From positions 5,188,501 to 5,252,500 of the forward strand of contig NZ_RBXL01000001.1 in NCBI RefSeq assembly GCF_003634315.1: a stretch of DNA of 64,000 nucleotides, read 5' to 3'. Below the pieces are notes generated by a model that was not told the origin of the DNA, made no database searches, and was given only the letters and a program-made list of their open reading frames with translations. The position numbers and the translations under genes are program-made. The stretch comes from Thiocapsa rosea (GTDB lineage: Bacteria > Pseudomonadota > Gammaproteobacteria > Chromatiales > Chromatiaceae). Below, piece by piece: positions 1 to 64,000 of this stretch. Position 1 is the first letter of the stretch. Each line of letters opens with the position of its first letter.

Positions 1-258
1 GGTCTCCGGGAAGAGATAGCCGGTATCGATCAGGATCACCGGGATCCGCGGGATCACCCGGGTGACCAGATGCAGCATGACCGCAGCCTGCACGCCGAAG
101 CTGGACGAGAGCACATGCGCGCTCGGTAGATGCCCCAGGGCCCAGGCGACGCGCGCCTGCGCATCGAGCGACTCGAGGTGGGCGTTGCTCGACTGCACGC
201 ATACGAAGGCACCATGGGCGTCGTCGTCGCGATGGAAAAGGATCGGCTGATCAGTCAT
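1..258 (-). CDS. cysH: Phosphoadenylyl/adenylyl-sulfate reductase, 5' part
   Basis: Thioredoxin-dependent cytoplasmic reduction of (P)APS to sulfite in assimilatory sulfate reduction. Reading the minus strand from the ATG at 258-256 gives 86 codons without a stop, cut by the window edge. The family signature [16 protein letters not shown] is followed by [15 protein letters not shown], which binds the nucleotide sulfate in this PP-loop-like family. The catalytic Cys and the C-terminus lie outside the window, so PAPS versus APS specificity cannot be read. It starts divergently from the EAL gene at 548. The other steps of the pathway (cysD, cysNC, cysI) are about 30 kb away in the same window. 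Confidence 0.88.
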
Positions 259-547
259 AGGGAGAATCCGGGCAGTCCCATTTGCAATCCCCTCGAATGT
301 CGCGAGGGCTCGGGGCCGGAATCTCATTTTAGGGATCCGACCCGTTGCAGGAGTCTGCAGCCGAAGGATAAGAAATGGAATGCATATGCAATTATTTACA
401 TATGACCCTTTTTCATAAAAGGCGTCGACCCGGCTACAGCACCCGGTCGACGGTTGGCGGAATGAATAACCTTCGAAGATTTTGTTCGTTGGCGCAGCGC
501 GTGCGGCTTGGCAGACTGCGGCCTAAACCCTGAATGAGGAGAGTGCC
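259..547. promoter_or_regulatory. Divergent intergenic region between cysH and an EAL gene
   Basis: About 290 bp with no convincing gene. Positions 370-420 are clearly AT-rich against the GC-rich surroundings and contain the perfect 10-bp palindrome TGCATATGCA at 381-390 and a further CATATG near 399. This is the natural place for promoters of both flanking genes. No regulator can be assigned from sequence alone. Confidence 0.4.
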
Positions 548-1387
548 ATGTCGGCAGCCAAGCCGAACACGCAGGACGACTCGCTCCACGATCTGCTGGA
601 GCGCGCAGGGATCGCTCTGGAGGAGCCATTCCGAGAGGTCGGTGGACACTTGGAGGCGCACTTCATGGGGGTGCGCCTCACCAGCGCCTTCCAACCGATC
701 GCCGATGCCGACTCCGGCTGCGTGATCGGGTATGAGGCACTCCTGCGCGCCCGCGCCGACGATCGGTGGTCTCTGGCGCCCGAAGCGGTTTTTGCCTTGA
801 CCGACGATCCCGAGCAAATGGTTCGGCTCGACCGCTTGTGCCGCACCTTGCATGCGGTCAACTTCAGCCGCCGGCGACCGAGCAATGAAGGCGACCTCTA
901 TCTCAACCTCTATCCACAACACCTTCGGACCGTCTCCGAAGGTCACGGGGCATTCTTCGATTCCATCCTCGAACACTGCGGGCTATCGCCGACGCGGGTC
1001 GTTCTCGAAATCCTGGAAAGCGGTCTCGACGATGTGCCGCATCTTGAGCAGGCCATGAACAACTATCGAGAACGGGGATACCGCATCGCGATCGTCGATT
1101 TCGGTCGGCAATATTCCAAACTGGATCGTCTGTGGCGCTTCCAGCCCGACCATGTCAAGTTGGACAGAAACCTGATCGCGGCCGCAAGCGAGAACGCCGG
1201 CATGCGCCGGCTTCTCCCAGGGTTGTTCAGCATCATTCACGATGCCGGCGCACTGACGGTCTTCGAGGGAATCGAGACATTCGAGCAGCTGGCCCTGGCA
1301 CGCGATACGGGGGCGGACGCCGTGCAGGGAAATCTGGTCGGTCATCCGACCCCCTCCGGGTTTCAGTCTTTGCGCCCTTCGGCTTAG
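548..1387 (+). CDS. EAL-domain protein (cyclic-di-GMP phosphodiesterase-like), 279 aa
   Basis: A stand-alone EAL domain with no membrane segment or sensor domain visible. The EAL motif is intact (YEALLR, about residue 59), as are NLYP, EILES, KLD and EGIET. The usual DDFGTG loop, which helps bind the catalytic metals, reads VDFGRQ, and the usual QGY/F-x-F motif reads QGNLVG. Cyclic-di-GMP hydrolysis is therefore uncertain; it may act as a binding protein. The start is supported by GAGGAGAG just upstream. The stop overlaps the 3' end of the convergent ackA by three to four bases. Confidence 0.8.
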   Translation: MSAAKPNTQDDSLHDLLERAGIALEEPFREVGGHLEAHFMGVRLTSAFQPIADADSGCVIGYEALLRARADDRWSLAPEAVFALTDDPEQMVRLDRLCRTLHAVNFSRRRPSNEGDLYLNLYPQHLRTVSEGHGAFFDSILEHCGLSPTRVVLEILESGLDDVPHLEQAMNNYRERGYRIAIVDFGRQYSKLDRLWRFQPDHVKLDRNLIAAASENAGMRRLLPGLFSIIHDAGALTVFEGIETFEQLALARDTGADAVQGNLVGHPTPSGFQSLRPSA

Positions 1388-2598
1388 CCGGGCCTCCCGG
1401 CGCACAGACGCCGGGTGTGGTGGGCGATCATCCACTCTTCGTCGGTCGGGATGATCCAGGCTCCCACGCGGCTGTCGGCGCTGCTGATGCGGTCTATCCC
1501 GGCGGCGTTCGCGGCCGCGTCGAGCGTCAACCCCAACCAGCCGCAACCCTTGCCGATCGCCTCACGCACCGGCGCGGCGTGCTCGCCGATACCGGCGGTG
1601 AAGACCAGGTGATCCAAGCCCCCGAGCACCGCGGTCAGTGCCCCCACCTCGCGCACGATGCGATGCACGAACAACTCGATGGCCTCGCGAGCGCCAGGCT
1701 CGCCGCTCGCGAGCAGGACGCTCATGTCGGCACTGATGCCGGAGACCCCGAGCAGACCGGATTCCCGATAGAGCAGCTTGCCGACCTGCTCCGGCGTCAA
1801 ACCTTCCTGCTGCAGCAGGTGAAGCACCACGCCGGGATCCAGGTAACCGCAACGGCTGCCCATCGGGAGGCCATCCAGGGTCGTGAAGCCCATGCTGGAG
1901 GCGACACTCACACCGTCGTGCACCGCGCAGAGACTCGCCCCGTTGCCCAGATGGGCCATCACCGCACGTCCGGTCTGCGGCCCGCCGAGATGCTGCGCCA
2001 ATCGGCGGCTGACATACTCGTAAGACAGCCCGTGGAAGCCATAGCGAATAATGCCGGCCTCGCTCAGACGTCGCGGCAGCGCATAGGCTTGAGCAACCCA
2101 GGACTGGCTGGTATGGAAGCCGGTATCGAAGCAAGCGACCTGGGGCACCGAGGGACAGAGCGCGTTGAACAAACGCACCGGAGCCAGACTCCGGGGTTGA
2201 TGCAGGGGCGCAAGCGGGGTCAGTGCCTCGAGCCGGGCAAGGGTCGGGGCGTCCAGGACCACCGGCTCGCGATGCTCCCGTCCGCCGTGCACCACCCGAT
2301 GACCGATGGCCAGTATCCGCTCGAAACCGGGCTGCCCGTCCAACCAGGCCAGCAAGCGCTGCACTGCGGCCGCATGACCGAAGCGCCCCGACTCGGCCGA
2401 CTCCGCCGCCGGTGCCTCATCGGTCAGGGTGCTGCCGGCGCCGTCCTTGATGAGCAGACGAGGCCGGTCGCCAAGCCCGGAGAAATGCCCGCGGTAGCGG
2501 GGCGCCAAGGCATCCATGCCCTCCCCTTCGTCCTGACCGAAGACGGCGAACTTGATGCTCGACGAACCGCTGTTGATGACCAGCAGATCGCCGCTCAT
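1384..2598 (-). CDS. ackA: Acetate kinase
   Basis: Interconverts acetyl phosphate plus ADP and acetate plus ATP in the cytoplasm. At 404 aa it has normal family length. It opens with the ASKHA-type phosphate-binding motif INSGSSSIKF and carries GHRVVHGG, the FDTGFH segment, AHLGNGAS and the GIGEHA motif near the C-terminus. The start ATG overlaps the stop of the upstream MaoC-phosphotransacetylase gene by four bases (ATGA), so the two are translationally coupled and probably supply and consume the same acyl phosphate. Confidence 0.95.
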   Translation of the reverse strand: MSGDLLVINSGSSSIKFAVFGQDEGEGMDALAPRYRGHFSGLGDRPRLLIKDGAGSTLTDEAPAAESAESGRFGHAAAVQRLLAWLDGQPGFERILAIGHRVVHGGREHREPVVLDAPTLARLEALTPLAPLHQPRSLAPVRLFNALCPSVPQVACFDTGFHTSQSWVAQAYALPRRLSEAGIIRYGFHGLSYEYVSRRLAQHLGGPQTGRAVMAHLGNGASLCAVHDGVSVASSMGFTTLDGLPMGSRCGYLDPGVVLHLLQQEGLTPEQVGKLLYRESGLLGVSGISADMSVLLASGEPGAREAIELFVHRIVREVGALTAVLGGLDHLVFTAGIGEHAAPVREAIGKGCGWLGLTLDAAANAAGIDRISSADSRVGAWIIPTDEEWMIAHHTRRLCAGRPG

Positions 2599-4004
2599 GG
2601 AGCCTTCTTCAACTGGTACTGCGCCAGCAGCAGGGCCAGGGCGCAGGATGCCAGGCGGGTGATGGCGTCGTCCGCGCGGCTGGTGAGCACGATGGGCACG
2701 CGTGCCCCGACCACCAGGCCGGCGCCGGTGGCGTCCGCCAGATAGGTGAGCTGCTTGACGAGCATGTTGGCCGATTCGAGGTCCGGGGCCACCAGGATGT
2801 CGGCCTGCCCGGCGACCTGCGAAACGATGCCCTTGGTCGCCGCCGCCGCTTCGGACACGGCGTTGTCGAAGCCCAGCGGACCATCGAGCAGCGCGCCGCA
2901 GATCTGGCCGCGCTCCGCCATTTTGCAGAGTGCCGCCGCTTCGACGGTCGAGCGGATTTTGGGGTTGACGGTCTCCACTGCCGAGAGGATCGCGACCTTG
3001 GGTAAGGCGATACCGACCGCATGCGCCAGATCGATGGCGTTCTGCACGATGTCGATCTTCTCTTCCAGGGTCGGGGCGATGTTGATGCCGGCGTCGGTGA
3101 TGAACAGCGGTCGAGGGTAGGTCGGCACATCGAAGGCGCTGACATGACTGATGCGTCGCTCGGTGCGCAGACCCGAGTTGCGCCGCACCACTTCGCGCAG
3201 CAGCTCGTCGGAATGCAGCGAGCCTTTCATGATGGCATGCACCGCACCGCTGCGGGCGAGCGCCACAGCCTGCTCGGCGGCCGCGTGGCTGTGGGGGACG
3301 TCGAGAATCCGGAAGCCGGCGATATCCACCTCCGCCTCGTCGGCAGCCTGACGGATGCGCGCCTCCGGACCCACCAGAACCGGAACAATGAGTCCCGCCC
3401 GGGCGGATTCGTAGGCACCGAGCAGCGACTGGGCGTCCACCGGATGCACGACCGCCATCGCCACCGGCTCGGGCTGGGTCGCGGCATCGAGCAGCTCATG
3501 CAGCTTCGCTCGCTCGGCCATCCGCACCCGCGGCATGATCGTGCGTGCTCGGCGGATCTTCTCGACGGGCGCCAACACCTCGGCGACACCCTCGACCACA
3601 TCGCGACCGTTCTGGTTGGTGCAGCGGCAATCGAAGGTGACACGCTTCTTCTCGGCGTCCTTCTCCAAGACGCGGACCGTGACCTTGATGACATCCCCGA
3701 GCCCAACCGGGGCACGAAAACGCAGCGTCTGACCCAGATAGATGGTGCCGGGGCCGGGCATCTCGGTGCCGAGCACGGTGGAGATGAGCGCGCCGCCCCA
3801 CATGCCGTGGGCGATCACCTCCTGAAAGCGGCTGCTCTTGGCGAAATCCTCGTCCACATGGGCCGGGTTCACGTCGCCCGACATCACGGCGAACAGCTTG
3901 ATGTCGTCCATGGTGAGACGACGCTCGATGCTGGCGTTGTCGCCGATCTGCAGCTCGTCGAAGGTCCGGTTCTCGATGAAGGTCTTTTCGGCTCCGGTAT
4001 CCAT
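2595..4004 (-). CDS. MaoC-like hydratase / phosphate acetyl(butyryl)transferase fusion
   Basis: A 469-aa two-domain protein. Residues about 1-150 form a MaoC/hot-dog hydratase domain (FAVMSGDVNPAHVDEDFAK, then AHGMWGGALIS). Residues about 165-469 form a phosphate acetyl/butyryltransferase domain (MKGSLHSDELL, LLDGPLGFDNAV, DILVAPDLESANML). The predicted activity is reversible transfer of acyl groups from CoA to phosphate, feeding the coupled acetate kinase. The hydratase half may act on enoyl or hydroxyacyl-CoA. Similar fused proteins are annotated as bifunctional enoyl-CoA hydratase/phosphate acetyltransferase. It ends inside ackA and begins 3 bp after fabI, so the three form one operon. Confidence 0.88.
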   Translation of the reverse strand: MDTGAEKTFIENRTFDELQIGDNASIERRLTMDDIKLFAVMSGDVNPAHVDEDFAKSSRFQEVIAHGMWGGALISTVLGTEMPGPGTIYLGQTLRFRAPVGLGDVIKVTVRVLEKDAEKKRVTFDCRCTNQNGRDVVEGVAEVLAPVEKIRRARTIMPRVRMAERAKLHELLDAATQPEPVAMAVVHPVDAQSLLGAYESARAGLIVPVLVGPEARIRQAADEAEVDIAGFRILDVPHSHAAAEQAVALARSGAVHAIMKGSLHSDELLREVVRRNSGLRTERRISHVSAFDVPTYPRPLFITDAGINIAPTLEEKIDIVQNAIDLAHAVGIALPKVAILSAVETVNPKIRSTVEAAALCKMAERGQICGALLDGPLGFDNAVSEAAAATKGIVSQVAGQADILVAPDLESANMLVKQLTYLADATGAGLVVGARVPIVLTSRADDAITRLASCALALLLAQYQLKKAP

Positions 4005-4007
4005 GGC

Positions 4008-4784
4008 TCAGGCCCTCACGTTGACGCCGGCGTCGACATAGGTGGTGCTCCCGGTCAGACCGCTGCCGGCCTGCGAGGCGAGGTAGACGGCCGTGCGACC
4101 GACGTCCTCGCTAGTCGCCAAGCGGCGCAGCGGGGCGCGGGACTCGGCGCTCTCGAGCAGCTGATCGAAATGTGCGATGCCCGAGGCGGCACGGGTCTTG
4201 ATCGGACCGGGCGAGATGGCATGGACGCGGATTCCCCGCGGACCCAGCTCGGCCGCCATATAGCGCACCGATGCCTCCAAGGCGGCCTTGATCGGCCCCA
4301 TCAGGTTGTAGTTGTCCACGACCTTCTCGGCCCCGTAGTAGGACAGGGTGATGAGGGTTCCGCCCTCCTTCAGCAGCGGCTCGGCGCGCTTCGCCAGCCG
4401 GATGAAGGAATGGCAGGAGATATCCATGGCCAGCGCGAAGCCCTCGCGCGAGCAGTCCACGACCCGCCCGTGCAGGTCGTCCTTGAGGGCAAAAGCCATC
4501 GAATGGATGAGAAAGTCCAGCTTGTCCCAGCGTGCGGCGGCGCGCGCGAACAGTGCATCGACCCCGGCATCCTCCTGCACATCGCACAGCAGCGCCTCGG
4601 CGTCGCCGAGCTCGGCTGCCAGCGGCAGCACATGCTTGTCGGCTTTGGGACTTCCGTAGGTGAGCAACAACTCGGCACCGGCCTGGTGCAGGGCGCGCGC
4701 GCATCCGTAGGCGATGCTGTCGGCGTTGGCAAGACCGGTCACGATGCCGGTCTTGCCGTGAAGGGAGAATGGGTCTGCGGACAT
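4008..4784 (-). CDS. fabI: Enoyl-[acyl-carrier-protein] reductase
   Basis: NAD(P)H-dependent reduction of trans-2-enoyl-ACP, the last step of each fatty acid elongation cycle. The 258-aa short-chain dehydrogenase fold has the FabI-type start GKTGIVTGLANADSIAYGCA. The FabI catalytic arrangement is visible as YYGAEKVVDNYN followed by MGPIKAALEA, giving Tyr-x6-Lys. It is the first gene of the fabI-MaoC/Pta-ackA operon. The association suggests a link between fatty acid turnover and acyl-phosphate/acetate metabolism, but the same arrangement may only be ancestral. Confidence 0.93.
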   Translation of the reverse strand: MSADPFSLHGKTGIVTGLANADSIAYGCARALHQAGAELLLTYGSPKADKHVLPLAAELGDAEALLCDVQEDAGVDALFARAAARWDKLDFLIHSMAFALKDDLHGRVVDCSREGFALAMDISCHSFIRLAKRAEPLLKEGGTLITLSYYGAEKVVDNYNLMGPIKAALEASVRYMAAELGPRGIRVHAISPGPIKTRAASGIAHFDQLLESAESRAPLRRLATSEDVGRTAVYLASQAGSGLTGSTTYVDAGVNVRA

Positions 4785-5057
4785 AAATGTACTCTCGAGA
4801 TGTGAGACGGATTGCCTAGGTCGAACCCGGTTACGGCGTCATGCTGCAACGCAACAAAGTCTAACAACCCGGCCGCATCCGCCTTTTCTCATATAGCGAA
4901 ATGCTTATCGGAAGTGATGCATTAGCGCGGCTGTGCCGTCGCTTGCATGTGATCGCGCAGTCGCTCTACGCACGCGCACGCGATCCCGGGCATCTCTGCC
5001 CGAACCGCGCGAGCCCTTTGGAAGCCGCGTTAACCCGGCGTCACCAACCGAGGCTCA
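4785..5057. other. Intergenic region upstream of fabI
   Basis: No gene seen. The stretch 4860-4925 is AT-richer than its flanks (TCATATAGCGAAATGC) and is the likely promoter zone for the fabI operon on the minus strand. Confidence 0.35.
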
Positions 5058-5295
5058 ACGCCCTCTGATCGACAAGGTCAGGCGGGAAAGCTGTCGAAGC
5101 GCCCGGACCAGGGTGTCGATCTCCTCGTGGGTGTTGTTGAAAGCGAGCGAGGGCCTCCGTCGCCTCGTGAACGATGCGCTGGAGGAGCGGTGCGCAGTGA
5201 TGGCCGGCACGGACCGCGATTCCTTCACGATTAGGTTCATCCCCCACCTCCGCCGGGCTATAGCTGTCCTTCGCCGAGCCGATCCAGAGTCCCCG
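5058..5295 (-). pseudogene. Decayed C-terminal remnant of a second cysteine desulfurase
   Basis: The minus strand encodes, in one frame (about 5295-5158), a segment with YSPAEVGDEPNREGIAVRAG then HHCAP. After a frameshift near 5157 it continues in another frame with RPSLAFNNTHEEIDTLVRAL down to a stop at 5058. These pieces match the C-terminus of the intact encapsulin-linked desulfurase at 7612-9483 (YSPAEVGEELNREGIAVRAG, HHCAQ, RPSLALYNTVDELDSL). They correspond to about residues 518-605 of that protein, including its catalytic Cys, with a short deletion. No start or upstream domain is attached. It is therefore a broken copy, not a gene. Confidence 0.82.
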
Positions 5296-5835
5296 GACCC
5301 TTGAGCTCTTCGGGATCGGCGACGCCCGGCCTCTGGCCGCTCCCGGCGCTCCGGACATCCATCACCTCCCGGTGGTCGGCAAGTACCTGCAATACCCTCT
5401 CCAGTTCCGGATTCATGATGACGCCCGATCTGCGTGCGCAGCGGAATGTCTAATGCCTTTTTCTTGATTTGATTATCGCAACCGATTGGTTGGTTCGCGG
5501 ACGCACTGCCATCCATCATTGCGCCATTACGCCTTGATGGACGAAAGCGAGAAGCGGTCTCCATGGGTACGCGGATTGGAACGTGCGAAGCCGCGGCAGC
5601 ATTGCACGCCGCGTAGGGCCGGGCTTTCCGGCGCGTCTGCACCGCATCTCGTTCGGCATGCGGATGGGGCTCCGACGCGGGACTGGGCCGCTTTGTCCGG
5701 TACTGCGCCGACGACGCCCACTATCCCGCATGGTCGCCGGCATCCTTATATACCGGCGTCGTGACCCGGGTGCCATGACCCTGCTCGAACGCCTGCGCCA
5801 CCGCGCACTATTCTGGCTACCTTGAGGAGACCACG
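5296..5835. other. Intergenic region with no convincing gene
   Basis: A 540-bp stretch between the desulfurase remnant and the thioredoxin-like gene. A short minus-strand frame from the ATG at 5416 (MNPELERVLQVLADHREVMD, 53 codons) has high third-position GC but no recognisable family and overlaps the remnant. A 16-codon frame at 5776-5825 ends in the ribosome-binding site of the next gene. Neither is supported as a real protein. The stretch may be residue of the rearrangement that split the second desulfurase. Confidence 0.35.
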
Positions 5836-6450
5836 ATGAGACCCCGCAGGAGAAAGACATTCGGCTCGCTTGGAAGCGAAGCATTGACCCTGATGATCCT
5901 GATGGTCCTGATTGGGCTGATCCTCCCGCCGCTGCTTACAGTCGCCTTAACTCGAGGCGCTGCGGCGCAAGGGGATGGTCACGCAGCACATGCCGAAGCC
6001 ACGACGCCGGTCCCCGGGAACGCACTTTTTCCAGTCGGCGACGATCTCGCCGAAGCCGTCGCGAGGGCGCATCGCGAGGGCCGTTCCGGCGTTGCCGTGC
6101 TGTTCGAAATGAACGGCTGCGGCGACTGCGCCAGATTGCGTGCCGGTGTCCTGACCGATCCCGCGTTGCGCGGTTATTACCAGCGACATTTCGTTACCAT
6201 CGGCGTGTATGCCGATGAGTCTCGACCACTGCGGACTTTCGACGGCACCACAACCACCTCAGCGGAGCTCGCGCGCGGACAACGGGTGTTTGCGTTGCCG
6301 ACGATGGTGCTCTTTGGCCTCGATGGCATCCCGCTCGTACGCAAGATCGGCGGAAAGGCCAAACCGGATTTTTGGATCCGGATGGGTCGCTATGTCACCG
6401 AGCGGGGATATGAAGAGACTCCGTTCGCCTATTGGCGCCCGACGCTTTGA
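5836..6450 (+). CDS. Membrane-anchored thioredoxin-fold protein
   Basis: A 204-aa protein with an N-terminal hydrophobic segment (about residues 17-38, LTLMILMVLIGLILPPLL), so probably anchored in or exported across the inner membrane. It then has a thioredoxin-like domain with a CxxC redox pair in NGCGDCARLR and the cis-Pro region FALPTMVLF. This is the layout of SoxW/DsbD-tail type periplasmic thiol proteins, a likely but unproven role being disulfide or persulfide reduction. GAGGAG precedes the ATG. It converges on cysE with six bases between the two stops, at the edge of the encapsulin/cysteine locus. Confidence 0.75.
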   Translation: MRPRRRKTFGSLGSEALTLMILMVLIGLILPPLLTVALTRGAAAQGDGHAAHAEATTPVPGNALFPVGDDLAEAVARAHREGRSGVAVLFEMNGCGDCARLRAGVLTDPALRGYYQRHFVTIGVYADESRPLRTFDGTTTTSAELARGQRVFALPTMVLFGLDGIPLVRKIGGKAKPDFWIRMGRYVTERGYEETPFAYWRPTL

Positions 6451-6456
6451 TCCGTC

Positions 6457-7320
6457 TCAGATCGTCCATGAAAAAGACGTGTAGAACAGGTCGCTGAGCT
6501 CCTGGTCCATGCCGCGGGATGGCTCGTCGGGCGTTGCGGTTCTCACGACCTTGGCGGGAACCCCGGCGACCGTGGAGTAAGCAGGCACGTCGCGCAGGAC
6601 CACCGAGCCCGCGGCCACGCGGGCGTTTTCACCCACCTCGATGTTGCCGAGAATCTTGGCCCCCGCGCCGATCATGGCGCCACGCCTCACCTTGGGGTGC
6701 CGATCGCCCGCCTCCTTGCCGGTGCCGCCCAGCGTGACGTCCTGCAGGAGCGAGACGTCGTCCTCGATGACCGCCGTCTCTCCCACCACCAGGCCGGTCG
6801 CATGGTCGAGGAAGACCCCCTGCCCGATGTGCGCGGCCGGGTGGATGTCTGTCTGAAAGATCTCGGAGGATCGGCTTTGCAGAAAGAGCGCGAAATCCCG
6901 CTCGTGGCGATACCACAGCCAGTGATTGAGCCGGTGCGCCTGGATGGCATGGAATCCCTTGAAATACAGAAAGGGCTCGATCAACCGCTCGCAGGCGGGG
7001 TCGCGCTCGAAGACGGCGGAGATGTCGGCCTTGAGCGCCTCGGCGATCGCTGGCTCTGCGATCCGCGCCCGGTGGAAGGCCCGCACGATCAGCGACAGCG
7101 GGATGACGTCGTTCTTCAGCCGGGCGGCGATGCGGTGGAACACCGCCGCCTCGAAGTTCGGTTGGTTGAGGATCGAATCGAAGAACAGCGGCGCCAGCAT
7201 AGGCGACGCGACATAGGCCTCCTGGGCCTCGCGCCGCAGCCGGCTCCAGAGTGCGTCGGAAAATTGCTCCGGCTGATCCAGCGGAACAAGCGCCAGACGG
7301 GCCAACCTTGAATGTGTCAC
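6457..7320 (-). CDS. cysE: Serine O-acetyltransferase
   Basis: Acetylates L-serine with acetyl-CoA to O-acetylserine, the acceptor used by cysteine synthase. It has 287 aa. The N-terminal helical part (about 1-150) includes FHAIQAHRLNHWLW. It is followed by the left-handed beta-helix with DIHPAAHIGQGVFLDHATG, GETAVIEDDVSLLQDVTLGG and the hexapeptide repeats IGAGAKILGNIEVGENARV. It lies downstream of the desulfurase gene with a 290-bp gap containing a dispersed hairpin. CysE is a frequent neighbour of family 2A encapsulins (established knowledge), which fits this locus. Confidence 0.95.
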   Translation of the reverse strand: MTHSRLARLALVPLDQPEQFSDALWSRLRREAQEAYVASPMLAPLFFDSILNQPNFEAAVFHRIAARLKNDVIPLSLIVRAFHRARIAEPAIAEALKADISAVFERDPACERLIEPFLYFKGFHAIQAHRLNHWLWYRHERDFALFLQSRSSEIFQTDIHPAAHIGQGVFLDHATGLVVGETAVIEDDVSLLQDVTLGGTGKEAGDRHPKVRRGAMIGAGAKILGNIEVGENARVAAGSVVLRDVPAYSTVAGVPAKVVRTATPDEPSRGMDQELSDLFYTSFSWTI

Positions 7321-7458
7321 GGATTCTTAAACCTCAAGTCGGTGTCATCACGGGCTCGAAAAGGGTGATTTCCGTGGCCGGTGCGATCAACCGGCCGAAT
7401 CGCTGAATACCCTTGATCGAGAGAAGGCGAACGCGGCCCGAGACCGGTTCCCTTTCGA

Positions 7459-7484
7459 TCCCTCTCCCGCTGCAGGGAGAGGGA
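7459..7484. repeat. Perfect 10-bp inverted repeat, REP-like
   Basis: TCCCTCTCCC at 7459-7468 pairs perfectly with GGGAGAGGGA at 7475-7484 around the loop GCTGCA. It lies in the 290-bp gap between the cysteine desulfurase and cysE. CCCTCTCCC/GGGAGAGGG hairpins are common dispersed intergenic palindromes in Proteobacteria. No T-run follows on either strand, so a simple rho-independent terminator is not supported. Confidence 0.7.
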
Positions 7485-7611
7485 CCGCGCCGCGCAGGTC
7501 GTATCTCGGCCCTCCAAGGCCACGCCCCCGGCCGGGAGGCGCTGGCTCCTTCATCTTGGCTGACCCGCCGTCAGGCCAATCGGCATCCAGGCGAGTGAAC
7601 ACGGGGCCGGC

Positions 7612-9483
7612 TTACTCCCCGAAGAGCCGGCGCTTGGGGAACTCCTGGACCCGTTCGGGTCCCGGCGTGACCAGAGTCCGCCGGCCCTTGGCCAGCCGGT
7701 GGAGCACCCGCGACAGGCTGTCGAGCTCATCCACCGTGTTGTACAAGGCAAGGGAGGGCCGCACCGTCGCCTCGTGCCCGAAGTGGCGCACGATCGGCTG
7801 AGCACAGTGGTGACCGGCACGCACCGCGATCCCCTCGCGGTTGAGCTCCTCCCCCACCTCCGCCGGGCTGTAGCCGTCCAGCACGAAGGCGAGCACGCTC
7901 GCCTTCTCCCGCGCGGTGCCGATCAGGTGCAGCCCCGGCACCGCCTGCAGGAGCTGGGTGCCGTACTGCAGGAGATCGTGCTCGTAGCGGGCGATGTTGG
8001 CCAGTCCCAGCCGCTCCACGTACCTCAGGGCCTCGGCCAGTCCGACCGCATCGGCGATGTTGGGCGTACCGGCCTCGAAGCGGGCCGGCGGGCGCTGGTA
8101 GAGGGTGCGCTCGAAGGTCACGTCCGCGATCATGTTGCCGCCGCCCTGCCAGGGCTCCATCGCCTCGAGGACCTCCGGTTTTCCGTAGAGGGCACCGATG
8201 CCGGTCGGAGCGAAGATCTTGTGACCGGAGAAGACGAAGAAATCCGCGTCCAGGGCCTGCACGTCGACGGCCAGATGGGCGACCGACTGGGCACCGTCCA
8301 CCAAGACCCGCGCCCCGACCCGATGGGCCAGCTCGATGATCTCGGGCACCGGTGTGATGGTCCCGAGCGCGTTGGAGACTTGGCTGATGGCCACCAGCTT
8401 GGTGCGGTCGTTCAGCAGCTTCCGGTACTCGTCGAGCCGGATTTGACCGCTCGAATCCACCGGGATGACCCTCAAACGCGCGTCGACCTGAGCGGCCAAC
8501 TGCTGCCAGGGCACGATGTTGGCGTGGTGCTCCAGGAGCGAGACGACGATCTCGTCCCCCTGACCGACGTGGCGGGGTCCCCAGGCCTTGGCGACCAGAT
8601 TGATGGCCTCGGTGGTCCCCCGCACGAAGACGATCTCGTCCACCGATGAGGCCCCCAGGAAGCGCGCGACCGTCCGGCGGGCGTCCTCGTAGGCCTCGGT
8701 CGCCCGCGCCGCCAGCTCGTGCGCGGCGCGGTGGATGTTGGAGTTCTCGTGGCGGTAGAACTCGGCCAGGCGCTCGATCACCGCGTTGGGCTTCTGGGTC
8801 GTGGCGGCATTATCGAACCAGATCAGCGGTCGGCCGTGGACCCGCTCGTTCAGGATGGGGAAGTCGCGGCGGACCGCCCGGATATCGAACCCGGGATGCG
8901 CCTCGCCGACGAGGGTCCCCAAGGCGCGCTCGTCCGGGGCGGCTGCGTGGGGGTCCACGAAGTAGAAGAGCGAGGGCTGCTGCCGTCCCTGCGGCGCCTC
9001 CGTCGACCGCGGCGGCGACCTCCCGACCCCGGCCAGCCGGTCCCTGAGCTCATCCTCCTCCGGCAGCCCGTAGGTGCGTGGGATGAGGAGACCGGGAAGG
9101 GTGCCCGACCGACCGGTTTGGTCACGACCCGGAAGCTGTGCCGTGAATGCCCCTGGAGGCAATTGGTACAATGTATCAGCGACGAAGCCGGTGGTCAGAT
9201 CCGCGGGCGCGATCGCGCCGGCCGTGCTCGGTACCGGGACGGTCTCGAACCCTGGAACCTCGGCCCCGCCCCCCGCGGGAATCGCGGTTTGCGCGGCCGT
9301 CGGCCCGCCCGAGACCCGGGCGGGGAGCGCGAATGTCGCCTCGGCGGTGGCGCCCAAGGCGCTCGTGGCCATGGCGGCCAGGCGGTCCAGCAAGCCTTCA
9401 TCCAGACCTTGGGGCGGCAGAGCGCCCGCGATGAGCCCCGTCAGCCCGGCTAACCGATCACTTGTAGGTATGTGCGTAGTCAT
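7612..9483 (-). CDS. Cysteine desulfurase with N-terminal encapsulin-targeting extension
   Basis: SufS-type (class V) PLP enzyme releasing persulfide sulfur from cysteine; 623 aa against about 410 for ordinary SufS. Residues about 200-620 are the catalytic domain: FDNAATTQKP, VRGTTEAINLVA, DGAQSVAH, the PLP lysine K422 in SGHKIF, and the catalytic Cys560 in AGHHCAQ. Residues 1-200 are Ala/Pro/Gly-rich with no fold apparent and contain LAGLTGLIAGALP near the start. In characterised family 2A encapsulins such an extension carries the desulfurase into the shell. It overlaps the encapsulin gene by 26 bp, the expected cargo-shell pairing. Confidence 0.92.
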   Translation of the reverse strand: MTTHIPTSDRLAGLTGLIAGALPPQGLDEGLLDRLAAMATSALGATAEATFALPARVSGGPTAAQTAIPAGGGAEVPGFETVPVPSTAGAIAPADLTTGFVADTLYQLPPGAFTAQLPGRDQTGRSGTLPGLLIPRTYGLPEEDELRDRLAGVGRSPPRSTEAPQGRQQPSLFYFVDPHAAAPDERALGTLVGEAHPGFDIRAVRRDFPILNERVHGRPLIWFDNAATTQKPNAVIERLAEFYRHENSNIHRAAHELAARATEAYEDARRTVARFLGASSVDEIVFVRGTTEAINLVAKAWGPRHVGQGDEIVVSLLEHHANIVPWQQLAAQVDARLRVIPVDSSGQIRLDEYRKLLNDRTKLVAISQVSNALGTITPVPEIIELAHRVGARVLVDGAQSVAHLAVDVQALDADFFVFSGHKIFAPTGIGALYGKPEVLEAMEPWQGGGNMIADVTFERTLYQRPPARFEAGTPNIADAVGLAEALRYVERLGLANIARYEHDLLQYGTQLLQAVPGLHLIGTAREKASVLAFVLDGYSPAEVGEELNREGIAVRAGHHCAQPIVRHFGHEATVRPSLALYNTVDELDSLSRVLHRLAKGRRTLVTPGPERVQEFPKRRLFGE

Positions 9484-10384
9484 GGAACTTGCTTACCTCC
9501 ACGCCATCGAGCACCGCCAGGGCGTCCTCGGTGAGGACCGCAAGCGAGAAGTACAGGGAGACCAGATAGGAGGCGATGGCCTGACGGTTGATCCCCATGA
9601 AACGCACCGACAGCCCGAGCCCCTGCTCGCCGACCAGGCCGGGCTGGAAGAGCCCGACCACGCCCTGCCGGGCCTCGCCCACGCGCAGGACCAGAATCTG
9701 CGTCTTGTCGTCGACCACGGGCAGCTTATCCGAGGGGATCAGCGGGACCCCGCGCCAGGTGATGAACTGGGAGCCGAACAGGCTGACCGTCGGCGGCGGC
9801 ACCCCGCGGCGGGTCGCCTCGCGGCCGAACGCGGCGATCGCCAGCGGATGGGCGAGGAAGAAGGCGGGCTCCTTCCACAGCTTCACCAGAAGGTTGTCGA
9901 GGTCGTCCGGAGTGGGCGCACCCGCAAGTGTGGTGATCTTCTGGCCGGGATCGACGCTGGCGAGCAGACCGTAATCCGGATTGTTGATCAGCTCGTGCTC
10001 CTGGCGCTCCTTGACGGTCTCGATGGTCAGGCGCAGCTGCTCCTTGATCTGCTCGTGCGGGCTGCGGTAGAGGTCGGAGACCCGGGTATGAATATCGACG
10101 ACCGTAGTCAGTGCATTGAGGACGTACTCGCGCGGATTCTCTTCGAAATCGACGAAGGTCTCCGGCAGCTCGGCCTCGTCGCGGTGCGAGAGCGCGACCT
10201 CGACCTGTTGCGGATTCTTGACCTTATTCAGGCGCAGAATGCCCGCTTCCAACGGCACCCAAGGCAGCAGGTGAAGCAGCCAGCGCGGAGTGATGGTGAC
10301 GAGTTGCGGAACCGTCTTGGTGGCATTGGCCAGTTGTCGGGCGGCGGTGTCGCCGAGTGCGTGGTGATTTATCTGCTGAGCCAT
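9458..10384 (-). CDS. Family 2A encapsulin shell protein (SrpI-like)
   Basis: HK97-fold protein that assembles into a proteinaceous nanocompartment. From the ATG at 10384 it is 308 aa, the usual length for this family. AGAGG lies at good spacing from this ATG, while an ATG three bases earlier would be too close. The sequence shows the SrpI signature: ARQLANATKTVPQLVTITPR near the N-terminus, LPETFVDFE, STVVDIHTRVSDLY-like TTVVDIHTRVSDLY, RLTIETVKERQEHELI, APTPDDLDNLLVKLWK, FGREATRRGVPPPTVSLFGS and GLSVRFMGINRQAIASYL. No cyclic-nucleotide-binding insert is seen, which separates it from family 2B. The only cargo candidate is the overlapping cysteine desulfurase. Confidence 0.94.
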   Translation of the reverse strand: MAQQINHHALGDTAARQLANATKTVPQLVTITPRWLLHLLPWVPLEAGILRLNKVKNPQQVEVALSHRDEAELPETFVDFEENPREYVLNALTTVVDIHTRVSDLYRSPHEQIKEQLRLTIETVKERQEHELINNPDYGLLASVDPGQKITTLAGAPTPDDLDNLLVKLWKEPAFFLAHPLAIAAFGREATRRGVPPPTVSLFGSQFITWRGVPLIPSDKLPVVDDKTQILVLRVGEARQGVVGLFQPGLVGEQGLGLSVRFMGINRQAIASYLVSLYFSLAVLTEDALAVLDGVEVSKFHDYAHTYK

Positions 10385-10584
10385 CATGACCTCTTGAAGT
10401 GATGCGGGCCGGCACAGGCACCGGGCCGACATGTCGTTACCCCCGGCTGGGGGCAAATATGTACCTGACCGGTCATCTTCCGCCTGCCCCGCCCCTGGCT
10501 GCGGGCGCGGAGCATCGGCCGAACGGGTGACCCGGTCGTGGGAGGTGTGCCTGATCCTTCCCATGGCCTCCTGGACCACCAGCA

Positions 10585-10850
10585 GACCGCCGGTCGGTCC
10601 AGGAAGTAGAACCGTGGGACTGAGCGGCCGGGCAACCCATCGTTAAAACGGTACGGGCGCCTGTCGAAGCCGACCAACAGGCGTTGAAGATCGTCGTCCC
10701 CAGGCAGCCTCAGCGACTTAGCGTCAAGGCGTCGGGGAGCTTGGTCGGCAGACCGGGTGCGGGCATCCCTGGCAGACCATTGGCCGAAACCGGACGGATG
10801 ACCGGGACAATCCCCTCGGTCGCCGGCGCACCGAACCCCGGAGTCAGGGA
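10585..10850 (-). pseudogene. Decayed N-terminal remnant of a second encapsulin-cargo cysteine desulfurase
   Basis: Minus-strand frame 10710-10585 reads RLPGDDDLQRLLVGFDR, then RPYRFNDGLPGRSVPRFYFLD. This parallels GLPEEDELRDRLAGVGR ... QQPSLFYFVDP at residues about 139-177 of the intact desulfurase. Upstream, in another frame (about 10850-10711), a Pro/Gly-rich stretch (LTPGFGAPATEG, LPGMPAPGLPTKLPDAL) resembles the disordered targeting domain. The two parts are separated by a stop/frameshift, and the catalytic domain is missing. It lies just upstream of the encapsulin and in the same orientation as the C-terminal remnant at 5058-5295. Confidence 0.65.
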
Positions 10851-11024
10851 CTCGGCCTCCGCGGCAACGGCGGCCGAACTATGCCCCCGGAGCGGCGTCG
10901 AGCTCCGGCTCGCGCCCACTGCCCCACCTCGGCGGGGATTAGGTCCCCGTCGGGACCGCCACGGGGTCAGGATTCCACGTCGCCTGGACGCTGTTGTTGA
11001 GGGGGGTAATGTTGTCCGGCCGGC
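10851..11024. other. Gap between desulfurase remnant and cysK
   Basis: GC-rich sequence without a convincing reading frame. It may contain further unrecognisable parts of the decayed desulfurase N-terminus and the promoter of the encapsulin operon. Confidence 0.3.
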
Positions 11025-12002
<978 letters not shown>

Positions 12003-12151
12003 CGAATCCTCCTCAAGCCGTGTCGGCCTGGCCAATGGTGCAGCGCCGCGCCACACTTCAAATTGCTTGTGCACTCTAACGATCGCCCGCACGGATCCGA
12101 ACCAAGAAAAAGTCCGATGCTATGCAGCGAGACTGCAAACGACTCGGGAGC

Positions 12152-15321
<3,170 letters not shown>

Positions 15322-16155
15322 TCAGGACGCCGCCCGTGTCGGCGCCCGTGTCGGCACGGACACCGGGTCTCGGAACCAATCCCCCTCGACCAGCTCGGCC
15401 CCCAAGGCGGTCGCCTCGGTGAGATCGCCGGGGTGGGCGATCTTGTCGAGCCAGATGCCGAGGCCCTGCGCCGCTGCCCGGGCGAGCCAGTCGTTCAGGA
15501 CGTCCTGGTCCCGGAGGCATCGAAGCGCGGCGACATCCTGCAGCACCCAGCGCACGCCGATGCGGTGCAGGAGATCCCAATCGGTCTCGCCGAAATCCGG
15601 TCGCGTCGCCACCAGTCGGTAGCCCCGACGTGCAAAGCTGTGGGCCGCATCCTGGACGTGCGGATCGCGTTGCAGCGCCCGGCCGTCGAGGCGCAGCAGG
15701 ATCTGGCTCGGAATCAGGCCGAGCCGAGCCAGCAGATCCTCGAACACCTGACCGTGCTGCTCGGGGACCGCGCTCACATGGCGCAGGTGCACATCCAGAG
15801 CCAAACTGGCCCCGGGCTCATGCCCGCACCCGAGATGGTGCAGCGCGTGAAAGACCCGCAGGAAGCGGTCGAGGAACACGACGTCCTCGGGATCCCAGGC
15901 TTGGACATAGAGTGCCTCTGCGCGGACGGGAAGGCCGCGGCCGGTCTCCACGACACACCGAGCGCTGTAGGCGACCCGCTCCCCGTCGATCGCTCGGACC
16001 ACCGGGACTTGGTCGGGCCGGAGTCGAAAGCTCGCGACACCTGCGGTGAGGACGCCGTTGCGATACCGGAAACCCGCCTGCTTGCGCAAACGTGCTGCGG
16101 GATGCAGTTGGTGCAGGCGCTCGTTGAGATATTCGACGACCTGAGTCAGCGGCAT
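15322..16155 (-). CDS. Degenerate EAL-domain protein at the head of the met operon
   Basis: A 277-aa protein with the overall order of an EAL domain but without its catalytic signatures. The position of EAL reads YSARCVV. The KLD lysine is absent (RWVLQDVAAL). DDFGTG is replaced by RPDFGETDW, and the ending ALGAELVEGDWF matches the QGY/F-x-F strand. Cyclic-di-GMP hydrolysis is very unlikely; binding of a nucleotide or protein is possible. It is the first gene of a tightly packed operon with the hydrolase, metY and metX, an unusual partner for methionine synthesis. Confidence 0.7.
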   Translation of the reverse strand: MPLTQVVEYLNERLHQLHPAARLRKQAGFRYRNGVLTAGVASFRLRPDQVPVVRAIDGERVAYSARCVVETGRGLPVRAEALYVQAWDPEDVVFLDRFLRVFHALHHLGCGHEPGASLALDVHLRHVSAVPEQHGQVFEDLLARLGLIPSQILLRLDGRALQRDPHVQDAAHSFARRGYRLVATRPDFGETDWDLLHRIGVRWVLQDVAALRCLRDQDVLNDWLARAAAQGLGIWLDKIAHPGDLTEATALGAELVEGDWFRDPVSVPTRAPTRAAS

Positions 16156-16429
16156 GGCGGTGGTTTCTCTCTCGTCGAGTCAAGGAACAGAGCAGCTCAG
16201 CGTCGTGGCCTTGCGGAGGCCCTCGGAACGCCGGGAAAACAACTGAGATCGACGATAGCGCCGAACGGGGAGAAACAAAAAGAATATGAAACGATTTATT
16301 TATACCTGACAGAAATAAAGCGTCCCAGCAATCCGCTATCGAGCATGGAGCAAGACGGTCACGCGAAGGTCGACCCGATGGGGGTTAGGTCAGCCCAACA
16401 TTTTCCAGGTGCTTGATGCCCAGGGTGCT
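16156..16429. promoter_or_regulatory. Upstream region of the EAL-hydrolase-metYX operon
   Basis: Positions 16275-16325 are strongly AT-rich; the minus strand reads GTATAAATAAATCGTTTC. This lies about 130-170 bp before the operon start and is the only promoter-like stretch nearby. No riboswitch of the SAM or SAH classes was recognised by eye. Confidence 0.4.
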
Positions 16430-16627
16430 TTATGACCGGATACCACCGACGACGATGGCCGGGAACGCCATCAAGGCCGACAATACGAGCGAGCACAAAC
16501 CGGTCAGGCCCATCGAGGGTGCAACCCACGGGAAACCCCCGCCGACGAGCGCCCGATCGACGATCGCGACCCGCCCGCCGACGGAGATGTCGTACACAAC
16601 TTCCCCGAGGCAAAACCTCAATCCCAC
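16430..16627 (-). CDS. Small hydrophobic ORF downstream of fccB
   Basis: A 65-codon frame from GTG at 16627 with strong GC3 bias and a clear C-terminal membrane segment (GLTGLCSLVLSALMAFPAIV). The start could also be the internal ATG before GLTGLC. It is in the same frame as fccB, 40 bp after its stop, so it could also be old 3' sequence of a longer gene. No family was recognised. Confidence 0.35.
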   Translation of the reverse strand: MGLRFCLGEVVYDISVGGRVAIVDRALVGGGFPWVAPSMGLTGLCSLVLSALMAFPAIVVGGIRS

Positions 16628-16666
16628 CGCCCTTGGACACCGGACATCGAGCCCGGCGTCTCGGGC

Positions 16667-17932
16667 TCAGGTCAATACATCGGCCCAGATGTTGCGCGCC
16701 CATGCCAACGCGTAATCCGCCTCGAGTCGGTTACGCTCCGGCGAGAGACCGCCGGCCCCTTCCACGGGCAGTAGCGTGCTCTTCTCGGCGTCGAACGTGT
16801 AGACGCCTGCGACATGGACGGCCTGCGTGTCGGACACGAAGCTGTAGCAGGTATTGGCGATGATCGGCGCGGTATTTGGCTCGGCGCCGGCGAGCCGGGC
16901 AATGATCGCATCGGCAGCCACCTTCACGTGGTTGTTGGCCATGAAGCCCGATTTCGGCATGCCGGGTGACGCAACAATGGCATCGCCGATGACATGGATG
17001 CCGGGGATGGCCAGCGACTCGAAACCAAGATACTCGACCCCGCACCAACGATCGTCGGCGGTCACGAGCGGTGTCGCGATGAGCCCGGAGCGTTGCGGCG
17101 GGATGACATTGAAGAGATCGGCCTTGACACTTTCGAATTCCAGGATCGCCCGATTCTCCGCAAGCTCGAAATCGACCACCTGGTTATTGGGTCGGTACTC
17201 GATAATGTCCTTGTAGAGGCTATCCCAGGCATCGAGAAACAGGCCCTTCTTCGAGGTAATCTCCGGGTTGGCATCGAGCACGATCACCTTGCTGCGCGGC
17301 TTGTGCTGCTTGAAATAATTGGCGATCAAGCTGATGCGCTCGTAGGGTCCGGGTGGGCAACGGTAAGGCGGCGCGGGAATGGAGATGGCGAAGGTGTCGC
17401 CGTCGGGCAGCGCTTCGAGTTGCTTACGCAACTCCACCGTCTGCGGACCGGCCTTCCATGCATGCAGCACGCGTGACTGGGCCTCGGGGGAGTCGAGACC
17501 CGGAATGCGGTCGTAAAGAAAGTCGATACCGGGCGCGACGATCAGCCTGTCCCACGGCAGCGGGTCACCGTTGGCCAGGCGCACCTCACGCTTGTCCGGA
17601 TCGATGGCGACGGCCTCGTCGTGGACCAGTCGGATGTCATACTTCTCCAGTCCGTCATAAGCGAGGGTGATGTCCTCGATGTCCTTGACTCCGGCCAGGA
17701 CCAGGTTGCTGATGGGGCAGGAGACGAAATTGGAATTGCGCTCGACCAGGGTGACATCGAGGCCGGGCGCCCATTTCTTGAGATACTTCGCCGCAGTCGC
17801 GCCACCGAATCCGCCGCCGATGACGACTACGCGTCCTTGTACATTACCGGCGGCGAATGCAGCGGGGCCGGCAGCCAGCGTCGTGGCGAGAGCGGCCGAG
17901 GTTTTAAGAAAGGTGCGTCGATTCATGTTCAT
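16667..17932 (-). CDS. fccB: Sulfide dehydrogenase flavoprotein subunit (flavocytochrome c)
   Basis: Periplasmic FAD protein that oxidises sulfide and passes electrons to the cytochrome subunit. The ATG at 17932 follows a GAGG site overlapping the fccA stop; the product has 421 aa. It has a Tat signal (NRRTFLKTSAAL), a dinucleotide-binding motif RVVVIGGGFGG, and the three family cysteines: C72 in FVSCPISN (covalent FAD attachment in characterised FccB), the Cys in PPYRCPPGPYER, and the Cys in IANTCYSFV forming the redox disulfide. HVIGDAI near the C-terminus is the second FAD motif. Confidence 0.93.
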   Translation of the reverse strand: MNMNRRTFLKTSAALATTLAAGPAAFAAGNVQGRVVVIGGGFGGATAAKYLKKWAPGLDVTLVERNSNFVSCPISNLVLAGVKDIEDITLAYDGLEKYDIRLVHDEAVAIDPDKREVRLANGDPLPWDRLIVAPGIDFLYDRIPGLDSPEAQSRVLHAWKAGPQTVELRKQLEALPDGDTFAISIPAPPYRCPPGPYERISLIANYFKQHKPRSKVIVLDANPEITSKKGLFLDAWDSLYKDIIEYRPNNQVVDFELAENRAILEFESVKADLFNVIPPQRSGLIATPLVTADDRWCGVEYLGFESLAIPGIHVIGDAIVASPGMPKSGFMANNHVKVAADAIIARLAGAEPNTAPIIANTCYSFVSDTQAVHVAGVYTFDAEKSTLLPVEGAGGLSPERNRLEADYALAWARNIWADVLT

Positions 17933-17942
17933 GTCTCGTGCC

Positions 17943-18269
17943 TCAGTCCTTCGGTTGGGCCGCAAACCAGGCAGCAAGGGCCGCCAGCTCGTCGTCCGTA
18001 TAACCTTTGGCGTGCTGGTCCATGACCGTGGCCGGCCGATCTCCCGACTTGAATTCGAGCAACGCCACGTAGAGTTCCTCGTGATCACGACCGGCCAGTG
18101 CGATCATGCCCTTCTGTGCGCGGCCATCGGTCCCATGGCAGGCGGCGCAGGACGCGGCCCAGGCACGGACCTGGCCATCTACCCGATCATCGGAGGATGC
18201 GGTTTGAGTCACTGCCGCAGGCAGCGTCAAGGTCACGCCGAGCATGGCAGCTTTAATAATGGATCTCAT
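17943..18269 (-). CDS. fccA: Monoheme cytochrome c subunit of sulfide dehydrogenase
   Basis: A 108-aa exported c-type cytochrome: start ATG at 18269 behind GGAG, signal peptide (MRSIIKAAMLGVTLTLPAAV), one heme site CAACH, and an axial Met candidate in DQHAKGYTDDEL or the ATVMDQH region. The position before fccB, ten bases apart, identifies it as the electron acceptor of FccB. Some Chromatiaceae FccA, such as that of Allochromatium vinosum, are diheme and about twice as long; this one has only one heme, like green sulfur bacterial forms. Confidence 0.88.
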   Translation of the reverse strand: MRSIIKAAMLGVTLTLPAAVTQTASSDDRVDGQVRAWAASCAACHGTDGRAQKGMIALAGRDHEELYVALLEFKSGDRPATVMDQHAKGYTDDELAALAAWFAAQPKD

Positions 18270-18419
18270 GGGTTCTCCGGACAGACTGGTTGGTTTGAGT
18301 GTGGGGCTCTTCGTCTTCGCACAACCAAGCGAAACGAAGCGCATGCCCGCAGCAAAGGGTGGCAAGCCAACCGGCGCATGGGAACCAAGAATTGCCGATA
18401 AGGAAATCACGCTGGCGTT

Positions 18420-20387
18420 TCATCGTCCGGATCTCGCGCCCCCCTCATTGCCTGTCCGCACCGCGGACCAAGACCCCATCGATCGCCTGCGCCCCAGGTC
18501 ATCCAGGATACGTTCCGCGAGCAGGTGCGGCCGGGGCTCCACGACCATCGCGGCGCCGAACATCTCCGCCGTGTCCTCGTGGAAGAACCGCGAGACCGCC
18601 GCCGAGCCGCCGATGGGTGCGGGCACGCAGTGATAGGAGGGCACACCGAGCAGCCGGAAACCAAGCGCCGCGCCCACGCCTTTCTCATTACTCCATTCCG
18701 GGCTGGCGAAGGCGAAGGGCATGTCCCTGATCGGTCGCCCGGCCAGATCGGCCAGCGCCCGAAAGAGTCCCGAGGCGCGCGCGTTGTCGAGACACTCGCC
18801 CATGTGCCACACCGGCGGCAGCCCGCGCTCCGCGAGCAGCGTGCGTAGACCGGGGCCGGTGCGCTCCAGCGCCGTCTCGGTGCAGTAGCCGAGCTTGAGC
18901 AACGGGAAGGAGGCGCAGCCGTTGGTGAGGATCAGACAATCCGCTGCCAACAACGCATCGGCGACCTCACACAGGGTCTTTTCGTAGAGCACCTTGGGAT
19001 TGTTGCAGCCCACCAGATTGACGATGCCGTGAATCCGGCCATCGGCCAGCGCCTCCAGCAGATTCGGCAGCCCGTCGAAGGATTCTGTGATGCTTTCGAC
19101 CGAGAAGCCGATCTCGGCCTCCATCACCTGACGCGGCACGAAGACGTTGGCGGCACGCCGCAGCGGGAATTGATCGACGCCCATCCGCACGATTCGGCGG
19201 GCCAGCGCATGGACCTCGGCGAGGTTCGCGTGATGATGGTCGAAGCCGATGTGCTCGGCCCCCGGCAGGCGGCAGGAGTCGCTGGTGGTCACGACGCGGG
19301 TGTGGAAGCAGCGCGCCACGTCCATGATGCCGGGATAGACATCCTGGACATCGGCGATCCAGAGATCGAGCGCGCCTGTGCCCAGCACCAGCTCGGCGCC
19401 GATGGCGTTGGCCAGCGGACTGACGCCGCCGTGACGATACAGCGACGAGAGGCCCGAGCAGCAGATGCCGTAGAAGCGGATACCGGTCGCACCGCGTTCG
19501 GCGGCAAGCGCGCGCAGATCCGGGTCGTCGGCCGCCGTGACGATCGCCATCGGCAGCACCGGCGAATGACCGTGGATGGCGATATTGACCGTGTCCGGGT
19601 CGAGTGCGCCGAGATTGGCGGCGATGCGGTCGCGGCGCGGCGGGCCATAGAGGATGTCCATGGCGATCGAGGAGCCGAGCACGCTGCTCCAGGCGAAGGC
19701 AAGTCCGCAGCGCAGCAGTTGGCGCATGACGTTTTCCCAGTCGCCGTCGGTGCCTGTCCCGGTGCGGTGTAGCGCCTCGAAGACCTCGTGATAGGCACCG
19801 ATCGGCAGGATATCGAGCGCCTTCCAGACGGCGAGACGTTCCGGCGGCGCGAGCGCCTGGAGGGTGCGGTGCGCGCCGGGGACGGTGCGCGACAGATCTT
19901 CCAGCAGGATGTCGGCGATCTCGCCCGCGAGTTCGGGCAGACCCTTGGCCGGATCGTCAATGCCGAAGGCGCGGGCGATGGCGCGCGCCTTGGCCTCGCC
20001 CCGGATCGGCAGGGCCACGCGTCCCTCGGCGGCGGCCTTGAGCGTCAGCATGACCTCGCGTCCGCGCGCGCCGTGCGAGGCGACGCCGGCGGCGACCCAG
20101 CGCAGGATGTTGCGTGCCACGATCAGGTCGGCATCCGCTCCGCATACCCCGCGCGGGCTGCGTGCCGTTACTTTGCATGGGCCCATGTTGCAGATGCGGC
20201 AGCAGGTGCCGTCGAGCCCGAATCCGCAGTGGGCCTTCTGCGCATCGAAGCGGTCGAAGGCGGTCTCGATGCCGAGCGTCTCCATCTGCACCAGCATCTG
20301 GCGCACCGCCGGATCGGGGGTCTGCGCCATGACATCGGCCTTGGTGGGGAATCCCTTGCGCGCATCCTTGGAAGTCCGTGAGCTCAT
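18420..20387 (-). CDS. cooS: Anaerobic CO dehydrogenase catalytic subunit, atypical C-cluster
   Basis: A 655-aa CooS/prismane-fold protein. The B- and D-cluster cysteines are intact (C54, C62, C63, C66, C71, C82 in HCGFGLDGTCCRICNMGPCK and VCGAD). Most C-cluster ligands are also present: H274 in HGHSP, C310 in GICCSG, C461 in VGCNNP, C491 in TNGCAS, C532 in HMGECLDN and the acid/base K569 in SPEWSNEKG. The Cys expected in the DxQC segment is Asp349 (ADVQDVYPG). The cofactor or reaction may therefore differ from ordinary CO oxidation. Its start overlaps cooC (ATGA). Confidence 0.85.
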   Translation of the reverse strand: MSSRTSKDARKGFPTKADVMAQTPDPAVRQMLVQMETLGIETAFDRFDAQKAHCGFGLDGTCCRICNMGPCKVTARSPRGVCGADADLIVARNILRWVAAGVASHGARGREVMLTLKAAAEGRVALPIRGEAKARAIARAFGIDDPAKGLPELAGEIADILLEDLSRTVPGAHRTLQALAPPERLAVWKALDILPIGAYHEVFEALHRTGTGTDGDWENVMRQLLRCGLAFAWSSVLGSSIAMDILYGPPRRDRIAANLGALDPDTVNIAIHGHSPVLPMAIVTAADDPDLRALAAERGATGIRFYGICCSGLSSLYRHGGVSPLANAIGAELVLGTGALDLWIADVQDVYPGIMDVARCFHTRVVTTSDSCRLPGAEHIGFDHHHANLAEVHALARRIVRMGVDQFPLRRAANVFVPRQVMEAEIGFSVESITESFDGLPNLLEALADGRIHGIVNLVGCNNPKVLYEKTLCEVADALLAADCLILTNGCASFPLLKLGYCTETALERTGPGLRTLLAERGLPPVWHMGECLDNARASGLFRALADLAGRPIRDMPFAFASPEWSNEKGVGAALGFRLLGVPSYHCVPAPIGGSAAVSRFFHEDTAEMFGAAMVVEPRPHLLAERILDDLGRRRSMGSWSAVRTGNEGGARSGR

Positions 20388-21316
20388 GCACTCACCGCCG
20401 CCTCGAGATCGCCGGCCAGCTGCAGGATGTTGGCCGTTAGGGTTTCCGCGGCAAGCAGGAACTCGCCCGTCAGAGGTGGCGGGGTGCCGGCCAGATCGGC
20501 CTCGCGCACCTGTTCATCGTAGGGAAAGGCGGCAACCGGCGGCCAGTCGCCGAGCGAGCAGCGCAGTTTCAGCAATTCCCCGTGATTCCGATAGCCGCAC
20601 ACCACGGCATGGACGCGCGCGATTCCGAGATCGGCGGCGAGCCGCCGCACCGCTGCGGCGGTCTCCAGGCTGCGCTGTCCCGGCTCCACCACCACCAGCA
20701 CCAGATCGACCCCGGCAATGGTGCCCCGGCTCAGATGCTCCAGCCCGGCCTCGCTGTCGATCAGCGTAATATCGGCGGGCAGCGCCGAGGCATCGGACAG
20801 CAGACGCTGCAGAACGGCATGTTCGGCGCAATAACAACCCTCGCCGCCCGCCTTGCCCCAGCCGAGCGCCACCAGCGGATTGCCGCAGCCCCAGGTCACG
20901 GTTCCCCGCAGCAGGAGATCGCCGGTGTCGGGATTGAACTGGAAGAACCCGAGCGGCAAGGCGCCCACGCCGGCAGCGGTGCGAATCAGATCGTGCTGAC
21001 GGGCGAGCGGTTGCGGAGGTTCCGCGCCATCGAGCGGCAGGACCGAGGCCAGATTGGCATCCGGATCGGCATCCAGCGCCAGCACGCGCCGACCCTGTTC
21101 TACCAATGTCCGCGCCAGCGCACCAGCCACGGTCGTCTTACCAGCGCCGCCCTTGCCGACGATCGCGATGCGTAGCGGATGGGCGCTCGCGGCTGGCATG
21201 GTGGCCTTCGAGCCACGACGACTCGCACCGGAGCGGTGGTGGTGCGACAACGGATGCTGGACATCGGGACGCGCCGATCGCGCGTCGATCGGTTCGCTGG
21301 GTGGCGTTTGGCACAT
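20384..21316 (-). CDS. cooC: CO dehydrogenase maturation ATPase
   Basis: MinD/ParA-type ATPase that helps nickel insertion into CooS. It has the deviant P-loop IVGKGGAGKTTVAGAL, ALDADPDANLA, IDSEAGLEHLSRG, and a CxC-type pair in GEGCYCAEHAV that fits the metal-binding Cys-x-Cys of CooC dimers. The start is uncertain: ATG at 21316 has GGAG nine bases upstream, while ATG at 21199 would begin directly before the P-loop domain. The extra 39 residues hold PLSHHHRS. It lies between the ABC permease and cooS and is translationally coupled to cooS. Confidence 0.88.
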   Translation of the reverse strand: MCQTPPSEPIDARSARPDVQHPLSHHHRSGASRRGSKATMPAASAHPLRIAIVGKGGAGKTTVAGALARTLVEQGRRVLALDADPDANLASVLPLDGAEPPQPLARQHDLIRTAAGVGALPLGFFQFNPDTGDLLLRGTVTWGCGNPLVALGWGKAGGEGCYCAEHAVLQRLLSDASALPADITLIDSEAGLEHLSRGTIAGVDLVLVVVEPGQRSLETAAAVRRLAADLGIARVHAVVCGYRNHGELLKLRCSLGDWPPVAAFPYDEQVREADLAGTPPPLTGEFLLAAETLTANILQLAGDLEAAVSA

Positions 21317-21364
21317 GAGTGTTCGCTCCAGTAGATGGCCCATCGGGCCTATGGATGAGTCAGC

Positions 21365-22186
21365 TCAATCCCGCCGATCCCAGGCACGATGAGCCAGGCG
21401 CGCAGCGAGATCGAGCAGATAGCCGAGCATGCCTATGAAGAGGATCACGGCCATCAGCTCGCCGTAGGCCATGCGATCGCGGGTATCCAGAATGAAATAG
21501 CCGAGTCCGGCGTGGACGCCGAGCATCTCGGCCGGGACCAGCACCACCCAGATCAGCCCGATGGCCAAACGCACGCCGGTCAGCAGGTGGCTGACGATGG
21601 CCGGGATGATGATGCCGATCAGCACCTCCAGACGCCGGGCGGCCAGGCTGCGGGCGAGGCGCAGCCAGCGCGGGTCGATGGCCTGCACCCCGGCGGCGAC
21701 GTTCAGCGCGATGGGCCAGACGGCAGCGAAAGCGAGCAGGAAATAGACAGGCGCGTCGCCGATACCCAGCGCCATTACCGCCAGCGGCATCCAGGACAGC
21801 GGCGAGATCATCCGCAGGAACTGAAAGGTCGCCGTGGTGGAGCGTTCGAAGGCGCACGAGACGCCGACCAGCAGCCCGATCGGCACGCCGACGCCCAGTG
21901 CCAAGGCGAGCCCGACAATGACACGGCGCAAGCTGTCGACCGTGTGCGGCCAAAGCTCGCGGGTGTTCGCGAGCGTTGCAATCGCCTCCCATGTGGCTGC
22001 CGGCGAGAAGCGCGCAGCCATCGCCGAAGCGCCAAGGCCAGGCTGGGTCGCCAGCCACCAGAGCAGAAGGGTCACGACAAGTCCGCTGGCCGGCAGCAGG
22101 AACTGGGCGTGGAGCCGACCAGGCCATGCGGGCGGGGTGGACGACGCCAGGGATTGGGCCTCCGTGATCTCCTTGGCCTCGCTCAC
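21365..22186 (-). CDS. NitT/TauT-type ABC importer, permease
   Basis: A 273-aa inner-membrane permease of the SsuC/TauC/NrtB class with about six hydrophobic segments. The EAA-type loop is visible around LARSLAARRLEVLIGIIIPA and IVSHLLTGVRLAIGLIW. The GTG start at 22186 overlaps the substrate-binding protein stop (GTGA). It is followed within 50 bp by cooC. The transported compound is not known. Confidence 0.88.
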   Translation of the reverse strand: MSEAKEITEAQSLASSTPPAWPGRLHAQFLLPASGLVVTLLLWWLATQPGLGASAMAARFSPAATWEAIATLANTRELWPHTVDSLRRVIVGLALALGVGVPIGLLVGVSCAFERSTTATFQFLRMISPLSWMPLAVMALGIGDAPVYFLLAFAAVWPIALNVAAGVQAIDPRWLRLARSLAARRLEVLIGIIIPAIVSHLLTGVRLAIGLIWVVLVPAEMLGVHAGLGYFILDTRDRMAYGELMAVILFIGMLGYLLDLAARLAHRAWDRRD

Positions 22187-23355
22187 ACCGCGATCCTCTC
22201 CGTGCGCTCCCAACCACCGACCACGCCGAAGGCCGTCAGCCCGCCGAGGGACTCGACCGCGTTCCGCACGAAGCGGTCGTCGACCAGATCCCCGGCAACG
22301 AAGGCCGGATCCAGATCGGCCAGAAAGGCGTTGTCGCCCTCGACCTGCGTCTCCTTCAGCGCCCGCACCAAGGCCTCCGTGTAGGAGGGGAAGGGCCAGG
22401 GTTGGAAGTCGATCCGCTCGCGGTTCCAGTCGGTATGGCGATTGGCGCCGCTGGCCAGATATTCGCGGTCGCGTTCGGCGTTGGGTACCAGCACCCTTTC
22501 CAGGACGGGTTGCGGGAACGGGGTGTATTGACCGGGCCCGTCGCGGGCGAGCAACGCGGCGGTTTCCTCCCGGTGGCCGCGCATCCAGTGCTGGGCCTTG
22601 ACGACGGCGTTGACGACCTTCTGCGACCACTCGGGTCGCTCCTGAAGGTCCTTCTCATGCTGAAACACGACGCAGCAGGCGTGGTTGTTCCAGAAATCGC
22701 CGGTGAAGCGCAGGATCTTGCCGATCCCCTGGATCTCGGCCGCGGCATTGAAGGGTTCGGCAACGATGAAGCCGGCAATGGAGCCGTTCGCCAGCGCCGA
22801 TCCCATGTCGGCAGGGGCCATGACCGTGAGGGCGACCTCGTTCGGTGCCAGCTTCCCCTTGGGGCGGGTAACCAGGGTCAGCTCGGCCTCGCGCAGCAGT
22901 TGTTGCAGCACCACGTTGTGGATCGAGTACCAGAAGGGGATGGCGACCTGTTGGCCACCGAGATCCTTGACCGACTCGATCGACGGCGCGACGGTCAGTG
23001 CCGATCCGGCCATGTGATTCCAGGCCGTCACCTTGGCCGGGAAATGCGATCCATAGCGTGCCCAAACAGTGATCGGCGACAGCAGATGGACCACATTCAC
23101 CTGCCCGGCCATAAATGCCTCAACGATCTGCGCCCAGGATCGGAACAGCCGTGGCGACTCGGCCGTGAGACCCTCGGCCTCGAAAAGTTGGCGGGCATGG
23201 GCGATCAACAACGGCGAGCTGTCGGTGATCGGCAGGTAGCCGATGCGCACCGTGTCGTCCGCGGGCGCGGCCCAGGTCGGCAGGGTCGCGCCGGCGGTGA
23301 GCAGCGCGGACAGGCGCAGGAACTCGCGCCGGGAGAGATCGAGTGTCGTGCTCAT
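22183..23355 (-). CDS. NitT/TauT-type ABC importer, substrate-binding protein
   Basis: A 390-aa periplasmic binding protein of the CmpA/NrtA/SsuA class. A Tat signal (SRREFLRLSALL) is followed by RIGYLPITDSSPLLIA, QIVEAFMAGQVNVVHL, DLGGQQVAIPFWYSIHNVVL and GFIVAEPFNAAAEIQGI. The family imports nitrate, bicarbonate, sulfonates, taurine or thiamine precursors. The ligand cannot be read here, and the cooC-cooS context could hint at a metal complex or a carbon/nitrogen oxyanion. It is coupled by ATGA/GTGA overlaps to both neighbours. Confidence 0.87.
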   Translation of the reverse strand: MSTTLDLSRREFLRLSALLTAGATLPTWAAPADDTVRIGYLPITDSSPLLIAHARQLFEAEGLTAESPRLFRSWAQIVEAFMAGQVNVVHLLSPITVWARYGSHFPAKVTAWNHMAGSALTVAPSIESVKDLGGQQVAIPFWYSIHNVVLQQLLREAELTLVTRPKGKLAPNEVALTVMAPADMGSALANGSIAGFIVAEPFNAAAEIQGIGKILRFTGDFWNNHACCVVFQHEKDLQERPEWSQKVVNAVVKAQHWMRGHREETAALLARDGPGQYTPFPQPVLERVLVPNAERDREYLASGANRHTDWNRERIDFQPWPFPSYTEALVRALKETQVEGDNAFLADLDPAFVAGDLVDDRFVRNAVESLGGLTAFGVVGGWERTERIAV

Positions 23356-24203
23356 GGAGTCTCCGATATCGCCAGGGGGTCGAGGGGTAAACGGTATGAG
23401 GCGGGGCGTGCCGACACGCTATGAACGGGGACCTGCGATGTCCTGTGCCGGGTCAGTGCGTCGAGGATCTCACCCCGCAGATCGAGGATCCGGGGGGTAT
23501 GCCGCGCCCGCGGGGCCGGTCCCAACACGCCGAGCAGGCCCCATTCGCCGACGATTCCGGCGGGGCGTCCGCCCATCAGCAGCACCCGATCCGACACCCG
23601 CAGGGCCTCGTCGATGTCGTGGGTGACCAACAGGGCCGCGCTCGCGCGCCGATGGACCAGCTCGGTCAGCAGGGCCTGCATCGCCTCGCGGGTAATGGCG
23701 TCCAACGCGGAAAAAGGCTCGTCGAGCAGGATCAGGGCCGGCTGGCGTCCCAGTGCACGGGCCAGCGCCAGACGCTGGGCCATGCCCCCGGAAAGCTGAT
23801 GCGGGTAGCGTCGGGCGTGCTCGGCCAGTCCAACATCGGCCAGGGCCGCAGCGACCCGCGCCCGACGCGCGGCGCGCGGCAGCCCGAGACGGCGGAATCC
23901 CAGGCCAAAGCCGGCATTGCCCTCGACCGACAGCCAGGGCAGCAGACAGGGATCCTGGAACACCACCGCAACCTCGCCCGGCGTGCGTTGGACCGGTGTG
24001 CCGCGAAAATGGATCGCGCCCGCCGAGGGGCTGGCCAGTCCGCCCAGCAGACCGAGCAGCGAGGACTTGCCGCAGCCTGACTCGCCGACCAGGGCGACGA
24101 TCTCACGCGGACGCACGGCTAAATCCACGCCCGTGAAGACGGGTGGGGCGCCGCAATGGTAGCTCAGGGCGAGCCCGCGCGCGGAGAGGAGCGGTGTCGA
24201 CAT
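23352..24203 (-). CDS. NitT/TauT-type ABC importer, ATP-binding subunit
   Basis: A 283-aa ATPase. Walker A is GESGCGKSS, the Q-loop AVVFQDPCLLPW, the signature LSGGMAQRLALAR, Walker B LILLDEPFSALD and the H-loop VTHDIDEAL. It is the first gene of the ABC-cooC-cooS operon. ATG at 24203 was chosen because the domain begins directly after it; the longer frame upstream has no supporting site. Its stop overlaps the next start. Confidence 0.9.
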   Translation of the reverse strand: MSTPLLSARGLALSYHCGAPPVFTGVDLAVRPREIVALVGESGCGKSSLLGLLGGLASPSAGAIHFRGTPVQRTPGEVAVVFQDPCLLPWLSVEGNAGFGLGFRRLGLPRAARRARVAAALADVGLAEHARRYPHQLSGGMAQRLALARALGRQPALILLDEPFSALDAITREAMQALLTELVHRRASAALLVTHDIDEALRVSDRVLLMGGRPAGIVGEWGLLGVLGPAPRARHTPRILDLRGEILDALTRHRTSQVPVHSVSARPASYRLPLDPLAISETP

Positions 24204-24406
24204 GCGTTGAATCCGAATGGCCTTGATGGGGCGCAAGCGTGCAAGAGACCCGCAGCCATCCAAACCAATTTTTTCTGCTGAGTTTTTCGCGGTTCGTCGC
24301 GGTCGAAGGATGGCTGACCGAGGACAGCGCTCAGTCAGGTCGGTTTGGCCTCGCTATGCGATCATTCGCAATTCTTGTCTTCCACCTGACATCGACAGGA
24401 GCGCCC
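24204..24406. promoter_or_regulatory. Divergent region between the ABC-cooCS operon and DUF411 gene
   Basis: About 200 bp containing the T-rich stretch AATTTTTTCTGCTGAGTTTT (24268-24287). It must hold the promoter of the ABC-cooC-cooS operon on one strand and that of the DUF411 gene on the other. No defined operator was recognised. Confidence 0.4.
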
Positions 24407-24871
24407 ATGCTGCCCGATACCGCCACACTGTTTCCTCGAAACCTGCTCTCCGGCTTGGTTTGCGCGGCAACCTTGACCTTCAACGCCGCCTTGGCCGCCG
24501 AGGAGGATGTCTTGATGCACAAGGATCCGAACTGCGGCTGTTGCGGCCAGTGGGCCGAGCATCTGCGCGCGAACGGCTTCAGCGTGAAAGAGATCGCGAC
24601 CCGTGAGATGGATTCGATCAAGCGCGACGCCGGGGTGCCCCCGGCTCTGGCCTCCTGTCATACCGCCCGGGTCGGCGGTTATGTCGTCGAGGGTCATGTC
24701 CCGGCTGACGATATCCGGCGTCTGCTCGCCGAGCGCCCGTCGGCGATCGGGATCTCGGCCCCCGGCATGCCGCTCGGCTCGCCGGGCATGGAAGGCGCCT
24801 ACCCCGCCGAGTCCTATCAGGTAATAAGTTTCGATGCCGAGGGGAAAACGCAGGTGTTTGCCGAGCACTGA
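24407..24871 (+). CDS. DUF411 periplasmic metal-binding protein
   Basis: A 154-aa secreted protein. ATG at 24407 follows AGGAG. The signal peptide ends at AALAAEE. The DUF411 core has the CxCC cluster PNCGCCGQW, the MDSIKRDAGVPPALASCHTA region with a further Cys and His, and GHVPADDI. The family is usually linked to copper handling in the periplasm (family knowledge). It is divergent from the ABC-cooCS operon. Nothing in the sequence ties it directly to CODH. Confidence 0.85.
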   Translation: MLPDTATLFPRNLLSGLVCAATLTFNAALAAEEDVLMHKDPNCGCCGQWAEHLRANGFSVKEIATREMDSIKRDAGVPPALASCHTARVGGYVVEGHVPADDIRRLLAERPSAIGISAPGMPLGSPGMEGAYPAESYQVISFDAEGKTQVFAEH

Positions 24872-24996
24872 CTGCCCACCTGCCAGCTTGCTGACAGGCG
24901 CAGTCAGCCTTTGGTCAGCACTCCTGCGTTACCTTGCACCCAAGGTCGCGACTCCTCGCGACCAACCACTTCAAGGCAACAGCCGGAGCGCGAACC

Positions 24997-25215
24997 GTGA
25001 ACACCTCTTCAATCCAGCATCCCGCACAGACGAGCGTGCTCGGCATCATGCGGACACGCAGAGGTCTCGCGGCCAGGAGTGTCCGTACCCCACCCGTCCG
25101 GCAGCGGCCGACGTTCGTCTTACGCCGCGCGGTCGAGCCGACGGTGTCGATCGAGGACGCAATCGCCCGCTACCTGGCGGATCAGCCCCCGCAGCTCTAT
25201 CGCAGCGGCGCCTGA
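24997..25215 (+). CDS. Small conserved-looking hypothetical protein
   Basis: A 72-codon frame from GTG at 24997 with GGAG about eight bases upstream. It is basic in the middle and ends with a helical-looking SIEDAIARYLADQPPQLY. It converges on cysB. GC3 bias and the ribosome-binding site favour a real gene, but no family was recognised. Confidence 0.4.
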   Translation: MNTSSIQHPAQTSVLGIMRTRRGLAARSVRTPPVRQRPTFVLRRAVEPTVSIEDAIARYLADQPPQLYRSGA

Positions 25216-25230
25216 TCTTCGCGTCCGGGA

Positions 25231-26166
25231 TCAGGGCAGCGCTGCCTTGGGGAACACCGCCTCCTTGACCTGCTCCGCGGTCAGTGCCGGGGCGCATTCC
25301 AAAATGAAGCGTACCGCATAGTCACGCAGATAGTGACCGCGCCGCAGGCCCAGGCGGGCGGTATTGACGTCGAACATGTCCGGGGTGTCGAGCAGGCACA
25401 AGCCCGCATCGCGAGCGGGGTCGAAGGCCATGGCCGCGATGATGCCGACGCCCAGCCCCAGCTCCACGTAAGCCTTGATGACATCGGCGTCGAGCGCGGA
25501 CATGACCACATCGGGGGCCAGTCCGGCGCGGGCGAAGGCGGCGTCGATACGCGCACGGCCCGTGTGGCCCGGGTAGTAGGTGATGATCGGATAGTCTGCA
25601 ATCGCGCTGAGGGTCAGGGGCGCGACCCCGGCCAGCGGATGGGTGATCGGGACGATCACCGCATGCCGCCACCGGTAATAGGGGAAGCTGACCAGATCCT
25701 CTTCGCTCCCGAGCGCCTCGGTGGCGATCCCGATGTCCACCCGACCGTCGCGCAGCAGGCTGACGATCTCCCCCGGTCCGCACTCGTGGAGCTCCAGATA
25801 GACCTTCGGAAACGCCTGCTTGAATCGGGTCACCACCGCAGGCAAGGCATAACGTGCCTGGGTGTGGGTCGTCGCGATGGCCAGGTGACCCGTATCCTGC
25901 TGCGCGAATTGCTCGCCGAGATGTTTCATGTTCTGGGTGTCGATCAAGATGCGCTCGACGATCGGCAGCAGCTCTTTGCCGGGCTCGGTCAATCCGAGCA
26001 GCCGCTTGCCGCGGCGCACGAACAGCTCCATGCCGAGCTCGTCCTCCAGATCCTTGATGTGTTTGGAGACACCGGATTGAGCGGTATAGAGCGCGTTCGC
26101 GACCTCGGTCAGGTTGAAGTTGCGCCGGACCGTCTCGCGGACGATCCGCAGTTGTTGGAGGTTCAT
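25231..26166 (-). CDS. cysB: LysR-type regulator of sulfur assimilation (CysB-like)
   Basis: A 311-aa LysR protein. The HTH reaches about residue 60 (LTEVANALYTAQSGVSKHIK, as in CysB). The ligand domain has ATTHTQARYALPAVV, the sulfate/acetylserine-binding threonine region of CysB. It lies directly downstream of cysA on the same strand, two bases away, at the end of the sulfate transport operon. It probably activates cys genes in response to O-acetylserine. A second close paralogue lies at 35312-36253. Confidence 0.88.
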   Translation of the reverse strand: MNLQQLRIVRETVRRNFNLTEVANALYTAQSGVSKHIKDLEDELGMELFVRRGKRLLGLTEPGKELLPIVERILIDTQNMKHLGEQFAQQDTGHLAIATTHTQARYALPAVVTRFKQAFPKVYLELHECGPGEIVSLLRDGRVDIGIATEALGSEEDLVSFPYYRWRHAVIVPITHPLAGVAPLTLSAIADYPIITYYPGHTGRARIDAAFARAGLAPDVVMSALDADVIKAYVELGLGVGIIAAMAFDPARDAGLCLLDTPDMFDVNTARLGLRRGHYLRDYAVRFILECAPALTAEQVKEAVFPKAALP

Positions 26167-26167
26167 C

Positions 26168-27253
26168 TCAGGCCGCCTGACTCGGGAAGACGCGAATCCG
26201 GGCCGGGACCAGCCGCACCATTTGCCCGCGGGTCAGCGCCAAGGCGTCGACCTGCGCACGCGGCATAACGACCTCGTAATGGGCCGGCTCTCCGCGCACC
26301 GCGGCACCCGGTAGACTGTCGAGTTCCACCCGGACGTCGGCGCCGAAGATCAGGACGCGCTCCACGACGGCCGCGACCCCGTGCGGCGTGTCCGGATCGG
26401 TCTCGATCCTCAGCTCGTGGGGGCGCGAGAACGCCACTGCTTCGGCGCCGTGGATCACCTGTGTCTGCTGGTGCGGCAGGGTCGCCTCGCCGACGCGCAG
26501 ATGCGGCCCCTCGATACGTCCGTGAAAGACATTGACCGCGCCGAGAAACCCGTAGACGAAGGGGGTGGCCGGGTGCTCGTAGACCTCGGTCGGGGTGTCG
26601 ACCTGCTCGACGCGGCCACGGTTCATCAGGACCACCCGATCCGACACCTCGAGGGCCTCTTCCTGGTCGTGCGTGACGAAGATCGAGGTCACCTTAAGCT
26701 CGTCGTGCAATCGCCTCATCCAGCGGCGCAGCTCCTTGCGCACCTGGGCATCGAGTGCACCGAACGGCTCGTCGAGCAGCAGAACGCGCGGCTCGACGGC
26801 CAAGGCACGGGCCAGCGCGACGCGCTGGCGCTGACCGCCGGACAACTGCGCCGGGAAGCGCTCGGCCAGCGCGTCGAGCTGGACCAGATCGAGCAGGCGA
26901 TGGACCCGCCGGCGAATCTCGGCGTCGTCGGGACGTTCGCGTCGTGGCTTCACGCGCAGCCCGAAGGCGACGTTCTCGAGCACGGTCATGTGACGAAAGA
27001 GCGCATAGTGCTGGAAGACGAACCCGACCCGTCGTTGGCGCACATGGGTGTCGGAGGCATCCTCGCCCTCCAGGATGACGCGACCGGAGTCGGCTGTTTC
27101 CAAGCCCGCGATGACGCGCAAGAGCGTGGTCTTGCCGCACCCCGAAGGTCCCAGCAGCGCCGTCAAGGCACCGGTCGGGAAATCGAGCGACACCTGATCC
27201 AGCGCGACGAACGCGCCGAATTGCTTATGAATCTCTTTGACTTGGATGCTCAT
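26168..27253 (-). CDS. cysA: Sulfate/thiosulfate ABC importer, ATP-binding subunit
   Basis: A 361-aa ATPase: Walker [11 protein letters not shown]-loop [12 protein letters not shown], signature [13 protein letters not shown], Walker [14 protein letters not shown] and H-loop [12 protein letters not shown]-terminal TOBE-type regulatory domain follows (about 240-361). The [15 protein letters not shown]-like opening and cysT-cysW context identify it as CysA. It follows cysW by ten bases. Confidence 0.93.
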
Positions 27254-27263
27254 GGATTGGTCC

Positions 27264-28145
27264 TTAGACGGTGTCCCGAAGGCCTCGCTCGACCTTCCAC
27301 TCGATGAAGGTCTTCAGCCCCAAGGTCACCAGCGCCAGCAGCGCCAACAGCGAGGCTACCGCGAAGGCCGCAGCGAAATTGTATTCGTTGTAGAGGATCT
27401 CGACATGCAGCGGCATGGTGTTGGTGTGACCGCGGATATGGCCGGAGACGACGCTCACCGCGCCGAACTCGCCCATCGCGCGGGCGTTGCACAGGATCAC
27501 CCCGTAGAGCAGGCCCCATTTGATGTTGGGGAGCGTCACGCGCCACAAGGTTTGAAGACCGTTGGCGCCGAGCACGACGGCGGCCTCTTCTTCCTCGCGA
27601 CCCTGCGCCTCCATCAAGGGGATCAGCTCGCGGGCGACGAAGGGAACGGTGATGAACACGGTCGCCAGAACGATCCCGGGGACGGCGAAGATGATCTTGA
27701 TGTCATGCTCGAACAGCCAGGCGCCGAACCAGCCATGGGCGCCGAACAGCAGGACGAAGATCAGGCCCGCGATCACCGGCGAAACCGAGAATGGCAGATC
27801 GATCAGGGTGGTGAGAAAACGCTTGCCGCGGAACTCGAACTTCGCGATCGCCCAGGCCGCTGCGACCCCGAACACCAGATTGAGAGGCACCGAGATGGCG
27901 GCAACGAGCAAGGTCAGGCGAACCGCCGCCAAGGCGTCCGGCTCGGTCACTGCCGTAAGATAGGTGCCCCAACCCTTGCGCAGCGCCTCCGTGAAGACCG
28001 CGAGGAGCGGCAACAGCAGGAACAGCACAAAGAAGGACAGTGCCGCAAACAGGATCAGCCACTTCACCCAGAGAACCTCGCGGGTGGCCGCGCTGGCCTC
28101 ATAGCGGCGAGCATCCGTGCGGGCATGGACGACAGCGACACCCAT
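27264..28145 (-). CDS. cysW: Sulfate/thiosulfate ABC importer, permease CysW
   Basis: A 293-aa inner-membrane permease with about six hydrophobic segments. The EAA loop is [25 protein letters not shown] (read as two parts), followed by [18 protein letters not shown], typical of CysW. ATG at 28145 follows GGAGGA and shares one base with the cysT stop. Longer upstream sequence in this frame lies inside cysT and was rejected. Confidence 0.93.
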
Positions 28146-28999
28146 CAGCGATTCCTCCCGGTCCGCTTCGCACTCCAGGCCTGCAACAGATTGATGGCCA
28201 GCAGCATGAGAAAGGAAAAGACCAACATGACCAGGGCGACGGCGGTCGCGCCGGTGTAGTCGTACTGCTCGAGCTTGGTCATGATGATGAGCGGCGTGAT
28301 CTCGGACACCATCGGGATATTCCCGGCGATGAAGATGACCGACCCGTACTCCCCGACGGCCCGAGCAAAGGCCAGCGCGAAGCCCGTCAGGAGCGCCGGC
28401 AGCAGGATGGGCAGGAGCACCTTGGTGAAGGTCTGCCAGCGGTTGGCGCCCAGGCTCGCCGCAGCCTCTTCCAGCTCGGTCTCCAGGTCCTCGAGGATGG
28501 GTTGAACGGTGCGCACCACGAAGGGAACGCCGATGAATACCAGAGCCACCAGCACACCGAGCGGCGTGAAGGCGACCTTGATGCCGAGCGGTGCGAGGAG
28601 GCTGCCGATCCAGCCGTTGCCGGCATAGAGCGCGGTGAGGGCGATGCCGGCCACCGCGGTGGGCAACGCGAAGGGCAGATCCACCAGCGCGTCGATCAGC
28701 TTCTTGCCCGGGAAGCTGTACCGAACCAGCGACCAAGCCAACATCAGACCGAAGACCGCGTTGATCGCCGCCGCCAGCAGCGACGCACCGAACGAGAGCT
28801 TGTAGGTGGCCACCACCCGCGGGGCGGAGACAATGGCCCAGAATTCGCCCCATGACAGGGTCGCCGTCTTGATGAAGACCGCCGACAGCGGAATCAGCAC
28901 GATGAGAGACAGATAGACCAAGGTGTAGCCGAGTGCGAGGCCGAAGCCGGGCAGCACGCGGGTCTGACGCGTGGGGTTAAAGAAGGTCGCAACGCCCAT
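28145..28999 (-). CDS. cysT: Sulfate/thiosulfate ABC importer, permease CysT
   Basis: A 284-aa membrane permease, also known as CysU. It shows [20 protein letters not shown], the EAA loop [15 protein letters not shown], and [18 protein letters not shown]. It heads the cysTWA-cysB operon and is coupled to cysW. Its ATG overlaps the stop of a possible 21-codon upstream frame (TAATG). Confidence 0.93.
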
Positions 29000-29064
29000 T
29001 ATGGCTTTACCGGGGTGGGGCCGAGGGTGCCGACATCGGCAACAGGCTTGGAATCCAGTGTCAT
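28999..29064 (-). CDS. Possible 21-aa leader peptide upstream of cysT
   Basis: A short frame MTLDSKPVADVGTLGPTPVK ending in TAATG, so its stop shares a base with the cysT start. No strong ribosome-binding site precedes it. The coupling could give translational control of cysT; coincidence is equally possible. Confidence 0.3.
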   Translation of the reverse strand: MTLDSKPVADVGTLGPTPVKP

Positions 29065-29360
29065 GGCGGCTTGTCTCGAGATTCGGAGAACAACCAGGCT
29101 AGTGCAAGACGCACCTCGCCGGAACCGTCGAATCATGCTTTGGTTATCAGGTTTCGCGATAAGGACTGTTGTCGCAGGATCGCGCCGAACCACGGCTGCT
29201 GCACCGCCCGTGATACCCGCACGGCCGAGCCAACGCGCTCGCGCCACCACAGAACGCGATTTCGTCGATAAGGTTTGCGGATTTCGTTGTTAGGCGCGGC
29301 TCGACGATGGTGATTCAATCCCGGTCTCGATTCCCTTTCGACAGCCAAAAGGACCAGACC
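29065..29360. promoter_or_regulatory. Divergent control region between cysTWA and the sulfate-binding protein
   Basis: About 300 bp with no convincing gene. It holds the promoters of the cysTWA-cysB operon and of the divergent binding-protein gene, and is an expected CysB target zone. AT-richer sequence lies around 29130-29160. Confidence 0.4.
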
Positions 29361-30368
29361 ATGATCGTCACATTGACCCCGAAATCCATACTCGCCGCCG
29401 CCGTGCTCGGCCTGTCGACCCTCGGGATGGCACACGCCGAGACCATCCTGCTGAATGTCTCCTACGATCCGACGCGCGAGCTTTACCAGGAATTCAACCC
29501 GGCCTTCAGCAAACACTGGGAGGAGAAGACCGGCGAGAAGGTCACGATTCAACAGTCGCACGGCGGGGCCGGCAAGCAGGCGCGCGCGGTGATCGACGGA
29601 TTGGAAGCCGATGTCGTGACCCTGGCGCTGGCCTACGACATCGATGCCATCGCCGAGACCGGTTTCCTGGCCGAGGACTGGCAGTCGCGACTGCCGCTGA
29701 ACAGCTCGCCCTACACTTCGACCATCGTCTTCTTGGTCCGCAAGGGCAATCCGAAAGGGATCAAGGACTGGGGAGATCTGGTCAACGAGGGAGTCGCCGT
29801 GATTACGCCCAATCCCAAGACCTCGGGCGGCGCGCGATGGAACTATCTGGCGGGCTGGGCCTGGGCCGAGAAGGAATACGGCGGCGACGAGGCCCGGGTG
29901 AAGGACTACATCGCACGACTCTACAAGAATGTCCCGGTGCTCGATTCGGGTGCCCGCGGCTCGACCACCACCTTCGTGCAGCGCGAGCTCGGCGATGTCT
30001 TCCTCTCCTGGGAAAACGAGGCATTCCTCGCATTGAAGGAGTTCGGCGAGGACAAGTTCGAGATCGTCGTCCCATCCCTGTCGATCCTCGCCGAACCGCC
30101 GGTCACGGTGGTGGATCGCACCGTGGACAAGAAGGGGACCCGCGCCGTGGCGACGGCCTATCTGGAATTCCTCTACTCGCCGGAAGGACAGGAGTTAGCC
30201 GGCAAACACTTCTATCGTCCCACCGACCCCGAGGTCGCCGCACAATACAAGGATCAGTTCGTGGAGGTCGATCTGGTGACGATCGAAGACCTGGGCGGCT
30301 GGAAGGCCGCGCAGGAGAAACACTTCGCCGACGGCGGAATCTTCGACCAAATCTATAGCGTTCGCTGA
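29361..30368 (+). CDS. Periplasmic sulfate-binding protein
   Basis: A 335-aa substrate-binding protein of the Sbp/CysP family. ATG at 29361 follows AAGGA, and the signal peptide ends at MAHAET. Typical segments are [38 protein letters not shown] (the anion-binding loop), [20 protein letters not shown] and [12 protein letters not shown]. It is divergent from cysTWA, which encode the membrane and ATPase parts. Sulfate versus thiosulfate preference is not certain, so no symbol is given. Confidence 0.92.
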
Positions 30369-30430
30369 TCGATGGCGTGTCGGGCCGAGCGCGAGCGAGG
30401 CCCGGCGTTCGCAGCGATCCGGAGTGCCGG

Positions 30431-30462
30431 AGGTTGGGCCGCGCTTCGGCTCGGCCAAACCT
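30431..30462. terminator. Hairpin between convergent sulfate-binding protein and cysNC genes
   Basis: AGGTTGGGCCG (30431-30441) pairs with CGGCCAAACCT (30452-30462) with one mismatch around a 10-base loop. It lies between two convergent genes. There is no clear T-run, so termination is likely but not classical. Confidence 0.45.
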
Positions 30463-30470
30463 ACGCGGCC

Positions 30471-32402
30471 TCAACGGATGGGCGCACTCCCCGATTGCAG
30501 CGACATCGACAAGGACTCGATAATCGCCTCCGCCGCCTCCTCGGCCGAGAGCCGGGTCGTATCGATGTGGATCTCGGGTGCCTCGGGCGGCTCGTAGGCG
30601 CTGTCGATGCCGGTGAAGTTCTTCAGATCGCCGCGACGCGCCTGCTCGTAGAGACCCTTTTGATCGCGGCGCTCGGCCACCTCGATCGGCGTATCGATGA
30701 AGATCTCCACGAACTCGCCTTTCGGGAAGAGCTGCCGGACCATGCGCCGTTCGCTGCGAAAGGGCGAGATGAAGGCCGTCAAGACGATCAGCCCGGCGTC
30801 GGTCATCAGCTTGGCCACCTCGCCGATGCGTCGGATGTTCTCGACCCGGTCGGCATCGGTGAACCCCAGATCCTTGTTCAGCCCCTGACGGACGTTGGTG
30901 CCGTCCAGCAGAAAGGTGTGGCGCCCCATGGCGTGCAGCTTCTTCTCCACCAGGTTGGCGATGGTCGTCTTGCCCGAGCCCGACAGCCCGGTGAGCCAGA
31001 GCAGTCGTGGCTCCTGATTCTTGATGGCGGCATGGGCGGTGCGGTCCACGTCGATCGTCTGCCAGGGCAGATTGTGGCTGCGTCGCAGGGCAAAATGGAT
31101 CATGCCGGCGCCGACGGTCGCGTTGTTCAGCCGGTCGATCAGGATGAAGCCGCCCAGGTCCGGATTCTCGGCGTAGGGCTCGAACGGGATCGCCTTGCTC
31201 GTGGCGATGTTGCACACGGCGATGCCGTTCAGCGCCAAGGTCTTGCCCGGCTCGTGGGCCATGGTGTTGACGTTGACCTGGTACTTCTCGTCGGTCACCG
31301 TGACCGTCGCCTGCGTCGTGCCGATCTTCATGATGTAGGCGCGACCCGGGATCATCGGCTCTTGCGCCATCCAGACGATGGTCGCCTCGAACTGATCGGC
31401 CACCTCGAGCGGCTGGTCGGCCGGGGTGATGACTTGGCCGCGCGAGCAGTCGATCTCGTCGGCCAGCGTCAGGGTGACCGATTGGCCTGCGCCGGCCTCG
31501 CTCAGATCGCCGTCCAGGGTGACGATGCGCGCGACGGTGGATGTGGTGCTGCCGGGCAGGATGCGCACGGCGTCGCCCGGCTTGACGCGCCCGCTCGCGA
31601 TCTGGCCCGAGAAGCCGCGGAAGTCCAGGTTCGGACGGTTGACCCATTGCACCGCCATGCGAAACGGCCGCTCGATCATCCGGGTCTGGTCGATCTCGAC
31701 CGTCTCCAGATACTCGAGCAGGGTCGGGCCTTCATACCAGGGCGTGGCGTCGCTCTTGGACGTGATGTTGTCGCCCTTCAGACCCGAGATCGGGATCGCC
31801 TGAAAGCCGTCGATCCCGATCTGGTCCGCGAAGGCACGGTAGTCGCCGATGATGGCGCCGTATCTGGCCCGGTCGTAGTCGACCAGATCCATCTTGTTGA
31901 TCGCGAGCACGATGTTGCGGATCCCGACCAAATGGGCCAGATAGCTGTGGCGCCGTGTCTGGGTCAGCACGCCCTTGCGCGCGTCGATCAGGATGACCGC
32001 AAGGTCCGCAGTCGAGGCGCCGGTCACCATGTTGCGTGTGTACTGCTCGTGGCCGGGCGTGTCCGCGACGATGAATTTGCGCCGGTCGGTCGCAAAGAAG
32101 CGATAAGCGACATCGATGGTGATGCCCTGCTCGCGCTCGGCGGCCAGGCCGTCGACCAGCAAGGCGAAATCGATCTCCTGACCCTGGGTCCCGACGCGCT
32201 TGGAATCCGCTTCGAGCACGGCGAGCTGGTCCTCGAAGATCATCTTGCTGTCGTAGAGGAGTCGGCCGATGAGTGTCGATTTGCCGTCGTCCACGCTGCC
32301 GCAAGTGATGAAGCGCAGCATCGTCTTGTGCTGATGCTTCTCCAGATAGGCATCGATATCGCGCGCAATCAGCTCGTCGGTCTTGTAGATGTCGCTGGCC
32401 AT
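30471..32402 (-). CDS. cysNC: Bifunctional sulfate adenylyltransferase large subunit / APS kinase
   Basis: A 643-aa fusion. Residues 1-450 are the CysN GTPase that powers APS formation: P-loop GSVDDGKST (35-43), DTPGHEQYTRN (114-124), NKMD (169-172). Residues about 460-643 are APS kinase (CysC) with P-loop GLSGSGKTT (472-480), which makes PAPS. Its start shares a base with the cysD stop (TGATG). The presence of the kinase implies that CysH at 1-258 may use PAPS, or APS if CysC is dispensable. Confidence 0.95.
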   Translation of the reverse strand: MASDIYKTDELIARDIDAYLEKHQHKTMLRFITCGSVDDGKSTLIGRLLYDSKMIFEDQLAVLEADSKRVGTQGQEIDFALLVDGLAAEREQGITIDVAYRFFATDRRKFIVADTPGHEQYTRNMVTGASTADLAVILIDARKGVLTQTRRHSYLAHLVGIRNIVLAINKMDLVDYDRARYGAIIGDYRAFADQIGIDGFQAIPISGLKGDNITSKSDATPWYEGPTLLEYLETVEIDQTRMIERPFRMAVQWVNRPNLDFRGFSGQIASGRVKPGDAVRILPGSTTSTVARIVTLDGDLSEAGAGQSVTLTLADEIDCSRGQVITPADQPLEVADQFEATIVWMAQEPMIPGRAYIMKIGTTQATVTVTDEKYQVNVNTMAHEPGKTLALNGIAVCNIATSKAIPFEPYAENPDLGGFILIDRLNNATVGAGMIHFALRRSHNLPWQTIDVDRTAHAAIKNQEPRLLWLTGLSGSGKTTIANLVEKKLHAMGRHTFLLDGTNVRQGLNKDLGFTDADRVENIRRIGEVAKLMTDAGLIVLTAFISPFRSERRMVRQLFPKGEFVEIFIDTPIEVAERRDQKGLYEQARRGDLKNFTGIDSAYEPPEAPEIHIDTTRLSAEEAAEAIIESLSMSLQSGSAPIR

Positions 32403-33301
32403 CAGAAGTACCCCTCCTGCTTTTTCTTTTCCATGCTGGCGGACTGGTCGTGATCGATGGCGCGGCCTTGGCGCTCGGAGGTCGTGGTGAGCAGCATCTC
32501 CTGGATGACCTCGGTCAGGGTCGTGGCCTGGCTCTCGACCGCGCCCGTCAGCGGATAGCAGCCGAGCGTGCGGAAGCGGATCGAGCGCATGCGGACCTCT
32601 TCGCCGTCCGCCAAGGGGAAGCGATGGTCATCGACCATCAAAATCAAGCCATCGCGGATCACGCTCGGACGCGGGGCACTGAGATAGAGCGGGACGATCT
32701 CGATCTGCTCGAGATGGATGTATTGCCAGATATCGAGCTCGGTCCAGTTGGAAAGCGGGAAGACACGGATGCTCTCGCCCTTGGCCTTGCGGGCGTTGTA
32801 GAGCTTCCAGAGCTCGGGGCGCTGATTCTTCGGATCCCAGCGGTGATTGGCCGAGCGGAACGAGAAGACGCGCTCCTTGGCACGGCTCTTTTCTTCGTCG
32901 CGCCGCGCGCCGCCGAAGGCCGCATCGAAGCCGTATTGGTCGAGCGCCTGCTTCAGCCCTTCGGTCTTCCAGAGATCGGTGTGCAGGGAGCCGTGATCGA
33001 AGGGGTTGATGCCGCGCGCGAGCGCCTCCGGGTTTTGATGGACGAGCAGCTCCATCCCCGCATCGCGCGCCGCCTTCTCGCGCAGCCGGTACATGTCCTG
33101 GAATTTCCAGGTGGTATCCACATGCAGGAGCGGAAAGGGCGGTGTGGACGGATAGAAGGCCTTCTTGGCCAGGTGGAGCATGACGGCGGAATCCTTGCCG
33201 ACCGAGTAGAGCATCACGGGGCGCTCCACCTCGGCGACCACCTCGCGCATGATGTGGATGCTTTCGGATTCCAGACGTTGCAGGTGTGTGAGAGTCGTCA
33301 T
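32402..33301 (-). CDS. cysD: Sulfate adenylyltransferase small subunit
   Basis: A 299-aa PP-loop ATP pyrophosphatase that activates sulfate to APS with CysN. It has [13 protein letters not shown] (PP-loop), [30 protein letters not shown] and [16 protein letters not shown]-like [17 protein letters not shown]. It is translationally coupled to cysNC. Assimilatory CysND rather than a dissimilatory Sat-type ATP sulfurylase is used here for sulfate activation. Confidence 0.95.
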
Positions 33302-33462
33302 CGAGTCCTAACCAAGGCCGGTGGCAAAGAGGATCGCGGATGGGTCCTCCGGGCATGTCCGATCGACGGGACGGGATGCTCGGGGTGGGGGATACAGGGC
33401 TTCGAGTCTATCAGGTCCGGCTCGGACCGCGCCCGCGGGCATTCCAACCTTCCGTCCAGAGC
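33302..33462. other. Gap between cysD and cysI
   Basis: A 160-bp GC-rich gap, long enough for a cysDN promoter, with no gene seen. Confidence 0.3.
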
Positions 33463-35142
33463 TCAACCGTTGGCGACCTTGGCGATCGGTTGCTCCTCGC
33501 CGTAAACGGAGTTACGAAAAGGCTCGGTGCCGAGGCGCTCCCGGGTCTCGACGAAGCGCTCGCCGCCGCGACGGTGGCTCAGATAGGTCCCGATCAACCG
33601 CTCGACGGCCGCCGGGACCTCCTCGCCGGCCAAGCCCGGGCCGATGACCGTGCCGAAACCTGCCGCGTAACCCGCATCCCCGCCGATGCTGATCTGATAG
33701 CAAGCACGATCGTTCTTCTCCACGCCGCGGATGCCGATGTGGGCGACGGCATGATGCGCGCAGCCGTTCACGCACCCCGAGACATTGAGTGCAAGCTCGC
33801 CGATGTCCTGCGCGACGCCTGGGTCGGCAAAGCGGGCCTGGATGGCTTGTGCGAGGCCGATCGAATCGGCCTTGGCCAGGTCGCAATATCGCCCGCCCGG
33901 GCAGGCGATGATGTCCGTGAGCAGGCCGCGATTGGGCGACGCCAAGCCTGCCGCACGGGCGGCCTCCCATAAGGTATAGAGATCGCGCTTGCGCACATGC
34001 GGCAAGACCAGATTCTGCTCGTGCGTGACGCGCACCTCGCCGAAGCTGTAGTCATCGGCCCAGTCGGCTACCTGCTCCATCTGGTCTGCGGACAGATCGC
34101 CCGAGGCCGTCTCCGCGTGCTTCGTCGAGAGGGTCACGATCGCATATCCGGGACGCCGGTGCGGATGGGTGTTCCGGCGCACCCAGGTCGCGAACGCGGG
34201 GTTGCCCGAGAGCCGGCGTCGGTGCGCGACATCGTCCTCGGGCCGGTCCTGATAGGGGGGCTCGGGGAACCGCGATCCGACCCGCTCGAGATCGGCATCG
34301 GTCAGGGTCAAGGGGCCATCCGCGAGCCGCGCCCACTCCTGCATCACCAAGTGCCTGAGCTCGGCCATTCCGAGCGCGCCGACCAGGGTTTTAAGACGGG
34401 CCTTATAGGGGTCGTCGCGGCGCCCGTGACGATCGTAGACGCGCACGATGGCCTCGCAGAAGCTCACCAGATGACGCCAAGGCAGGAAAGGCTCCAGCTC
34501 CTGGGCGAGCGCAGGGTTACGGCCCAGGCCGCCACCGACCAAGACTCGGAAACCCGTCTCCCCGAGATCGTTCGTCAGGATCTCGAGTCCGATGTCGTGC
34601 ACCCGGATCAGCGCCCGGTCCTGCTGCGCACCCGTGACCGCGATCTTCAGCTTGCGCGGGAGTCGACCGAAATCCGGGTGGAGCCGGCTCCAGCGGCGAA
34701 GGATCTCGCACCAGGGGCGCGGATCGATCCGCTCGTCGGCGGCGACCCCGGCGAAGGGGTCGGAGGTAATGTTGCGGATGCAGTTGCCGGAGGTGCGTAC
34801 GCTGTACAACCGCACCGCGGCCAACTCGACCAAAATTTCGGGAACATCCTCGAACGCGACCCAATTGAGCTGAAAGTTCTGGCGTGTCGTGAAGTGGCCG
34901 TAACCACGGTCGTAGGTGCGGGCGATCCGGGCGAGACGACGCAGCTGGACGCTCGACAGCACGCCGTAGGGAATGCCGATCCGCAGCATGGGCGCTTCCC
35001 GCATGACATAGAGTCCGTTCTGCAGGCGCAGCGGACGAAACGCGTCCTCCGTCAGCTCCCCGGCGCGAAAACGCCGGATCTGGGCGACAAACTCGGCCAC
35101 CCGATCGTTCATCCTCCGTTGCTCGTCGTCGTCTCGGTCCAT
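33463..35142 (-). CDS. cysI: Assimilatory sulfite reductase hemoprotein
   Basis: Siroheme-[4Fe-4S] enzyme reducing sulfite to sulfide. From ATG at 35142 it is 559 aa. It has the ferrite-reductase half-repeats (FRPLRLQNGLYVM, GHFTTRQNFQLNW) and the cluster cysteines C-x5-C in IACPGGRYCDLA and C-x3-C in VSGCVNGCAHHAVA. The start is uncertain: an in-frame ATG 33 bases inside and a longer frame outward to 35229 also exist, and no site is strong. No cysJ flavoprotein partner lies in the window, so the electron donor is open. It is divergent from a CysB-like regulator. Confidence 0.92.
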   Translation of the reverse strand: MDRDDDEQRRMNDRVAEFVAQIRRFRAGELTEDAFRPLRLQNGLYVMREAPMLRIGIPYGVLSSVQLRRLARIARTYDRGYGHFTTRQNFQLNWVAFEDVPEILVELAAVRLYSVRTSGNCIRNITSDPFAGVAADERIDPRPWCEILRRWSRLHPDFGRLPRKLKIAVTGAQQDRALIRVHDIGLEILTNDLGETGFRVLVGGGLGRNPALAQELEPFLPWRHLVSFCEAIVRVYDRHGRRDDPYKARLKTLVGALGMAELRHLVMQEWARLADGPLTLTDADLERVGSRFPEPPYQDRPEDDVAHRRRLSGNPAFATWVRRNTHPHRRPGYAIVTLSTKHAETASGDLSADQMEQVADWADDYSFGEVRVTHEQNLVLPHVRKRDLYTLWEAARAAGLASPNRGLLTDIIACPGGRYCDLAKADSIGLAQAIQARFADPGVAQDIGELALNVSGCVNGCAHHAVAHIGIRGVEKNDRACYQISIGGDAGYAAGFGTVIGPGLAGEEVPAAVERLIGTYLSHRRGGERFVETRERLGTEPFRNSVYGEEQPIAKVANG

Positions 35143-35311
35143 AGCGGCACTCGCTGTCTCGATGGTCTGATTGTCGGGATGCCGCGGGCCGTCTGACTTT
35201 AGCCGGCCCGAGCGGCGTATCGACGACATCCTAGCGAGTCGTTTTTTGCCACAGAAGGAATTTAAAGTTAGATTGATATAGCGATCGGTTATTTGTTATT
35301 CGAAAATCCAG
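35143..35311. promoter_or_regulatory. Divergent control region between cysI and a CysB-like gene
   Basis: 170 bp. Positions 35240-35310 are AT-rich (AATTTAAAGTTAGATTGATA and TTATTTGTTATTCG). A LysR gene divergent from a likely target gene is the classic arrangement for autoregulated control, so this is a probable CysB-type operator. Confidence 0.5.
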
Positions 35312-36253
35312 ATGAACCTGCAGCAGCTGCGCTACATTCAGGAGGTCGTCCGCCACGGGCTCAACGTCTCGGAGGCCGCCGAAGCGCTCTTCACCTCCCA
35401 ACCAGGCGTCTCCAAACAGATCCGACAGCTCGAAACCGAGCTCGGGGTGGACATCTTCGTCCGCCACGGCAAGCGCCTCGTGGAGGTAACCGAGCCGGGT
35501 CGCCAAGTCTTGGCGATCGCGGCACGCATGCTGGGGGATCTGGACAATCTGCGCCGGGTCGGCAAGGAATTCAGCGACGAGACCGCCGGTCGATTGGCCA
35601 TCGCCACCACGCACACCCAAGCCCGCTATGTCTTGCCCGAGGCGATTCGCCGCTTCATCGAGGATTACCCCGGGGTCCGACTCTCGCTCCACCAGGGCAC
35701 ACCGAGACAGATCTGCGAGATGGTCTTGGCAGGCGACGCCGATCTCGCCATCGCCACCGAGGCGATCGCGGACTACGAGACGCTGCTGATGCTCCCCTGC
35801 TATCAGTGGAATCGCTGCATCGTCGCACCCTTGGGCCATCCGATTCTGCAGACGCAGGCGCTGACCCTGGAGCAGGTCGCGCGTTGGCCGATCGTGACCT
35901 ACGACAGCGCCTTCACCGGCCGCGGCCAAATCAACCGCGCCTTCCTGGCCCGCGGCCTCAAGCCCCGGGTGGTGCTGAGCGCGTCCGACGCCGACGTCAT
36001 CAAGACCTACGTCCGCATGGGACTCGGCATCGGGATCCTGGCCCGCATGGCCTACGATGCGAGCCTGGATACCGGCTTAGGCATGCTGGACGCCGCACAT
36101 CTCTTCGATTCGAGCACCACCCGCATCGGCATCCGCAAGAACGCCTGGCTTAGGGGTTATGTGTACGCCTTCATCGAGCGGTTCGCTCCACATCTCACGC
36201 GCGCGGTGGTGGAGCGGACCCTGGCCGGCGGGGGCAGCGCGTTCGATATTTGA
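35312..36253 (+). CDS. Second CysB-like LysR regulator
   Basis: A 313-aa LysR protein with the CysB-type start MNLQQLRYIQEVVRHGLNVS, HTH SEAAEALFTSQPGVSKQIR and ligand-domain motif ATTHTQARYVLPEAI. It closely parallels the cysB product at 25231-26166 but differs enough to be an old paralogue. Divergence from cysI suggests control of sulfite reduction, while the first copy may control uptake. A Cbl-like role in organosulfur use is also possible. Confidence 0.85.
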   Translation: MNLQQLRYIQEVVRHGLNVSEAAEALFTSQPGVSKQIRQLETELGVDIFVRHGKRLVEVTEPGRQVLAIAARMLGDLDNLRRVGKEFSDETAGRLAIATTHTQARYVLPEAIRRFIEDYPGVRLSLHQGTPRQICEMVLAGDADLAIATEAIADYETLLMLPCYQWNRCIVAPLGHPILQTQALTLEQVARWPIVTYDSAFTGRGQINRAFLARGLKPRVVLSASDADVIKTYVRMGLGIGILARMAYDASLDTGLGMLDAAHLFDSSTTRIGIRKNAWLRGYVYAFIERFAPHLTRAVVERTLAGGGSAFDI

Positions 36254-36313
36254 GTCGATCGCGGGTCGCTCGCACTCCCGCCGCCGGTCGTCGGACGCGG
36301 CTCTAAAGGGCAC

Positions 36314-37660
36314 CTAGCCGAACAGATCTTGATACATGCCGCCGACCCACTCGAAGTCGCGGGCCACCAGATCCGGGCTCCGGTCATTGAGGTCGATCTG
36401 TTTCTGGACGATCAGGTCCGCCTCCATCGAATACTCGAACTCGACGGCAATCGCCTCTTGCGGATCACCCTTGACCCACATGAAGCAGAGGTTGTCCGGC
36501 AGACCAGGGTCTGGCTCCCGGCCGACGGCCCGGGCAGCGATCGATTTGGCGACGATGCGTGCCAGTCGATTCGCGACGTGGCCGCTCTTGGGATAGTGCT
36601 GGAACAGCGGGGACACGACCCCGACGGCATCGCCAACGACATAGACGTCCGGGTCATTGCGGGCCACGAGTTGGAGTGGATCCACGTCGGCCCAGCCGAG
36701 CGGCCGGCCATCTTCGCCCCGCGCGATCAGGTCCGCCATCCAGACCAGCTCGCCGGCTTGGTGCGGGACCATCAGGATCGCGTCCTCGAACTCCCATTCA
36801 CCGGCGGTGGTCTTGATGCGCTTCGCATAGGGGTCCATCGACTCGACCCGCGCATTCGGTACATGGGTGATGATGTCAGGATACAACTCGTCGAAAGCCG
36901 CCTTGAAGCCTGGACCGATGGGGCGGATCCCATCCTTCGGGTCGAGAATGACGATCCGGGCCGGCACCTTGTTGCGCTTGAAGTACCAAGCGAGAAGGCA
37001 GGCCCGCTCGTACGGCGAGGGCGGACAACGATGCGGCGGAGGCGGCAACGTCATCACCAGGGTTCCCCCCTTGAATGACTTGATCTTCTGTTTGAGCGTC
37101 AGATGCTCCGCGCTCGGGATGTAGGCGGACGGAAAGTGGATCCGAGTATGATAGGCGGCATCCAGGTCATCTCCGAACCAGGCCCCATAATTGTTGCGGA
37201 TGCCGGGCGACAGGATCAGATAGTCGTAATCCAGATAACCGTGGGAGGTAGCGACCCGTTTGCGGTCGCGCTCGATGCCCATGATCTCGGTCTGGATGAA
37301 TCGATACCCGTGCCGGGCCGCCGGGGTCAGGTAATCGTGCGTCAAGAAGGAGGTGTCGAGCAGGTCGACCAGCCACTTGTTGCTCATCGGACAGGAAAAG
37401 AAGATCGGATTGCGCTCCAACAGCACGACGTCGAGCGTCGGGGCTTCCTGTTTCAGGTACTTCGCTGCGGTCAGTCCTCCCCAACCACCCCCGCAGACCA
37501 CGACCCGCGTTGCCTGCGACCTCGGCAGCAGTGCCGACATCCGGCCTGTAATCAGGGTTGGCGCGACAGGTGCCACCGCATGGGCGAGCGGGACCGGTAG
37601 GACCGCAGCTGCAGCGGCACCGATGCCGCCTTTCAAGAAATCGCGTCGATCGATCGTCAT
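36314..37660 (-). CDS. Second FccB-like flavoprotein, without a cytochrome partner
   Basis: A 448-aa exported flavoprotein of the flavocytochrome c sulfide dehydrogenase family. ATG at 37660 follows AAGGAG. A Tat signal (DRRDFLKGGIGAAAAAV) and FAD motif RVVVCGGGWGGLTAAKYL are present. The three family cysteines are conserved in FFSCPMSN, PHRCPPSPYER and DNLCFMWV. No cytochrome gene is adjacent. It may act on sulfide or another sulfur compound with a free cytochrome, as SoxF-type or orphan FccB proteins may do. Its substrate is not known. Confidence 0.85.
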   Translation of the reverse strand: MTIDRRDFLKGGIGAAAAAVLPVPLAHAVAPVAPTLITGRMSALLPRSQATRVVVCGGGWGGLTAAKYLKQEAPTLDVVLLERNPIFFSCPMSNKWLVDLLDTSFLTHDYLTPAARHGYRFIQTEIMGIERDRKRVATSHGYLDYDYLILSPGIRNNYGAWFGDDLDAAYHTRIHFPSAYIPSAEHLTLKQKIKSFKGGTLVMTLPPPPHRCPPSPYERACLLAWYFKRNKVPARIVILDPKDGIRPIGPGFKAAFDELYPDIITHVPNARVESMDPYAKRIKTTAGEWEFEDAILMVPHQAGELVWMADLIARGEDGRPLGWADVDPLQLVARNDPDVYVVGDAVGVVSPLFQHYPKSGHVANRLARIVAKSIAARAVGREPDPGLPDNLCFMWVKGDPQEAIAVEFEYSMEADLIVQKQIDLNDRSPDLVARDFEWVGGMYQDLFG

Positions 37661-37807
37661 GGTCACTCCTTCGAATTCTATCTGTTGATGGTTGAACGGC
37701 ATGGACTGCACCGGACCGGTGACGGAACACGCGGCAACCTCCGAAGGCTGCATATCGGACACGCGGAGATCATTCAGACCCAGGGAATGCGGCTCGGCCG
37801 ACGTGCA
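37661..37807. other. Gap between selD and the FccB-like gene
   Basis: About 147 bp with no gene seen. It contains the upstream region of the FccB-like gene. Confidence 0.3.
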
Positions 37808-38920
37808 TCAGGAGACGGTTACACCGCCTGCGCCGTCGATCAGCTCGCCGATCTTGGCGGCCTCCTCGAATCCGTCGCGGCGGAACCGTGCGATCACCGC
37901 CTCGACGGCATCGGGTGCGCAGGCGACCAGGAGTCCGCCACTGGTCTGGGCATCGCAGAGCAGCCGCAATGCCCAGTGCGGCAGGTCGGGGGCGAGGGTC
38001 ACCTCCGCGCCGTAGCTGTCCCAATTGCGCTCGATGGCGCCCGGACCATGACCCTCGCGAGCGAAGGCGACCGACTGCTCGATCATGGGGATGTCGGCGA
38101 AGTGCAGCCGTGCCCCGGTCCGCGATGCACGACAGACCTCGAGCAGATGGCCCAGGAGTCCGAAGCCGGTGACGTCGGTCATGGCGTGCACCTCGGGCCA
38201 GGCGGCGAAGGTGGTGCCGGGCCGGTTCAGGCGGGTGGTCAGATCGAGCATGCGCCGATAGCCGGCGGCGTCGAGGAGCCCCTTCTTCAGCACCGCGCTC
38301 AATATGCCGATACCGAGCGGTTTGCCGAGCACCAGGCAGTCGCCTTCCCGGGCGGTCGCATTGGATTTCAGCCGATCGGGATGGACGGTGCCCATCACGG
38401 CCAGACCGTAGATGGGCTCGGGTGCGTCGATCGAGTGCCCGCCGGCGAGTGCGATCCCGGCCTCGGCGCAGACCGACGCCCCGCCATCCAGGATACGTCG
38501 GATCACCGACAGCGGCAGGCGATCGATCGGCATCCCGACGATCGACAGGGCCAAGACGGGCGTGGCGCCCATCGCATAGATGTCCGAGATGGCGTTGGTG
38601 GCAGCGATGCGCCCGAAATCGTACGGGTCGTCGACGATCGGCATGAAGAAATCGGTCGTCGCGACCAGGGCCAGGTCGTCGGTCAGGCGCAGCACGGCGG
38701 CATCGTCCGCGGTGGCGCTGCCGACGAGGAGGTCGGGATGCGCAAAGCCGGTGGAGACCCCACGCAGGGCCTCCGCCAGAATCTTGGGCGAGATCTTGCA
38801 GCCGCAGCCGCCGCCGTGCGACAGGGTTGTCAGGCGAATCGGCTCGGCGGGGCCGGGATCAATGGAATCGGAATGGGCGGTTGCGGACGGCGACATGGCG
38901 CGCTGGCCTCCATGGGACAA
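37808..38920 (-). CDS. selD: Selenide, water dikinase
   Basis: Makes selenophosphate from selenide and ATP, the selenium donor for tRNA-Sec. It has 370 aa. The N-terminal active site GGGCGCKISP carries an ordinary Cys at the catalytic site, not selenocysteine. ATP-binding segments include DDAAVLRLTDDLALVATTDF, GGHSIDAPEPIYGLAV and TDVTGFGLLGHLLE. It lies just downstream of the tRNA-Sec gene on the same strand, closing the selenocysteine cluster. Confidence 0.95.
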   Translation of the reverse strand: MSHGGQRAMSPSATAHSDSIDPGPAEPIRLTTLSHGGGCGCKISPKILAEALRGVSTGFAHPDLLVGSATADDAAVLRLTDDLALVATTDFFMPIVDDPYDFGRIAATNAISDIYAMGATPVLALSIVGMPIDRLPLSVIRRILDGGASVCAEAGIALAGGHSIDAPEPIYGLAVMGTVHPDRLKSNATAREGDCLVLGKPLGIGILSAVLKKGLLDAAGYRRMLDLTTRLNRPGTTFAAWPEVHAMTDVTGFGLLGHLLEVCRASRTGARLHFADIPMIEQSVAFAREGHGPGAIERNWDSYGAEVTLAPDLPHWALRLLCDAQTSGGLLVACAPDAVEAVIARFRRDGFEEAAKIGELIDGAGGVTVS

Positions 38921-38996
38921 TGGCGAGGATCAGGGTTCCGCGCCGGACCGGCGACAGAGCCGACCGCTCACCTCCCAAGGCGGCAGCCAGGACAAA

Positions 38997-39093
38997 TGGC
39001 GGAAGGGCGTGGGAGTCGAACCCACCCGGGACCGCCTGACGGCCCCAACCGGATTTGAAGTCCGGCCGCCTCACCGGATAGCGAAGCCCTTCC
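38997..39093 (-). tRNA. selC: tRNA-Sec(TCA)
   Basis: The minus strand from 39093 reads GGAAGGGCTTCGC and ends GCGCCCTTCC-type pairing (ACGCCCTTCC) followed by encoded G-CCA at 39000-38997. It has the long eight-base acceptor stem, a long variable arm (GGGGCCGTCAGGCGGTCCC) and the anticodon loop CTTCAAA with anticodon TCA. At about 97 nt with CCA it has the size of a selenocysteine tRNA. It sits 11 bp after selB and before selD. Confidence 0.95.
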
Positions 39094-39104
39094 AAAATCG
39101 ATAT

Positions 39105-41060
39105 CTATCGAGCGTGATCGGTCGTCGGCCTGCTGCTCGAAGGCGCATCCAGATCCAACAGGCTGTCGCGAAACACCCGATGCTCGTCGCCGATGCGGCG
39201 ACAGTAGCCGATGCGGTCGAAGAACTCGAGGATCTGGATCGCGACCTTGCGCCCGATACCCAGGGCATCGCGGAAGGCCGCAGCCCGGGCGGCACCCTCG
39301 CGCTCCTGCAGGTCGCGCGCCAGCGTCGACATGTGCGCGACCGCCGAGCGCGTGAAGAAATGGTCGTGCGCCACCTGAAAGACCTCGCCCATGCCGGCGA
39401 GCTGCTTGAGCAATCGACGGATCGCATTTTCGTCGCTGCCGAGCGCACCGGCAAGATCCCGCACGCGCGGCGGGTTGAAGGGCTGTGCGTCGAGCTGCGG
39501 GAAGATCCGCTCGCGCCACAGACGCTCCGCCTCCGGAGACAGGCGCACGGCGTGATCCGGCAGATGCATGTAGGGGCCGCTGCGCATGAGCCGCCCGGAA
39601 CGGATCAAGGCGTCCGACAGGGCAGCAAACTCCGGACGTGCCAAGCGGGGTGCCGCCATCCGGCGCAGGCGTTCGCGATCCGGCCCGAGTCGTTCCGGGG
39701 CCTTCTCGTGCTCCTCGGCCAGTGTCTGCAGGATCCGCGCTTGCCACGCCTGCCAGACGTCGACCGAGAAGAGCATGCCGCCGGCGGACGCACCGACGGC
39801 GACCGTCTCGGGCAAAGCGGCGAGGTCGGCCAAGGTCGCGGGATCCAGGTTCCAGTGTCGGGCCAGTCGGTCAAGGCCGAGGCCCTCGTTGGCCAGCGGC
39901 AGGGCACGCGCGACGGCCGTCGTCACCTCGGGTTCGGCGAAGGCACCGAGCAAGGCGAGCCGCTGCGGCCGGCGTCGCCCGCGGGTCGGCGGCTCGGGAT
40001 CCAGGACGCGCCCGCCGCCCAAGGTCTGCCGGGCGGATTGATCCCGCAGGATAAAACGATCCCCGCGCAAGGCGCCGACCGGTTCGTCGAGCACCAGCTG
40101 GACCAACCCGATACCGCCTGGCTCGATGACATCGCCCTCCAGGACGGCGACCCGGCCGGTCAGGTGCGCGGCACCGAGGTGACAGTGCACCGGCGTCCAG
40201 TGACGCAGGGCCCGGGCGGCATCGGGCAGAACGCGGAGGCGCGCGTCGAAACGCCGAGTCGGGAGATGCAGATCCGGCGCGACGACCCACTCCCCGCGCC
40301 GGATCTCGGTGTGATGGAGCTCGGAGCCGGCCAGGTTCAGAGCACAGCGTTGACCGGCGACTCCGATCTCGGCGGGTTCGTTCTGCGCATGCAGACCCCG
40401 GATTCGTGCCTCGCGGCCCGACGGGGTCAGTCGCAGCAGGTCGCCCGGTCGCACATGGCCGCTATGGACGGTACCGGTGACGACGATTCCGGTACCGGAC
40501 AGGGTAAAGGCACGATCCACCGCGAGGCGAAACCGCCGGTCGTCGATGCGGTCCGAGCGCGGCGGGACGGCGGCATGCAGATGGGTGCGCAGGTCGGCGA
40601 CTCCCTCTCCCGTGACAACGCTGACCGGGAACAGAGGAGCGGCGGCCAGACCGGTCCGGCTCAAGAGACCCCGCACATCGACTTCGACCTCGGCGAGACG
40701 CTGCGCCGAGACTCGGTCGGTCTTGGTCAGGGCGACCGCACCGCATTCCAGGCCCAGCAAATCCAAGACCTGCAAGTGCTCGCGCGTCTGCGGCATCGGC
40801 CCGTCGTCTGCGGCGACCACCAAAAGGACGAAGTCGATCCCGGTCGCACCGGCGACCATGGTGTGCACCAGTCGCTCGTGACCGGGGACGTCGATGAAGC
40901 CCAGAATCCCGCCGGTCTCGCGCGACTGATACGCGTAGCCCAGCTCCAGCGTGATGCCGCGGGCCTTTTCCTCGGGCAGCCGGTCCGTGTCCACGCCGGT
41001 CAGCGCCCGCACCAGTGCGGTCTTGCCGTGGTCGATATGTCCGGCCGTTCCGACGATCAT
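39105..41060 (-). CDS. selB: Selenocysteine-specific elongation factor
   Basis: GTPase that delivers Sec-tRNA to UGA codons by binding the SECIS hairpin. ATG at 41060 overlaps the selA stop and gives 651 aa. The GTPase domain shows [20 protein letters not shown] and TKTD; the C-terminal half (about 400-640) holds winged-helix repeats that bind SECIS RNA. The frame continues upstream to 41321 but that part overlaps selA and was rejected. Confidence 0.95.
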
Positions 41061-42463
41061 GGCCGGCACAACCCGGCGAGCTGGGCGCAAAAGCCCGCTT
41101 CGTCGTCCAGGCAGCGCAGGTCGAGGAAGAGGACACCGCCCTCGAGCCTCCCGATGACCGGGGTCGGCAGGCCGCGCAGAGCCGCCTCCAGCTCGCGCAG
41201 CACCGCAGACTGCCGGCGAGGCGCACGTACGGCGATCGCCCGGCTCGGGAGCCGCTCCAGGGGCAGCGCACCGCTGCCGATCTGACTCCCGGTCGGCTCG
41301 CTGCTCAAGGCCAACGGCCAACCACTCAGGGCCTGCTGCATGGAGGGCAGCAGCCGCTCCACCTGCGCCGCGATCTCCTCGGCCGTACGGGTCAGCAGTC
41401 GCAGCGTCGGCAACCGCTCGGGCAAACGCTCGGGATCTCGATAAAGCCGCAGGACGGCCTCGAGGGCCGCAAGAGTAATCTTGCCCACCCGCAGGACCCG
41501 CTTGAGCGGGTTTTTCTTGATCCGGGCGATCAGGTCGGCACGCCCGACCAGGATCCCGGCCTGCGGACCGCCGAGAAGCTTGTCGCCGCTGAAGGTGACC
41601 AGATCTGCACCCTGGCGCAAAGCAGCCTGCGGCGTCGGTTCCGCGGGCAGGCCGAAGCGCGCCAGGTCCACCAGTGTCCCGCTGCCCAGATCCACGGCGA
41701 AGGGGACGCCGTGCCCCCGGGCGATGCGGGCCAGCTCGACCTCGGACACCCGGGCAGTGAACCCTTGGATCGCGAAATTGCTGGTGTGCACCCGCATCAG
41801 CAAGCCCGTGCGGGGACCCAGGGCATCCGCATAGTCGTGAGTGTGGGTACGGTTGGTGGTGCCGACCTCTTTGAGACGCGCACCGGCGCGCGTCATGATG
41901 TCCGGGATACGGAAGGCGCCGCCGATCTCCACCAGCTCGCCGCGCGAGACGATCACCTCTTTGCGCGACGCCAGGCTGTTGAGCAACAGAAACACCGCCG
42001 CAGCATTGTTGTTGACGACGGTAGCCGCCTCGGCCCCGGTCAGCTCCCGGAGCCAGCCCTCGACGACCCGGTCCCGGTCGCCGCGGCGTCCGTCGTCCAG
42101 GTCGTACTCCAGTGCGCAGGGCTCGCGTGCCGCCGACGTCAGGGCCTCGATTGCCTCCTCCGGCAGATTAGCCCGCCCGAGATTGGTATGCAGCACGGTC
42201 CCCGTGAGATTGAAGACCCGACGCAGCCGCGGGGCATGGCTGCGTGCCAGAGCTGCCGCCAACCCGGCCGCGAACGGATGCTGGGCAAAGACATCGTCGG
42301 CCGGCCAACCATCGCCGGGGCCGCCACGCCATTCGGCGAGCTGCGTACGCACCTCCGCGAGCACGGCCGGCCGGCCGTACTCGGCCAACAGCGGGACGAG
42401 CGCGGGCCAGCCCAGGATACGATCGACGGACGGGGGACGCTGGTGCGCGGGTAGGCTATCCAA
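41057..42463 (-). CDS. selA: L-seryl-tRNA(Sec) selenium transferase
   Basis: PLP enzyme converting Ser-tRNA-Sec to Sec-tRNA-Sec. It has 468 aa. It shows [58 protein letters not shown] and the PLP lysine in [14 protein letters not shown]. It is coupled to selB (ATGA) and follows fdhE by 43 bp. Confidence 0.95.
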
Positions 42464-42506
42464 GAAAGACGATCCTTAGAGGGACGAGAGGCTGGGGCCG
42501 GCCGGA

Positions 42507-43448
42507 CTAGGCGGAAGTCGCCGGGGCCTCGGGTTGGATCATCATGAAGTTGATGCCCGCCCGGGTAAACCCCTCCTGATCCACCAGCCAATCCAGGGCC
42601 ATGGTTGCCAGATCGTCGGCCCACGGATCGACCCCGAGATCCTTGTCCATCCTGCAGATCTTCAGGTAGCTGCGACACTCGGGACAGGCTTCGGCCTTGA
42701 CCGCCTCGCCCCGGGACTCGAGGCCCAAATAGGTGATGCCCCGGCTGTTGTTGCATTGGCTGCATTGACTGCGCACCAAACGCCACTCGCTGGCGCAGAG
42801 TCCGCAATGCAGATAGCGAGCACCGTCCTCGGCACCGCCGACGCGCACGATGGAGGCAACCGGCGGACTAGCGCAAACCGGGCAAAGACCGGCACCGGCG
42901 GGCGGTCCGACATCATCCGGGTTCAGGCGCGCGGCCTGCGAGGTCCAGGCGACCTGCATTGCAGCGCCGATCAAGGGTGCGCAGGCGAGATCGGGCAGCT
43001 CGGTGGCGTCCGGATCCAGCAGCAGGTGACCCTGCTCCGCCAGCCAGACATCCCCGGAGGCTAGGATGCGCGCGCAGGCGGCCTTCGCCTGATCGGGCAA
43101 TAGATCGGGCGACGCCGCGGTCAGGTGTTCGGCAAGACTCCGAGCAAGTGCGGCCCAGTGCGGATCGGGTTGCCAGCCCGGATGCGCCAAGGGCGGCATC
43201 CCGCCGATCCGACATTGATCCAGGAGTGCGCGCAAGTCACGACCCGAGGCCGTCGACCGGTCCAAAACATCTTGCTGCGCCTCGGCGAGGACTGCGGCAA
43301 AGCGGAGGAAAGCCCCCAGGTCGTGGCCCTCGGCCAAGGCCCTCGCACGCCCTGCCCGCCGGGCGAACAGGTCCGGCGACGGGAGACGCAGCGCGGGAAT
43401 CTCGCGAACGGCGCCGATCAATTCAGGTTGCAGTAAGGCACTCGGCAT
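42507..43448 (-). CDS. fdhE: Formate dehydrogenase accessory protein
   Basis: A 313-aa cytoplasmic maturation factor for respiratory formate dehydrogenase. The C-terminal half has four rubredoxin-like Cys pairs: CPVCASPP, CGLCASEW, CSQCNN and CPECRSY, followed by the family ending DLATMALDWLVDQEGF. It lies between the fdn structural genes and selA, coupling enzyme maturation to selenocysteine supply. Confidence 0.92.
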   Translation of the reverse strand: MPSALLQPELIGAVREIPALRLPSPDLFARRAGRARALAEGHDLGAFLRFAAVLAEAQQDVLDRSTASGRDLRALLDQCRIGGMPPLAHPGWQPDPHWAALARSLAEHLTAASPDLLPDQAKAACARILASGDVWLAEQGHLLLDPDATELPDLACAPLIGAAMQVAWTSQAARLNPDDVGPPAGAGLCPVCASPPVASIVRVGGAEDGARYLHCGLCASEWRLVRSQCSQCNNSRGITYLGLESRGEAVKAEACPECRSYLKICRMDKDLGVDPWADDLATMALDWLVDQEGFTRAGINFMMIQPEAPATSA

Positions 43449-43634
43449 CGAGGATGACCCCTGTCTGGTATCGCTAACGCGGCGCGAGAAGGACCTCGGC
43501 CACCCTGTCGTTGCGCCCGTTGTGCCGTTGCGGCACAGGGGCTGGTTTCAGGATCTCGAGGTGAGCCCGCTCGCCGCGCATCGGACCCTGCCGGAGACAC
43601 CGAACGGATCGGCCCCTCCGCTATCGGCGGCTAC

Positions 43635-44258
43635 TCATGGCTCCTTGGTCGCCTCGTTGAACCAATCTCGGTGATGCTGTTTCGCCCAGGGGCGCGTCAC
43701 GGTCCCGTACCACATGGCCCGAATCGTCCCTTTCGTCCAGATGGCGGCATAGATATGCATCATGATGAGCGCGATCATAACCACCGAGGTCGCGGCATGC
43801 ACCACGGCCGCGAGTCGGACCAGCTCGACCGAGAAGCTGAACCAACTGCGCCACAGCCCGATGCCGGAGAGGGTGAGTAGGATCATGCAGATCACCAACA
43901 ACCAGAACAGCAGCTTCTGTCCGCCGTTGTATTTGCCCTGTGCCGGCATCTTGTGGTCGTCGCCCTCGGCCATCTCGCCGATACGACGCAGCCATGCCCA
44001 ATCCTTCGCACCCATGAGATTCAGAGTCCAGAAGCGAATCATCATAAACAGGAAGGCAACGGACATCAGCACGCCCACATAGGGGTGCAGGATGCGTGTC
44101 CACACCCCCCCTCCGAACAGTTGGGTCAGCGGCCAGAAGGCCGGATGGAACAGGGCCAGACCGGAGAGTGCGAGCAGGATGAAGGTGATGCCAACCACCC
44201 AATGGTTGACGCGCTCTCCCGTGGTGTAGCGGATGAGGTCGTTCGGGTCGCGTTTCAT
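43635..44258 (-). CDS. fdnI: Formate dehydrogenase cytochrome b subunit
   Basis: A 207-aa membrane cytochrome b556 with four hydrophobic segments. His residues lie in [23 protein letters not shown] and [20 protein letters not shown], matching the heme ligands of FdnI. It passes electrons from FdnH to quinone. Its ATG overlaps the fdnH stop. Confidence 0.92.
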
Positions 44259-45133
44259 TTCTCGAACTCCTTCTCGGTCTCTTTCGAGACCTCGTTCGGG
44301 CCCTTGGCGATATAGTGGAAGAGGCTCGCCAGAGTGACGGCCGCCAGCGCGCCGATGGCCAGCGGCTTGGCGAAGCCTTTCCAGAGCTCGACCAGCGGAT
44401 CGATGGTCGGATTCTTCGGAAGACCCGAGTAGAGTCCCGGCTCATCGGCATGCTGCAGGACATACATGACGTTGGTTCCGCCGACCCCCGGAGCGTCGTA
44501 GAGCCCGGCGTTCATGTATCCCCGCTCCTGGAGCTGCCCGACGCGTGCCTCGGCGTAATGGGCCATGTCGTCCTTCGACCCGAAGACGATCGCCCCGGTC
44601 GGACAGGTCTTGACGCAAGCCGGCTCCAGACCCACGGCCACCCGATCCGAGCAGAGCGTGCACTTGTACGCCTTCTGATCGACCGGGGAGAGCCGGGGAA
44701 TGTCGAACGGACAACCGGTGATGCAGTAACCGCAGCCGATACAGTGCTCCTGATTGAAGTCAACGATACCGTTGGCATAGCGCACGACGGCACCGGGTGC
44801 CGGACACGCCTTCAGGCAGCCCGGATCGGCACAGTGCATGCAGCCGTCCTTGCGGATCAGCCACTCCAACCGACCGGGCTGAACTTCCACCTCCGCAAAG
44901 CGCATCACCGTCCAGGAGGCGTCGCCCAGGTCCGCCGGGTTGTCGTAGACACCGACGTTGTTGCCGATGGCCGGATGCAGGTCGTTCCATTGCGCGCAGG
45001 CCACCTGGCATGCCTTGCAGCCGATGCACTTGGTCACATCGATCAGCTTGGCCACCTCGAGCGGTTGGCGAACCCCGGGGGGCGGTGTCGTCGTGGCCGA
45101 GCGGGCCTCGACGGCGAGGGATTGCATGGTCAT
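44255..45133 (-). CDS. fdnH: Formate dehydrogenase iron-sulfur subunit
   Basis: A 292-aa electron-transfer subunit with four ferredoxin-type clusters: [35 protein letters not shown] and [22 protein letters not shown]-terminal membrane anchor follows ([17 protein letters not shown]). It links the molybdenum subunit to cytochrome FdnI. Confidence 0.95.
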
Positions 45134-45143
45134 GACCGCCTCC

Positions 45144-48100
45144 TCAGACCTTTTCCACGTTGACGAGGAACGCCTTGAACTCCGGCGTCTGCGAGTTGGC
45201 GTCGCCGACGAAGGGCGTCAGCCGGTTGGCCAGGAAGCCCGGCTTGGCAACCCCCACGAACCCCCAATGGATCGGGATTCCGACGGTATGTACCCGCCGG
45301 CCGTGGACATCCAAGGGTCGCAGCCGCTTGGTCACCACGGCCACCGCCAGGATCCGACCGCGCTTCGAGGTCACCTTCACCAAGTCACCGGCAGCGATGC
45401 CTTTCTCCGCCGCGAGCTCCTCGTCGACCTCGACGAACTGCGACGGCTGCAGGACCGCGCTGGAGCGAACGTTCTTGGTCCAGAAGTGCTGATGCTCGGT
45501 CACGCGATAGGTGGTGCCGACATAGGGGAAGTCCTCCGCGCTCCCCAGTTGCTTGGCGTCGTACTCGAACAGGCGCGCGCCCGGGTTGCTGGTCGCGAGC
45601 GGGTTCTCCGGATGCAGCGGGTTGATGCCGAGCGGCGTCTCGAAAGGCTCGTAGTGTTCCGGAAGCGGTCCTTCGGCCATGCCCTTGAGCGCGAACAGAT
45701 GGCCCACGCCGTCCGGCAGCATGATAAAGGGACCGACGTCCAGCTCCGGGGCCGCGTCGGGTCGCATGTCCGGCACGTCGTTGCCGGCCCACCGGGTCCC
45801 GTTCCAGGCGATGGTCTGGCGGGTCGCATCCCAAGGCTTGCCGGCGGTATCGCAGTTGGCTCGGTTGTAGAGCACGCGGCGGTTGGCCGGCCAAGCGAAC
45901 CCCCACTGCGGATAGAAGCCGAGACCGGACGGATCCGCGGTATCGCGACGTGCCATCAGGTTGCCGTCCTGGCTCCAGCTCCCGCAATAGAGCCAGTTGC
46001 CGGAGGCGGTGGTGCCGTCGTCTCGCAACTGGGCGAAGCCCGCAAGCTGATCCCCGGCCTTGACCAGGATCTTGGTCGGATCCTTGGGGTCCGGCAGATC
46101 AGCCAAGGCGCGTCCCGAGAACTCCTTGGCGAGCTCCTCGGGGCTGGGGGCCAAAGGCTGCCCGTAGTCCCAAGTCAGGTTCGTCACCGGATCGGCAAAG
46201 GTGCCGCCCTCCTGCTCGTAGAGACGCCGCAGCCGGTAGAAGATGCCCGCGATGATCTGCAGATCGCTCTTGGCCTCCCCCGGCGGATCCGCAGCCTTCC
46301 AGTGCCACTGCAACACCCGACTCGAGTTGGTGAAGGAGCCGTTCTCTTCGACGAAGCAGGTCGAGGGGAGGCGGAACACCTCGGTCTCGATGCCGCTCGG
46401 CTCGACATTGTTGTAGACGCCGTAGTTGGCCCAGAACTCGGAGGTCTCGGTCACGAGCGGATCGACGACCACCATGAACTTGAGCTTCGCCAGGCCCTCG
46501 CCGACCTTCTGAACGCAGGGCACCGCCGCCAAGGGATTGAAGCCCTGGCAAATGAAGCCGTTCATCTTCCCCTGATGCATGTTCTCGAACATCTGCAACA
46601 CGTCGTAGGGTTTGTCGAGCTTCGGGAACCAGTCATAGCGGAAGTTGTTCTCGGCGGTGGCCGCCCCGCCGTAAAGCGCCTTGGCCAGCGAGACCCGAAA
46701 CTTCGGGAAATTCTGCCAAAAGCTCATCTGGTTGGGACGCAGTGGTTTGGGCGAGCGGGCGTCGAGATACGCTTGCCAATCCTGCTCCCCGTCGGAGGCC
46801 AGCCGCAGGTAACCCGGCAGCATGTTGGTGATCAGGTTCATGTCCGTGATGCCCTGGACGTTGGCATGACCGCGCAAGGCATTGATGCCGCCGCCGACTC
46901 GGCCCATGTTGCCGAGCAGCAGTTGGATCATGGCCATCGCCCGGATCGTCTGAGATCCGGTGGTGTGCTGCGTCCAGCCCAAGGCATAGAGGATGGTCAT
47001 GGTCTTGTCCGGCGTCGCGGTCGCGGCGATCGCTTCGCAGACCGTGATGAAGTCCTCCTCCGAGGTGCCGCACACGTCCTTGACCAAGGCCGGTGTATAG
47101 CGGGCGTAATGCTGCTTCATGAGCCGGTAGACCGACCGCGGGTGAGTCAGGGTCGGATCGGAGATCACGAAGCCGTCCTCCCCGATCTCGTAGTCCCAGG
47201 ACTCGCGGTCGTACTTGCGCTGTGCCGCGTCGTAGCCCGAGAAGATCCCGTCCTCGAAGGCGAAATCCTCCCGCACGAGGTAGGACACGTTCGTGTACCG
47301 GCGAACGTACTCGTGATGGATCTTGTCGTTGTCGAGCAGGTAGTTGATCACCCCGCCCAGGAACGCGATGTCCGAGCCGCTGCGCAGCGGTGCATAAAAA
47401 TCGGAGACAGCCGCGGAACGCGTGAAACGCGGGTCCACGACCACGAGCTTGGCCTTACGGCGTGTCTGGGCCTCGATGACCCACTTGAAGCCGCACGGAT
47501 GTGCCTCGGCTGCATTGCCGCCCATGACGAGCACCAGATCGGCATTCTTGATGTCGACCCAATGGTTGGTCATCGCGCCACGCCCAAACGTCGGAGCCAG
47601 ACTGGCCACCGTCGGGGCATGTCAAATGCGTGCTTGGGTATCGACGGAAACGATGCCGAGTCCGCGTGTCATCTTGGCGGTCAGGTAGCCCGCCTCGTTG
47701 CTGACCGCGCTGCTGGCCAGCAGACCCATGGTGGGCCAGCGGTTGACGGTCTCGCCATCGGCGTTGGTCATGGCGAAGTGCGCGTCGCGGTCATTCTTCA
47801 TCAGGCGCGCGATTCGCTCGAAGGCATCGTCCCAAGAGATGCGCTGCCACTCGCTCGAGCCGGCGGCCCGGTACTCCGGATAGCGGAGACGGTTCTCGCT
47901 GCGGACGAAATCGAGCAGGCCCGCGCCCTTCGGGCAGAGTGTGCCGCGGTTGACCGGATGATCCGGATCGCCCTCGATGTGCACGATGTCCGCCTTGGCG
48001 TTCTTCCCACCGCTGCCGAGGGTGTAGATGATGACGCCGCAACTCACCGAGCAGTAGGGACAGGTATTCCGTGTCTCCATGGTACGGTCGAGCTTGAAGG

Positions 48101-48209
48101 CACGGGCCGACGCCAGTGCGGGCGCGGGCGAAAACCCGAGCGCCGCCAGGCTGGAGGCTCCGGCCCCTGCCGCGCAGACGCGAAAAAAACCTCGACGGGA
48201 TAGTTGCAT
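45144..48209 (-). CDS. fdnG: Selenocysteine-containing formate dehydrogenase catalytic subunit (Sec196)
   Basis: Periplasm-facing molybdenum enzyme oxidising formate; 1021 aa when TGA at 47624-47622 is read as selenocysteine. The N-terminus has a Tat signal ([13 protein letters not shown]) and the 4Fe-4S motif CPYCSVSCG. The context of the TGA is QARI[18 protein letters not shown], exactly the FdnG/FdoG site, and reading continues uninterrupted in the same frame. A SECIS hairpin follows immediately, and selA, selB, selC and selD are downstream. AAAGGAGAT precedes the ATG. Read without Sec it would look like two genes. Confidence 0.96.
47586..47624 (-). promoter_or_regulatory. SECIS element of fdnG
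   Basis: Just after the TGA the minus strand reads GGTGGCCAGTCTGGCTCC, where GCCA pairs with TGGC around a GTC loop flanked by GG/CC. E. coli fdnG has the parallel GGTAGCAAGTCTTGCTCC. The GU-containing loop and the spacing from the UGA match bacterial SECIS rules for SelB binding. Confidence 0.85.
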
Positions 48210-49088
48210 GGATCGGGATCTCCTTTGGTGCGGGTCGTCACTTTCCAGTCCTGTTCACCGAGCCTCGCCTGACGTGGATACGGACCGGAACCGGACTTGG
48301 ATTCGATGGCGACTATTTCATTAATTGCTTAAGTTCTTTTTTAATAACCATAGCTGCATTGAATCAATCCTGACTGTACTGCACAACGATGACGCAATAT
48401 TCAATGAGCGCTTCAGCCAGCTTCAGCCAATACCCTATTATCGGCGGGGAGTATGTTACTCGTCTACCGACGAAGTCAATTGAGAGGATGTTAAAGAACC
48501 TTTTTGGACGAACCGCAGTTCCTCTTGGCGAAACAGCACTCCCGCGATCCGGATCAAGCGGATTTCGGCCAGCCGTCGGGCGACGGAATAGGATACTTTA
48601 GGGGTCGGCGCCGAGACGGTCCTCTTGCGGAGGAGATACCGGTTTCAGGATTAGGCTCAGGTGGATAACATCACCGACGCTGCCGTCGCGTATAGATCGG
48701 GAGTGCCGCGACCGACATCCGTCCGACCGCAAACAGCGCCCATCGGGGCAGCCAAGCCCGATGGCGAGGGAGCCGCGCGTGACCGAGCGCAGGGACCTGG
48801 AGAAGCGCCTGCGGGGCCTGGGGCAGAAAACGGGGGCCAAGCGCGGGCGCAAGCTGAACACAGCCTACGACCGAATTCTGATCGAGCCGAGTGCACAGCT
48901 CGAAGCCAGGGAGTCGTCGGGTCCGGGGGGACTCCTGCCGCACGGGACCTACCGGCTCATGAAGCCGCGTTGGTGGTGGCGAATTCCGCCACCTTACCTA
49001 GTCTCGACTTTGGCCATTTCCGAGCCTCGGCGGGAGGGCTGCGGGTGGTATCGTCCGATGTCGACCAAAACCTCGGACATGCCCGCGG
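48210..49088. other. Intergenic region between fdnG and the island debris
   Basis: Positions 48305-48530 are AT-rich and hold the probable fdnG promoter on the minus strand. From 48660 the sequence turns GC-rich with several overlapping frames; the plus frame around 48780-48920 (DLEKRLRGLGQKTGAKRGRK) is not recognisable. Together it looks like decayed mobile DNA marking the left part of the island. Confidence 0.4.
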
Positions 49089-49542
49089 ATGTTCCCTCTG
49101 CCAGCCTCGATTGTCCCTGTTCTGCAGCCCTTTGCCGGCCTGTTCACCGCGCCGACCCTGGCGCATCTGCACGTCTTGCTGATGGGAACGCTGCTGGCGC
49201 TAGGGCCGCGCACGGTGATTGCGGTGCTGCGGGCGAGGGGCTGAGCGCGGAGCGGCGCTTCGAGCGTTAGCATCGGGTGCTGAATCGGGCGCGCTGGTCG
49301 TCGCGCCAAGGGGCGCGGATTCTGCTGGGGCTGTTGCTCGGGATGTTGCCGGCGCAGGTGCCTCAAAGCCCACGCCATCTTCTCCGATTGCCTGGCCCTC
49401 GTGCAGAGCACGATTTGGGCCGAGGAGAAGTACGTCAACTCAAGGCCCGAGGAGGAGATGGTCCTAATTTCGTCCAAGCGCCGGTCGCCGCGAGTTGCTC
49501 CAGCAGGCGATCCTAAGATTGGCTCAAGTCGAGTTGATCTGA
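49089..49542 (+). pseudogene. Transposase remnant (IS701-like), internally deleted and frameshifted
   Basis: Frame 1 from the ATG at 49089 reads VPVLQPFAGLFTAPTLAHLH and TLLALGPRTVIAVLRARG, then a frameshift. The next frame gives GLSAERRFER, a stop, then HRVLNRARWSSRQGARILLG. A junction near 49360 joins this to the C-terminus (LKAHAIFSDCLALV, TIWAEEKYVNSRPEEEMVLI), and after another shift LLQQAILRLAQVELI ends at 49542. Start and end match large DDE transposases of the IS701/IS4 type, but most of the catalytic core is missing. No inverted repeats were found. Confidence 0.75.
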
Positions 49543-49659
49543 TACTCCCAGTCGTAGCCAGACTACGACAACGACAATTTATTCAAGCAACCCCAATCAC
49601 CCGTTGTGTCATCCAGCATGAGATGCCCCCGGCTACCCTCCCCCCTTGCCTCTCCGGAC

Positions 49660-49790
49660 TCCTCCCGTGCGCTGAACGCTTCCGGCATGTGCGAGATCAG
49701 CGTCATTGTATCGACCGGCTCGCCATCGATCCGCACCTGCAGCGCGGCGTAGCGGTCGAGGTCGGCTTTCAAGCTGACCGGACCCGGGCG
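49660..49790 (-). pseudogene. DUF2274-like remnant from a conjugative element
   Basis: The minus strand encodes VSLKADLDRYAALQVRIDGE followed by PVDTMTLISHMPEAFSARE, resembling the C-terminal half of DUF2274 proteins that sit next to trbI in conjugation clusters. The N-terminal half is absent in this frame. It supports an origin of the region from an integrative conjugative element or plasmid. Confidence 0.5.
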
Positions 49791-49998
49791 ATCGACCGGG
49801 CGGCATCGCCATCGGTATCACCGCGGCAGCGATCGAAGCCACGCGTTCCGCCGCGACAGACGGTCGGAGCACGCGGGCGACGTGCATCATGCGCCCGTTG
49901 ACCGCGTTGCATGCGCGGCGTCTCCCGAAGGGCCCTCCGCGCAACAGCGTGAGTCACCTCCCCGGAGAAGATCCGCACGCACCCGATCCCGGACCGCA

Positions 49999-50673
49999 TC
50001 AAACGCCGCCCCCGCTGCGCCGATAACTCGGCCAGGTGAAGGACACCACGGCGGAGTCGCCTTCGCAGAGCCGGTCCATGATCCGCTCGCCGAGGTAACC
50101 CTCCATCTCCTCGTCGGTCAGGTTGCCGATCAGGATCGTGGCACGCAGGTTCGCATAACGCGTATCGAGCACGTCGAACAGCATCGCGCGGCGTTTGTCG
50201 TCGCTGCCGATCGTCAGTCCGACCTCGTCGAGCACCAGCAGGTCGGGGTCGGTCAGCATGGCCAGCGCTTCGCTCTCCGAGCACGCCGCCCGCGTCGCAT
50301 AGGTGTCGCGCACCGTGCGCAGCGCGGCCGGGACGGACATGAACAGCCCCGTGTGGCCGGCCCGGATCACATTCGCGAGGATGGCGCAGGCGAGATGGGT
50401 CTTGCCGGTACCGGGACCGCCAAGCAGGAGCAGGCTGTCGCCGTGACGGGCGCCGGCCGCAAAGCGCGCCGCGTAGCTGCGACAGACCCTCGAGGCCAAC
50501 TCCTGCTGCGGCGTCGTGGCCCGATAGCTATCGAAGGTCTTCGCGCGAAAGCGCGGGGGGATTCCGCAGCGTCCGACGGCCGATTCGAGCCGCCGTTGCG
50601 CCTCGTCCCGGCGTGCGGCCAGGAGTTGTCGGATCTCGCGGCGTCCATGCTCCGCCAGCTCCTCAAGCGACAT
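49999..50673 (-). CDS. DnaC/IstB-like helicase-loader ATPase
   Basis: An AAA+ ATPase of 224 aa from ATG at 50673 (MSLEELAEHGRREI); a longer frame to 50757 exists but overlaps the upstream gene by 95 bp. It has P-loop GGPGTGKTH, Walker B LLVLDEVG, and sensor-1 ATILIGNLTDEE, then ERIMDRLCEG. It most resembles DnaC-type loaders of phages and plasmids, which place the replicative helicase on DNA. IstB transposition helpers are similar, but no istA lies nearby. The partner is probably the HTH protein directly upstream. Confidence 0.85.
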   Translation of the reverse strand: MSLEELAEHGRREIRQLLAARRDEAQRRLESAVGRCGIPPRFRAKTFDSYRATTPQQELASRVCRSYAARFAAGARHGDSLLLLGGPGTGKTHLACAILANVIRAGHTGLFMSVPAALRTVRDTYATRAACSESEALAMLTDPDLLVLDEVGLTIGSDDKRRAMLFDVLDTRYANLRATILIGNLTDEEMEGYLGERIMDRLCEGDSAVVSFTWPSYRRSGGGV

Positions 50674-51400
50674 CAGCCGGCAGCAGCCAGGGGATGCGAT
50701 CGAGCGGGGTCGCTCCGCGGGCGTAGTCTTTGTCGGCGAGTCGTCCGGTCGGCTCATGCGGTGGCCTCTGCGTCGTGCGGGCCTGCAGGGTCTGCAGGCG
50801 CTGGATGAAAATGGCGTCCCAACTCGTGCGGCGCGACCCGGTGTCGGACCAGTAGGCGACGAACTCCGCGACCTGGTCCTGGACCCAGTCGCGTGCGATG
50901 CCCTGCTTGGCGGCCCAACTCAGGACCCGCGCACCGGGACCCCAGTCGGGCGGAATCGGGCGCGCCGGATCGGGTCTGCGTTTCGGGGTCTGTTGCCCCC
51001 GGTGCAGGGGCGTGACGCCTCCGGTTCGGGGATTCGGCACCGTCGGGTCGAGCGGATCCAAGACGATCGCAGGTCCGTCGTCGAGGGGCATGGGTTCACT
51101 CACCCACGCCGTCTCCCCATCGCGGGTCGGCACCTGCGCGGGGGATGTGCCGACCGCAAGGCTATAGAGGGTGCGCTGCGGCCGGCTGCGCGCGCGCTGG
51201 AGCAGACCGCGCGCCTCGAGTGCCGCCAGAGAGCGCGTGACGGTGCGCCGATCGACCTCGGCGCGCGCGGCCAGGCGCGACAACGACGGCCAGCAGCCGC
51301 CCGCCTCGTCGGCATGTTCGGCCAACGCCAACAGGACCAAGCGCTGTGCCGGCGTCAGTCCACGGCAGTCCCAAGCCCAATCGCGTGCCGCTCGGCTCAT
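50663..51400 (-). CDS. Helix-turn-helix replication-initiation-like protein
   Basis: A 245-aa protein. Residues about 10-75 form a winged-helix domain (LTPAQRLVLLALAEHADEAG, CWPSLSRLAARAEVDRRTVT). A proline-rich linker and a C-terminal domain follow (ARDWVQDQVAEFVAYWSDTG, RRTSWDAIFIQRL), resembling DnaT/phage O-type helicase recruitment domains. It overlaps both neighbours: its start lies on the XRE stop and its end on the DnaC-like start. It is likely an element's replication module. Confidence 0.75.
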   Translation of the reverse strand: MSRAARDWAWDCRGLTPAQRLVLLALAEHADEAGGCWPSLSRLAARAEVDRRTVTRSLAALEARGLLQRARSRPQRTLYSLAVGTSPAQVPTRDGETAWVSEPMPLDDGPAIVLDPLDPTVPNPRTGGVTPLHRGQQTPKRRPDPARPIPPDWGPGARVLSWAAKQGIARDWVQDQVAEFVAYWSDTGSRRTSWDAIFIQRLQTLQARTTQRPPHEPTGRLADKDYARGATPLDRIPWLLPADVA

Positions 51401-51621
51401 ATCGGCCGCCCATGGTCGGGGCGACGTTGCAGCAGATCCACGACCTCGACATCCAGAGCGCGGGCGATGCGGCGCAAACTGGCGAGGGTCGGGTTGGCGT
51501 CGCCGGTCTCGATGCGGCAGATCCAGGCTTGCGAGGCCCCGGCGCGCTTGGCCACTTCGGCTTGGGTCCGACCCGATCGCCTGCGCAGGTGACGGAGGTT
51601 TCCTCCGATGGTGCTGTTCAT
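51397..51621 (-). CDS. Small XRE-family transcriptional regulator
   Basis: A 74-aa single HTH domain: LRHLRRRSGRTQAEVAKRAG, SQAWICRIETGDANPTLASL, ARALDVEVVDLL. ATG at 51621 has GGAG at good spacing; an ATG nine codons earlier (51648) has none. It is coupled to the replication-like gene (ATGA), so it probably controls that operon. Confidence 0.82.
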   Translation of the reverse strand: MNSTIGGNLRHLRRRSGRTQAEVAKRAGASQAWICRIETGDANPTLASLRRIARALDVEVVDLLQRRPDHGRPI

Positions 51622-52143
51622 TCGGGGCTCCGAATCGCTGTCTGTCATATCCGGGCCGGCGCGCCGGGCAAACCGTGACGCTGCCGCCGCCGACATGGAA
51701 CGCGCTCGAGACCGTCCCGCAGGCAGCGTGGCCGAAGCGTTGGCCGGTGCGGAAAGCGTCCTCGAACGCTGGACAGATGATAGGCCGATCGCGAGCGCAG
51801 CGAAGCCGCTCAAGATGACGCTTTTCGACGTCTTTCGCGTGTTTTGCGCTTTGTTGTCGGCAATCGGGAGCGAGGTGGCGCAGCGCCGGGCCGGAGCGGC
51901 CCGACACCTGAGCAGTCGGAGACGGACAGCGGGAGGATGGCCGGCGCGGGCTTGGCGATTTCTGCCGGTCCATCGTCGCTGCTTGGACGGAAGGCCCGAT
52001 CGTCCTCGCAATCCCCGGCAGGTGGGCCCTGCCGAGGGCGCGCGGGGCCGTGCGTGTACCCCGTCACGATCGCGCTGCATCGGCAGCGGTCGGTGTGTTT
52101 CCGCAGAGACGTGGACGCTCGCGCACGAGCGGCCGCCCTCGAA
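51622..52143. other. Intergenic region upstream of the XRE-replication operon
   Basis: About 520 bp with only shadow frames. A more AT-rich stretch (TTTTCGACGTCTTTCGCGTG, about 51820-51860) is the probable promoter of the XRE-replication operon on the minus strand. An origin of replication of the element could lie here, but no iteron array was seen. Confidence 0.35.
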
Positions 52144-52545
52144 TCAGGAGGATTCGAGCATCGTCGCGATCGTAAAACTGATCAGGCTCAAGATCAGCAT
52201 GACGAATCCGATGGTCAAAAGGATGTTGTCGGGCATCTCCGACAGGAACTCCACCAGGTAGAGCGGGGCGATGGCGGCGAACATCAGCACCGAGCCGAGC
52301 ACCCGCAACAGGCTACGTTGCTGGCGGTGGCAGCGCTGGACCGCCGGCGGCGCAGCGGCCATCGCGGGAAGATCGATTCGATGATCGGGATGCGGGTGTT
52401 CGAACGCGTTGTGATTCTTGAGATTGATGCCGCCGATATCGATGCTCAACGACGGCATCGCCACGTCCGACGGCCTCGGCTTGGGCACGCTGTCGCCCAT
52501 GATCCCGCGAATTGTCGAACGGATTTCATCACTCTTGTCGAGCAT
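52144..52545 (-). CDS. Small membrane protein of the island, function unknown
   Basis: A 133-aa protein from ATG at 52545 with GGAGG seven bases upstream. The N-terminal 80 residues are polar (LDKSDEIRSTIRGIMGDSVP); two C-terminal hydrophobic segments follow (LLRVLGSVLMFAAIAPLYLV and NILLTIGFVMLILSLISFTI). No family was recognised. It lies between the two XRE genes and may be an element-maintenance or exclusion protein, which is a guess. Confidence 0.6.
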   Translation of the reverse strand: MLDKSDEIRSTIRGIMGDSVPKPRPSDVAMPSLSIDIGGINLKNHNAFEHPHPDHRIDLPAMAAAPPAVQRCHRQQRSLLRVLGSVLMFAAIAPLYLVEFLSEMPDNILLTIGFVMLILSLISFTIATMLESS

Positions 52546-52696
52546 CGAACAACCTCCGCTGTTCCGTGATCCGAAGTATCCACCTGATATCAAACGCATC
52601 GGATCGTCGCCCGGCGCATCGACCGCGTCAACGCAAAAACGCGTCTTGCGATCGTCATTCCGGGGCGGATTCGCCGAACCGTGAACTCGGTCACGC

Positions 52697-53167
52697 TCAG
52701 CTCGCCAGCCTGACGAGCTCCAACACCGGCGCCTTGCGGACGTCTTCGCTGCTGCGATAGAGGCTGTAGAGCGCCGCGACCAGCTTGGCCTTCTTCGCAG
52801 GCGTCAAGGTCGCGCCGATCTCGTCGAGTCCGCCTTCGACCGACTCGAGCAGGGTTTCCAGCAGATCCACGTCGACCGGACCCCGGACCATCGCGTCCGT
52901 GCCGTCCTCGGCGCGCCCCTGCCCGGTTGCCAGCCAGAGCAGGGACACACCGGCTACGCGGGCGATATCGACCAGCTTGTCCGCCCCGGGAACGCTCGCG
53001 CCCGCGAGGTACTTGCGGAAGATGCTCTCGGAAATTCCGCACTTTTGCGCGAATGCATTCGTGGACAGCACACCCTTGGCCCGCGCCAGGCGCGTCGCGA
53101 ATCCGGCGGCATCCCAGAAGACTTCGCAATCTAAATCAGAATCTTGCTTGTCCATCGTCATGGTCAT
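52697..53167 (-). CDS. Phage-repressor-like XRE protein
   Basis: A 156-aa protein with an N-terminal HTH (RLARAKGVLSTNAFAQKCGI, SESIFRKYLAGASVPGADKL, ARVAGVSLLWLATG) like C2/CI-type phage repressors, and a C-terminal helical part. No LexA-like peptidase motif is evident. Three in-frame ATGs (53167, 53161, 53155) are possible starts. It is divergent from the FlhD/FlhC-like pair. In SXT/R391 elements the repressor SetR likewise opposes FlhCD-like activators, so it is the likely brake on the element. Confidence 0.78.
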   Translation of the reverse strand: MTMTMDKQDSDLDCEVFWDAAGFATRLARAKGVLSTNAFAQKCGISESIFRKYLAGASVPGADKLVDIARVAGVSLLWLATGQGRAEDGTDAMVRGPVDVDLLETLLESVEGGLDEIGATLTPAKKAKLVAALYSLYRSSEDVRKAPVLELVRLAS

Positions 53168-53302
53168 ATCACTCAAGTCGAGCGCCGAGAAAACGCGTGA
53201 TAAGACGATCAAAGTCGCTTATTGAGCGTTTTTGTTTGACAAGTTCGTTTTATACGCACGATTATAGCACCGTCAACCTGTTTTTCTGCCGTGAGAACGA
53301 AG
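53168..53302. promoter_or_regulatory. Divergent operator between repressor and FlhDC-like activators
   Basis: AT-rich region with a perfect -35 hexamer TTGACA at 53236-53241 and a -10-like region around 53258-53267 for the plus strand. It is the expected binding site of the XRE repressor. Confidence 0.5.
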
Positions 53303-53659
53303 ATGACGGACATACCCTCAGACCCCGGCGTGCGACCGGACCGACCGGACCCTTCGCCCCATCTCGATTGCGAGGTCGATACCCTGAATCTGATGTGGCT
53401 GCTCGGTGCCCGCGAACTTGCCCGTTCGGACGCCGAAAAGGCCGTCTTGGTCTATGGTCTCGACCCGGAAGTGCTGGACATCCTGCGGCACGCCTCGCTC
53501 GCGATGCTGCGCGAACTGGCCGCTTCGGGCGTACTGTTGTTTCGACCGCGCTTTCGCGTGTGCTGGCTGCAGGACCGTCTTCGCACGACCGGGCCGTCCG
53601 CACTCGGGTTGGGGCTGCAGGTGATTCTGCTCGCCGCCGAGGAGGTCGCGCAGCCATGA
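53303..53659 (+). CDS. FlhD-like transcriptional activator subunit
   Basis: An 118-aa protein (122 if GTG at 53291 is used). Its centre, LNLMWLLGARELARSDAEKA then VLVYGLDPEVLDILRHASLA and MLRELAASGVLLFRPRFR, follows the FlhD pattern (LSYLLLAQRLIVQDK, FRLGI, LPQMVKLAETNQLVCHFRF). FlhD partners FlhC in a DNA-binding complex. The island context and repressor neighbour argue for an element activator, not flagellar control. Confidence 0.75.
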   Translation: MTDIPSDPGVRPDRPDPSPHLDCEVDTLNLMWLLGARELARSDAEKAVLVYGLDPEVLDILRHASLAMLRELAASGVLLFRPRFRVCWLQDRLRTTGPSALGLGLQVILLAAEEVAQP

Positions 53660-54255
53660 GACTTCGGCATCACGCCAGAACGCAGCTGGCGATCGCCCTG
53701 ATCCGGCGCGGCATGCGCACCTCGCTTGTGGGGAGGATCAGCGGTCTGCGGCCGGCCGTGCTGCGCGAACTGCACCACGAGATCCACGGCTGCAAGCCTT
53801 TGCCCGGTCAGCTGCCGAGCACCGGCAGTCTGCTCGGCACGGCGCGACGGCAGGCCAACGCATCGCTGTTCGCGGGCTTGTATCGGGCCTTCGGCGGCAC
53901 GGCGGTTCAGCGGAGCATCGACGTCGAGGCGCTGCTCACGGGGCACCGCCTCTATCTGGAACAGATGGCGGGGTTGACGGGATCCGACACGCTCGGCCCA
54001 CCCCTCGACATCAATCATGGCTGGGTGATCGCTCGCGACCTCACCACGGGGCTCGTGCTCTTCCGCACCTGCGAGCGCTGCGCGATCCCCTACGTGGCCG
54101 GGGCGTTCTCGCGCCGGTCCGTGGATTGCCCGATCTGCGCGTTGAAGGTGTCTCGGACGGGGCGTGACCGCAAGGACGACGCACCGACGGAGCCCCTCGC
54201 CTCCTCGGCGGCCAAGCAAGGCAAACCGAATCGAGACGCGAAAACACACTCTTGA
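53656..54255 (+). CDS. FlhC-like transcriptional activator subunit
   Basis: A 199-aa protein coupled to the FlhD-like gene by ATGA. It has the FlhC architecture: N-terminal helices (QLAIALIRRGMRTSLVGRIS, GLRPAVLRELHHEIHG), SLFAGLYRAF, the segment VEALLTGHRLYLEQ, and the zinc site C139-x2-C142 ... C158-x2-C161 in FRTCERCAIPY and DCPICAL. AcaDC and SetCD, activators of conjugative transfer, are FlhDC homologues (established knowledge). This pair is likely their analogue here. Confidence 0.8.
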   Translation: MRLRHHARTQLAIALIRRGMRTSLVGRISGLRPAVLRELHHEIHGCKPLPGQLPSTGSLLGTARRQANASLFAGLYRAFGGTAVQRSIDVEALLTGHRLYLEQMAGLTGSDTLGPPLDINHGWVIARDLTTGLVLFRTCERCAIPYVAGAFSRRSVDCPICALKVSRTGRDRKDDAPTEPLASSAAKQGKPNRDAKTHS

Positions 54256-54371
54256 CCACGAACCGCTTTTCTCGACGGGCGCAATTAGATTCAGCCGAAC
54301 GCTATTCGGACTCGCGACACTGCGGGTGCTCGCTGACGCGCAACGAACCGATCACATCATGGAGATCCCGC

Positions 54372-54698
54372 ATGCCAACCTGCGTCCTGCGTTTACGAAC
54401 TGTCTTGGAGCGTACCGGCTACAGTCGCTCCGGACTCTATGCCCGCATCGCCGCCGGGTTGTTTCCGCGACCGATCGCGCTCGGTGCGCGCGCGTCCGCT
54501 TGGCCCGAGCATGAGATCGACGCGGTGATCGCCGCGCTGATCCGTACGATCGACGATGAGGACCTGCGCACCCTGGTCGACGGTCTTCATACACAGCGAT
54601 CGACCTTCGGACTCGGCGGCGATTCCGGCGCCGTCGGTGGCGCGACCGTCGCGTCTTCGCCCCGTCCAAAGTCGCACGCGGTGCGCAGAGCAGGCTGA
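54372..54698 (+). CDS. AlpA-like DNA-binding protein
   Basis: A 108-aa protein from ATG at 54372 behind GGAG. It has an AlpA/MerR-type winged helix: VLRLRTVLERTGYSRSGLYA, RIAAGLFPRPIALGARASAW, EHEIDAVIAALIRTIDDEDL. AlpA proteins regulate integrase or excision genes in islands and prophages. It follows the FlhDC-like pair on the same strand. Confidence 0.8.
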   Translation: MPTCVLRLRTVLERTGYSRSGLYARIAAGLFPRPIALGARASAWPEHEIDAVIAALIRTIDDEDLRTLVDGLHTQRSTFGLGGDSGAVGGATVASSPRPKSHAVRRAG

Positions 54699-55404
54699 AA
54701 CAGGCGGCGTCTTTCCGATTCGGTGCGAAGCAACGGCGGACCGGTGCGGATCGCGCACACACTGCCCTCCCGTGACGGCGAGCGGAGGCGGCCCGTGTGA
54801 TCTTCCTCGACGGCGCATTCGACTCGACCGCCCGCGGTGTCGCCTAAGACGCGATGGCGCTAGTGGGTCTTCTGAGAGTACGGGATGCGCCTTTGGGTGG
54901 TCGAGCCGCCGGCGCGATCGGCGACGCGCCGGGTATAGCCTAAACCGGGCTACCGGAACGAACGTGGCCGAGGACGCTCCGACGCCGTGATGCACCTTCG
55001 GGCACCGGCACCTATCGCCATCTGCGAGGTCGACCGACGGCTGCAAGCGGCGGATCGCGCACGTCCGCGTCGACATGGCGCTGTCTCGTGCAAACCCTCA
55101 TCCAACACCCGCGACAACAACAAGGCGCGATCGGAGAAGTGGGCCGTCGCGACCAACATGATGCGCGTGTCGCTCAGCCCGCGGGGTCGCTTGGTCGGTA
55201 TGCAATCGGCATCGACATTGGGGGGTAACCATCAGCCGGGACAATTGCGACACACACGGGAAGCAGACGTCGAGGCGGTCTCGACGAGGTGCGGCGATCT
55301 CACATGGAAGATCACCCAGTGAACGAAGAGAGGATGTATTCTCGACTGCGGCCGTTCGGGATCGGCTACGTTGTCCAAGGACGGCTTGTGAAAGCCCGGA
55401 GCAT
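54699..55404. other. Gene-poor end of the island
   Basis: About 700 bp next to the tRNA. No intact gene or integrase was found; only mixed short frames. It may be the decayed remains of the integrase region. Confidence 0.4.
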
Positions 55405-55426
55405 TTTGTGGGTACGTTTGTGGGTA
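55405..55426. repeat. Direct repeat, possible integrase arm-type sites
   Basis: TTTGTGGGTA occurs at 55405-55414 and again at 55417-55426, 12 bp apart, about 60 bp from the 3' end of tRNA-Ser. Short direct repeats of this kind beside a tRNA 3' end are typical arm-binding sites of tyrosine integrases in att regions. Confidence 0.5.
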
Positions 55427-55482
55427 TGCCAACTAAACTGTTATTGTTTTTCTTTCTAAAACAACATCTTGAACGAGATTAG

Positions 55483-55573
55483 TGGCGGAGAGGGAGGGAT
55501 TCGAACCCTCGATAGGCTGTTAACCTATACACACTTTCCAGGCGTGCTCCTTAAGCCACTCGGACACCTCTCC
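55483..55573 (-). tRNA. tRNA-Ser(GGA)
   Basis: The minus strand from 55573 gives GGAGAGGTGTCCGAGTGGCT, anticodon loop CTGGAAA with anticodon GGA, a long class II variable arm, T-arm GGTTCGAATCC and a matching acceptor CCTCTCC with encoded CCA (55485-55483). Its 3' end faces the island, the usual orientation for integration at a tRNA gene. Confidence 0.95.
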
Positions 55574-55809
55574 GCGGGAAATCGCGATCGAGCCGCGGGA
55601 GACTTGCTCTCCGGTCGCCATGGCCCCGATCTGCGAGCCGCGAAGAATACAGGAAGGTATGATTGCGTTCAAATCAGGCTTGAAAAAACGGGATCGACGA
55701 TGCCTCGGCGACGGGAAATGTCCTGTCCGAAATCCACCTCCCCCCGAAAGCCACTCAGCGAGAAACCCACCGAAACATGATTTCCCGAAAGGATCCGGGG
55801 CGTCCGGCG
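55574..55809. other. Intergenic region between tRNA-Ser and methyltransferase
   Basis: About 235 bp with no gene seen. It holds the tRNA promoter on the minus strand and the upstream region of the methyltransferase. Confidence 0.35.
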
Positions 55810-56610
55810 ATGTCCGATGTTGCCGATCGTTACCGCCTTTATCAGCTTGCCGTCCAGAACCCGCGAACGGAGATCGATTTTGTCGACCGCACCTTTCGGC
55901 AATTACGCGGACGAAGCGCCCGCGTGCTGCGGGAGGATTTCTGCGGAACGGCGGCGGTGTGCTGCGAGTGGGTCGGTCGACGCAAACGCAATCGGGCTTG
56001 CGGTGTCGACCTTGATCCCGATGTCCTGGCCTGGGGGCGGCGTCATAATCTCCCTGCGCTGGACGCGGCGGAACGGGGGCGGATCGCTTTGATCGAGGGC
56101 GATGTCCGCGAGATCGAGACGCCCTCCCCCGACATCGTGTTGGCGATGAATTGCAGCTATTGGCTGCTCCGCGACCGCTGCCATCTGCTGCGCTATTTCG
56201 AGCGGGTGCGTGACGCCTTGGCCGTGGGCGGTATCTTCTTTCTCGACGCCTTCGGGGGTTACGACACCTTTCGCCTGTTGACCGAGGAGCGACGCGTCGA
56301 GGATCCGCAGGGCGGCAGCTTCACCTACATCTGGGAGCAGGCCCTGTACGAGCCCGTCACCGGCAGGCTGGTCTGTCATATTCATTTTCGGTTCGACGAC
56401 GGATCGGAATGGCCGCGTGCCTTCAGCTACGATTGGCGGCTGTGGACCTTGCCTGAGATCCGCGAACTGTTGGCGACGGCCGGTTTCTCGCGTGTGATGG
56501 TCTATTGGCAGGGATGGGATCCGGACGGAAAACCGGACGGTGTCTTCGTGCCGGTCGAGAGCGGGGAGCCGGACGCCGGGTGGATCGCTTATCTGACGGC
56601 GGAGAAGTAG
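55810..56610 (+). CDS. Class I SAM-dependent methyltransferase
   Basis: A 266-aa cytoplasmic methyltransferase. The SAM-binding region is VLREDFCGTAAVCCEWVG, acidic strand end ACGVDLDPDV, and motif IALIEGDVRE. The catalytic region is DIVLAMNCSYWLL, then GGIFFLDAFGG. The substrate is unknown. An in-frame ATG 11 codons upstream (55777) is also possible; neither has a strong site. A bidirectional terminator follows at 56726. Confidence 0.85.
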   Translation: MSDVADRYRLYQLAVQNPRTEIDFVDRTFRQLRGRSARVLREDFCGTAAVCCEWVGRRKRNRACGVDLDPDVLAWGRRHNLPALDAAERGRIALIEGDVREIETPSPDIVLAMNCSYWLLRDRCHLLRYFERVRDALAVGGIFFLDAFGGYDTFRLLTEERRVEDPQGGSFTYIWEQALYEPVTGRLVCHIHFRFDDGSEWPRAFSYDWRLWTLPEIRELLATAGFSRVMVYWQGWDPDGKPDGVFVPVESGEPDAGWIAYLTAEK

Positions 56611-56622
56611 GCATCTCGCGGG

Positions 56623-56709
56623 TTAAACCGCGCCCAGCGCGGTATGCGATGTTTTTGGATGGGATCGGCCCCGGCAGATTCGACGACCGCTGGAGCAGGC
56701 GCGGCTTAA
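56623..56709. repeat. Mini-element family A, copy 1
   Basis: An 87-bp element with inverted ends: TTAAACCGCGCC at the left and GGCGCGGCTTAA at the right (11 of 12 match). The interior (CAGCGCGGTATGCG, CGGCC, TGGAGC) matches, in inverted orientation, the element at 57595-57687. It has no coding capacity. Confidence 0.75.
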
Positions 56710-56725
56710 GAGATTAAAAAATAAA

Positions 56726-56754
56726 GGATGGGTTTCGCTTCGCTCTACCCATCC
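56726..56754. terminator. Bidirectional rho-independent terminator
   Basis: GGATGGGT (56726-56733) pairs with ACCCATCC (56747-56754). GTTTTTG follows on the plus strand, and TTTATTTTTTA on the minus strand. It serves both the methyltransferase and mobB, whose stop codon lies inside the stem. The sequence also matches a hairpin repeat common downstream of genes in gammaproteobacteria (translates as GRAKRNPS-type shadow frames). Confidence 0.8.
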
Positions 56755-57305
56755 GTTTTTGGGGCCGGGGGGATGCGTAAGCGGATGTCTTGGAGGCGGG
56801 ACAGGATGAAATCGGCGACGGCCTCGGAGGTGTTGAGGGGGAGGACGACGAGCGGCGGCTCGACCGCGAGGGGCGCGTCGGTGGCGACGGCGATGATTCC
56901 CGGATCACCCGGGTAGAGCGGGGCCTCCCCGGTGGTCGGGCGATGGACCTCGATCTTCGGATAGTCCGCATGCTTGAAGCCTTCCACGAGGACGAGATCG
57001 AGTCTGTCGAGCTCGAACCGCGCGAGCATCCGATGGAGATCCGGGTCCTCGTCCTGCACCGGATTCTGGACCTGCAACGCCCAGCGCGCCTTGGAGGCGA
57101 GCAGGGTCTGATGCGCACCGGCCTCGCGCACCTCGTAGCTGTCCTTGCCGGGCACGTCCAGGTCGAAGCGATGGTGTGCATGTTTGAGGTAGCCGACACG
57201 CAGACCTCGACCGCTGAGAACGGCGACGACTTGCCGAACCAAGGTGGTCTTGCCCGACCCACTCGGGGCAACGAAGCCGACCACGGGGATGATTGTCTCG
57301 CCCAT
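56745..57305 (-). CDS. mobB: Molybdopterin-guanine dinucleotide biosynthesis protein B
   Basis: A 186-aa P-loop GTPase: VVGFVAPSGSGKTTLVRQVV, then HAHHRFDLDVPGKDSYEVRE and LVLVEGFKHADYPKIEVHR, all typical of MobB. It assists MobA in making bis-MGD cofactor, needed by the formate dehydrogenase FdnG of this window. ATG at 57305 was chosen because the P-loop begins 12 residues later; the frame upstream crosses a mini-element. The stop sits in the terminator stem. Confidence 0.93.
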   Translation of the reverse strand: MGETIIPVVGFVAPSGSGKTTLVRQVVAVLSGRGLRVGYLKHAHHRFDLDVPGKDSYEVREAGAHQTLLASKARWALQVQNPVQDEDPDLHRMLARFELDRLDLVLVEGFKHADYPKIEVHRPTTGEAPLYPGDPGIIAVATDAPLAVEPPLVVLPLNTSEAVADFILSRLQDIRLRIPPAPKTDG

Positions 57306-57489
57306 CGGTTTGATCCTCGGTGCGCATGGGAGACGGCATCGCCGCTTCGACGCGCGCCTGTTCGTCGGCATTTTATACCGAGCACACGCGGATTTTTCGC
57401 CGCGTTGCACGCCTCGACGCCGCGTCGGCGCGCCGTGTCTCGACGCGTGCAGAACGCACCCCGCTGTCCGAAAAACCCCGCGCGCTCGG

Positions 57490-57577
57490 TCTAAACCGCG
57501 TCCAGAGCCAGATGCTCGCTTTCGCGTGAGTTCAACGTTGGGTGCATCCACGGCCATTAGCGGGGACGCGGTTTAGA
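57490..57577. repeat. Mini-element family B, copy 1
   Basis: An 88-bp element with perfect 14-bp inverted ends TCTAAACCGCGTCC / GGACGCGGTTTAGA. Its reverse complement shares GGCCGTGGATGCACC, CGAAAG and GAGCATCT with the element at 61595-61680. No coding capacity. It lies 17 bp from family A copy 2. Confidence 0.8.
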
Positions 57578-57594
57578 ATTTTATAGTTTTTAAT

Positions 57595-57687
57595 CCTTTA
57601 AACCGCGCCGGCTCCACAATGATCGGATCCTGCGCGGCCAAGCCAATCCGACATACGACGCATACCGCGCTGAGCGCGGTTTAAAGG
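57595..57687. repeat. Mini-element family A, copy 2 (inverted)
   Basis: A 93-bp element with perfect 14-bp inverted ends CCTTTAAACCGCGC / GCGCGGTTTAAAGG. Reverse-complemented it aligns along its length with 56623-56709, including CAGCGCGGTATGCG near one end. A further partial end (GAACCGCGCCCACGCC) follows at about 57691. It lies upstream of ettA. Confidence 0.8.
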
Positions 57688-57854
57688 CGTGAACCGCGCC
57701 CACGCCTTGGACATTTTTCGAAGGGCGGCGCAGAATGTCGCGCAGAAGCGGTCGGCCACTATCCGGGTCACGACCGACGCAGCGCACCACCGCGCATTCC
57801 TCGCGAATTCCTGTTCCTCGACGACATCGTCCCGAAGAAAAGACCCCCGAATCC

Positions 57855-59522
57855 ATGGCTCAATACATCTTTACAATGAATCGGGTCGGCAAGATCGTGC
57901 CGCCCAAGCGCGTGATCCTGCGCGACATCTCCTTATCCTTCTTCCCGGGTGCCAAGATCGGCGTGCTCGGTCTGAACGGCTCGGGTAAATCGACCCTACT
58001 GAAGATCATGGCCGGTCTCGACACCGAGATCGAGGGCGAGGCGCGTCCGCAGCCCGGCATCAAGATCGGCTTCCTCTCGCAAGAGCCGGGTCTCGACGCG
58101 ACCAAGGACGTGCGCGGCAATGTCGAGGAGGCGCTCGGCCACATCACGGCGGCCTTGGAACGGCTCGACGCGGTCTATGCCGCCTACGCGGAGCCGGATG
58201 CGGACTTCGACGCCTTGGCGAAGGAGCAGGCCGATCTCGAGAACCTCATCGAGGCCACCGACGGACACAACCTGGAGCGCACGCTGGAGGTCGCCGCGGA
58301 CGCGCTGCGCCTCCCGCCCTGGGACGCGGACGTCACCAAGCTCTCGGGCGGCGAGCGCCGCCGGGTCGCGCTCTGCCGTCTGCTGCTGTCCAAACCGGAC
58401 ATGCTGCTGCTCGACGAGCCGACCAACCATCTGGACGCCGAATCCGTCGCCTGGCTCGAACGCTTCCTGCACGAGTATCCCGGCACCGTCGTGGCGGTCA
58501 CCCATGACCGCTACTTCCTGGACAATGTCGCCGGCTGGATCCTGGAGCTCGACCGCGGACACGGCATCCCCTGGGAGGGCAATTATTCCTCCTGGTTGGA
58601 GCAGAAGGAGCAGCGCCTGGAGCTGGAGCAGAAGCAGGAGCAGGCGCGTATCAAGTCCATGAAACACGAGCTGGAGTGGGTGCGCTCCAACCCGAAGGGC
58701 CGCCACGCCAAGAGCAAGGCGCGCATGGCCCGGTTCGACGAGCTGCAGTCACAGGAATTCCAGTCCCGCAACGAGACCAACGAGATCTACATCCCGCCGG
58801 GCCCGCGTCTGGGCGACATGGTGATCGAGGCCGAGGGGCTGAAAAAGGCGTACGGCGACAATCTGCTCTACGACAACCTCTCCTTCACCCTGCCCAAGGG
58901 CGGCATCGTCGGTATCATCGGCCCGAACGGCGCGGGCAAGACCACGCTCTTCCGCATCCTGACCGGTCAGGAGACGCCCGACGCAGGCAACCTGCGCATC
59001 GGCGAGACGGTTCAGATCGCCTATGTCGATCAGAGCCGTGATTCGCTCGACGACAGCAAGACCGTCTGGGAGGAGATCTCCGACGGGGCCGACAACATCG
59101 TGGTCGGTCGCTACGAGATGTCCTCGCGCGCCTATTGCAGCCGCTTCAACTTCAAGAGCACCGATCAGCAGAAACGCATCGGCGATCTCTCCGGCGGGGA
59201 ACGCAACCGGGTGCATCTGTCCAAGCTCTTGAAGAGCGGCGGCAACCTCCTGCTGCTCGACGAGCCCACCAACGACCTGGATGTGGAGACCCTGCGCGCA
59301 CTCGAAGAGGCACTGCTGACCTTCCCGGGCTGCGCGGTGGTGATCAGCCATGATCGCTGGTTCCTGGATCGCATCGCGACCCATATCCTCGCCTTCGAGG
59401 GCGACTCGCAGGTGACCTGGTTCGAAGGCAACTACGCCGACTACGAGGCCGACCGGCATCGCCGCTTGGGCACCGAGGCGGATCAGCCGCACCGGCTCAA
59501 ATATCGGAGGCTTACCGCCTAG
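57855..59522 (+). CDS. ettA: Energy-dependent translational throttle ABC-F protein
   Basis: A 555-aa ABC-F ATPase, the same length as E. coli EttA, which gates the first elongation steps on the ribosome according to the ADP/ATP ratio. It has two ATPase domains: Walker [10 protein letters not shown] and GPNGAGKTT; signatures [13 protein letters not shown] and [13 protein letters not shown]; Walker [12 protein letters not shown] and [11 protein letters not shown]. The arm and P-site linker are in between. ATG at 57855 gives [13 protein letters not shown], the family start. Confidence 0.96.
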
Positions 59523-59550
59523 ACGGCCACGGGGCCGTCTGCGCCCGACC

Positions 59551-61599
59551 ATGAGTCTGCGTCTGAACCGATTGATTCGGCATCACTGGAAACCCTGGCG
59601 GGTTGTTCCCGCCTCCACGCGCTCGGCGACACGAGGTTATCTGGTCGCCCTGAGCGGCAGCCTTATGACCTTGGGCTTGGTGGCCTGGGATTATCGCGAG
59701 CGAATGTCCGCGATCGCGGACGATTCGAGCAGACCACACACCGAACTCGGGGTCACGCTGGCACTGGCGCTGATCGTCGCGACGGCAACGGCAACGCTCG
59801 CGCTGCTCTTCTATCTGCGTTTCCGCACGCTCGCTCGCGCCGAGCTGAACGACCTCGCCGATCTGGACGCCGCCGGCGAGACCTTGCGCGCCCTGCTCGG
59901 CACCGTCTCGCACGGGGTGATCCTGACCGACATCGACGGCCGGATTCGCTTGTTCAATCCAGCCGCCGAGATCCTCTTCGGACGCCTCGGCGAAGAGACC
60001 CTGGCCTTGCCGATCGGGATCCTGATCCCGGATCTGCGGCTGTCGGATGTCGCCGAGAGCTCCCGGGCAAACCCCGGACTCGGGCCGCGCGTGCTTCACC
60101 TCTACGGCGTGCGCGCGGACGAGCGGCAGTTCCCGATGCGCTTGTTGACCCGTCCCTTGACGCTCGACGGCGAGGAGTTCCGGCTGCTGATCGCCGAAGA
60201 CATGACCGAGTCCGAGCGCAGCGAGCAACGTCTGGAATTCCTCGAGCAGCGCGACCCGCTGACGGGGCTTCAAAACCGACCGACCTTCGAGCGTATCCTC
60301 GCTGCCGTCACGCCGCTGCGCGGCGACGTACGCCCCGAGCATGCGCTCTGCTTGATCGATATCGACCGCTTCAAGGTCATCAACGACACCTTCGGTCACG
60401 CCGCCGGCAACAAGGTCCTCGAGCAGCTCGGGCAAATCGTCAAGACCAAGCTGGCGGCCTCGACCGCCTTGGCCCGCTTGAGCGGCGACGAGATCGTCGC
60501 CCTTTTCGTCGGCGACGCGGCAAACCAGGCGAAGGCGCTCTGCGAAGATCTGATTCGAACGACGCGCAACTTTCTCTTCACCTGGCAGGAGCGCTCGTTC
60601 GACATCACGCTCAGCATCGGGCTGGTCGTGTTCGATCCCGCGAAGGTCGGAGCCGTCGATGCGCTCGGACAGGCCGATATCGCCTGCCGTGCCGCCAAAA
60701 CACAGGGTCGGGATCGAATGCATGTCTACCGCCATCGCGATGCCGAGAGCATCCGGCACCGCGGAGATCTGGCCTTGGTGCCCGCGATCGGGCGCGCCCT
60801 GAACGACGGGCGATTCCGGATCATGGCTCAGCCGATCCGAGCGCTCAACGGCACCAATGAGCCGATTCACTACGAGATCCTGGCGCGGATGCAGGACGAG
60901 AAGGGCAACGCCGTGGTGCCGGACACCTTCATCGCGGCGGCCGAGCGTCACATCCTCATGCCGACGATCGACCGCTGGATCGTCACGCATGTCTTCTCCC
61001 GCCAATCCGAGCAACTTGCCGCTTGGCACGAGGCGGTTCCGGATCGCTTCATGCTTGCGATCAATCTGTCCGGGACCACGCTGATGGACGACGGGTTCAC
61101 CGCGTATCTCAAACGTCAGTTCGCCGAGTACGCGATCCCCTACGCCAGCATTTGCTTCGAGATCACGGAGACCGCCGCCGTGGCGGATCTGCGCCGCGCC
61201 CGGACCTTTATGCAGGAGATGCGCGCACTCGGGACATCCTTCGCGGTCGACGATTTCGGAACGGGCTTCGCCTCCTATGCCTATCTGAAGTTCCTGCCGG
61301 TGGACTATCTCAAGATCGACGGGAGCTTCGTGCGCAATCTGGAGACCGACCCCGTCGATCGCGCGCTCGTCTCCTCCATCAACCATATCGGACATGTGTT
61401 GGGCATGAAGACGATCGCCGAATGGGCCGAGACCCCGGAGCTTGTCGAGCGCCTTCGCACGATGGGCGTGGACTATGCCCAAGGCTTCGCGGTCGGACGG
61501 CCGTTGCGGCTCGAGGATCTTCGGCTGCATCGCGCCTTGCGACAGGATGCATCCGCGCAGGCTGCGGCGGATGTCCTGCCTCGCTCGGTCGCGCTTTAA
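59551..61599 (+). CDS. Membrane PAS-GGDEF-EAL protein
   Basis: A 682-aa signalling protein. Two membrane segments (about 29-46 and 68-88) are followed by a PAS domain (about 105-220, GVILTDIDGRIRLFNPAAEI), a GGDEF domain and an EAL domain. The diguanylate cyclase motif is SGDEI (311-315) instead of GGDEF, suggesting weak or no synthesis. The EAL position reads YEILAR, with downstream motifs kept: FEITETA, AVDDFGTGFASYAYLK, YLKIDG and TIAEWAET. Phosphodiesterase or receptor function is plausible. The TAA stop lies within the end of a family B mini-element. Confidence 0.88.
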   Translation: MSLRLNRLIRHHWKPWRVVPASTRSATRGYLVALSGSLMTLGLVAWDYRERMSAIADDSSRPHTELGVTLALALIVATATATLALLFYLRFRTLARAELNDLADLDAAGETLRALLGTVSHGVILTDIDGRIRLFNPAAEILFGRLGEETLALPIGILIPDLRLSDVAESSRANPGLGPRVLHLYGVRADERQFPMRLLTRPLTLDGEEFRLLIAEDMTESERSEQRLEFLEQRDPLTGLQNRPTFERILAAVTPLRGDVRPEHALCLIDIDRFKVINDTFGHAAGNKVLEQLGQIVKTKLAASTALARLSGDEIVALFVGDAANQAKALCEDLIRTTRNFLFTWQERSFDITLSIGLVVFDPAKVGAVDALGQADIACRAAKTQGRDRMHVYRHRDAESIRHRGDLALVPAIGRALNDGRFRIMAQPIRALNGTNEPIHYEILARMQDEKGNAVVPDTFIAAAERHILMPTIDRWIVTHVFSRQSEQLAAWHEAVPDRFMLAINLSGTTLMDDGFTAYLKRQFAEYAIPYASICFEITETAAVADLRRARTFMQEMRALGTSFAVDDFGTGFASYAYLKFLPVDYLKIDGSFVRNLETDPVDRALVSSINHIGHVLGMKTIAEWAETPELVERLRTMGVDYAQGFAVGRPLRLEDLRLHRALRQDASAQAAADVLPRSVAL

Positions 61600-61680
61600 A
61601 CCGCGCCCCCGCGAAGGGCCGTGGATGCACCAAACGCCGATCTCACTCGAAAGTGAGCATCTCGCTCTGGTCGCGGTTTC
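61595..61680. repeat. Mini-element family B, copy 2
   Basis: An 86-bp element beginning TTTAAACCGCGCCCCCGC and ending GGTCGCGGTTTC. It contains GGGCCGTGGATGCACCAAAC and a hairpin CTCAC-TCGAAA-GTGAG. The interior matches family B copy 1 in inverted orientation, but the right end is worn. The left end supplies the TAA stop of the GGDEF-EAL gene. Confidence 0.75.
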
Positions 61681-61760
61681 GGCGTGGGGCGCAACGGTGC
61701 GATCCGCCGAGCACCGAGTTTCACCGAACAGGACCTTTAACAAACAGGACGAAGAGCGAG

Positions 61761-63668
61761 ATGGGTGCCAAGAAACGACTCCTCCGACGTGCAGAGACCC
61801 TTTTGGAGCGTCTTGCGGACGTGCTGCCGGCCGGCACCGAGCCTCCGGACTGGACCGCCCACGCCTTTCGGTGGCGCCGCCGGGGCGATCACGGTTGGTT
61901 GCAGGCGGTGCCCGCTCCGCATCGGATCGCTCTCGACGATCTGCTCTGTCTGGATCGGCAGAAGGCCGAGATCGAGCGCAACACCGCTGCGTTCCTCGCC
62001 GGCCGCGGGGCCAACAACGTCCTGCTGTGGGGCTCGCGCGGGACCGGTAAGTCCTCGCTGATCAAAGCGGTCTTCAATGCGATGCGCGACCGGGGACTGC
62101 GCCTGATCGAGGTCGACAAGGACGACCTGATTCAACTCCCCGAGATCCTGGAGCTGATTGGCGATCGCCCGGAGCGCTTCATCCTCTTCTGCGACGACCT
62201 CTCCTTCGAGGCCAGCGAATCCGGTTACAAGGCGCTCAAGGCCGCCTTGGACGGCTCCATCACGGCAACACCGGAGAACCTGCTCATCTACGCCACCTCG
62301 AACCGCCGCCATCTGTTGCCGGAACTCCACTCCGAAAACCGGGAGGCCCGTTTCGTCGACGGCGAGCTACATCACGGTGAGGCGGTCGAGGAGAAGATCT
62401 CGCTCTCGGATCGGTTCGGGCTCTGGGTCGCCTTTCACCCCTTCAGCCAGATCCAGTACCTGACCCTCGTCCGCCACTGGCTCGCCCGCTTCGGCCGCGC
62501 ATCCGAAGTGGCTGCACCCGAGGCACACGAAACGCTCGAGCGGGCCGCACTCCAGTGGGCCTTGCGCCGCGGCTCGCGCAGCGGTCGCACGGCCTGGCAG
62601 TTCGCACGCGATTGGTCCGGGCGCGATTGGCCGCAGGACAGATCGGCAATGCGCTCCGGCACAGATACAGGTGAAGCGATGAGCCAGTTGAAGCAGCCGC
62701 CGTGGCTGCAAAACACCGAGGGCAAGATGCGGCGGGTCGGCGTCGAGCTGGAAATGAGCGGGCTCGGGCTCGATGCGCTGGCCGCGGGTGTGGCCGGCTT
62801 CTTCGCCCTCGAGATTGAATCGCGCGGGCGTTACGAGCGCGTGCTCAAGGGCGATCCGGCGGGCGACTGGGTCGTCGAGCTGGACTACGACCTGCTCAAA
62901 CGGCTCGGCCGCGAGACCTACGCCGAGGACACCTTGGAGGGAGAGATCGCTCAGGCGGCCGAAGGTGCCCTCGCCCGGGTCGCCGGGGCGATCGTTCCCG
63001 TCGAGGTGGTCGGCCCGCCGCTGCCGCTGGAGCGGCTCGGGGAGGTCGAAGGGCTCATCGTTTGCCTGCGCGAGGCGGGCGCGAAAGGCACCTCCGACAG
63101 TCTCGTCAACGCCTTCGGCATGCAGTTCAACCCGGAGGTGCCCGGCACCGATCCGGACACCATCACGGCCTGTTTGAAGGCGTTCCTGTGTCTGTCCGAC
63201 TGGCTGGTCGCGCGTGCGGACATCGATCTCGCACGAAGGGTCACGTGCTATGTCGATCCCTTCCCGGCGGACTACATCCGCAAGGTGATCGCACCTGATT
63301 ACCGTCCCGATCTGTCGGTCCTGATCGACGACTACCTTGCCGACAACCCGACCCGCAATCGCATGCTCGACATGCTGCCGCTGTTTCTCTTTCTCGACGA
63401 GGAGCGTGTGCGCAAGGTCACGCAGGATCCGCTCGTGAAGGCGCGGCCTACCTTTCATTACCGTCTGCCCGATTGCGAGATCCACAAACCGGACTGGGGT
63501 TTGTATCTCGCCTGGAACGACTGGGTGGAGGTGGAGCGATTGGCTGCGGACTCGGAACGTCTGAACGGCTGCTGCGCGGCCTATCGCGCCTTTCTCGATC
63601 GCCCGCTCGAGCGCTGGCTCGACGCGTGGAAGGACGTTCTGGAGGCCGAGTGGCTCGAGCGCCCCTAA
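61761..63668 (+). CDS. DUF815-type AAA ATPase fused to an amidoligase-like domain
   Basis: A 635-aa open frame with two parts. Residues 1-300 form a DUF815-type ATPase (P-loop NVLLWGSRGTGKSSLIKAVF, Walker B FILFCDDLSFE, sensor LIYATSNRRHLLPE). Residues about 310-635 match the putative amidoligase family (MRRVGVELEMSGLGLDAL, ELDYDLLK, EVVGPPLPL, TDSLVNAFGMQFN-like SDSLVNAFGMQFNPEVPG), ATP-grasp-like/GCS-type enzymes that join amines to carboxylates. No stop separates them; an internal ATG at 62679 could start a separate protein. It overlaps the amidotransferase gene. Confidence 0.8.
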   Translation: MGAKKRLLRRAETLLERLADVLPAGTEPPDWTAHAFRWRRRGDHGWLQAVPAPHRIALDDLLCLDRQKAEIERNTAAFLAGRGANNVLLWGSRGTGKSSLIKAVFNAMRDRGLRLIEVDKDDLIQLPEILELIGDRPERFILFCDDLSFEASESGYKALKAALDGSITATPENLLIYATSNRRHLLPELHSENREARFVDGELHHGEAVEEKISLSDRFGLWVAFHPFSQIQYLTLVRHWLARFGRASEVAAPEAHETLERAALQWALRRGSRSGRTAWQFARDWSGRDWPQDRSAMRSGTDTGEAMSQLKQPPWLQNTEGKMRRVGVELEMSGLGLDALAAGVAGFFALEIESRGRYERVLKGDPAGDWVVELDYDLLKRLGRETYAEDTLEGEIAQAAEGALARVAGAIVPVEVVGPPLPLERLGEVEGLIVCLREAGAKGTSDSLVNAFGMQFNPEVPGTDPDTITACLKAFLCLSDWLVARADIDLARRVTCYVDPFPADYIRKVIAPDYRPDLSVLIDDYLADNPTRNRMLDMLPLFLFLDEERVRKVTQDPLVKARPTFHYRLPDCEIHKPDWGLYLAWNDWVEVERLAADSERLNGCCAAYRAFLDRPLERWLDAWKDVLEAEWLERP

Positions 63669-64000
63669 TCGCCATCACCGGCCCCGCGCGCGGCGCCTTC
63701 GGCCCGCGCCTGCTGGTCGCACTCGCGGTGCGCCTCTACGGCGGTCGGCCCCTGCAGGTTCGCCCGGGCGACGCACCGAAGACATTGACCTATCAGGGCG
63801 TGGTGGTGACGGGCGGTCACGATGTCGAGCCCGTACTCTATGCCGCGGAGCCCGAGGTCGAGCCGAATTACGACAGGGCACGCGACGCGCTCGAAACCGA
63901 AGTGATCCGGGATGCACTCGACCGCGGTTTGCCGTTGCTCGGGATCTGCCGGGGCGCGCAATTGCTCAATGTCTGCCGTGGCGGTTCCTTGTTCCAGGAC
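63650..64000 (+). CDS. Class I glutamine amidotransferase-like protein (PuuD type), 5' part
   Basis: 117 codons from GTG at 63650 (GGAGG five bases upstream) to the window edge, overlapping the previous stop by 19 bp. It shows APLIAITGPARG, GVVVTGGHDVEPVLY and the nucleophile Cys in LGICRGAQLLNV, then GGSLFQD, as in gamma-glutamyl-GABA hydrolases (peptidase C26). Its place next to an amidoligase suggests paired making and breaking of an amide bond, as predicted for such gene pairs. Confidence 0.87.
   Translation, partial: MARAPLIAITGPARGAFGPRLLVALAVRLYGGRPLQVRPGDAPKTLTYQGVVVTGGHDVEPVLYAAEPEVEPNYDRARDALETEVIRDALDRGLPLLGICRGAQLLNVCRGGSLFQD

Follow-up and report, generated by a model that had tools for sequence, protein, structure and literature searches.

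Among the closest described counterparts of the locus considered here, those used as models for its reading are SetR/SetCD of the SXT/R391 ICEs (PMC4344509) and SgaDC of SGI1 (PMC9927553); as far as the accessible portions of this literature extend, it is chiefly for elements of enteric bacteria and vibrios that conjugation under FlhDC-type control has been described in detail. The same logic is met here in purple sulfur bacteria that lack flagellar FlhA, and the elements concerned carry two divergent FlhDC pairs. Within a 64,000-nucleotide stretch of Thiocapsa rosea DNA (the window; contig NZ_RBXL01000001.1), positions 49999-55496 probably form the end of a 170.9-kb integrative island that houses its control and replication genes, the island being descended from a Thiocapsa ICE family of SXT/IncC-like type (Table 1). 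What the sequence shows is the gene content, the attachment repeat, an integrase and an operon of ten T4SS genes at the opposite end, and the occurrence of the module on tra-bearing ICEs.

An earlier note, made from the letters of the window alone, had described a replication module together with coupled FlhD-like and FlhC-like genes and an AlpA gene after them, and profile searches recovered all of these components, the frames of flhD and flhC overlapping by 4 bp. The start that it gave for the repressor gene (53212) was replaced by that of the gene caller. The DnaC/IstB-like ATPase is 95-99% identical in six other copies and 65-68% identical in three, the sole Pfam match of the conserved 133-aa protein is a sub-threshold one to DUF2065, and alpA is recognisable in eight of ten copies, one of the eight carrying a stop. 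To the left of the module, IS-like remnants were noticed by eye at window positions 48200-49900.

Table 1. Features of the module and its tRNA-side border (window coordinates).
Feature	Position	Strand	Evidence
DnaC/IstB-like AAA ATPase, putative helicase loader, 224 aa	49999..50673	-	Pfam IstB_IS21 4.4e-19 (longer frame 49999-50757 scanned)
DnaT-like replication protein, HTH_36 and DnaT DNA-binding domain	50663..51400	-	Pfam 2.4e-16, 2.3e-15 (scanned as 50663-51436)
Small XRE/Cro-type HTH protein	51397..51648	-	Pfam HTH_31 4.2e-15, HTH_3 8.1e-11 (scanned as 51397-51645)
Conserved 133-aa protein, C-terminus hydrophobic by eye	52144..52545	-	10/10 module copies, internal stop in one (L052)
CI-type repressor, 156 aa	52697..53167	-	Pfam Phage_CI_repr 1.3e-7 (scanned as 52697-53164)
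Divergent promoter region, TTGACA and operator-like TCGCTTTATAGCG-type repeats, offsets fixed	53168..53302	.	Alignment of 10 copies
FlhD-family activator subunit, type A pair	53303..53659	+	Pfam FlhD 2.6e-7, 31.3 bits (cut-off 27)
FlhC-family activator subunit, type A pair	53656..54255	+	Pfam FlhC 8.3e-17, 61.9 bits (cut-off 27)
AlpA-family HTH protein, putative recombination directionality factor	54372..54698	+	Pfam Phage_AlpA 2.1e-11
Stretch from alpA to attachment site, no called gene	54699..55481	.	87-88% alike in 3/9 other copies
15-bp attachment core at tRNA-Ser 3' end, right end of island	55482..55496	.	At C1:5243982, other copy at C1:5073116
tRNA-Ser(GGA), integration target	55483..55573	-	ARAGORN

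Membership of the window pair (type A) in the FlhD and FlhC families is indicated by scores above the curated cut-offs and by the four zinc cysteines of FlhC, whose retention had been claimed in the earlier note; these residues (C139, C142, C158 and C161) line up with the zinc cysteines in E. coli FlhC and are invariant in 8/8 aligned sequences. Profiles of eight relatives additionally matched the solved FlhC structures 2avu and 8j56 (E 4.5e-25 and 5.2e-23) and the solved FlhD structures 8j56, 1g8e, and 5hxg (E 3.2e-11 to 1.7e-6). The shared protein families would equally suit an ordinary flagellar flhDC, a reading that was rejected and retains next to no probability, as the flagellar FlhA family (PF00771) is missing from all six Thiocapsa genomes searched, for which reason the pair is not regarded as motility genes, the neighbours belong to a mobile element, and type A FlhC forms its own clade (tree support 100/99) apart from that holding E. 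coli FlhC (in this tree AcaC and pECTOK sit on long branches, so that their placement is unsure). No stop interrupts the aligned stretch of flhD, flhC, or cI in any of the ten copies, over which median dN/dS is 0.33, 0.29, and 0.23, respectively.

The gene arrangement suggests that the CI-type repressor, which is 154-156 aa long in nine of ten copies and 124 aa in one, opposes the FlhDC activators. It had been labelled CI/SetR-like; the CI-type HTH and the divergent orientation stand, whereas the SetR half of the label is doubtful because Pfam gave no S24 match at E<=1 (155-aa frame scanned) and the likeness to CI is confined to the HTH. The NCBIfam model RstR gave 28.6 bits, under its cut-off of 80. 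Without a detected peptidase domain the repressor is not expected to respond to SOS in the manner of SetR, and a CTG-N10-CAG LexA box is likewise missing within 125 bp of the flhD promoter in 10/10 copies. Of the ten copies, that of the window has the most divergent CI-side (first) operator-like site, in a repeat test that is optimistic, its consensus having been chosen by eye from the same sequences. Visual inspection suggested a candidate FlhDC target motif, AAAGNC-N1-3-CGTTTTCG, in front of the dsbC operon and the parM-flhDC-traFHG operon, and a third, weaker match precedes a gene for a 93-aa protein in genome G112; given the many further matches elsewhere at <=2 mismatches and the failure to find it upstream of alpA, this motif is a lead only.

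The module forms the tRNA-side end of the island in tRNA-Ser(GGA), both borders of which carry the 15-bp direct repeat; the two copies are identical, although the repeat is short. Together with a tyrosine integrase beyond the window, at the far end of the island, these flanking repeats mark an integrative element. The same far end, about 150 kb from the module, bears a ten-gene DsbC-TraN T4SS operon, each of whose ten frames lies within 8 residues of the length in a second island of this genome, and every frame among cI, flhD, flhC, alpA, the integrase, and the ten T4SS genes is open. Left-end homology with G113 begins at the attachment repeat, and the tRNA-Ser site is apparently empty in G110, a genome without an FlhC match. 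Comparison of the flanks for an empty site among the genome itself, G113, G117, and G109 yielded no match (the G112 flank comprised only 14 bases), because different DNA adjoins the tRNA. Within the window, none of the frames that separate alpA from the tRNA was recognised as an integrase, and the integrase of the second island had no match in window 48000-57000 (best E 1.2). The idea of a small standalone element of 6 kb was given up when the attachment repeats delimited islands of 120-170 kb. The two backbone ends are separated by 149 kb that do not resemble the tra-bearing ICEs and include a large metabolic gene block; since parts of this middle, a second stretch included, are closely related to DNA found elsewhere in other Thiocapsa genomes, the island may reflect a chromosomal rearrangement and not simply a gain of cargo.

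The second island (161.7 kb, in tRNA-Arg, with a 54-bp attachment repeat) shares a 4.26-kb module with the first at about 91% DNA identity (88% over the XRE-FlhC part, MAFFT), and the HTH stretch of its CI is the same as that of the window CI. The module recurs at eight further places in five other Thiocapsa genomes. Attachment repeats, including those of 15 bp in G113 and 17 bp in G117, were located at four of seven tRNA sites, only 20-89 kb of sequence being covered at the remaining three, and all four located sites lie near a tyrosine integrase. The proposal of an ICE-style switch is upheld by this distribution, as the module ends tRNA-integrated elements of which several have a MobH/SXT-type conjugation set. 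The metabolic block in the first island might invite the view that FlhDC and CI now serve the host in regulating cargo genes or further genes of the chromosome, but the occurrence of the module in the same gene order at four different tRNA genes and on tra-bearing ICEs renders this very unlikely. Phage satellites and phage-inducible islands have similar CI, AlpA, and DnaC-like replication genes, and the window could in principle hold the end of one; the F-type T4SS genes in the island, the sharing of the module with MobH ICEs, and a gene list in which no capsid, packaging, or phage-response genes were noticed by eye make such an origin extremely improbable.

All 14 transfer-region genes are present in the second island as a MobH/SXT-type set, with SXT_TraD (TIGR03743; 590.8 bits), MobH (NF041494; 392.9), TraF (269.1), TraH (310), and TraG_N (342) above their cut-offs, SLT at 90.9, and MobI at 93.4 bits in Pfam (cut-off 26.6) without an NCBIfam match. 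It is SXT/R391-IncC-like in its MobH relaxase, SXT-type coupling protein, and MobI, as well as in a transglycosylase-FlhD-FlhC arrangement beside traFHG, in which FlhD is assigned by position only. This distinct FlhDC pair (type B) occupies the SetCD position: its FlhC (56 bits) is only 35-40% identical to type A FlhC, and its FlhD partner, which had no Pfam or NCBIfam match and falls short of the FlhD family score, is named by position and weak similarity to the window FlhD (31.7% over 63 aa, E 8e-6). Both pairs occur in all three Thiocapsa elements with located ends and a relaxase. The likeness to SetCD drawn in the earlier note accordingly holds for the protein family and shifts in position, the equivalent being the tra-linked pair of the second island and the window pair an extra; its statement that no transfer genes are visible is true of the window and not of the island, with its distant T4SS operon, while the co-resident island has a full-looking set.

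Concerning the means of operation, the CI-type protein would bind the repeats that lie between the two divergent promoters, holding flhDC off; upon relief of CI, FlhD-FlhC may activate alpA and the integrase at the opposite end, and possibly the T4SS operon as well, after which the island would excise and be briefly copied by the DnaT/DnaC-like proteins. None of the 14 other transfer-region genes searched, MobH relaxase and coupling protein included, was found in the tRNA-Ser island, which thus shows neither of the two functions looked for in a self-transmissible ICE, and transfer, if any, would for this reason need the co-resident 161.7-kb ICE. TraI and TraD were not found in the island, the sole TraI_2 match in the genome is at C1:3262799, and the mobI-parM region, the expected place of oriT, has no copy there (best BLAST E 0.008). 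Judged from its genes, the island might plausibly excise or be mobilised by the co-resident ICE.

The same losses could instead denote a dead relic, in which a tRNA-Ser ICE has shed its transfer core, the switch now stands idle, and the open frames reflect recent decay. The missing 14 genes fit this view, as do the genome-wide results for PF03432 (no match) and PF08751 (one match, below the cut-off, on contig C2), the IS-like remnants, and the diverged operator-like site; it is opposed by the open frames noted above, by dN/dS of the window copy against the nine others (0.21 for cI, 0.23 for flhC, and 0.36 for flhD), and by the identity of the attachment copies, and we consider it possible but rather unlikely. 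Extending the preferred reading of an ICE-derived island end, a joint scheme may tentatively be offered, with much the same doubt attached: the CI-guarded end pair would govern excision and replication and the pair in the SetCD position the transfer genes, while the window island would be an ICE turned satellite. It would have lost its relaxase and coupling protein but retained the switch, the integrase, the replication genes, and ten T4SS genes, and would rely on the co-resident ICE, whose repressor would have the same specificity. A single genome in which a tra-bearing ICE coexists with a reduced sister island, their repressors closely similar, represents a natural system in which to ask how an ICE becomes a mobilisable satellite and why two activators are kept. 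Neither a Thiocapsa ICE nor two FlhDC pairs in one element appeared in the titles and abstract openings of the open-licence papers listed, which is weak evidence of absence.

Compared with SXT/R391, as portrayed in the accessible text on those ICEs, the Thiocapsa elements have a similarly placed CI-related repressor near the attachment end, facing FlhDC-family activators, and similar dsbC/traC/trhF/traWUN, traFHG, mobI, and MobH/TraD gene sets; they differ in residing in tRNA-Ser and tRNA-Arg rather than prfC, in having a repressor without a detected S24 domain as opposed to the autoproteolytic peptidase domain of SetR, and in carrying two FlhDC pairs, and the window FlhC is 34% identical to SetC of R997. 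IncC shares MOBH, MPF_F, and the succession of a transglycosylase gene, a ‘hypothetical’ gene (presumably acaD), and an FlhC-family gene; unlike the island it is a plasmid, and its FlhC is 32% identical to that of the window over 116 aligned residues. Further counterparts are pTs417 of Ca. Thiodictyon syntrophicum, which resembles the Thiocapsa tra region (traD, mobH, mobI, ParM, transglycosylase, FlhC, and traF), and G007, from another genus of the same family, where tRNA-Arg(acg), int, FlhC (56%), FlhD (62%), and CI (66%) are followed by TraF-TraH-TraG; each of these two genomes has one FlhC match. Two neighbouring FlhD-FlhC pairs do occur in G084 and G201, of other genera, so the combination is not confined to Thiocapsa; there the pairs are 1.4-2.2 kb apart with ParA/ParB-type neighbours (by eye), the 20 kb viewed showed no tra genes of SXT type, and in G084 the pairs lie about 2 kb from a tRNA-Lys and adjoin a gene for a CI-like HTH protein of 225 aa. 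Lastly, SGI1 lies in trmE rather than tRNA-Ser, and its sgaDC genes are LexA-controlled, in contrast to the CI-type neighbour and missing LexA box of the window; nevertheless, in the available description it is, like the window island, non-autonomous, with int, xis, rep, a small number of T4SS genes, and an FlhDC pair separate from that of its helper, and the window island is SGI1-like by gene content in its FlhDC, integrase, putative directionality factor, replication genes, partial T4SS, and possible helper.

The coupled genes proposed in an earlier note to encode FlhD-like and FlhC-like proteins, with a CI-like gene divergent from them and AlpA following, were confirmed in that place: both exceeded the Pfam cut-off of 27 bits (31.3 bits for FlhD and 61.9 bits for FlhC), profiles built from eight relatives recovered the solved FlhC and FlhD chains, and the divergent and downstream genes matched Phage_CI_repr and Phage_AlpA, respectively. 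All four zinc cysteines of FlhC, which had also been pointed out, are invariant in the eight aligned relatives. The replication genes said to stand beside the switch are likewise present, as the other side of the module encodes an XRE protein, a protein with HTH_36 and DnaT domains, and a DnaC/IstB-like ATPase (Pfam). A flagellar flhDC was ruled out for this pair, given that PF00771 (FlhA family) was found in none of the six Thiocapsa genomes searched (the control search being positive in E. coli and three others) and that a tree with 42 rows of FlhC separates the window-type clade (10 Thiocapsa copies plus G007, from another genus; support 100/99) from that of E. coli FlhC, which includes five genomes of another genus.

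Within the family, 37 of 210 genomes carry FlhC-family genes; within Thiocapsa, the genus of the host (6.11 Mb; the window spans C1:5188501-5252500), six of 11 do. The 18 matches in the genus comprise 10 of type A, each with a CI-type gene alongside, and eight of type B, all in a tra region. Seven type A modules adjoin a tRNA gene (tRNA-Ser(GGA) in four; tRNA-Ser(GCT), tRNA-Arg(ACG), and tRNA-Arg(CCG) in one each), and the other three have none nearby in the 20 kb fetched, a tRNA-Pyl call ~10 kb off in one locus (L050) being disregarded. In all 10 copies flhD, flhC, and cI are free of stops (median dN/dS of 0.33, 0.29, and 0.23, respectively); alpA is recognizable in eight, one of them broken, and the gene for the 133-aa protein is broken in one of the 10. 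The window's module is ~91% identical across 4.26 kb to that of a second place in its own genome. Its XRE-FlhC part is nearest to that of G111 and its flanks to those of G117, and the same part is 99.7% identical between G112, at tRNA-Ser(GCT), and G113, at tRNA-Ser(GGA); this mismatch in closest relative, together with near-identity across different tRNA-Ser sites, points to movement of the module between species. Past dnaC, the G109 element carries an AbiEi/AbiEii toxin-antitoxin pair (similar genes in L052, by eye), and two elements share genes named by eye as UmuC, UmuD, SRAP, NERD, and deaminase-like.

Locations of the module, island limits, and other features (C1 is the contig holding the window; L-numbers are fetched loci)
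Feature	Location	Remark
Module	window 49999-54698	cI (-); flhD-flhC-alpA (+)
Type A FlhD-FlhC pair	window 53303-54255	(+)
15-bp repeat, tRNA-Ser 3' end	C1:5243982 (window 55482)	
15-bp repeat, other end	C1:5073116	
15-bp core, third copy	G000:C1:5025523 (L134)	own genome
Further integrase	5025929-5027041	Pfam match
AlpA-like gene	5024079-5024387	near third core copy
~100-bp repeat	window about 56620-56735	
Formate dehydrogenase piece	window 37800-48300	10.5 kb
tRNA-Sec	window 38997-39093	within formate dehydrogenase cluster
Second piece of island middle	5093199-5099899	6.7 kb
AbiEi/AbiEii pair	L045 11882-13488	immediately beyond dnaC, G109
UmuC to deaminase-like genes	L004 1-5887; L051 13365-17693	
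SetC-like FlhC	G014:C3:92685-93161 (L111)	
Partial mobI repeats	L005 5020-6260	second island, between mobI and parM

The module lies at the end of an integrative element. Fifteen base pairs of the tRNA-Ser 3' end recur as a direct repeat 174 bp from an integrase of 441 aa, a relation also seen in G113 (15 bp) and G117 (17 bp), and a second, tra-bearing island of the host has a 54-bp repeat at tRNA-Arg(CCG) with an adjoining integrase. The repeats give sizes of 170.9 kb for the window's island, 122.5 kb for G113, 150 kb for G117, and 161.7 kb for the second island, and left-end homology between the window's island and that of G113 starts at the repeat. In G110, which lacks an FlhC match, the same tRNA-Ser and right-hand neighbors occur, while on its other side the tRNA is flanked by genes of 502 aa and 400 aa and by queuosine-type genes (names by eye), among which no integrase was noticed; the site is thus apparently empty. 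Given these repeats and this site, window positions 1-55482 are within the 170.9-kb island. In the host, a third copy of the 15-bp core, next to a further integrase, apparently marks another element, of 47.6 kb, arranged in tandem with the window's island at its tRNA-Ser. Separately, the ~100-bp repeat recurs in many places in at least seven of 11 Thiocapsa genomes among the matches listed.

Of the 149 kb between the island's backbone ends, the tra-bearing islands compared match almost nothing (one match of 585 bp in G113 and one of 1.2 kb in the second island). For two pieces of this middle, six other Thiocapsa genomes were searched. The first, with a formate dehydrogenase cluster and SelA, SelB, and FdhE-like genes (named by eye), had no match above 112 bp in G117, G109, G111, or G110, and its relatives in G112 and G113 lie elsewhere and are mostly 65-78% identical, a distribution such as accessory cargo would have. 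The second has close relatives elsewhere in G110 (93% over 3.8 kb), G117 (88%, two pieces), and G109 and G111 (81%), so that the middle is mixed. The scarcity of counterparts speaks against an undisturbed element, and a rearrangement is conceivable.

At its left end, the window's island carries T4SS genes for DsbC, TraV, a pilin-like protein (profile score below cut-off), a 305-aa protein (no match), TraC, a 115-aa protein, an S26 peptidase, TraW/TrbC_Ftype, TraU, and TraN; the profile scan covered all but the 115-aa protein, TraC in part. All ten are within eight residues of the lengths in the second island. Fourteen other transfer-region proteins (TraD, TraI, MobI, ParM, p90, transglycosylase, type B FlhD and FlhC, TraF, TraH, TraG, TraB, TraK, and TraE), all matched in the second island, gave nothing in the window's island at E<=1e-5 except expected FlhDC-subunit cross-hits to the type A pair. 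Above cut-off, the second island has SXT_TraD, MobH, TraF, SLT, FlhC, TraH, TraG_N, and MobI. It also holds the own genome's sole TraI_2 match; genome-wide, PF03432 gave no match, and the single PF08751 match, on contig C2, scored below cut-off.

The repressor is CI-type, as the CI/SetR-like label had implied, but the SetR side of that label is doubtful, as no S24 peptidase was matched at E<=1 (Pfam); its sole NCBIfam match, RstR, falls far below cut-off. The host's two copies have identical HTH stretches, and those of the other copies are nearly the same. Common to the ten copies are TCGCTTTATAGCG-type repeats at fixed offsets between the divergent genes (shuffle result 0.2%, an optimistic figure, the consensus having been chosen from the same sequences), the first site being most diverged in the window. 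No CTG-N10-CAG box occurs near the flhD promoter in any of the ten. Passages in PMC4344509 and PMC9927553 describe SetR-type induction as RecA-dependent and sgaDC as under LexA control, respectively; with neither S24 match nor box, both modes are unlikely for this switch, and guesses at its trigger are an antirepressor or arrival in a cell that lacks the repressor. From the gene arrangement, CI would most likely silence flhDC, which, once free, would most likely activate alpA and the integrase, start replication, and perhaps switch on the T4SS operon. The window's island may then borrow the relaxase and missing pore parts of the second island, although no copy of the mobI-parM intergenic region was found in it, which argues against such mobilization. 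In the second island, this region holds partial mobI repeats.

Both FlhDC pairs lie inside the second island and the G113 and G117 elements, the three elements that have a relaxase and for which both ends were located; in G109, G111 (C56), and G112 (C28), whose element ends are not located, both pairs and a relaxase fall within 30-54 kb. Type A and type B FlhC are 35-40% identical, and the type B "FlhD", lacking a profile match, was called by position and weak similarity. G007 has a single FlhC match, a type A relative adjoining an integrase, CI, and TraFHG, which suggests that type A can act as sole activator. Two neighboring FlhD-FlhC pairs also occur in G201 and, beside a CI-like gene and tRNA-Lys, in G084 (both FlhDs passing Pfam), so the co-occurrence is not confined to Thiocapsa. 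Six genomes (G016, G017, G079, G084, G201, and G204) carry two FlhC-family genes on one contig, 1.4-2.4 kb apart, each with an FlhD-like partner in G084 and G201. Elsewhere, a 2.7-Mb genome assigned to the same family as Thiocapsa has an FlhC that is nearly identical (tree) to SetC of the SXT/R391 element R997 and likely belongs to an R391-type ICE.

The FlhDC/CI module is therefore real, and its reading as an ICE-style switch is correct in kind. Systems of this kind are already known; what stands out is that two FlhDC pairs occur in one element and that a cut-down sister island shares the cell. The type B order, transglycosylase-FlhD-FlhC-TraF-TraH-TraG, is that of R997 (transglycosylase-FlhD-FlhC, with traG/H/F nearby), so that, by gene order, it is the type B pair, and not the window's type A pair, that corresponds in position to SetCD.
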